DNA from: Spirochaetia bacterium | GTDB taxonomy: Bacteria; Spirochaetota; Spirochaetia; Treponematales; Breznakiellaceae | Direction of reading: 5' to 3' | DNA length: 29,258 nt | NCBI GenBank assembly: GCA_025997595.1 | Contig: BNUU01000025.1 | Coordinates: 1-29,258, forward strand | The notes under the pieces: generated by a model | Told to the model about the DNA's origin: nothing | Seen by the model: only the letters and a program-made list of their open reading frames with translations | The model's database searches: none | Shown: positions 1 through 29,258 of the stretch, one piece after another | Layout of the letters: each line of letters starts with the position of its first letter | Position numbering within the stretch: position 1 is the first letter of the stretch | Translations under genes and position numbers: made by a program

Positions 1-75
1 TACGGCCTTTTTTGACAGGTGCATCAGCTGCTTGAACAGCCGGTCGAAGATGTGGGGCTTTCTCCGCTTTTTCAT
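1..75 (-). CDS. N-terminus of an Rpn/PD-(D/E)XK-type transposase-like protein (partial)
   Basis: The reverse strand opens with ATG at 75 and stays open for 25 codons to the window edge, reading MKKRRKPHIFDRLFKQLMHL and then SKKAV. The FDRLFKQLMHLSKKAV stretch resembles the start of the Rpn (recombination-promoting nuclease)/PD-(D/E)XK transposase family, whose members commonly begin with a D-R/T-x-F-K-x-L-x-x-L-S motif. The catalytic part lies outside the window, so this rests on a short N-terminal match from memory. A well-formed promoter lies about 100 bp upstream (185-213), which supports this being a real gene start. No strong SD is seen; AGGG lies very close to the ATG. Confidence 0.5.
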   Translation of the reverse strand, partial: MKKRRKPHIFDRLFKQLMHLSKKAV

Positions 76-184
76 ACCCTATATAGGGCGTTCACGTGCG
101 TGGCGGATCAATGAAAAAATCAAAATTAATAAAAAATTGTGAAGAATGTTTTGTTACTTACAATCTAGTGCGAACTATTGCTCT

Positions 185-213
185 ATTTTATTATGGCATA
201 AGCAATTAGTCAA
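185..213 (-). promoter_or_regulatory. Sigma70-type promoter for the leftmost gene
   Basis: On the minus strand there is TTGACT (213-208), a spacer of exactly 17 nt, then TAAAAT (190-185). The match to TTGACA/TATAAT is 5 of 6 in each box. Transcription would start near 178 and give a leader of about 100 nt before the ATG at 75. The leader is AT-rich and contains the short palindrome CCCTATATAGGG at 78-89. Confidence 0.6.
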
Positions 214-786
214 GCGTTACCTACTACCCTTATCAGTCTAAAACAACCTGTTACTATAAAATGTTGCTGTCAAATTTGCTGCCACAGTCACCAAAAGACC
301 AGAAAACCACCTAAAAGCTGGAACCGTACCCCCAAACCCCGCCACCCCTAAAGGGTAGGCGGGCCATCATTGCGTAATCAAGGCAAAGAAAATGCAATCC
401 ACCCCCAACACCCCGCCGCCCATCCTTCCGCAAGCTCCGGGACAAGCGGCGGCCGCCTCCCCAAGTAAAACCGTAAGATCCCCAACCGTGGCCATTAACC
501 GCCAAAGCCGCAGCCCTTTTCGCCAAAACGGAAAATCCGTGCCATCCTCACAATTCGGCATTACTCCATTCCGCAACGCTTTCAGCCTTGCTCCATTGCG
601 TAAAGCCTCAACACATTTCCAAGTCAGCGGACTTCCGGCCTCCGGCCTACAGCCCCGCTTCCTCACGGATTTTCCGCCTGGTCATTCCCAACCGCCACAT
701 AACCCCCCAAAACAGGGGCAACCGCTCAGGCCTATTTCCCAAGGCATTAGTCCCAGTCGCTCCGGGACATCGTGTCCCTCCGCTCC

Positions 787-823
787 CCGCAAAGTTGGCT
801 AATCCTCACGCTCAACTTTGCGG
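787..823. repeat. 11-bp perfect inverted repeat (hairpin)
   Basis: CCGCAAAGTTG at 787-797 is exactly complementary to CAACTTTGCGG at 813-823, with a 15-nt loop. Another hairpin (764-778, GGGACA/TGTCCC) lies just before it. There is no following T tract, so an intrinsic terminator is not indicated. Confidence 0.6.
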
Positions 824-994
824 CATTTTCTCCCAGGGACTTACCCCGGCTTCGCCCTTCGCTCATTCGCAAAGTGTTACATTTCCCGAAACGCCAAAAA
901 CCGGGGGGCAATTATTCCAAGTGGCCCACCCAGCTTCTCGTATTCCCATCAAGCTCAGCGTACTCAGGCGCGGCCCCACTCCGGGTTTCCCTCA

Positions 995-1096
995 CCCCCC
1001 CGCCGCCCCCTTCCCCCCCAAGCCCCCCTAACCCCCGGCACCCCCCCGCAATAGTATCTTATCAAGTTGGGGGGGAAGGGGCGCTCTAATGGGGGG
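995..1096. other. Clustered C-tracts then G-tracts (candidate G-quadruplex/i-motif)
   Basis: Six C runs of five to seven lie at 995-1001, 1006-1010, 1013-1019, 1023-1028, 1032-1036 and 1041-1047, separated by 2-4 nt. The minus strand therefore carries six G runs that fit the standard G-quadruplex pattern well. The plus strand then has G runs at 1069-1075, 1078-1081 and 1091-1096. The C run at 1041-1047 could alternatively pair with the G run at 1069-1075. Confidence 0.55.
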
Positions 1097-1560
1097 TTCG
1101 GTTTGGGTAAACCCAAAACCCTACGTTACGCCGCGCAGCTATGCGTACTTAGCCCACCCAAATTTTCGGCTAAGGCCCCCCGGCCACCGATGGCTAAAGT
1201 GAAACGGCCAATGTAAGCGGCTGCATTTTCCCTTCGACAAGCTAAAGCAGTAATCGGCTATAACCGCCCATCCCTGCGGGCAGGGCGGCCTTTACCTGGT
1301 GTTGATACATTCCCGAAGAAATCAAGACCGGCAGTATGCGCCCCGTCCTTCGGACAGGGCTTACCCGATACCCCAAATAAACCACCTCCCAGGCCGCTCT
1401 TGCGGAATTCTTGTCAGTGAAAAATTCAACGGCTTTCCCCACCGGCTCCGCCCGTGGGATTTATCCACAAACGCAACCGCCTCCGGCTGACCCGCAAGAG
1501 CGGCCCCGCCGCCTCCGGCGGCGGCCTGATGATTCCCCGTTGATGGGGCTTTCAAAAAGC

Positions 1561-2101
1561 AGTGTCACTTAGTGTATGATGTTGCCATTTTTGCGGAAAT
1601 ATTCTCTCTTTCTTTATATTATTATTATATATTTTTTCTTTTTTTTATTTAGAAGAAGTAAAAAGAAAGAATAAAGAGTAATAAAGGGTATAAAAATAGT
1701 AACAGACTGATATTGGATAACAATAGAAATCGTGTAGCATGATGGTTTTTAAAGCGACACCAAACCGGCATGAATATCAATGCCCCAGGGGGGCGGGCGG
1801 ATCACTCCATGCGGGAGCGCGGACGTTTTTTTTGAGATAGGGGGAGCGTGCGTCCCCAAAATTGCCAGCATTTTTTCAGGGGCAAAATTATTTTTGTAGT
1901 TTCATTCTTCTCACTGTTTCGCCGCCATTTTTCATAACAGCAGGCGCCTGTTCCACATCACGCAATGCCAACAAACACCACGCAATTCTTTCAGCAAAGA
2001 CAACCTTGTGCCGGCCTTTACCGGCAAAATTTGATGGGGCACGGGGAAGCCGAGGCCGGAGGACAAGCCTAAAACCAAAAAAAGAAAGGAGGCAAACCCG
2101 G
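1561..2101. other. Gene-free stretch after the phage operon, with an AT-rich block
   Basis: No gene is supported here. About 1600-1740 is strongly AT-rich, with long T/pyrimidine runs followed by A/purine runs that make an imperfect inverted repeat (CTTTCTTTAT region against AAAAGAAAGAATAAAG). Around 1880-2141 the minus strand has two short overlapping frames of 74 and 69 aa, one reaching into the 3' end of the helicase gene. They lack family similarity and a clear SD, and may be decayed sequence. This is the downstream end of the phage operon. Confidence 0.4.
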
Positions 2102-3499
2102 TCACAACCCAAGCTCCGTTTTCAGCATAATATTCTGCCAATAGCGGCCATCCCCAAGCCGCCGCTGTTCAAATCCCATTTCCTTCAGCCGTAGCCCCAG
2201 TATCCGTTCACTCACCGCATATTCATTGCTGTCGGTACACCATTCCTGATATGTCCTGAAAAGTTCCCGCGCCTTTATTTCCATGCCCGGCCCCTGCTGG
2301 CACATGTCTTTTATAAATTCCCCGATAATGTCCATTTCGCCCTGGTATTCATCGGTAGCATTGAGTATCGCCTCCGGCGTCATAAGGCCTCCGTCACACC
2401 AATGCCGGGTGCCTTCAAGAAGCCAGTTTAAAATCCCCGGCCCCTCGGCCCGCAGTTTTTCTTCCAGCCGCTTGTCCTGCTTTTCCTTCGTAAAGGTTGC
2501 CGTAAAGGGTATAAGAATAATACGCCGCCAAATCCCCAGGTCAGTACCCTTAATCACCGGCTTATGGTTAGTCGCCATGAAAATCTTAAAGGTCGAAAGA
2601 AAATTGAAGTATTCACTGTACAAAAACCGCGCCGTCAATTTATCATTCCCGGTAATCTGCTTTATCAGGGTTTCAGACAGCTTCTTGCCCTGTTCAGCCT
2701 CCGCAGTGGTCACAAACCGGGTTCCCCGCAGCCGGGCAAGATCATTGCCAATCTGTTCAGTCCGTTTCGCCATAAAGGTTTCCGTAGGAGCCGCAATCGC
2801 ATAATCCCCCAGTAAATTCATAATCGTATTCAGGAAGGTACTCTTGCCATTGGCGCCGGAACCAAACAGAATGAACATCACCTGTTCCGATATATCCCCG
2901 GTAATCCCATAGCCTGCAGCAGTCTGGAGGTATGTAATCAGTTCTGGTTTGTAATTCATAATTTCCCTGATAAACTTTTTCCATGTAGGGCAATCCGCAT
3001 TTTTATCATAGGCTACCTTCGCAACCTTGGTGATCAAATCTTCCTGACAATGGGGCTTTAATTCCCCGGTACGGACATTCACCGTCCCGTTATCCACATT
3101 GAGCAGCCAGGGATCGCGGTCAAGGTCATCCGAATTGATATTGAGTTCAGGAATCCATGTCGCCGCCTCAATAAATGCTTTGCGCCGTTTTACGCTTTCA
3201 CTCTGTACCGCATGTTTCTGAATATCCAGGCGGTCACGGTAATCAGCGGTTTTGAGTTGTTCCTGATAAATACCCCGTATCATCTGCAATCCCTTATGGT
3301 GAATCAAAAACCCCGTATCAAGCTGCCATTGCTTCCCGTTCCACACGATCCATTTTTTCCAGGCCGCATTGTAGCGAATATCCTTGCCATGCTCTTTCAG
3401 CATCCGGTACGCATTGGTCGTATCGGTATGCTGGAATATTCCCTTTTCCAGCATTTGAATGTGGTAATATACCGGCGCGTCCCCAACATTTTCCGCCAT
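2102..3499 (-). CDS. Phage D5/P4-type DNA helicase (SF3 ATPase), primase half absent
   Basis: This 465-aa protein has the D5 N-terminal-like region followed by an SF3 helicase core of the phage P4 primase C-terminal type. Walker A is GSGANGKST at about residues 213-221. The TTAEAEQGKKLSE segment lies in the Walker B region, and the sensor-like motif C is KIFMATNHKP, followed by the GIWRRIILIPF arginine-finger region. Such proteins are replicative helicases of phages and plasmids, often fused to an AEP primase; no primase domain is visible in this length. The start is an ATG preceded by AGGAGG at good spacing, and it overlaps the upstream stop by one base (TGATG). It is odd that a replication gene is the last gene of what is otherwise a structural and lysis operon. 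Confidence 0.88.
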   Translation of the reverse strand: MAENVGDAPVYYHIQMLEKGIFQHTDTTNAYRMLKEHGKDIRYNAAWKKWIVWNGKQWQLDTGFLIHHKGLQMIRGIYQEQLKTADYRDRLDIQKHAVQSESVKRRKAFIEAATWIPELNINSDDLDRDPWLLNVDNGTVNVRTGELKPHCQEDLITKVAKVAYDKNADCPTWKKFIREIMNYKPELITYLQTAAGYGITGDISEQVMFILFGSGANGKSTFLNTIMNLLGDYAIAAPTETFMAKRTEQIGNDLARLRGTRFVTTAEAEQGKKLSETLIKQITGNDKLTARFLYSEYFNFLSTFKIFMATNHKPVIKGTDLGIWRRIILIPFTATFTKEKQDKRLEEKLRAEGPGILNWLLEGTRHWCDGGLMTPEAILNATDEYQGEMDIIGEFIKDMCQQGPGMEIKARELFRTYQEWCTDSNEYAVSERILGLRLKEMGFEQRRLGDGRYWQNIMLKTELGL

Positions 3500-3840
3500 C
3501 AGTAACCTCCTTTTTCTAAAGCCATGCCATAGAGCTTGTATCTGCGGGCAACCAGGTCAAAGGCATTTTCTTTGGTAACCATTTGACTTTTCTTTTCGTA
3601 ATCCTCATAAAGTGTATGAAGCAGCGTAAGCGCATCCGGCTTGCCCAAAAATTCCCTGTTTAAGAAGTAAGCAACCCCCCGGTATTCGTCATCTGGAATA
3701 TCCATCTGTTTCACCCGGTACCACAAAAGCAAATCATTGGCCCATTCAATTTCATGTGCGGCGAATTCCTCAAGGGTTTCCTGCGCCCTCCGCAACATTT
3801 CCCGGTATCGGCTTTCCGGATCTCTCGAACGCCGCTGCAT
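3499..3840 (-). CDS. Hypothetical phage protein, 113 aa
   Basis: The family is not recognised. The protein is charged and mostly helical in appearance, rich in Arg, Glu and aromatic residues (for example HEIEWANDLLLWYRV), with no signal peptide, membrane segment or Cys cluster. It is coupled on both sides: its ATG overlaps the TAA of the upstream gene (TAATG), and its TGA overlaps the ATG of the helicase gene. Being immediately before the D5-type helicase it might be a replication accessory protein, but nothing in the sequence shows this. Confidence 0.6.
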   Translation of the reverse strand: MQRRSRDPESRYREMLRRAQETLEEFAAHEIEWANDLLLWYRVKQMDIPDDEYRGVAYFLNREFLGKPDALTLLHTLYEDYEKKSQMVTKENAFDLVARRYKLYGMALEKGGY

Positions 3841-4133
3841 TAGCCGCCACCCTCATTCCAGATAAATAGGTGAGCCGTTTCCCCGGCAGCTGTCCTTCCA
3901 TCCCCAAATGTGATGAAAGCCCAAAACGACCACCAGCCCTCTTCATCAATCTCACCCTCTATGCACTCATGGAAAATAACCCCCTTTGCCTCGTCCCCTA
4001 CATCGGCGGCCAATTCTCCCAGGGAGCCGTCAGGCTTGCGGTATTTGATAACCGCCGATTGAATATCTTCCAAGTCGATAAAAGTCTTGACGGTAATCCG
4101 TAATGCCGATTGCCCTTTATAAATCCTTCGCAT
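3840..4133 (-). CDS. Small phage protein, beta-rich, 97 aa
   Basis: This 97-aa protein alternates beta-strand-like segments with a conserved-looking core: KYRKPDGSLGEL, then GWWSFWAFITFGDGRTAAGE. Proteins with this 'K-Y-x-K-P-D-G ... W-x-F-x-T-F-x-D-G-R-T' pattern occur, in my recollection, beside tail-fibre and lysis genes in many phages and are usually annotated as hypothetical; an Ig-like or baseplate-accessory fold is plausible. The ATG has AGGAG upstream at good spacing. It follows the fibre-like gene by 9 nt and overlaps the next gene by TAATG. Confidence 0.6.
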   Translation of the reverse strand: MRRIYKGQSALRITVKTFIDLEDIQSAVIKYRKPDGSLGELAADVGDEAKGVIFHECIEGEIDEEGWWSFWAFITFGDGRTAAGETAHLFIWNEGGG

Positions 4134-4142
4134 TTTTGTCTC

Positions 4143-5951
4143 CTAATGTATTCGGCTGTCAATTTCAATTTCACGGCAAACCGGAGATTTCAAAACAATT
4201 TCTTCATTGCTTTTCAGAAAACGGCGGATAATAAAATCCCGGACAAAGCCCACCGTAACCAGCCGGATAAATATAAAAATCGACCGCAGGGCTATACCTT
4301 CGCTGTAGGCAATATCCTCTTGCTTGCGGTAGTACGCTGATTGATGATTAGTTTCCGCTATGCTTCCCGCTTCCACATACAGCCCACGGAAATAATCGCC
4401 CAGGTGCCCCGCACTATCCAAAGCAGAAGCCCACTCTGCAATGTTCCGGGTAAGCGCAATCAGGATGTTGTTTATATCGCTGATATTCAGTACCGTTAAG
4501 ACAGACCGGAAAAATCCCCGCCCCCAGGTAATACCGTCATTGCTTCCCCCAGTCGTTAAAACCGTCCGCTTGTTTGCATTGCTCCTGGTAGTGTCAGAAA
4601 AACCATGTACCGTTTCTGTAACCATCCTCAGAAAGTCCCGGCAATACCCCAAGGGGTTTAGTATTTTCAGCGTTTCGCTAATAGTCCGGTATATTCCCCG
4701 CAGCCAGGGAACCGCATCAGTTCCTTTCACTTCCGCCGTATGTACCCGGTAATAATTCGACCCACGCCCCAGAGCCGTAGCATTCTGCCCATTCATGGCC
4801 AGGGTCTTTTTATAATCCGCTGTCAGTTTCCGGGTGTCAGAAAGATTAACGCCCTGGGTAAGTGTACGGGTATAACTCTGCGCCGAAGTATATTCAAAGT
4901 ACATGGACATTTTGAAATTGTCATACCACTGCCCATTAGCAGGATAGGTATTAGGTATCGTTTCACAATCCCACTCACCATGAAAACTTTTAAGCCCATA
5001 ATCAAAACGGGTATACCAAAAATACTGTGCCGCCAACCCGAACCAGATATAAGAGCCGTTTGAAATCGATCCATTGCTCCGAAATGTCCCGCTCCGCCAC
5101 CCCACGGGCTTGCCGGTATATACTTCAAGATCGATATAATTTTCCTGCATCGATTTTCGGGTTTGGGGTTTATTGCCATTATCCGAATATAAAACCGGGT
5201 AGCCCCCGGATTCCCATTCCTCATTACTGTAGGCATAATACTTTGCGGTACAAAGGCCATTGATTGTTTCATTCACCAGAAAGCGGTTTACCGGTATTGA
5301 TATTTCATTGGTTACCGGAACCCACGGTTCCCCAGGGTCTTGTTCCCAGGTGGACTGACTGCCAATTGTAGTAGTCCCAATCGTCGGATCAACAATCACC
5401 GGATAAGAGGCATCCGCAAGCCACATTTCAGGTATCGTGATACAGAGACAATTCCCGACTATAGATAGATCCCCCCAAACCCACCGACCCCGAGCGTCAA
5501 TAATTTTAGGCCGGTGAATATGGCAAAGTTTCCCCGTCCCTTCGCCAATCAGCGTTTCTTTCTTGTAAACCGCATACGAGCCTTTCAAAAAAGGATCACC
5601 GACAAAATCAGGCTGCCTGAAAAAATCGTAGTGTTCGGCCCCATCCATCACAAGGCAAATGACATTGCTTTCTGGCTCTTTCTGTAAAATACAATCGTAC
5701 TCAAAAGCCCCATCATTCAAAATAGTGAAACGATGACTTTTTTCCCGGCCCTTATAGAGAAGCTGCCTTTTGTTTCCCCGCAGAGAAAAAGACTCATCCC
5801 CAGGCGGCCTAAAACGGAGCGATGGAACAGTGCCGACCTTTCCCCATCGGGTAAGCCCCCAATCAGGAACTTTCCTTCCCAAGTCTATCGTAAGCGGAAA
5901 GTCAGATAGGGATTGCCTAAAGGTTATTGGCCGAGTATGGTAATTTCCCAT
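4143..5951 (-). CDS. Phage tail/fibre-like structural protein, 602 aa
   Basis: The best start is the ATG at 5951 (MGNYHTRPIT), overlapping the upstream gene by 28 nt. The frame stays open to 6017, but no better initiation site is seen. The N-terminal 200 residues are beta-rich and end in YPVIVDPTIGT, a signature I associate with surface and fibre-like proteins that have a 'YPV-x-I-D-P-T' linker (DNRLRE-type and phage fibre contexts). The middle is Tyr/Trp/Asn/Gly-rich, typical of host-facing fibres. The C-terminal 180 residues contain several similar segments (YRTISETLKILNPLGYCRDF, FRSVLTVLNISDINNILIAL, LRSIFIFIRLVTVGFVRDFI), looking like a degenerate repeat with amphipathic or membrane-seeking helices. 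A receptor-binding or tail role is inferred from context. Confidence 0.6.
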   Translation of the reverse strand: MGNYHTRPITFRQSLSDFPLTIDLGRKVPDWGLTRWGKVGTVPSLRFRPPGDESFSLRGNKRQLLYKGREKSHRFTILNDGAFEYDCILQKEPESNVICLVMDGAEHYDFFRQPDFVGDPFLKGSYAVYKKETLIGEGTGKLCHIHRPKIIDARGRWVWGDLSIVGNCLCITIPEMWLADASYPVIVDPTIGTTTIGSQSTWEQDPGEPWVPVTNEISIPVNRFLVNETINGLCTAKYYAYSNEEWESGGYPVLYSDNGNKPQTRKSMQENYIDLEVYTGKPVGWRSGTFRSNGSISNGSYIWFGLAAQYFWYTRFDYGLKSFHGEWDCETIPNTYPANGQWYDNFKMSMYFEYTSAQSYTRTLTQGVNLSDTRKLTADYKKTLAMNGQNATALGRGSNYYRVHTAEVKGTDAVPWLRGIYRTISETLKILNPLGYCRDFLRMVTETVHGFSDTTRSNANKRTVLTTGGSNDGITWGRGFFRSVLTVLNISDINNILIALTRNIAEWASALDSAGHLGDYFRGLYVEAGSIAETNHQSAYYRKQEDIAYSEGIALRSIFIFIRLVTVGFVRDFIIRRFLKSNEEIVLKSPVCREIEIDSRIH

Positions 5952-6475
5952 AGTATTTGCAGGGTATCGCTGCTCGTCACATTCACAACCGGTGTTATCT
6001 GCGCGTAGGCAAGGCAATTGGACGAACCCGAATTACCGTTGAGCAAACACGCCTCGTTTATCCCGTTGACGTTTAAAGCCCCCGCCGCAAAAGTTGCCCG
6101 GTAAGTTAAGGTCGTGTCCCCGGTACTCCCCCAGGCCGCTTTCAATGCCGGGTACCCGGCATCAAGGGCTTTCATTGATCCGGTCGGCGTATTGCACCGG
6201 GTATTGGTTTTCGTCGAATTCCCCGTCCACCCCGTCCCAACCTGGATATACCCCGATGCACTGGTAACCTTCGCCTTATTGGGGCTTGCCAGCAAAGCAT
6301 CCGCAATCAAAGCATCCCCTTCGCGGGTAACGATGTTATGGAACCGCTGCTCATAAGGCCGCCCCTGAATCCGCAGTAAGCGCCCAAACCAACCTGGCGC
6401 CCGCCGTTTGATTTTCCCGTCTTTGTCAAAGACCCGAACCGTAACCATGCCCTTAACCCTGATATGCTCTTTCAT
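5924..6475 (-). CDS. Phage structural protein (tail/fibre-associated), 183 aa
   Basis: The ATG at 6475 (MKEHIRVKGM) is chosen over the longer frame to 6535 because GGAGG lies just upstream and the ATG overlaps the previous stop (TAATG). The N-terminal 45 residues are basic. Next comes HNIVTREGDALIADALLA and YIQVGTGWTG, followed by a beta-rich C-terminus with YRATFAAGALNVNGINEACL and DTLQILWEIT. This pattern (residence in a tail cluster, 'G-T-G', 'A-x-F-x-A-G ... I-N-E-A-x-L', 'L-x-x-x-W-x-I-T') is typical of phage fibre or decoration proteins often labelled only as structural. It lies between the lysis genes and the large fibre-like gene. Confidence 0.6.
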   Translation of the reverse strand: MKEHIRVKGMVTVRVFDKDGKIKRRAPGWFGRLLRIQGRPYEQRFHNIVTREGDALIADALLASPNKAKVTSASGYIQVGTGWTGNSTKTNTRCNTPTGSMKALDAGYPALKAAWGSTGDTTLTYRATFAAGALNVNGINEACLLNGNSGSSNCLAYAQITPVVNVTSSDTLQILWEITILGQ

Positions 6476-6873
6476 TATCTCCCTCCGATTATCAAAACTC
6501 CCCCGGCCCCAATAACGAGACCAGAGAAAAAACAAATCACCCCGGTTAAAACCGCGTTCTTAACTCCCCGGCTTTTGGCTTCCTGATACTCAACCCGCCA
6601 ATGCTGCGCCTCCGCCCATGCCTTGGCTTGTGCATCGATGGAAGCCAGGGCAGCCGCCTTAGCTGCTTCTGCCGCAGCCCGTTCTATGGCTTCCTCCGCC
6701 GCCCCGGCCAAATCATCAATCAGCGTGTCCACCTCTAATTCGCTGTACAGCCTCGTCCCGCTTTCGGTTGAATTCCTCGGTTGCGCTGTCGGCGGCTCCC
6801 CGAACACCGGGGGTGTCCAAAAACTCATAAGGATCACGACCACTATAATCCTCCCGAATCTCCTGTATTTCAT
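6475..6873 (-). CDS. Spanin-like envelope protein with signal peptide and C-terminal membrane segment
   Basis: This 132-aa protein starts at the ATG at 6873, with GGAGAGG at correct spacing; the longer frame to 6954 has no comparable site. Residues 1-24 form a signal peptide (basic MKYRRFGR, hydrophobic IIVVVILMSFW, then PPVFGEPP), followed by a Pro/Ser linker, a long Ala/Glu-rich coiled coil (about 45-105) and a C-terminal hydrophobic segment (VICFFSGLVIGAGGVLII). No lipobox Cys is seen. Its first 158 nt overlap the 3' end of the preceding membrane-protein gene in another frame, the classic Rz/Rz1 arrangement. The two-ended topology also recalls unimolecular spanins. It acts, by inference, in outer-membrane disruption during lysis. 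Confidence 0.55.
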   Translation of the reverse strand: MKYRRFGRIIVVVILMSFWTPPVFGEPPTAQPRNSTESGTRLYSELEVDTLIDDLAGAAEEAIERAAAEAAKAAALASIDAQAKAWAEAQHWRVEYQEAKSRGVKNAVLTGVICFFSGLVIGAGGVLIIGGR

Positions 6874-7000
6874 TTTGCCTCTCCATTGCTTCAAAGATTT
6901 TCCGATCCCGTTCATGGAAAAAACGGAACGCCGTAACAACCAAGACCAGGGCAAGCATAATACCGGCCCCGGTGATGACTCCTTTCCAAAAGCTACTCAC
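6716..7000 (-). CDS. Rz-like inner-membrane (i-spanin-like) protein, 94 aa
   Basis: It starts with GTG at 7000, preceded by GGAGGGG at good spacing, 11 nt after the holin-like gene. One N-terminal transmembrane helix (about residues 7-26, GVITGAGIMLALVLVVTAF) is followed by a charged, helical, presumably periplasmic region. This is the topology of Rz-type inner-membrane spanins. The 3' 158 nt overlap the next gene in a different frame. Position after endolysin and holin genes supports a lysis role. No direct family match is claimed; a generic phage membrane protein is the alternative. Confidence 0.55.
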   Translation of the reverse strand: MSSFWKGVITGAGIMLALVLVVTAFRFFHERDRKIFEAMERQNEIQEIREDYSGRDPYEFLDTPGVRGAADSATEEFNRKRDEAVQRIRGGHAD

Positions 7001-7011
7001 TATCCCCTCCC

Positions 7012-7272
7012 TTATTGGTTAGGTTTCCAATGGGCTAAAACTTTAAGACCCACAATGCCGAAAAGCACAATCACCACCACCGCAAACCAAATCCAGTCCC
7101 GGATTAAGCCTTTAACCAGAAGCCAGGTTGCCAGGTAAAGACAAAAAGGCTTAAACCCCAACATCTTTGAAGGCAGGGCAATAATCCGTTTCAAAAGAAT
7201 TGCCAGTAGTTCCTTGAAGGTATGTTCCCAACTCGGCTTATCGGAAATTTCAATCCCGTCACTGTCACTCAT
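7012..7272 (-). CDS. Holin-like membrane protein, 86 aa
   Basis: This is a small protein with a charged N-terminus (MSDSDGIEISDKPSWEHTFK), an amphipathic helix, and two hydrophobic segments around residues 40-53 (MLGFKPFCLYLATWLL) and 61-78 (WIWFAVVVIVLFGIVGLK), ending in a short basic tail. Size, topology and location directly after the endolysin and small Cys protein genes fit a class II-type holin. The ATG overlaps the previous stop (ATGA). Holins are too diverse for a sequence-only call, so the role is inferred from context. Confidence 0.55.
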   Translation of the reverse strand: MSDSDGIEISDKPSWEHTFKELLAILLKRIIALPSKMLGFKPFCLYLATWLLVKGLIRDWIWFAVVVIVLFGIVGLKVLAHWKPNQ

Positions 7273-7445
7273 ACATCAATGTCCTTAAAAACTTTGCAGG
7301 GCTTCTTGGTAAGCCAGTAAAGCTCCCGGTGGTTTCTCCGGGGTCTCGGCTTATTACAAAAACACAGCCGGCCATTTTCAGTTGACTTTGCCGATACCTT
7401 GCAATGCAGGCAGTCAACACAGGTTTTCTCTTTTTTCTTTGCCAT
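7269..7445 (-). CDS. Small Cys-rich (zinc-ribbon-like) phage protein, 58 aa
   Basis: The ATG at 7445 (MAKKKEKTCVDCLHC) is chosen because GGAG lies a few bases upstream and the ATG falls one base after the endolysin stop; the longer frame begins inside the endolysin gene. Cys residues occur as C-x2-C-x2-C near the N-terminus, a C-x-C-like pair (RLCFCNKP) in the middle, and one more near the C-terminus, suggesting a metal-binding knuckle. The function is not known. It sits inside the lysis cassette and overlaps the holin-like gene by four bases. Confidence 0.6.
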   Translation of the reverse strand: MAKKKEKTCVDCLHCKVSAKSTENGRLCFCNKPRPRRNHRELYWLTKKPCKVFKDIDV

Positions 7446-7446
7446 C

Positions 7447-7965
7447 CTACGCTCCTGTCTCAAAATATTTGCCGAAGTTGCCATCCAGCCCATACCGCGC
7501 CCCGTCACGGCATAACTTCTCCAATGCACCCCGGTCTAAACCACGCACCGCAGAGGAATGGCCCTGATTCCAAAACCATGAACAAATCCGGTCAAGGTTC
7601 CGTACCTTGGCCCCGCCTTCCTGGGCATTCAAAACCGTCTCATTGTCCACAAGGCCAGCTACATGGGTAGCAACGCCATTCTTGATAAAAAAAGCCGCCC
7701 GGATAGTCCCTGGCTTCGGGCTCTGTATCGTAAACACCCGCTTGAATAAATCATCAGCGGTAGTCCGTACCAGTAACCCCGTAGCCATAAACAAGGCAAG
7801 GCATACCGAGCCGGAACAGTCAGAGCCTTCCGGGTTTTCCTGCCCCCACTCATACGGGCTGCCGTATTGGAGCAGCAGGGCATAGATGAATTTTTCATCC
7901 TCAGACATCTTTTCAAACTGCCGCTGTTCGTTCTTGAATATCGCATCCCATTTAATAACCATCAT
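7447..7965 (-). CDS. Endolysin, NlpC/P60-type peptidoglycan hydrolase
   Basis: This 172-aa protein carries an NlpC/P60 catalytic core: YEWGQENPEGSDCSGSV holds the nucleophile Cys in the D-C-S-G motif, and THVAGLVDN holds the general-base His, about 60 residues later as is usual. The family cleaves the peptide part of peptidoglycan (gamma-D-Glu-diamino acid bonds). No signal peptide is present, consistent with holin-dependent export. The C-terminal 45 residues are unassigned. The start lies at the tandem ATGATG overlapping the preceding TGA. It is flanked by the coiled-coil membrane protein and holin-like genes, forming a lysis cassette. Confidence 0.75.
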   Translation of the reverse strand: MMVIKWDAIFKNEQRQFEKMSEDEKFIYALLLQYGSPYEWGQENPEGSDCSGSVCLALFMATGLLVRTTADDLFKRVFTIQSPKPGTIRAAFFIKNGVATHVAGLVDNETVLNAQEGGAKVRNLDRICSWFWNQGHSSAVRGLDRGALEKLCRDGARYGLDGNFGKYFETGA

Positions 7966-8189
7966 TTTCCCCCATGACGAAAAAAATTGATAATGATATT
8001 CACCGCCAACATCCCGGTGGAAATAATAAGGGCCAGCGTAGACTTTAAATTGCTGCTCTGTTCCCCCGCTTTCTTTTCCAGCCGTTCCACCCGCCCCATG
8101 ACGTGTTCCTTGAACTCCCGCATCTCCCCGCGCAGTTCCCTCATTTCCGATAGATTCTCAATCAGAAGCTGCCTGTCCTCTTTATCCAT
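7962..8189 (-). CDS. Coiled-coil protein with C-terminal membrane anchor (XhlA-like)
   Basis: This 75-aa protein has about 45 residues of heptad-like charged helix (SEMRELRGEMREFKEHVMGR ...) followed by a hydrophobic helix (TLALIISTGMLAVNIIINFF) and a short basic tail, RHGGK. The architecture matches haemolysin XhlA-like and holin-associated proteins found beside endolysins. The start has GGAGG at good spacing and overlaps the preceding hub-like gene by 8 nt. A role helping holin or endolysin is inferred from position. Confidence 0.6.
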   Translation of the reverse strand: MDKEDRQLLIENLSEMRELRGEMREFKEHVMGRVERLEKKAGEQSSNLKSTLALIISTGMLAVNIIINFFRHGGK

Positions 8190-9687
8190 TAGGTAACTCC
8201 TCCTTTATCTTTACCGTTGCCACAAACGCCGCATTTTTCTTATACCGCAGGGAAAGCGCCGTCACTGTCCCGGCAGTATTAACTTCTTTTGTATTAATCA
8301 TGACGATTGCCCCCACACGAGCATGAAAAATCCCCCGGTGCGTTTTCACCGTAAATTCCTTCTTGCGCTCCATCCGATCCGCAAGCTCCCGGTTTGTCCA
8401 ATCTTCGTACTGCGGCACACCGTCAACTTCGTCAGAAGAAAAATAAGACCCGGTAACATTCAAGGCCGCCGTCCCATAGGAGGCTATTTCCCCTTCGTTC
8501 CGTTTAAAACAGGAGGTATTCAAATCAAGGACAATAGGCTTGCCGTAAATCGAAGCCGCCGACAAATCACCATCACCCTCACGGGCAAGCTGAACCAGGG
8601 CCTTGTCATGGTGGGAAGTTGTATCAAATTTTGCATAGGCAAAATCACTGCCCTCAGAAACAATGCGGCTTTCCGCTTCTTCCTGCGTATCAATTTCAGA
8701 GGCGTATACCACAGGCCTTATTTTTCCGGACACGTCTTTTATGCTATATTCAGCCTCATACCCCTCACCCTCAATTTCCCGGACAATGGAATCCCGGAAG
8801 GGGTAATATGGTGCAAGTTCATCGGTATACAAAACCGGCGCATCCTCATACCGCCATATTTCCTGTTTCTCCATGGCCACCGGCAGATTGATTTTGAGCC
8901 GTACCGTATTGCGGTATTTTTCTTCCCGCCCGCTTTTCCGCAAATAGAAACTATTTTCCCCGGTAAAGGTATAAGAAATTTCACTGTCGTAGGGGTTTTC
9001 AAATTCACTCTGGTATGGCGAATGGGCAAACACCAGGGGTTTTTCTGTGGCGCATTCCAGATGACAGCGGTATGCCTTGGCAAGCGCCGAAAGCTCCGCC
9101 CATATATTTTTGGAGAGTTTCACATACGGCAGGGTCAGAAGGATAGTCGAACAGTCAATTTGCAGGTACGGTATTCCCAGCCTGGCGAATATCAAGTGAA
9201 CCAGGGATTTTTCCGGCTGCGTCTTGTCGCAGATAACCGCGTATGTAAACACCACCGGATTTTTCCAATCCCGGCTTTCATCGGTTTTCCGCAGACGGTA
9301 GGACAGATCGAGTAACCCAAGGCGAAGCTGCCGCTTTCGCCCAGGCCCCTGAATATCCTGGAAACCGTTATCATCAACAAAAAAGTAAAACCGCAAAAAC
9401 CAGGGCAGCCCCTCCCCAAGGGAAAAATAAATCCGAACTTCCCGGCCCGAGCCGTTATTCGCGGATTCTATCGAGTACCGGCCCTCAGGATTTTCCAGAA
9501 GCACTTCGCCCCGAGCCGAAGTTCCGCCTGCTTCCTCTTTTAATCCCTCAAAAGAAGCCTCCGCAATGTCCTGTTCCCGGATTGTCTCAAAATGATCCCC
9601 CCAATCAATGTCGATGCGCAACCGGACTGGTTTATCACCGGCGGCAATCGCTTCTTCCAGTGCGCTGTCAATGTCATAAAACATCAT
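8182..9687 (-). CDS. Phage tail/baseplate hub-like protein, 501 aa
   Basis: It is beta-rich throughout, opening with RLRIDIDWGDHFETIREQDI, then a segment with GEVLLENPEGRYS and IYFSLGEGLPWFLRFYFFVD; this 'curvilinear' ring-like pattern is typical of tail-tip and hub proteins that define small local features. The C-terminus contains a domain with RMERKKEFTVKTHRGIFHAR and VTALSLRYKKNAAFVATVKI. No catalytic motif is seen. It starts at ATGATG with GGAGG six bases upstream and overlaps the previous stop. Hub or baseplate is an inference from size, fold appearance and its place between tail-tube-like and lysis genes. Confidence 0.55.
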   Translation of the reverse strand: MMFYDIDSALEEAIAAGDKPVRLRIDIDWGDHFETIREQDIAEASFEGLKEEAGGTSARGEVLLENPEGRYSIESANNGSGREVRIYFSLGEGLPWFLRFYFFVDDNGFQDIQGPGRKRQLRLGLLDLSYRLRKTDESRDWKNPVVFTYAVICDKTQPEKSLVHLIFARLGIPYLQIDCSTILLTLPYVKLSKNIWAELSALAKAYRCHLECATEKPLVFAHSPYQSEFENPYDSEISYTFTGENSFYLRKSGREEKYRNTVRLKINLPVAMEKQEIWRYEDAPVLYTDELAPYYPFRDSIVREIEGEGYEAEYSIKDVSGKIRPVVYASEIDTQEEAESRIVSEGSDFAYAKFDTTSHHDKALVQLAREGDGDLSAASIYGKPIVLDLNTSCFKRNEGEIASYGTAALNVTGSYFSSDEVDGVPQYEDWTNRELADRMERKKEFTVKTHRGIFHARVGAIVMINTKEVNTAGTVTALSLRYKKNAAFVATVKIKEELPNG

Positions 9688-10559
9688 ATAATGCCTCCAT
9701 CGTTATTGGTGAACACAGAAGCCATCACCTTTCCTGCAACATAATACCGCAGCGGCCCGATTACCGGCCCAGCGGAATCAACCGCCATTTCATCACTCAT
9801 GAGCAGCAGCCGTTCAAGGTGCAGCCGGAACAGACCAAAACTCTTGCACTCGTACTTATCCCGCTTCACCTGGGCAATAAGGGTCAGCCCTTCAATCACC
9901 GGGGCAATATCTAAACCCGGCCTTAACATCCGGTGAATCCAAACCTCTGTCCGTGCCCCGCCGTCTTTCGTTGCCACAATCCGCAGACCGTAAATGTCTT
10001 TATCCTCCACCTCGTTGACCTTGTAAGTAACACCGTCAGCCTTAAACCGTTCCCCCCGGTCGGTTTCCGCAATCTCCGCATACGGATAAGCCACCGCAGG
10101 TATGTCTCCGGCTATATCCATTTTCAGGCTTAAAGGCCGCGACTCCTCTTCACCCATAATCCGCAGTTCAAACCCCGTAACCCGGCAGCCTTCATAAATC
10201 TTCCGCACACCGCCCCGGTCTTGAATCAGATTAAAAACTGCCCCATCCTCTGACGGCGCCATCAGAGCCTCATGGCGATACAGGTTCCGGGTTTCCGAAA
10301 CATAGACCGGCATTTCCATCACCCCCAGGCACAGCCCCAGCAGAAGCGGCGTCGTCCCGATGGAAAGCGGCGTAACCACGCAACCCGTCACCCCGTCACT
10401 CTTACAGAGGCCACGGCAAATCCCGTCCCCCTCAATCGGCGCTTCCTCTTTCAAAATCGAAACCGCCTCCCGGATCGTTTCCTCCGAATAAGGCAGCCTT
10501 ATTCCCCGGTAAGCCGTCTTGATGGTGATGGAGCATTCCCGCCCATGGACAAGCGCCAT
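9684..10559 (-). CDS. Phage tail-tube-like protein, 291 aa
   Basis: This 291-aa protein contains TPLSIGTTPLLLGLCLGVME and YVSETRNLYRHEALMAPSED, then FNLIQDRGGVRKIYEGCRVT with GFELRIMGEEESRPLSLKMD. The alternation and the 'C-x-V-x-G-F-E-L-R-I ... L-x-L-x-x-D-I-x-G' core resemble phage tail-tube/major tail proteins, as I recall them. The C-terminal half (Lys-Val-Asn-Glu-Val, HRMLRPGLDIAPVIEGLTLI) is beta-rich. It overlaps its neighbours by TAATG upstream and TGA/ATG downstream. An alternative is another tail structural protein. Confidence 0.5.
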   Translation of the reverse strand: MALVHGRECSITIKTAYRGIRLPYSEETIREAVSILKEEAPIEGDGICRGLCKSDGVTGCVVTPLSIGTTPLLLGLCLGVMEMPVYVSETRNLYRHEALMAPSEDGAVFNLIQDRGGVRKIYEGCRVTGFELRIMGEEESRPLSLKMDIAGDIPAVAYPYAEIAETDRGERFKADGVTYKVNEVEDKDIYGLRIVATKDGGARTEVWIHRMLRPGLDIAPVIEGLTLIAQVKRDKYECKSFGLFRLHLERLLLMSDEMAVDSAGPVIGPLRYYVAGKVMASVFTNNDGGII

Positions 10560-10999
10560 TACCCAATCCCTTCTATGGTGAGCCGGATCTTAAAAACCGC
10601 CGTCCAATCTTCCCCGGTTCCCCGGTGGGATGGTTCTTTATAGGACTTCGCTGCCAGCGCCGCCCGATCCACAACCCCGCCCATAGTCGGGTCATCTTCC
10701 AGGGCCTTTTCCAGTGCCGCCCCAAAAGCATAAGAGAGCAGCTCCCCCTCACGTTCCGGGCTGTAAAACGTAACCGAAAACACATACACATCAAGCCGGA
10801 CGATCCTGTCCTTCTCCGACCGTTCCCCGGTTTCCAGCTTCAAAAGCGGCGTAACCGATTCCCGCCCCAAATACCCCGGCGCAAGGTTCGGCCCAAACTC
10901 GACCAGGGGAGCCTTTATTTCCAGCTCCGCCAGATACTCATTAACCGCCCCGGTCAGCATGTTCCGGGCAGCCGACAAAATCGCTTCTTCCGTAAACAT
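10559..10999 (-). CDS. Phage minor head/tail-completion-like protein, 146 aa
   Basis: This 146-aa protein begins MFTEEAILSAARNMLTGAVN, has a beta-rich middle (RIVRLDVYVFSVTFYSPERE) and a C-terminal AVFKIRLTIEGIG strand. Its location right after a gp6-like connector and before a tail-tube-like gene is where head-closure, neck or tail-completion proteins are normally encoded, and the size fits. No motif proves it. The ATG follows the connector stop by 8 nt with a G-rich SD (GGGGGTGGG). Confidence 0.5.
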   Translation of the reverse strand: MFTEEAILSAARNMLTGAVNEYLAELEIKAPLVEFGPNLAPGYLGRESVTPLLKLETGERSEKDRIVRLDVYVFSVTFYSPEREGELLSYAFGAALEKALEDDPTMGGVVDRAALAAKSYKEPSHRGTGEDWTAVFKIRLTIEGIG

Positions 11000-11007
11000 C
11001 CCACCCC

Positions 11008-11625
11008 CTAAATAAGTACCCGCTTGTACGGTTCAAGGAGCAGCTTCACGTTTTCAGGCATACTTCCCTCAAACTGCTCCCCGCTGGTGCTTGCATTCCT
11101 GCCCCGGCCATTCCCCAACACCCCGATCCGCCGCCCCCGGTACCGGGCCATGTTCCAGGCTGCCAGTTCCAGACAGGCTGCCGCTAAGTCAGCCGGTACT
11201 TCCCCGGTGGCATAGCCCGCCGCATAATGTACCCGAAGGGCAGAAAGCCCCTTGGTCAGCTTCAAGGCGCGTGAGGCGATCAGTGTGTACGGGGTATCAA
11301 TTTCAGTGCCCGGAATCTCTGGTTCGAATGGATCAGGACTTAGGCGGTAAAGTTCAGGCTCCACAATTTCAGAAGCTTCGAGGCCCTGAACTTTCCAGAC
11401 CCCCAGTACCTCAGAAACAGGGTATTGCCGCAGCATAAAGGAGTAATCCCCCATGAATTCAAGGGAATCCGCATAGTTCCGCCGGTAGAGTTTCCTGCGG
11501 CAATATGATTCGGCGGTAGTAGTAGCCGAATTCAGGCAGAATTGGGCCAATGCTTCCTCCCGATCATCCACGCCCAGCACGACTTTGAACTCGTCCAGCG
11601 GGATAAGCGACTGTAATTGGCTCAT
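11008..11625 (-). CDS. Phage head-tail connector (gp6-like), 205 aa
   Basis: The N-terminal half shows the gp6-like connector pattern: LIPLDEFKVVLGVDD, then a helix LAQFCLNSATTTAESYCRRK, a beta segment (YSFMLRQYPVSEVLGVWKVQ), and a C-terminal helical part, VPADLAAACLELAAWNMARY, with RGRRIGVLGNGRGR. Connector proteins join portal to tail in siphoviruses. It is the first gene of the minus-strand operon, with AAGGGA before the ATG. The genes that normally precede it (terminase, portal, protease, capsid) are missing; instead the divergent defence operon begins about 270 bp upstream. Confidence 0.7.
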   Translation of the reverse strand: MSQLQSLIPLDEFKVVLGVDDREEALAQFCLNSATTTAESYCRRKLYRRNYADSLEFMGDYSFMLRQYPVSEVLGVWKVQGLEASEIVEPELYRLSPDPFEPEIPGTEIDTPYTLIASRALKLTKGLSALRVHYAAGYATGEVPADLAAACLELAAWNMARYRGRRIGVLGNGRGRNASTSGEQFEGSMPENVKLLLEPYKRVLI

Positions 11626-11721
11626 ATTTTCCCTTGCATGGGGAAAAACTACCCCTGTTTTGGGAGTCTGTAATTAGGAGTTTTACGCAATTTCAGGGGA
11701 ATTCGGAAAAAAGTGAAGAAT

Positions 11722-11733
11722 TTTCTTAAGAAA
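11722..11733. promoter_or_regulatory. 12-bp perfect palindrome in the divergent promoter region
   Basis: TTTCTTAAGAAA is a perfect palindrome lying between the phage operon start (11625) and the defence promoter (11783-11811). It could be an operator for a dimeric regulator, for instance one acting on both divergent units, but it is AT-rich and may be chance. Confidence 0.3.
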
Positions 11734-11782
11734 GATGCTTCTGAATGGCCTTAACAAAAACTGATTCACATTTTTTGGCTTC

Positions 11783-11811
11783 TTGATGATTCCCTGGCTA
11801 AGCAGTATACT
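11783..11811 (+). promoter_or_regulatory. Sigma70-type promoter of the defence operon
   Basis: TTGATG at 11783-11788, a 17-nt spacer and TATACT at 11806-11811 form a good sigma70-type promoter (4/6 and 5/6 matches). The start would be near 11818, leaving a leader of about 70 nt before the first ORF at 11892. No other comparable promoter was noticed before the downstream genes, which are spaced by -19 to +16 nt, so they probably share this one. Confidence 0.6.
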
Positions 11812-11891
11812 TTATTGGTGAAGATCTTTAAGAATACGGGAGCAGGAAAGCGGGGTGGGTACCGGGTTATTGTGTTCTTCAGGAGTTTTGC

Positions 11892-12092
11892 ATGGACAAA
11901 CACTATGTGGATGAAGAAATGATGGTTATGCATGAATCGGCTCAAACTCTATTCGGGATGGGTCTCATAAATGCAGCCGAAATGAAGGAATTTGACGAGG
12001 ATTGCCTTGCCAAAGAGGATATCACCACCCCCGCAGCCGGCGTTTCCCGGAGCAAAACCATAACTCCGGCCTTTACCAGCCCCCGGTACTGA
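11892..12092 (+). CDS. Short HigA/NadS-type regulator-like ORF, apparently lacking the HTH
   Basis: This 66-aa protein is preceded by CAGGAG at correct spacing. Residues 13-40 (MHESAQTLFGMGLINAAEMK, EFDEDCL) match the N-terminal pattern of HigA/NadS-like antitoxin regulators ('H-E-x-A-x-x-L-x-x-x-G-x-I-x-x-x-x-M-x-E-F-D-x-x-C-L'), as known from that family. In full-length members this is followed by a helix-turn-helix domain; here only about 25 residues remain (ITTPAAGVSRSKTITPAFTS). It is either a truncated relic or a reduced protein. It is first in the defence operon, 16 nt before the methylase, so it may autoregulate or simply be a leader ORF. Confidence 0.55.
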   Translation: MDKHYVDEEMMVMHESAQTLFGMGLINAAEMKEFDEDCLAKEDITTPAAGVSRSKTITPAFTSPRY

Positions 12093-12108
12093 AATTTTTG
12101 GAGCATTG

Positions 12109-13419
12109 ATGGCAAGCAAAAAGGGCAACCATAAAAAAACTGCCGCAAAAACAAAACCCAGGCCTCTCCGTTATCTTGATCTTTTTGCCGGTGCCGGGGG
12201 CCTCTCAGAAGGTTTTTACCGTGCCGGTTTTCGTCCCGTTGCCCATGTAGAACTTTCCACATCTGCCTCTTATACTTTAAAAACCAGGGTGGCAAAACAC
12301 TGGCTGGATGAGCATCAAAAAGAAACTATTTACCTGGATTATCTCAATAGAAAAATATCCAGGGAAGAATTGTATCGCCATATTCCTCAAAAAAAACTGA
12401 ACTCCGTAATAAATGCTGAAATTGGTCAGGAGGAACTTCCTGGCATATTTTCAAAGATTGATGAGCTTGCCGGATCATCCCGAAAAATTGATTTGATTAT
12501 AGGCGGTCCGCCTTGTCAGGCTTATTCCCTTATAGGGCGTGCCCGTGATTCCAACGGGATGCTGGGAGACAAACGCAATTATTTGTATTTATATTATGCC
12601 TCGTTCCTGGCAAAGTATAAGCCAAAGTATTTTGTTTTTGAAAATGTGTTGGGCTTGCGTTCAGCAAAAGATGAAAATGGTGATAAATATCTTGATGCAA
12701 TGAAAGCGTCTTTCAGGGATGCCGGTTATGAAATAGCAGATAGCCTGCTTTCAGCAAAAGATTTTGGGGTTCTCCAGAACCGTAACCGCTTAATTATTGT
12801 TGGCAAATTGACCAAAGATAGTGTCGATTTCCCTGACCTTGTTAAAACTGAAAATACTTCAGTTTTTGTAAATGAAATATTCAAAGATTTACCTGCAATC
12901 CAGGCAGGAGCAGGTTCAGTCGATCCTTGTATGAAAATACCCTATACCGGGACATATCTTTATAATTCAAAAATCAAAAATGATGATATTCCGGTAACCT
13001 GGCATGAAGCACGTCCCAATACAGAACAGGATTTGGAGATTTACCGGCTCGCAGTCAAAAAATGGAAAGATGGCAATCAGCGCCTTTTATATACCGAATT
13101 ACCTTCCCGCTTGAGAACTCATAAAAATTGTAAATCCTTCATTGACAGGTTCAAGGTTGTGGAAGGTGATCAGAAATACGCCCATACGGTAATGGCCCAT
13201 ATTGCAAAAGACGGCCATTATTATATTCATCCGGACATTAAACAGAACAGATCCATAACTCCCAGGGAAGCAGCCAGGCTGCAAACATTTCCTGATGATT
13301 ACTTTTTTGAATCAGAAAGCGAAGTACCTGGTCGAACTGCAGCATTTCAGCAAATTGGCAATGCTGTTCCGGTTTTATTAGCTGAAAGCATAGCTAACGG
13401 TTTATACTCATCATGGTAA
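12109..13419 (+). CDS. dcm: DNA (cytosine-5) methyltransferase
   Basis: This 436-aa protein has all key C5-MTase motifs in order: motif I DLFAGAGGLSEGF (residues about 24-36), IV IGGPPCQAYS with the catalytic Cys (about 132), VI ENV (about 177), VIII LQNRNRLIIVG (about 222), IX SITPREAARLQTFPDDY and X QIGNAVPVLLAESI. The target-recognition region lies between VIII and IX. The ATG at 12109 is preferred over the TTG three bases earlier because GGAG sits 5 nt upstream. It would transfer a methyl group from SAM to cytosine, protecting host DNA. Class 2 DISARM uses a C5-MTase (DrmMII); here it is paired with a DrmD-type helicase and with a Vsr nuclease at the far end of the operon. Confidence 0.9.
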   Translation: MASKKGNHKKTAAKTKPRPLRYLDLFAGAGGLSEGFYRAGFRPVAHVELSTSASYTLKTRVAKHWLDEHQKETIYLDYLNRKISREELYRHIPQKKLNSVINAEIGQEELPGIFSKIDELAGSSRKIDLIIGGPPCQAYSLIGRARDSNGMLGDKRNYLYLYYASFLAKYKPKYFVFENVLGLRSAKDENGDKYLDAMKASFRDAGYEIADSLLSAKDFGVLQNRNRLIIVGKLTKDSVDFPDLVKTENTSVFVNEIFKDLPAIQAGAGSVDPCMKIPYTGTYLYNSKIKNDDIPVTWHEARPNTEQDLEIYRLAVKKWKDGNQRLLYTELPSRLRTHKNCKSFIDRFKVVEGDQKYAHTVMAHIAKDGHYYIHPDIKQNRSITPREAARLQTFPDDYFFESESEVPGRTAAFQQIGNAVPVLLAESIANGLYSSW

Positions 13420-13430
13420 GTAAGTAAGTA
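13416..13430 (+). repeat. Short GTAA tandem repeat between methylase and helicase
   Basis: GTAA is repeated 3.75 times, covering the methylase stop (TAA at 13417-13419) and the start of the 16-nt gap before drmD. Unit gain or loss would not change the methylase product but would alter spacing to the drmD ATG, which has no clear SD of its own. Confidence 0.5.
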
Positions 13431-13435
13431 CACCA

Positions 13436-15682
13436 ATGAAAAATGCTTTATTGGAGCAATACGGACGTCATAAGTTACAGGAACTGCGGCAGTCTCCCTA
13501 TTCCTGTCTCATCGAATCCAAAATTGAGCAAACACCCCACCAGGTTGAAGCATTTGTCGCGGCCATCCAGGCCTTAAATACCGGCGGCATTATCCTTGCG
13601 GACGAGGTCGGCCTTGGAAAAACCATTGAAGCAGGGCTGATTTTAAAGTACCTTATTAAAAAAGGGGCAAAGCGTATATTAATTGCAATGCCTCCTTCTT
13701 TGCGTAAACAATGGCAGGACGAATTATCCGAAAAATTTTTGATAAGTGCGGAGATACCTGAAAGCAAGTATTCCGTCCAGCGCCGGGATGAAGATCATTG
13801 GAAATCCCTTGTCAAAAGAGACGATGCACTTGTTGTAATCACCTCGTATAACTTTGCTCCATGGTTTATCAAAAAGTTTTACGATGTCAAGTGGGATTGT
13901 TTTGTCTTTGATGAAGCCCATCGTCTTCGTAATTTTGGTAACGGTGCAAAAATGCCAAAAGCAATTTTTGATACAACCAGATATGTACCCAAAGTAATGT
14001 TGACCGCAACTCCGCTCCAGAACAACTTACGTGAGCTTTTTGCATTATCACAGTACATAGATGAACGAATATTTGTGAATGAAAAAGTTTTTGAAGAAAT
14101 GTATGTCAGGCCCGAAGATTATAAGGGTCTGAGGGAAACAATAACACCGATACTGCATCGTACTCTTCGTAAAGAAGTCGGTGAATATATGTACTTCAGC
14201 AAACGTGATTGTATGCTGGTAGACTTTAAACTGAGCCGTGATGAAGCTGTTCTTTATCAGCTTGCAAACGATTATTTACAACGTCCTGTTTTGTATGCAG
14301 TTTCTTCCCGGAATAATGCACTGGTTAAAATGGTTGTCCGCAAACTCCTTGCATCTTCAAGCTATGCGGTTATCGAAACTTTTGAGGTATTGCGGGAAAG
14401 ACTTAAAATATTAAAACAGAACACCCGTGCAGAAAAAGCAGATATCAGCTTAAAATCTTTTTTTAGTCTTATTGATGATGAAGATGACAACTCTACCGGG
14501 GACGATATCGAAGAAGATATTGAACAAATCGAGCGTGAACGTTACCGGACAGAAATAGACAATGAACTTTCCGCAATAAATGACATAATCAAAATGGCAG
14601 CCCAAATTAAGTCAAATGCCAAGATAGAAGCTGTTAAAGAAGCGGTTACCTTCGCGTTTGAGTATCACCGGGAAAATAAATTGCCCGAAAAAGCGCTTAT
14701 ATTTACCGAATCCAAACGGACTCAGCGTTATATAGTCGAAGCCCTGACTGCAGCAGGTTTTGAAGGTATAATCATTTTCAATGGCGAAATGAACGACCCT
14801 GAAACCAAAAAGATGTATAACGCCTGGAAAGCGCGTAATCCCGGGCGTGTAACCAACACCCCTGGTATAGATTTAAAACAGGCCATAATTGAACAGTTCC
14901 AGTATGAAGCTAAAATATTAATTGCAACAGATGTAGCAAGCGAAGGCTTGAATCTGCAGTTTTGTGATACCGTAATAAACTATGATCTTCCCTGGAATCC
15001 GATGAAAATTGAACAGCGTATAGGCCGTTGCCATCGTTTCGGACAAACCCGTGATGTATGGGTATACAATTTACTCAACAGGGAAAATGCGGCAGATGCC
15101 CGTGTGTATGAAATACTTGACCAGAAATTCAATCTGTTTAAAGGTGTATTCGGTGCAAGTGATGAAGCCCTGGGATTACTCGAATCCGGTACAAATTTTG
15201 AAAAGAAAATATTGGAAATTTATGAGCATTGCAGGACGGCAGCAGAGTTCAGGCAGGAGTTTAACCGGCTGGAGCGTGAGATAACGGCAAAACGCAGTAA
15301 AAAAGCCAATGAATTAAAACATATACTTATGTCAGTAAGCAGTGACGAGCAGAAAATACACCTTGCAAAAACCGCAGAAATGATAAAAAACTATGTAGGG
15401 AATACGGAACAATGGTCAAAAATAGCCGGGAACATAAAGCCGGTGTACAATACTATATTAAAGATCCAGAATAAAAATATTAGTTTTAATAAACCGGCTT
15501 CTGAGCACGGGTATATTTTTATCGGAGCTTTTCTCAAAAAAGAGCTGTCAGAGTTTATTACGGTATCACAAAACTGCAGATTCAAGCCTTCGCTTGCTAC
15601 ATCTGTTGCAATTAATATTTTAGCTTCATACTGGAACTGTTCAATTATGTCCTGTTTTGTATGCAGTTTCTTCCCGGAATAA
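13436..15682 (+). CDS. drmD: DrmD-like SNF2 helicase, 5' part (frame broken by internal rearrangement)
   Basis: This 748-aa product is of the SNF2-family DNA translocase type. Walker A is DEVGLGKT (residues 56-63), DEAH is at 159-162 (VFDEAHRLRNF), motif III is LTATPLQNN (189-197), motif V is LIATDVASEGLNLQ (about 498) and motif VI is QRIGRCHRFGQ (about 527), so both RecA lobes are complete. At residue 708 the frame enters an inverted 98-bp copy of its own sequence and ends after a 40-residue unrelated tail. The natural C-terminus lies in the following ORF. Removing the 1366-bp net insertion gives an 879-aa protein, close to class 1 DISARM DrmD. In DISARM this protein works with DrmMI and DrmABC; loss of the C-terminal about 170 residues may impair it. 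Confidence 0.85.
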   Translation: MKNALLEQYGRHKLQELRQSPYSCLIESKIEQTPHQVEAFVAAIQALNTGGIILADEVGLGKTIEAGLILKYLIKKGAKRILIAMPPSLRKQWQDELSEKFLISAEIPESKYSVQRRDEDHWKSLVKRDDALVVITSYNFAPWFIKKFYDVKWDCFVFDEAHRLRNFGNGAKMPKAIFDTTRYVPKVMLTATPLQNNLRELFALSQYIDERIFVNEKVFEEMYVRPEDYKGLRETITPILHRTLRKEVGEYMYFSKRDCMLVDFKLSRDEAVLYQLANDYLQRPVLYAVSSRNNALVKMVVRKLLASSSYAVIETFEVLRERLKILKQNTRAEKADISLKSFFSLIDDEDDNSTGDDIEEDIEQIERERYRTEIDNELSAINDIIKMAAQIKSNAKIEAVKEAVTFAFEYHRENKLPEKALIFTESKRTQRYIVEALTAAGFEGIIIFNGEMNDPETKKMYNAWKARNPGRVTNTPGIDLKQAIIEQFQYEAKILIATDVASEGLNLQFCDTVINYDLPWNPMKIEQRIGRCHRFGQTRDVWVYNLLNRENAADARVYEILDQKFNLFKGVFGASDEALGLLESGTNFEKKILEIYEHCRTAAEFRQEFNRLEREITAKRSKKANELKHILMSVSSDEQKIHLAKTAEMIKNYVGNTEQWSKIAGNIKPVYNTILKIQNKNISFNKPASEHGYIFIGAFLKKELSEFITVSQNCRFKPSLATSVAINILASYWNCSIMSCFVCSFFPE
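14283..15558 (+). repeat. Direct repeat copy 1 (1276 bp) within drmD
   Basis: This segment of drmD, encoding residues about 283-708, recurs at 15649-16924 at a constant offset of 1366 bp; I saw no difference between the copies and the translations are identical. Both breakpoints are sharp: before 14283 and after 15558 the two copies differ at once. It contains SNF2 motifs V and VI. Confidence 0.95.
15552..15649 (-). repeat. 98-bp inverted copy of drmD sequence at the duplication junction
   Basis: Exact reverse complement of 14884-14981 (and therefore of 16250-16347), the motif V region around LIATDVASEGLNLQ. It shares 7 bp (AGTTTAT, 15552-15558) with the end of direct copy 1 and 1 bp (G, 15649) with the start of copy 2. 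These microhomologies are typical of template switching. Confidence 0.95.
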
Positions 15683-16924
15683 TGCACTGGTTAAAATGGT
15701 TGTCCGCAAACTCCTTGCATCTTCAAGCTATGCGGTTATCGAAACTTTTGAGGTATTGCGGGAAAGACTTAAAATATTAAAACAGAACACCCGTGCAGAA
15801 AAAGCAGATATCAGCTTAAAATCTTTTTTTAGTCTTATTGATGATGAAGATGACAACTCTACCGGGGACGATATCGAAGAAGATATTGAACAAATCGAGC
15901 GTGAACGTTACCGGACAGAAATAGACAATGAACTTTCCGCAATAAATGACATAATCAAAATGGCAGCCCAAATTAAGTCAAATGCCAAGATAGAAGCTGT
16001 TAAAGAAGCGGTTACCTTCGCGTTTGAGTATCACCGGGAAAATAAATTGCCCGAAAAAGCGCTTATATTTACCGAATCCAAACGGACTCAGCGTTATATA
16101 GTCGAAGCCCTGACTGCAGCAGGTTTTGAAGGTATAATCATTTTCAATGGCGAAATGAACGACCCTGAAACCAAAAAGATGTATAACGCCTGGAAAGCGC
16201 GTAATCCCGGGCGTGTAACCAACACCCCTGGTATAGATTTAAAACAGGCCATAATTGAACAGTTCCAGTATGAAGCTAAAATATTAATTGCAACAGATGT
16301 AGCAAGCGAAGGCTTGAATCTGCAGTTTTGTGATACCGTAATAAACTATGATCTTCCCTGGAATCCGATGAAAATTGAACAGCGTATAGGCCGTTGCCAT
16401 CGTTTCGGACAAACCCGTGATGTATGGGTATACAATTTACTCAACAGGGAAAATGCGGCAGATGCCCGTGTGTATGAAATACTTGACCAGAAATTCAATC
16501 TGTTTAAAGGTGTATTCGGTGCAAGTGATGAAGCCCTGGGATTACTCGAATCCGGTACAAATTTTGAAAAGAAAATATTGGAAATTTATGAGCATTGCAG
16601 GACGGCAGCAGAGTTCAGGCAGGAGTTTAACCGGCTGGAGCGTGAGATAACGGCAAAACGCAGTAAAAAAGCCAATGAATTAAAACATATACTTATGTCA
16701 GTAAGCAGTGACGAGCAGAAAATACACCTTGCAAAAACCGCAGAAATGATAAAAAACTATGTAGGGAATACGGAACAATGGTCAAAAATAGCCGGGAACA
16801 TAAAGCCGGTGTACAATACTATATTAAAGATCCAGAATAAAAATATTAGTTTTAATAAACCGGCTTCTGAGCACGGGTATATTTTTATCGGAGCTTTTCT
16901 CAAAAAAGAGCTGTCAGAGTTTAT
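15649..16924 (+). repeat. Direct repeat copy 2 (1276 bp) within drmD
   Basis: Second copy of 14283-15558. It joins the native 3' end of drmD at 16925. Recombination between the two copies would delete 1366 bp and restore a continuous 879-aa frame; the codon at the join becomes ATA (Ile) in place of ATT (Ile). Confidence 0.95.
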
Positions 16925-17441
16925 AGCCCCGATTCTTATCGCCTTTGATGAAACCGGAAAGATGCTTGATCTTAAAAAGAACGATATTCTTATGACCTTT
17001 AAGGATATCCCTGAAGATTATTTCATTGCAGAAGAAATCAGTGAACCGGAAGCCAAGCTCTTTAATACCTGCCATGATTTAATCATACCAAAAATGATGG
17101 AAGAATATAAAAAGCAAAACAAGCCAATCATGGACCAGAACGATAAACGAATCAAAAATTGGCTGGAAAATCAGCGTGGTCAGTACAAAGCAGATTCTGA
17201 TGAATTGCGTCAGCAGATAAGTGCATTGAAAATTCAGAAAAACACTTCAAAACTCTTTCAGGAGAAAATCGACATTCAAAAGAAAATTGACAGAATGGAG
17301 AAACAGCTTGGTCAGCGGGATGAGAAATTCCATGATAGTATGATTGATATTGAAAAGCAGGCAGAACAGGAGCGTGAAACATTCGCCGCCCGCTTTGCTT
17401 TTGACCCGGTAGTGTTGATAAATCTCGTGGTAAAGTTTTAG
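15657..17441 (+). pseudogene. drmD: DrmD-like SNF2 helicase, 3' part with duplicated C-lobe
   Basis: A 594-aa frame opening with TTG (15657), with the first in-frame ATG at 15696. It repeats the second RecA lobe (motifs V and VI) and then carries the native C-terminal about 170 residues, starting after ELSEFI with APILIAFDETGKMLDLKKND and ending in a long coiled coil (KIQKNTSKLFQEKIDIQKKI ...) and RFAFDPVVLINLVVKF. It lacks Walker A and DEAH, so it cannot be an ATPase alone. No SD is seen, but the ATG at 15696 lies 13 nt after the stop of the upstream ORF, so reinitiation is conceivable. I treat it as the displaced 3' end of drmD. AGGAAGG near its stop serves the next gene. Confidence 0.85.
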
Positions 17442-17455
17442 GAAGGACGGCAGTT

Positions 17456-19135
17456 ATGCAAAAAAGCGGAAAGCTTGAACTCACCTGGGTGGGTAAATAT
17501 GAAGAAAATGCTATAGAGCCGAGAATACTCATGGAAGATAAAAGCAAATCTTATGGAGACCCCAATACTGGCAATATGCTCATACATGGGGATAACCTTA
17601 TAGCGTTAAAAGCATTGGAGCAGGATTTTGCCGGGAAAGTAAAGTGCATATACATTGATCCACCTTACAATGCTGACGCTGCAACGCTATATGAAGATGG
17701 CTTGGAACATTCAATATGGCTAGGGCTAATGCGCAACAGATTAAAAATATTAAAGAATTTATTAACAGATGACGGTAGTATATTAGTCCAGATTGATGCC
17801 TATGAAATGGCCCACTTAAAACTTTTAATGGACGAAATATTTGTCAGAGAAAATTTTGTTAATATCATTACATGTAAAACAAAAGTAGCAGGTGTTAGTG
17901 GAAGTCATTTGGGCAATAGTTTACAAGATAATGTTGAATATATATTATTTTATGCAAAAAATTCGCATGAATTTTCTTTAAATATTGTACCACAAAAACA
18001 GCAAGAACTTATGGATTATATTCAAGGGATGGAAGAATTAGGAAAAAGTTGGAAGTATACAAGTGTCATGAAAAGTATTGATAAAGGAAGATATATTTCT
18101 GATATTATTGCAGGAAACGGTGATGTAATAAAATTGTATTCCCATAATAAAGTTGAAGTCTGTTCTATAAAAGCAATTGCTGACGAATATTTTAATGGTG
18201 ATATAAAGATGGCATACTATAAATATATCAATGAAGTTTTCAGAACTACGAATGCGCAAACTTCGATACGTACAAAAGTTATTGAGGCAATAAAAAATAT
18301 AAGAGGAGAATATTTTAGTATAGAATACATTCCAATAAAAGGAAGAAATGCGGGTAAACTATCTAAATCATTTTACAAAAAAGATAATCTCATAGCATGG
18401 TTAAAAGATGTTGTTGTTTCTAAAGGTCAAAGACTATTAAAATTAGATAATATGGGTAATCTGTGGGATGACATTCAATACAATAATTTAACTAAAGAGG
18501 GTGATGTCCAGTTTCCTAATGGGAAGAAACCCGAGGCACTTATTTCAAGAATTATTGATATGTGTACAGAAAAAGGTGACCTTGTTCTTGATTCATTCGC
18601 TGGTTCAGGTACAACAGGTGCTGTTTCACAGAAAATGGGAAGGCGTTGGATAATAATAGAGCTAGGGGAGCATTGTTATACACATGTCATTCCACGCCTT
18701 AAAAAAGTCATAGACGGTAATGATTCTGGTGGCATTACAGATTCTGTGGGCTGGCAGGGCGGTGGCGGTTTCAAATTCTATGAACTTGCTCCATCGCTAC
18801 TCAAAAAACACCCGAAACTCCCTGTATACCAAATAAACAAATCCTATACCTTTGAAATGCTCTGCGAGGCAATTTGTAAAATAGAGGGTTTTACCTATAA
18901 ACCGGAAGGCGAAATGCATGGTCATAGCAGCGAACGGCGGTTTATTCACGTTACCAGGGAATTTGTGAGCGGTGATTATATTACCAAAATAATGAAAGAA
19001 GTTGGTGAGTATCAGTCGGTATTGATATATGGCATAAAGATTCAATCAGGCCTGCGGCTCCCTGGCAATGTTGAAGTAAAAAAGATTCCGAAAGACCTTC
19101 TCAAAAAATGCAACTTTGAAAGCGAGGTGCGGTAA
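17456..19135 (+). CDS. mod: Type III-like DNA (adenine-N6) methyltransferase, Mod subunit
   Basis: This 559-aa protein has motif IV CIYIDPPYN at residues about 64-72 followed by the SAM-binding motif I LDSFAGSGTTGA at about 377-388, the beta-class order of type III Mod proteins. The region between (about 130-370) is the target-recognition domain and is distinctly AT-richer than the rest. Mod determines the recognition site and methylates one strand, and is needed by Res for cleavage. It starts 14 nt after drmD with AGGAAGG as SD, and its stop overlaps the res ATG (TAATG), so the two are coupled. Class 1 DISARM normally has the larger DrmMI methylase here; this Mod may take its place or be part of an embedded R-M system. 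Confidence 0.87.
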   Translation: MQKSGKLELTWVGKYEENAIEPRILMEDKSKSYGDPNTGNMLIHGDNLIALKALEQDFAGKVKCIYIDPPYNADAATLYEDGLEHSIWLGLMRNRLKILKNLLTDDGSILVQIDAYEMAHLKLLMDEIFVRENFVNIITCKTKVAGVSGSHLGNSLQDNVEYILFYAKNSHEFSLNIVPQKQQELMDYIQGMEELGKSWKYTSVMKSIDKGRYISDIIAGNGDVIKLYSHNKVEVCSIKAIADEYFNGDIKMAYYKYINEVFRTTNAQTSIRTKVIEAIKNIRGEYFSIEYIPIKGRNAGKLSKSFYKKDNLIAWLKDVVVSKGQRLLKLDNMGNLWDDIQYNNLTKEGDVQFPNGKKPEALISRIIDMCTEKGDLVLDSFAGSGTTGAVSQKMGRRWIIIELGEHCYTHVIPRLKKVIDGNDSGGITDSVGWQGGGGFKFYELAPSLLKKHPKLPVYQINKSYTFEMLCEAICKIEGFTYKPEGEMHGHSSERRFIHVTREFVSGDYITKIMKEVGEYQSVLIYGIKIQSGLRLPGNVEVKKIPKDLLKKCNFESEVR

Positions 19136-21801
19136 TGGACGCTGTAGTTAAGAAAATAACATGGGCAATGAGTCTGAGAGAACCGCAAAGCGAAGCCCTC
19201 AACTATTTGCACGATATAATCACTCCCGTTGAATTTAAAACCAATACAAAGTCAGATATTGAAAGGGCTGCAGTAAAGACACAAGCGGAAACTGTTGCTG
19301 CAGAAAAATGTGAAAGCAAACAGTCAATCAAGGTTGCTGATGAGTTCTCTTTCCCGTCTTTTTGCTTTGAAATGACTACGGGCATAGGCAAAACCCGCCT
19401 TATGGGTGCGTCAATTTATCATCTTTATAAAACAAAGGGATATAAGCACTTCTTTATCCTGGCCCCTGGCGATACTATCTATGGAAAATTAAAAAAGGAA
19501 GCCGTCTTTGGTCATCCAAAGTATCTGTTTAAAGGCCTGGAAGCCGAAATGGGCAGACCAAGGATATTTTGCGGTGAGGACTATTTGCAGTACAACCAGT
19601 TGGAACTTGAGGAAACCAGAAGCTCAGAAATTCAATTGTTCATTTTTAATATTGGCAAAATATTCACCCGTGGAGATGTAACATTCAAGTTCCACCGGTA
19701 TCAGGAAACACTCGGAAAGTCCTTTGCGGATATATTGGGAAGTTTTAACGATCTGGTTATCTGTATGGATGAATCCCACAGATATTATGCCCCGGCGTCA
19801 ATGAAAGCAATCGATTACTTGAAGCCCATACTCGGCCTGGAGTTTACCGCTACGCCGAAACCTGAGACAAAAAACGTCATTTACTCATACGGACTTGAAA
19901 AAGGCGCAGGCAAGTTCCTGAAAATCCCTGTTATGAACGGCAGGACAAATATGTCCGGTTATTCGGATACTGACATACAGGAAATGAAATTATCCGATGG
20001 TATGCAATTGCACGAAAATCGTAAAAAGGCTATCGCCAAATACTGTACCGAAAACAATGTGCCCTGGGTAAAGCCCATTGTCCTTGTTGCCTGTAAAGAC
20101 ACAGAACACGCAAAGGAAGTTCGTGCTCTTATTGATTCAGACAGCTTCTTTGGGGGACGGTATAACGGAAAGGTTATTGAAATTCATTCAGGAAGCGGGG
20201 CATCTGAGGCCGAAGAAAATATAGCAAAATTACTTACGATAGAAAGTAATACAAATCCTGTTGAGATTGTCCTTCACGTCTATAAACTGAAAGAAGGCTG
20301 GGATGTAAACAACCTTTTCACAATTATCCCGCTTAATGCCGCAAAAAGCGAAATTCTTGCAATGCAGACAATCGGACGCGGTTTAAGGCTGCCCTTTGGA
20401 CACATTACCGGTGAAACAGACATAGACACCCTCGACATAGTTGCCCATGACCATTATCGTGAAATAGTTGAAGAATTGAAAGCAAATACCTTCTTCAAAA
20501 CCCGTGACCTGGACAAGGAAAAAATTGAGCAGACATCACAGGTAACCATTACTCCTGGCTTTGATGATGCTCAGTTGACTTTGTTTGAAAATTTTGTTGC
20601 TGAAAATAATATCAGCAAAGCGCAGGACATTTCAGACCCGCTTGTCCAGGAACAACTTTATGCCGCATATTTGAAAGCGGTATCCGGTCAGAAGAAAAAA
20701 AATGGCGCCGGAAATGAAGCAGGAGCAGAACCAACACTCTTTGATATGGTTGCCGAAGGTGAGCCGCAATACGGTGGAACAGAAACGGTACAGCAGCCGG
20801 ACACTTTATCAAAAGAAGTAATTATATTGGACAAAAAAACGTTTACCGACAAATTAAATCATTTAGCAGTAACTTGTATCAGCACCCCGATGATATTGGT
20901 ACAACCCTCAACAAGCATCGAACTAAAGCCGGTTACCATTACGTGTTCATACAAGAATGGATTTGTAATTGATTCTTCCCGGGTAGAGCGGTATGACGTG
21001 GTGAATAATCAACTGCTTGAATCGCTTGATGCCGCCATATTGGAAGACCCGGATCCAACAAATACACTTGCCTGTTTGTTACTGGATAATATCAGCGAAT
21101 TCGACAGTGAAGACTCGGATTATATACTTGATATTGTTAATCAGTATTTGAATCAAATCGGCGGTACTGCCGGAAACAAACGACAGGTCGTACGAAAGTA
21201 TGCATCCTTAATCCTGGAGGATATTAAAAAACAGGTGATTAAAGCCATTAAGAGTGATACCCGTATTACTTATAAAGTTCAAAAAGCATTCATAACCTTC
21301 GGGAAGCAGGTAAAAGTCATAAAAGCAGATGGTGAAGTAAACCTGCATACACAGGTGAGCGACAAGAAGGACATACGCCGCTATGTATTTACCGGCTATA
21401 AAAAGTCGTATTATGACAAATACGGCTTTGACAGCGATGCCGAAAGAAGATTTGCTCTTGTTCTTGAAAATGACAATAAAGTTCTCCGGTGGATTAAACC
21501 TCCCCTCAATCAAATGGGAATATATTATGCCGCCGGCCAGCAATATACTCCTGATTTCCTGGTGGAAACAGCGACAGACAAATATATGGTTGAAGTCAAG
21601 GCAGATTATGAACTAAAAAATGAATATGTTCTCCTGAAAAAGCATGAAGGCGAGCTTTGGTGTAAATATGCCTCAAAAGAAGATGCTGACAATAAAAAGT
21701 GGCATTACAGGCTTATACCTGACACACACATAAATATTGGCGACAGCTTTGCTTCAATTCTTGGGTTTTCTTCAGATGTTATAGATTTGGAGGGTGAATA
21801 A
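19135..21801 (+). CDS. res: Type III-like restriction enzyme, Res subunit (helicase-nuclease)
   Basis: This 888-aa protein carries an SF2 helicase with Walker A TTGIGKT (81-87), DESH (about 212), LEFTATPKPE (motif III), and motifs V-VI KEGWDVNN ... QTIGRGLRLPFG. The C-terminus has a PD-(D/E)XK nuclease motif: AERRFALVLE, then YTPDFLVET (Asp at about 805) and YMVEVKAD (E-x-K at about 820). This is the standard layout of type III Res, which uses ATP to translocate or signal along DNA and cuts near the Mod site. It is coupled to mod by a TAATG overlap and followed after one base by drmA, so it is embedded in the DISARM operon rather than adjacent to it. Confidence 0.88.
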   Translation: MDAVVKKITWAMSLREPQSEALNYLHDIITPVEFKTNTKSDIERAAVKTQAETVAAEKCESKQSIKVADEFSFPSFCFEMTTGIGKTRLMGASIYHLYKTKGYKHFFILAPGDTIYGKLKKEAVFGHPKYLFKGLEAEMGRPRIFCGEDYLQYNQLELEETRSSEIQLFIFNIGKIFTRGDVTFKFHRYQETLGKSFADILGSFNDLVICMDESHRYYAPASMKAIDYLKPILGLEFTATPKPETKNVIYSYGLEKGAGKFLKIPVMNGRTNMSGYSDTDIQEMKLSDGMQLHENRKKAIAKYCTENNVPWVKPIVLVACKDTEHAKEVRALIDSDSFFGGRYNGKVIEIHSGSGASEAEENIAKLLTIESNTNPVEIVLHVYKLKEGWDVNNLFTIIPLNAAKSEILAMQTIGRGLRLPFGHITGETDIDTLDIVAHDHYREIVEELKANTFFKTRDLDKEKIEQTSQVTITPGFDDAQLTLFENFVAENNISKAQDISDPLVQEQLYAAYLKAVSGQKKKNGAGNEAGAEPTLFDMVAEGEPQYGGTETVQQPDTLSKEVIILDKKTFTDKLNHLAVTCISTPMILVQPSTSIELKPVTITCSYKNGFVIDSSRVERYDVVNNQLLESLDAAILEDPDPTNTLACLLLDNISEFDSEDSDYILDIVNQYLNQIGGTAGNKRQVVRKYASLILEDIKKQVIKAIKSDTRITYKVQKAFITFGKQVKVIKADGEVNLHTQVSDKKDIRRYVFTGYKKSYYDKYGFDSDAERRFALVLENDNKVLRWIKPPLNQMGIYYAAGQQYTPDFLVETATDKYMVEVKADYELKNEYVLLKKHEGELWCKYASKEDADNKKWHYRLIPDTHINIGDSFASILGFSSDVIDLEGE

Positions 21802-21802
21802 T

Positions 21803-24800
21803 ATGAGTGACCAGTTTGTTCAAAGTGAAATACGTCAAAAACTAATTGAAGCGCTTCGCACAGACCTTATTGGCCCCCGTAAAGGCGTTGACGAGGTTTT
21901 GGAAGAAAATCCTGAATTAAGCTACTTAACCGGAACGCTGCATACTGCCGATGGCACGGATGAAATAGAATTTGATGATCAGGAAGATATTGAACTTGAA
22001 TCAGGCGACAGTGATTCACTTGGCGAAGAGGATAACGAAGACAAGTATTCAGCAAAATTTAAACAGCAATCCTCGTTAGGCATTAGTTTTTATTTGCCCG
22101 AAAGTATTCATTCGTTCAATGTTCATCTTGAGTGGGGAGACTACATTGTTGATAAAAAAGAGGAAGAAGACAAAAACGGCAAGCAAAAGAGCCGCAGGGT
22201 ATATACAAGACTACACCGGGAGTATGAAATTGAAGCGGCATTTGGACTTGATGAAAAAACCAATGAATATGCCGCAGGAGAACAGGACGAGGGTGTAAAA
22301 ATAAAGGTTTCTTCTTATGTGTTAAAGAGCGGTTATAAATTATTCTCTGTTTATGCAACAAATTACCGCAATGCCATAGACGAAACAACCAACGGTACAA
22401 TGTTCCAGACACGGCTTTCCGTTTCTCTTAAAGATGGTGAAGTATTTGTGCCTGAGTATCAGTGCCGCCGTGAGCTTGAAGATGAATATCTTTACGAAAG
22501 CCGTCCTGTTTTTGCACGTGGTCACGGCTGTGCCGCTGATTGGAAATTAAATGAAAGCGGGAATGCAGTTAACATTTTCTCGGAATTTATCCCTGAACAT
22601 GAAATACCCAATGTAAGCCCTAACCTTGATGGATTCACCAAAGGCTGCTTTTCAATGCTCGAATTTTCAAAATCAAAAACAAAAGAACAAACCATTGAGC
22701 ATCTCTCTGTTTTACAAAAAGCTTATGTCTCATGGGTTGATGAACTCTCCCGTAATCCGAAAATGAGCAATCCGCGTTTCGCCGGTGGAAAAGGCGCCGA
22801 AATCATAGGTAAATGCAAAGAACAGGCAGAAAGAATATTGTCAGGTATTCGTTTGCTCCAGTCAAATGATAAGGCATATAAGGCATTCTGTTTTATGAAT
22901 CGTTGTATGTTTATGCAGCGGAGTATTAACAGTTTCTCCAGGCGTTATGGAGCCGGTGTACAGTGCAATCTTCGAGAATATCTTGATACTGACCATAGCG
23001 AATGGCGTGCTTTCCAGATTGCATTTATTCTTCTTAATTTGCCATGTATTATTGATTATAACGATAAATACAGGAACAATGTTGACCTGCTCTACTTCCC
23101 GACAGGCGGCGGGAAAACAGAGGCTTACCTGGGGTTGATAGCCTTTCTCCTTGGGTACAGGCGGCTGACTGCTGACAGTGAAACTGAATTCAATAAAGAT
23201 GGCGGTGTAGCAGTTATCCTCCGCTATACCTTGCGCCTTTTAACAACGCAACAGCGTGACAGATTGACAAAAATGATAATTGCTGCGGAAATCTTGAGAC
23301 GGCAATACTTGCAAAAGGATGGTTCATTCGGAGCAACACCGTTCTCTATTGGATTTTATGTCGGTGGCGCTGTAACTCCAAATCGATTTTCTGAGTTTAA
23401 AAATGACGATGATGACCCTGGTAAGTTTAAGAGAATGGTTGGACAACTTAACAGGCAGCTCATTACGTGCCCCTATTGCGGAAAACCCTTGTCAAACAAT
23501 AACTTTCACGTTGATTTGGATGCAGAAAGTATTGATATTTATTGTTCTGACAAAAACTGTTACTTTTTTGAGTACAATGATGAAAGAATCCCGATACCGG
23601 TATATCTGGTAGACGAACAAATATACCGGAAATGTCCGTCTGTTGTTATTGCGACCGTGGATAAATTTGCACGCTTGCCCTGGGATGTTGCCTGTAATGC
23701 TCTTTTTGGCAGAGTAGACAGGTATTGTCCTCGTCATGGCTATATTGCTATCGGGAAAGAACATGAAGGCAGACATAATCAAAGTAAAACAAATGGATTA
23801 CCGGCGACAATAACACAGCAGGTCAAACCTTTTTACCCGCCTGAACTTATTGTACAGGATGAGTTACACTTGATAACCGGGCCGCTTGGAACCATATATG
23901 GTGCATATGAGGCTGCTATCGAAGAATTATGCTCAATTTCCAGGGAAGGCATAAAAATACTGCCAAAGTACATTGCATCTACAGCCACTATCAGCAATGC
24001 CGATGAGCAGATACGCTGTTTGTATGGACGAACTGAAACAGCCATGTTCCCGCCGGGAGGGTTGGATATCAGAGACAGTTTTTTCACACGGGAAATTCCT
24101 GTTGAGCAGTCTCCATTCAGGAAATATTGCGGGATAGCCGCAAGCGGAAAATCAGTCAAAACCACATTACTCCGCGTTTACGCCATACTTATACAAACCG
24201 CCCTGCATCTGTCGGAGCAGCCGGAATACAAAGACTTGATTGACCCGTATTATACGCTAATCGGATATTTCAACAGTATCCGTGAATTAGGCGGTACGGT
24301 TCGACTGTTACAGGACGACATTCCGAAGCGCCAGAAATGGATTGTGAAACACTACAACCAGAGCAATATAAGATATTTCACTTATAAAGAAGTAACCTCC
24401 CGTATGACCTCCGATAAAATAGCAGGTTTATTAAAAGAGCTTGAAAGTACTATAGTCAACAAAACCAAAGGAATGGATAAAAAAGATGACAATTTTCTTG
24501 ATGTTGCTATAGCCACAAATATGATTTCGGTAGGTTTGGATATAGACCGTCTTGGCCTGATGTGTGTCCTTGGTCAACCGAAGCAAAGTTCAGAATATAT
24601 TCAGACAACAAGCCGTATCGGGCGTGCACATCCGGGTCTTGTTGTAACAGTTTACAATCCGTACAGACCCCGGGACCTTTCGCACTATGAAAATTTCAAG
24701 GGCTATCATTCCCATATCTATCGTTTTGTTGAGGGGACTTCTGCGACCCCGTTCTCTGCTCGTGCCCGCGACAGGGTTCTTCATGCACTTTTTATTGCAC

Positions 24801-25153
24801 TATCCAGGTTACAGATAGAGGCACTTGCGGAAAATTCTTCAGCCGCAGTTATAGACACCATACCCAAAGCAGAAATTGACGTTATTATAAATAAAATTTC
24901 AGCGCGGGTAACTAAAGTCGCACCAAAACTAAAACCAGAGGTAATAACAGAAATAACGGAGTTTATTGATACCTGGAAGACCTGTAATCAGGTCAATGCT
25001 TTACCACTCTATTACTATATCCAGAATACCAAAATAGGTTCGCGATTAATGAACTATTACGGAGAACTATGCAGCAGAAACGAAAAGCCCACACTTAATT
25101 CCATGCGGGAAGTAGAAAATACATCGACGCTCTACTATTACACGGAGGTCTGA
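21803..25153 (+). CDS. drmA: DISARM helicase DrmA
   Basis: This 1116-aa protein starts at ATG 21803 with GGAGGG 8 nt upstream; a GTG three codons earlier (21794) overlaps the SD and is less likely. The N-terminal half is acidic and poorly characterised. Helicase motifs: Walker A FPTGGGKT at about 431, VQDELHLITGPLG (DELH, about 685), STATISN (about 726), ATNMISVGLDIDR and QTTSRIGRAHPG (motifs V and VI). A zinc-ribbon-like insert (CPYCGKP at about 555 and CSDKNC at about 580) lies between the lobes. This combination is characteristic of DrmA. In DISARM, DrmA and DrmB form the core complex that loads on and senses invading DNA. It ends 4 nt before drmB. Confidence 0.88.
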   Translation: MSDQFVQSEIRQKLIEALRTDLIGPRKGVDEVLEENPELSYLTGTLHTADGTDEIEFDDQEDIELESGDSDSLGEEDNEDKYSAKFKQQSSLGISFYLPESIHSFNVHLEWGDYIVDKKEEEDKNGKQKSRRVYTRLHREYEIEAAFGLDEKTNEYAAGEQDEGVKIKVSSYVLKSGYKLFSVYATNYRNAIDETTNGTMFQTRLSVSLKDGEVFVPEYQCRRELEDEYLYESRPVFARGHGCAADWKLNESGNAVNIFSEFIPEHEIPNVSPNLDGFTKGCFSMLEFSKSKTKEQTIEHLSVLQKAYVSWVDELSRNPKMSNPRFAGGKGAEIIGKCKEQAERILSGIRLLQSNDKAYKAFCFMNRCMFMQRSINSFSRRYGAGVQCNLREYLDTDHSEWRAFQIAFILLNLPCIIDYNDKYRNNVDLLYFPTGGGKTEAYLGLIAFLLGYRRLTADSETEFNKDGGVAVILRYTLRLLTTQQRDRLTKMIIAAEILRRQYLQKDGSFGATPFSIGFYVGGAVTPNRFSEFKNDDDDPGKFKRMVGQLNRQLITCPYCGKPLSNNNFHVDLDAESIDIYCSDKNCYFFEYNDERIPIPVYLVDEQIYRKCPSVVIATVDKFARLPWDVACNALFGRVDRYCPRHGYIAIGKEHEGRHNQSKTNGLPATITQQVKPFYPPELIVQDELHLITGPLGTIYGAYEAAIEELCSISREGIKILPKYIASTATISNADEQIRCLYGRTETAMFPPGGLDIRDSFFTREIPVEQSPFRKYCGIAASGKSVKTTLLRVYAILIQTALHLSEQPEYKDLIDPYYTLIGYFNSIRELGGTVRLLQDDIPKRQKWIVKHYNQSNIRYFTYKEVTSRMTSDKIAGLLKELESTIVNKTKGMDKKDDNFLDVAIATNMISVGLDIDRLGLMCVLGQPKQSSEYIQTTSRIGRAHPGLVVTVYNPYRPRDLSHYENFKGYHSHIYRFVEGTSATPFSARARDRVLHALFIALSRLQIEALAENSSAAVIDTIPKAEIDVIINKISARVTKVAPKLKPEVITEITEFIDTWKTCNQVNALPLYYYIQNTKIGSRLMNYYGELCSRNEKPTLNSMREVENTSTLYYYTEV

Positions 25154-25157
25154 TTTA

Positions 25158-26924
25158 ATGAGTAAACGGTTTAACCCCAACAAAATCGGTGACATACGAC
25201 CGAATCAGTTAATAACAACTTTTGGTCCCGGCGCCATATTGGATGCCGTAAAGGATTCTGTTACGGTACTCGATACTGCATACTGGAAAAACACTGGAAC
25301 ACCTATTTATGATTCCCGCCTTGCATCCTATTTTGGCGTAGATCACTTCTGCCCGCCAAGAACAAGTTACGATATTGACTTACCGGTTGTTTCGTTTCCA
25401 AATTATCACGTCTGTTCAAATACCAAATGCAATCGTTTGTTCGACATACATGAAAAATTCAATATTGACACATACAATCGTCAGGGTCCGACCTGCCCGG
25501 ATTGCGGATTTCGTGCTTATCCTGCAAGGTTTGTCATTGCTTGTAAAGACGGACACCTGGATGATTTCCCGTGGCGCTGGTGGGCACATAAAGGTGCCAC
25601 TGGCTGCAATAAAAAATTAAAGCTTTATTCCACAGGGGAAACATCCACTTTGGCTGAAATGATCGTGGAGTGTGAATGTGGTAAAGCAAGACGCTCTATG
25701 TCCGGTGCTACTGACCGGTTGAATTTCAGTGAATATGGATATACCTGTACCGGACATCATCCCCATAAGCCAAATAGTCATAATGAAAAATGTGGTTGCA
25801 AAGATATTTTTCCTTCCCAGCGCGGTGCAACAAATATCTACTTTCCTGTACTAAGGAGTGCAATTTCCATACCTCCCTGGACAAACCCTTTATACCTGCT
25901 TCTTGATGAACATTGGCTTCGTTTATGCGAATACGAAAACGATTTTGGCGAGACAGGAGTAAATAAAATTTATGAAAATTACTTTACGTCTTTCCCTCGT
26001 GACGAGTTCAATACAGCAGTAAATAACAGAAAAAAGAAAATTAAAGAGTTTATTGAAATCAAAGAGATGGAATACGCCGCATTTACACACCATGCAGACC
26101 CCACATACAAAAAGGATGTGAAGTATTTTAAGGCAAAAGAAGAACTTCTCCCTTCTTATCTGGAAAAATACTTCTCCCGCCTGATAATGATTGAGCGGCT
26201 TCGGGAAGTAATGGTACTACAGGGATTTATGCGCATAGACCCGCCTGAACCTGAAGCAGACAATTTAAAGAACATGATTAAATTGAATACCAAAAAGCCG
26301 GATTCATGGCTCCCCGGAGTAGAGATACACGGCGAAGGTATCTTTATTGAATTCAATAAGGATGCTGTTTCAAAATGGTTATCTATACCCGCAGTGAAGA
26401 AAATTTCATCACAGTATAAAGAATTCTTTGAAAGATATTCAACATCACGCGGTTGGGAAAATATGAAAGAGCGCAATGGGGAATACGTTCTGTTGCATAC
26501 CTTTGCCCATCTTATTATTAAGGAAATGTCCTTGCAATCTGGTTATTCATCTACTGCCATTCGTGAAAGGATATACAGCAGTTCTTCAATGTGTGGCGTT
26601 CTGTTTTATACCGGAAGTTCAGATAAAGAAGGTTCACTCGGAGGTTTGGTAGAACTTGGCGAAGAATCAAAATTCAGAAAACTAATTAAGGCTGCCATTG
26701 AAAACGCGCTTCTTTGTACGACTGACCCTGAATGTTCAAACAGCCATATTGATCCTGACAATCTCAACGGTTCAGCCTGCCACTCTTGCTGTATGATTGC
26801 CGAAACGGCTTGCGAAAATGGTAACCGTTTGCTTGACAGAAGTTTAATCGTCCCCCTCGACGGAAAAGAGGAATTAAGCTACTTCAAAGATATGGTAGGA
26901 GAATTATGCGGAATCAGTCTTTAA
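25158..26924 (+). CDS. drmB: DISARM protein DrmB (DUF1998)
   Basis: This 588-aa protein opens with the typical DrmB start GDIRPNQLITTFGPGAILDA. Cys clusters at VCSNTKCNRL and TCPDCGFRAYP and later VECECGKARRS suggest zinc sites. The C-terminal DUF1998 domain is clear: LLHTFAHLIIKEMSLQSGYS, then FYTGSSDKEGSLGGLVEL and a final Cys-rich motif (TTDPECSNSH ... ACHSCCMIAETACENGN, RLLDRSLIV). DUF1998 proteins partner with SF2 helicases; DrmB binds DrmA in DISARM. GGAGG (25144-25148) is the SD. The 3' end overlaps drmC by 19 nt. Confidence 0.9.
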   Translation: MSKRFNPNKIGDIRPNQLITTFGPGAILDAVKDSVTVLDTAYWKNTGTPIYDSRLASYFGVDHFCPPRTSYDIDLPVVSFPNYHVCSNTKCNRLFDIHEKFNIDTYNRQGPTCPDCGFRAYPARFVIACKDGHLDDFPWRWWAHKGATGCNKKLKLYSTGETSTLAEMIVECECGKARRSMSGATDRLNFSEYGYTCTGHHPHKPNSHNEKCGCKDIFPSQRGATNIYFPVLRSAISIPPWTNPLYLLLDEHWLRLCEYENDFGETGVNKIYENYFTSFPRDEFNTAVNNRKKKIKEFIEIKEMEYAAFTHHADPTYKKDVKYFKAKEELLPSYLEKYFSRLIMIERLREVMVLQGFMRIDPPEPEADNLKNMIKLNTKKPDSWLPGVEIHGEGIFIEFNKDAVSKWLSIPAVKKISSQYKEFFERYSTSRGWENMKERNGEYVLLHTFAHLIIKEMSLQSGYSSTAIRERIYSSSSMCGVLFYTGSSDKEGSLGGLVELGEESKFRKLIKAAIENALLCTTDPECSNSHIDPDNLNGSACHSCCMIAETACENGNRLLDRSLIVPLDGKEELSYFKDMVGELCGISL

Positions 26925-27580
26925 CAATTGATATATTAGCTGATGAACTTCGTAATTTGCTTCTGGACAGTGAAAAAATCACAGAAGGCATTAGCTTAAT
27001 AAAACATGAGTTCCCTGGCTTTTCTGATGATGATGCGTTAAAAGTTTACCAGCTTGCAGCAGCGCTTAATCGCAAACCATCAGAAGAAACCATCGAAATT
27101 GTTTCTACAACGCCTGTCTCTTTCCTGGCAAAGACCCGCAAAACAAGACCTGTTATAGAAGAATTACTTAATAGTGCTGAAAACAGTATTTTGCTTACAG
27201 GGTACTCAATCTCTGATTATTTTGACAATTTTATGAAACTGATAAATATTAAAAGCAAGCAGGGTGTAGTTGTTGAATTATTTGTAAATAAATATGAACA
27301 AGTACAGCCAGTATTATCTGATATAATACATACGAATCGCCGGTATTTTAAAGTCTATGAATATTCAGGAAAAACCGACGATAAAATGGCAGCATTACAC
27401 GCAAAGATAATTCTCGTCGACAATCAGAAAATGCTTGTCTCATCTGCCAATCTTTCATACCATGGACTGGATGGTAATATAGAAATCGGAACACTGGTGA
27501 CATCCAGTAAGAAAGTGTCTCAAGTACTTGAAATATTTTCAGATCTGAAACGTCAGAAAATATTTACCCTGATAAGTTAA
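26906..27580 (+). CDS. drmC: DISARM phospholipase D-like nuclease DrmC
   Basis: This 224-aa protein has one PLD-type HKD motif: HAKIILVDNQKMLVSSANLS at about residues 165-184, with H-x-K-x4-D and the following S-S-A-N, as in DrmC and NucA-like nucleases. The upstream half holds RPVIEELLNSAENSILLTGY, the usual lead-in strand of the PLD fold. A single HKD implies dimerisation. The start ATG has AGGAG at good spacing inside the drmB 3' end. In characterised DISARM systems DrmC is accessory. The operon continues into vsr after 11 nt. Confidence 0.88.
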   Translation: MRNQSLTIDILADELRNLLLDSEKITEGISLIKHEFPGFSDDDALKVYQLAAALNRKPSEETIEIVSTTPVSFLAKTRKTRPVIEELLNSAENSILLTGYSISDYFDNFMKLINIKSKQGVVVELFVNKYEQVQPVLSDIIHTNRRYFKVYEYSGKTDDKMAALHAKIILVDNQKMLVSSANLSYHGLDGNIEIGTLVTSSKKVSQVLEIFSDLKRQKIFTLIS

Positions 27581-27591
27581 AAAATAGTATC

Positions 27592-28008
27592 ATGGATGTA
27601 TTAAATAAAGAGCAGCGACATTACAATATGTCCCAAATACGTTCCGGTAATACCAAGCCGGAAATTATTGTACGAAAGTACTTATGGAAGAATGGGTTCA
27701 GATACCGGCTGCATCGAAAAGACCTTCCGGGAAAACCTGATATTGTTCTCTCCAAATACCAGACAGTTATCTTTGTTAACGGATGTTTTTGGCACATGCA
27801 TAAGTGTAAAAATTTTTTTATGCCTGCCACCAATACAGACTTTTGGCGTGAAAAGCTGTCAGCTAACAAACTGCGGGATAAAAAGAATTATCAAAAACTG
27901 AAAAAAATGGGTTGGCACGTAATTACTATTTGGGAATGCAGACTCAATTCAAAAAAGGAACAATTACTGCAAAAAATATGTAATGAATTAACCGCTTTAC
28001 TTCAATGA
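27592..28008 (+). CDS. vsr: Very-short-patch repair-type (Vsr) endonuclease
   Basis: This 138-aa full-length Vsr-family protein shows the N-terminal MSQIRSGNTKPEIIVRKYLW, the catalytic region LPGKPDIVLSKYQTVIFVNG, CFWHMHKC with zinc/metal-contacting residues, FWREKLSANKLRD and the C-terminal HVITIWECRL. Vsr nicks T:G mismatches left by deamination of 5-methylcytosine and normally accompanies a Dcm-type methylase. Here the only cytosine methylase visible is at the other end of the operon, 14 kb away, yet Vsr follows drmC by 11 nt in the same transcription unit. No strong SD is seen. Some Vsr-like proteins instead act as restriction nucleases, which is an alternative role here. Confidence 0.88.
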   Translation: MDVLNKEQRHYNMSQIRSGNTKPEIIVRKYLWKNGFRYRLHRKDLPGKPDIVLSKYQTVIFVNGCFWHMHKCKNFFMPATNTDFWREKLSANKLRDKKNYQKLKKMGWHVITIWECRLNSKKEQLLQKICNELTALLQ

Positions 28009-28045
28009 AAAATTAAAAAATTATTATCTGGATACTATGAAAATA

Positions 28046-28063
28046 GGGGAGAAGTCTCTCCCC
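28046..28063 (+). terminator. Possible terminator hairpin after vsr
   Basis: GGGGAGA, loop AGTC, TCTCCCC: a 7-bp perfect stem 38 nt after the vsr stop. The following bases are CCGCTCC rather than a T run, so intrinsic termination is uncertain. Confidence 0.35.
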
Positions 28064-28286
28064 CCGCTCCAGCCTTCCCGCATTATCCTGGGGTTTGCTT
28101 TGCAAACTCCTAAAAGACTTTTCGCGTAAGCGGCAAGTCTTACGCTTCCCCTCTCTGCGGGGGAAACCCCCGCAACGCCCCCCATAGTAGGAAGAAACTA
28201 CTGTGCAGTTTCTAAATCATTTACCTTCGCAAACTGCCGCATTTTTCGGCTCTAATGGGGTATTTATTCCGTAAAACCCCTTGTCA

Positions 28287-28329
28287 CACTTTTTGCCAAT
28301 GCGCCCGGTGAGCGGGCGCGCAAAAAGTG
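28287..28329. repeat. Two-tier hairpin (10-bp outer, 7-bp inner stem)
   Basis: CACTTTTTGC (28287-28296) pairs with GCAAAAAGTG (28320-28329); inside, GCGCCCG (28301-28307) pairs with CGGGCGC (28313-28319), leaving a 4-nt bulge and a short loop. It could act as a bidirectional terminator or a REP-like element. Confidence 0.6.
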
Positions 28330-28469
28330 CGCCAACCCTCCGCTACGCTCCGGGTGCGGGGCATGGTTCATTGGCACATAGCTACACTTATCTGCTCCAA
28401 GCACAAGAGAATTAAGACTAACGTAAGCGGTAAATATCTCCCGTAGGGCGTTAGGGCCGATGGGTAAGT

Positions 28470-28547
28470 GTTTTTCCCCCCGGGGGTGAGCCAGGGGGGA
28501 GGGGCTTGTGAGCCCCCCTGGCCCACCCCCTCAATAGGGGGAAAAAC
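28470..28547. repeat. 78-nt nested palindrome
   Basis: Outer arms GTTTTTCCCCC (28470-28480) and GGGGGAAAAAC (28537-28547) pair over 11 bp. Inside, GGGGGTG (28482-28488) pairs with CACCCCC (28524-28530), and GCCAGGGGGG (28490-28499) pairs with CCCCCCTGGC (28513-28522), with one mismatch between them. In total 28 of the bases per arm pair, with a 13-nt apical loop. It may be a terminator separating the defence operon from the rightmost genes, or a processing or transfer site. Confidence 0.65.
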
Positions 28548-28619
28548 AAAGGGGCGGGGGTCTCATGGTTTGCCTAGCTCAAGCCATATTTGCCCGTTTA
28601 CCTATCGGGTTTTTCAGGA

Positions 28620-28639
28620 GGTATACAAAAATGTATACC
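28620..28639. promoter_or_regulatory. Operator-like palindrome over the SD/start of the next gene
   Basis: GGTATAC (28620-28626), six bases, then GTATACC (28633-28639): a 7-bp perfect inverted repeat covering the end of the SD (AGGAGG, 28616-28621) and the ATG at 28631. It could be a DNA operator or an mRNA hairpin that hides the start site. Confidence 0.45.
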
Positions 28640-28888
28640 ATGTCAAATCAAAAGCGGTTTTATTCGCCGCAGTTTTCTGCCCTTGCCGCCGTATCTGTCC
28701 GCCGCCTTGCCTGGGCTATGGGTAAATCCATGCCCGCAGCCGTGGATCTCATGGTCAAGCTCTTGCCCTCCCTTGTGGACCCGTCAAAAGTCTGCCTGTC
28801 CTGCAAGGACAACACCAAATGCCAGGGCTGCATATTCTGCAGCACGCTCACCCAGGAAGAAAAAGCCGCATTGTTAGCGGCTTTATAA
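28631..28888 (+). CDS. Small Cys-cluster protein, 85 aa
   Basis: The ATG at 28631 follows AGGAGG at 9-nt spacing; MSNQKRF at 28640 is a second possible start. The N-terminal half is basic and helical (FSALAAVSVRRLAWAMGKSM, then PAAVDLMVKLLPSLVDPSKV). The C-terminal part has CLSCKDNTKCQGCIFC, five Cys arranged C-x2-C-x5-C-x2-C-x2-C, suggesting a metal site. It may be a small DNA-binding regulator of a phage or integrative element; I do not recognise a named family. It is the first of three closely spaced plus-strand genes. Confidence 0.6.
   Translation: MYTMSNQKRFYSPQFSALAAVSVRRLAWAMGKSMPAAVDLMVKLLPSLVDPSKVCLSCKDNTKCQGCIFCSTLTQEEKAALLAAL
28862..28885 (+). terminator. Hairpin at the 3' end of the small Cys gene
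   Basis: AAAGCCGC and GCGGCTTT form an 8-bp stem with a 7-nt loop, overlapping the last codons. Only three T residues end the stem, so it may attenuate rather than fully stop transcription. Confidence 0.35.
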
Positions 28889-28898
28889 ACAAACACTG

Positions 28899-28916
28899 CC
28901 CCCGGTTCGCCGGGGG
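28899..28916 (+). promoter_or_regulatory. UUCG-tetraloop hairpin before the next gene
   Basis: CCCCCGG, loop TTCG, CCGGGGG: a 7-bp GC stem with a stable UUCG tetraloop, ending 5 nt before the SD (GGAGG, 28921-28925) of the following gene. It could stabilise the mRNA 5' end or act as an attenuator. Confidence 0.45.
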
Positions 28917-28929
28917 TATTGGAGGCATC

Positions 28930-29205
28930 ATGCAAACCGTTTATCAGGTATTCGCCCAAGTCTACCCGGCACAATGTAACCGGGTAATAGTCCATACCAA
29001 TATTTTTCAGGAAGAAGCGCCGGAACTTCCCGCCGCTTATCTTAAAAGGTCAGGTAATTTCTACACCTTGCGCCGCTGGTTCCTCACCCAGGAAAAGGCA
29101 ATGGATTTTGCCGCCTATCTCGAACTTACCTTTTCAAAAGGCCCCGCCAAAAACCCCATACTCGACGGCGGCCAGCTCGATCTATTTCAGGAGGTATCAA
29201 AATGA
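28930..29205 (+). CDS. Hypothetical protein, 91 aa
   Basis: The ATG at 28930 has GGAGG 4 nt upstream; the longer frame back to 28819 runs through the preceding gene. The protein (MQTVYQVFAQVYPAQCNRVI ... YTLRRWFLTQEKAMDFAAYL) is aromatic and mixed alpha/beta, with no signal peptide or catalytic motif I can name. It ends in LDLFQEVSK with the stop overlapping the next ATG (ATGA). Its tight coupling to a J-domain-like gene suggests a small accessory operon of a phage or integrative element; the function is unknown. Confidence 0.55.
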   Translation: MQTVYQVFAQVYPAQCNRVIVHTNIFQEEAPELPAAYLKRSGNFYTLRRWFLTQEKAMDFAAYLELTFSKGPAKNPILDGGQLDLFQEVSK

Positions 29206-29258
29206 ATTACTTTAAACATTGCCAGTCAGTAGAAGAAGCAAAAAAACGCTACCGGGAA
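29202..29258 (+). CDS. Start of a J-domain (DnaJ)-like small protein (partial)
   Basis: Nineteen codons are visible: MNYFKHCQSVEEAKKRYRE. The 'Y-F ... s-x-E-E-A-K-K-R-Y-R' pattern is that of helix I and early helix II of a J-domain, as in small DnaJ-like proteins of phages and mobile elements ('...E-x-A-K-x-x-Y-R-x-L-A-x-x-x-H-P-D'). The HPD motif would lie outside the window. AGGAGG precedes the ATG, which overlaps the upstream stop. Confidence 0.45.
   Translation, partial: MNYFKHCQSVEEAKKRYRE

What the first reader, a model, noticed from the sequence alone, without database searches (positions are those of the whole stretch)
13436..17441. drmD carries a direct duplication with an inverted copy at the junction
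14283-15558 is repeated at 15649-16924 (1276 bp, offset 1366, no mismatch seen). Between them lies 15552-15649, an exact reverse complement of 14884-14981. Junctions have 7-bp and 1-bp microhomology. This duplication-inversion-duplication layout is the signature of replication template switching (two switches: forward to reverse strand, then back). It shifts the frame and splits an 879-aa SNF2 helicase. Lack of divergence points to a very recent event.
Basis: seen in the sequence. Interest (0 to 1): 0.8.

Follow-up and report, generated by a model that had tools for sequence, protein, structure and literature searches.

The report
Amplification chimera inside a phage-defence gene
The odd duplicated-and-inverted stretch in a bacterial phage-defence gene is really in the assembled sequence, but it looks like a copying error made in the test tube while DNA from very few cells was amplified, not a mutation of the living bacterium.

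Summary
14283-15558 equals 15649-16924 (1276 bp, no mismatch); 15552-15649 is the exact reverse complement of 14884-14981 (98 bp); the joins overlap by 7 bp and 1 bp. It breaks drmD of a DISARM operon.

The window's assembly has the marks of a single-cell style de Bruijn assembly with k=127. There, 10 of 111 contig ends are fold-back inverted joins, against 0 of 131 control ends; same-genus G001, set apart, has 3 of 29. Close inverted pairs number 17 in 1.034 Mb against 1 in 1.036 Mb of named contigs. Orientation, distances and the 7-bp overlap fit published phi29 chimeras; the 1-bp overlap fits less well. Zero divergence says nothing about age at k=127.

The broken protein was listed from this contig only. 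drmD is open (872-896 aa) in 27 of 28 named loci; the 28th runs off its contig.

Most likely an amplification chimera unrolled by the assembler; a real mutation is not excluded without reads.

The parts
13436..15682 (+). drmD ORF 1 (748 aa): SNF2 and Helicase_C domains; the last ~41 residues come from the spacer and the shifted frame of copy 2
14283..15558 (+). direct copy 1 (1276 bp)
14884..14981 (+). source of the inverted block
15552..15649 (-). inverted copy of 14884-14981 (98 bp); the 90 bp 15559-15648 between the two direct copies are the bridge
15552..15558 (.). join 1, 7-bp overlap
15649..15649 (.). join 2, 1-bp overlap
15649..16924 (+). direct copy 2 (1276 bp), identical to copy 1
15657..17441 (+). 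drmD ORF 2 (594 aa), C-terminal part, matching DrmD profile 286-872 of 872
12106..13419 (+). drmMII, C5 cytosine methylase (context)
17456..19135 (+). type III Mod-like N6/N4 methylase (context)
19135..21801 (+). type III Res-like subunit (context)
21794..25153 (+). drmA (context)
25158..26924 (+). drmB (context)
26906..27580 (+). drmC, PLD-like (context)

Best explanation
The structure is an in-vitro chimera. [quoted passage not shown] It copied 98 nt backwards, switched again near 14884, and resumed forward synthesis at 14283. Reads across this joined molecule made a loop in a k=127 de Bruijn graph, and the assembler walked the loop once, writing 14283-15558 twice around a 90-bp bridge. drmD in the cell is probably uninterrupted. 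Shown: the exact anatomy, the k=127 marks, and the excess of inverted joins in this assembly. Inferred: the amplification step, the order of the switches, and the loop walk.
For: Fold-back ends: 10 of 111 contig ends examined in the window's assembly are exact inverted copies (31-118 bp, partners within 1.8 kb), against 0 of 64 readable ends from four other family assemblies (G002, G003, G008, G012) and 0 of 67 ends of named contigs; Fisher p = 3e-4. Exact inverted pairs of at least 31 bp within 3 kb: 17 in 1,033,786 bases of this assembly (two are the finding itself), 1 in 1,035,938 bases of 80 named loci. k=127: the window's first 127 bases equal the end of contig C38, C40 closes on itself by 127 bp, and C6 and C44 begin with a 127-bp word repeated 2.3-2.4 kb further on. 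The contigs seen (C1-C61, C120-C139) run in length order down to 1049 bp, as in an unbinned assembly; the contigs seen of four of the five family controls are unordered, and the shortest control contig seen is 2500 bp. Literature fit: 406 of 475 phi29 chimeras inverted, annealing over 2-21 nt (PMC1855051, passages); about 91% inverted in PMC6515389 (passages), about 70% in PMC4595205, which also gives an overlap peak at 6 nt, mostly 5-8, distances 0-5000 nt with a peak at 250-300, and chimeras of 'two or more parts' (Results). Here: two inverted switches, 577 and 601 nt, overlaps 7 and 1 bp. Termite-gut SAGs, 15 of the MDA-in-AGM ones Spirochaetia, were assembled with SPAdes -sc at k 21-127, the MDA-in-AGM libraries being read on MiSeq with a 600-cycle kit; 6-8% chimeric reads in that method's E. 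coli and mock-community tests (PMC9579161, passages and section 8). Only 2 reads of 250-300 bases could supply all 216 bridge 127-mers. The 748-aa form is listed from one contig, this one.
Against: No reads or coverage were available. That this genome was MDA-amplified is inferred, and its record is unnamed. Same-genus G001 also has fold-backs (3 of 29 readable ends). I set it apart, after seeing the result, as a second likely amplified assembly; counted as a control instead, the contrast is 10 of 111 against 3 of 160, p = 0.009, and a cause shared by the genus is not formally excluded. Two-switch chimeras are rare: 1,010,258 two-level against 38,865,360 one-level read pairs in PMC4595205. Join 2 has only 1 bp of overlap, below the usual 5-8. 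No second dup-inv-dup was seen, and the only exact direct repeats of 100 bp or more in 40 further stretches and in 40 more (236,981 bases) are the 127-bp words of C6, C40 and C44. Fold-back ends are dead ends, whereas this structure returns to the forward strand and was kept as the main path.
Confidence: 0.8

Rival explanations
1. A real, recent mutation in the cell: replication template switching (FoSTeS/MMBIR-like) made a DUP-TRP/INV-DUP in drmD and broke the gene.
For: Exact two-switch geometry with 7-bp and 1-bp overlaps; the same pattern is known from PLP1 and MECP2 in humans (PMC6902434, passages). The bridge is continuous and survived assembly.
Against: The assembly is enriched in short inverted joins. 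The broken form is listed from this contig only (best 120 of 7999 shown). The downstream drm frames are open, though that would also hold for a very recent break. Zero divergence is not evidence, since both copies share one k=127 path.
Confidence: 0.1
2. An artefact of library making rather than of MDA, such as fold-back strands from enzymatic fragmentation, carried into the contig by the assembler.
For: Gives short inverted joins with microhomology too (recalled). The candidate source study used the QIAseq FX library kit; that this kit fragments enzymatically is recalled.
Against: More than one read must agree on the same two joins (at least 2 of 250-300 bases, 9 of 150), which single library molecules give less easily than an amplified chimera.
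Confidence: 0.07
3. A reversible off-switch: the 1276-bp direct repeats let homologous recombination restore drmD, so part of the population keeps DISARM silent.
For: Long identical direct repeats so close together should recombine readily (general knowledge); the rest of the operon has open frames.
Against: None of the 28 named loci compared shows it: drmD is open at 872-896 aa in 27 and runs off the contig in the 28th. No sign of a programmed site was found. The evidence for an artefact applies here too.
Confidence: 0.02

Closest known systems
phi29 MDA chimeras (Lasken and Stockwell 2007, PMC1855051; Tu 2015, PMC4595205)
   Same: Inverted joins between segments a few hundred bases apart, short overlaps, sometimes more than two parts; short inverted joins are enriched in the same assembly.
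   Different: Two switches that return to the original strand are a minority; join 2 has only 1 bp of overlap.
DUP-TRP/INV-DUP complex rearrangements (FoSTeS/MMBIR; PMC6902434, passages)
   Same: Same order: duplicated flanks around a third, inverted copy; two template switches.
   Different: The human cases described there are far larger, mostly mediated by inverted repeats, and were found in patients' genomic DNA; here 98 bp inverted, 1276 bp duplicated, in a draft assembly only.
Tandem inversion duplication (TID) of Salmonella (recalled; seen only as a term in search listings)
   Same: Two direct copies flanking an inverse one in a bacterium (recalled).
   Different: TIDs were selected and verified genetically (recalled); no such evidence here.
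DISARM with DrmD (class 1 type; class definition recalled)
   Same: drmD, drmA, drmB, drmC called by PADLOC.
   Different: Also has drmMII, and a type III Mod plus Res between drmD and drmA; a Res-like gene follows drmD in 24 of 28 named relatives too.

Membership tests
phi29 MDA chimera | inverted orientation of joined segments | tested here: met
   both joins are inverted
phi29 MDA chimera | segments close together (0-5000 nt) | tested here: met
   577 and 601 nt
phi29 MDA chimera | overlap at the join, mostly 5-8 nt | tested here: inconclusive
   7 bp at join 1 (fits), 1 bp at join 2 (below the usual)
phi29 MDA chimera | many inverted joins elsewhere in the same assembly | tested here: met
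   10 of 111 ends against 0 of 131 control ends, G001 (3 of 29) set apart; 17 against 1 inverted pairs per ~1.03 Mb
phi29 MDA chimera | source DNA was amplified | not testable with these tools
   record unnamed; inferred from contig order, 1-kb floor, k=127 and fold-backs
phi29 MDA chimera | absent from unamplified DNA | not testable with these tools
   no reads or second sample
DUP-TRP/INV-DUP (MMBIR) | direct copies flanking an inverted third copy, two joins | tested here: met
DUP-TRP/INV-DUP (MMBIR) | present in genomic DNA of the organism | not testable with these tools
   one draft assembly only; the broken protein is listed from one contig
DISARM (DrmD type) | drmA, drmB, drmC, drmD | tested here: met
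   PADLOC hits
DISARM (DrmD type) | adenine methylase called DrmMI | tested here: inconclusive
   the neighbour scores best as MTase_III; no DrmMI among the 25 of 58 families shown, the other 33 were not shown

The most novel reading that the evidence does not exclude
A real double template switch in a living spirochaete-like gut bacterium silenced DISARM by a structure that ordinary recombination between its 1276-bp direct repeats can undo, so that a costly defence is kept off but recoverable in part of the population.
Probability: 0.02. Interest if true: 0.6.

Novelty: not a real feature. Interest (0 to 1): 0.12.

Why it matters
It is a warning for genome scans: single-cell style assemblies can hold inverted, microhomology-joined chimeras that imitate template-switch mutations and make intact genes look broken. 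Counting fold-back contig ends (here 10 of 111 against 0 of 131) may be a quick test for whether an assembly can be trusted on such calls; it still needs calibration on assemblies of known origin. If the event were real, it would be a neat bacterial DUP-TRP/INV-DUP at base resolution in an anti-phage gene.

Tried and rejected
Chance repeat: rejected, exact matches of 98 and 1276 bp. Repeat family or mobile element: not supported, the genome search found only the copies in this contig and the repeat finder nothing else in the window. Old duplication: no mismatch, though identity is weak evidence here. A broken form shared by relatives: not found. Of the 40 relatives P0002-P0041 (60% identity or more), 36 are 869-902 aa; four are shorter (593, 691, 729, 760 aa), and I did not check whether contig ends cut those. 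A close copy in the viral collection: none, best 41% identity over the 594-aa piece. Plasmids: 15 records, each matching at most 11% of the query. 16S rRNA to name the organism: none found. The four SAGs of PMC13067680 (passages) were considered as source and rejected on size and scaffold number (3.06-3.69 Mb, 121-312 scaffolds, against 2.26 Mb, 139 contigs). Those of PMC9579161 fit in kind but are not proven. One search for papers holding all six terms on single-cell, SPAdes, chimeric, MDA, loop and tandem duplication returned 0; that is no proof of absence. My notebook says 16 inverted pairs; the recount is 17. One search counted 3 of 10 G001 fold-backs, one of them masked sequence; one search dropped it and, with more ends, gives 3 of 29 (63, 43 and 26 bp).

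Full report
Observation. The structure is in the sequence exactly as described. 14283-15558 and 15649-16924 are identical over 1276 bp and cannot be extended on either side; 15552-15649 is the exact reverse complement of 14884-14981 (one search reports the same places, with the direct copy cut at 300 nt and the inverted arms extended to 111 nt at 98%). The joins overlap by 7 bp and by 1 bp, and the two switches span 577 and 601 nt. In copy-number terms 14884-14981 is present three times, the middle one inverted, flanked by duplicated sequence: a DUP-TRP/INV-DUP. The repeat finder reported no other repeat of 22 bp or more in the window, and a search of the genome with the repeated segment hit only these places.

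What gene is hit. Both pieces are DrmD: ORF 13436-15682 matches PADLOC DrmD profile positions 3-698 of 872, and ORF 15657-17441 matches 286-872. Aligned with 11 relatives, the first piece leaves the family at about residue 707. Neighbours score as DrmMII, type III Mod, type III Res, DrmA, DrmB, DrmC and Vsr. I compared 28 of the 80 named loci (L012-L039, the top of its list), plus two unnamed and two viral ones: among the 28, drmD is an open frame of 872-896 aa in 27, and in the 28th (L037) it runs off the contig. Among proteins, the cluster of the 748-aa form is listed with one contig, of this window's length, and three member sequences; 36 of the next 40 relatives (60% identity or more) are 869-902 aa. 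Only the best 120 of 7999 scored hits were shown. So intact relatives exist, and the broken form was not seen elsewhere.

What assembly it lies in. The window is contig C25 of a 2,262,343-base, 139-contig assembly, 78.73% complete, 0.04% contamination. The first 127 bases of the window equal the end of C38, and C40 closes on itself by 127 bases; C6 and C44 start with a 127-base word that recurs 2.3-2.4 kb further on. This is the mark of a de Bruijn assembly with k=127. The contigs seen run in length order down to 1049 bases, as in an unbinned assembly with a 1-kb floor. G001 of the same genus is in length order too in the parts seen, while the contigs seen of G002, G003, G008 and G012 are unordered; the shortest control contig seen is 2500 bases.

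Fold-back test. I asked how many contig ends are exact inverted copies (at least 25 bp, starting within 13 bases of the end) of sequence within 3 kb. In the window's assembly it is 10 of 111 ends, from 61 of 139 contigs, lengths 31-118 bp, all below k. In G001 it is 3 of 29 readable ends. In G002, G003, G008 and G012 it is 0 of 15, 0 of 18, 0 of 17 and 0 of 14 readable ends. In named contigs, mostly labelled MAG, it is 0 of 67 ends. Fisher for 10 of 111 against 0 of 131 is p = 3e-4; with G001 counted as a control, 10 of 111 against 3 of 160, p = 0.009. I set G001 apart after seeing it, because its contig order also looks unbinned. Counting all exact inverted pairs of at least 31 bp within 3 kb, this assembly has 17 in 1,033,786 bases and 80 named loci have 1 in 1,035,938. 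Two of the 17 are the finding; some, such as the 136-bp pair in C11 around a short ORF, may be natural.

Literature. Lasken and Stockwell (PMC1855051, passages): 406 of 475 MDA chimeras inverted, 337 of those within 10 kb, with 2-21 complementary nt at over 70% of joins. Tu et al. (PMC4595205, abstract and Results): two or more parts, about 70% inverted, distance peak 250-300 nt in a range to 5000, overlap peak 6 nt; two-level chimeras are 1,010,258 against 38,865,360 one-level. ChimeraMiner (PMC6515389, passages): on average 91% of single-end chimeras inverted. Aoki et al. (PMC9579161, passages and section 8): SAGs from the gut of a termite, 15 MDA-in-AGM ones Spirochaetia, SPAdes -sc with k up to 127, contigs above 1 kb, 6.28% and 8.22% chimeric reads in its MDA-in-AGM tests on E. 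coli and a mock community. The best named match of the 594-aa piece is a Treponema MAG (L012, 66%; from a termite gut, as I recall the isolate name). That the window's assembly is one of Aoki's is a guess.

How it most likely arose. A phi29 3' end displaced near 15558 annealed by 7 bp to the opposite strand at 14981, copied 98 nt, and switched back to 14283. A single switch gives a fold-back, which dead-ends in the graph as at the 10 contig ends. Only a double switch returns to the forward strand and makes a loop that an assembler can walk, so the rare two-switch kind is the one expected to survive inside a contig. The bridge is touched by 216 unique 127-mers, which 2 reads of 250-300 bases can supply (9 of 150). 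At k=55 and k=77 part of the bridge words recur elsewhere in the window; at k=99 and k=127 all are unique, so the bridge separates from its source only at those word sizes. How SPAdes walks loops is recalled, not tested.

At k=127 both copies are one path: 2300 window positions hold 127-mers that occur twice. Zero divergence is therefore automatic and does not date the event.

Verdict. Observation confirmed; template-switch geometry right; placement in the living cell unsupported. Amplification chimera 0.80, library chimera 0.07, real mutation 0.10, reversible switch 0.02. Reads from unamplified DNA would settle it.

Noticed in passing
12106-28008: DISARM with drmMII-drmD-type III Mod-type III Res-drmA-drmB-drmC-vsr. 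A drmMII-like stretch lies just upstream of drmD in 28 of 28 named loci compared, and a Res-like gene follows drmD in 24 of 28 (two of the other four are cut by their ends).
   Followed up: partly
2102-11625: Prophage-like genes on the minus strand (primase/helicase, minor tail, head-tail adaptor; 3 of 8 ORFs tested had PHROGs hits) lie directly beside the DISARM operon.
   Followed up: partly
L137 (G000:C40), 1-14862: Contig closes on itself by exactly 127 bp, yet its ORFs look like ordinary chromosomal genes (ABC transporter, nicotinate-type, biotin-ligase-like; names by eye). Possibly a direct-join chimera loop rather than a plasmid.
   Followed up: no
L102 (G000:C6) 1-2420 and L186 (G000:C44) 1-2539: Contig starts with a 127-bp word repeated at 2294 and at 2413: unresolved graph loops, possibly further direct chimeras. 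One search found no other place for these words in the stretches held.
   Followed up: partly
L107 (G000:C11) 997-1574: 136-bp perfect inverted repeat around a 130-aa ORF that looks like a truncated transposase (by eye); may be a natural element or another join.
   Followed up: no
L195 21-380; L200 6357-6598: Further exact inverted pairs of 91 and 97 bp, the same size class as the 98-bp block of the finding.
   Followed up: no
27592-28008: Vsr-type mismatch nickase at the end of the operon, in the same operon as a C5 cytosine methylase (drmMII).
   Followed up: no
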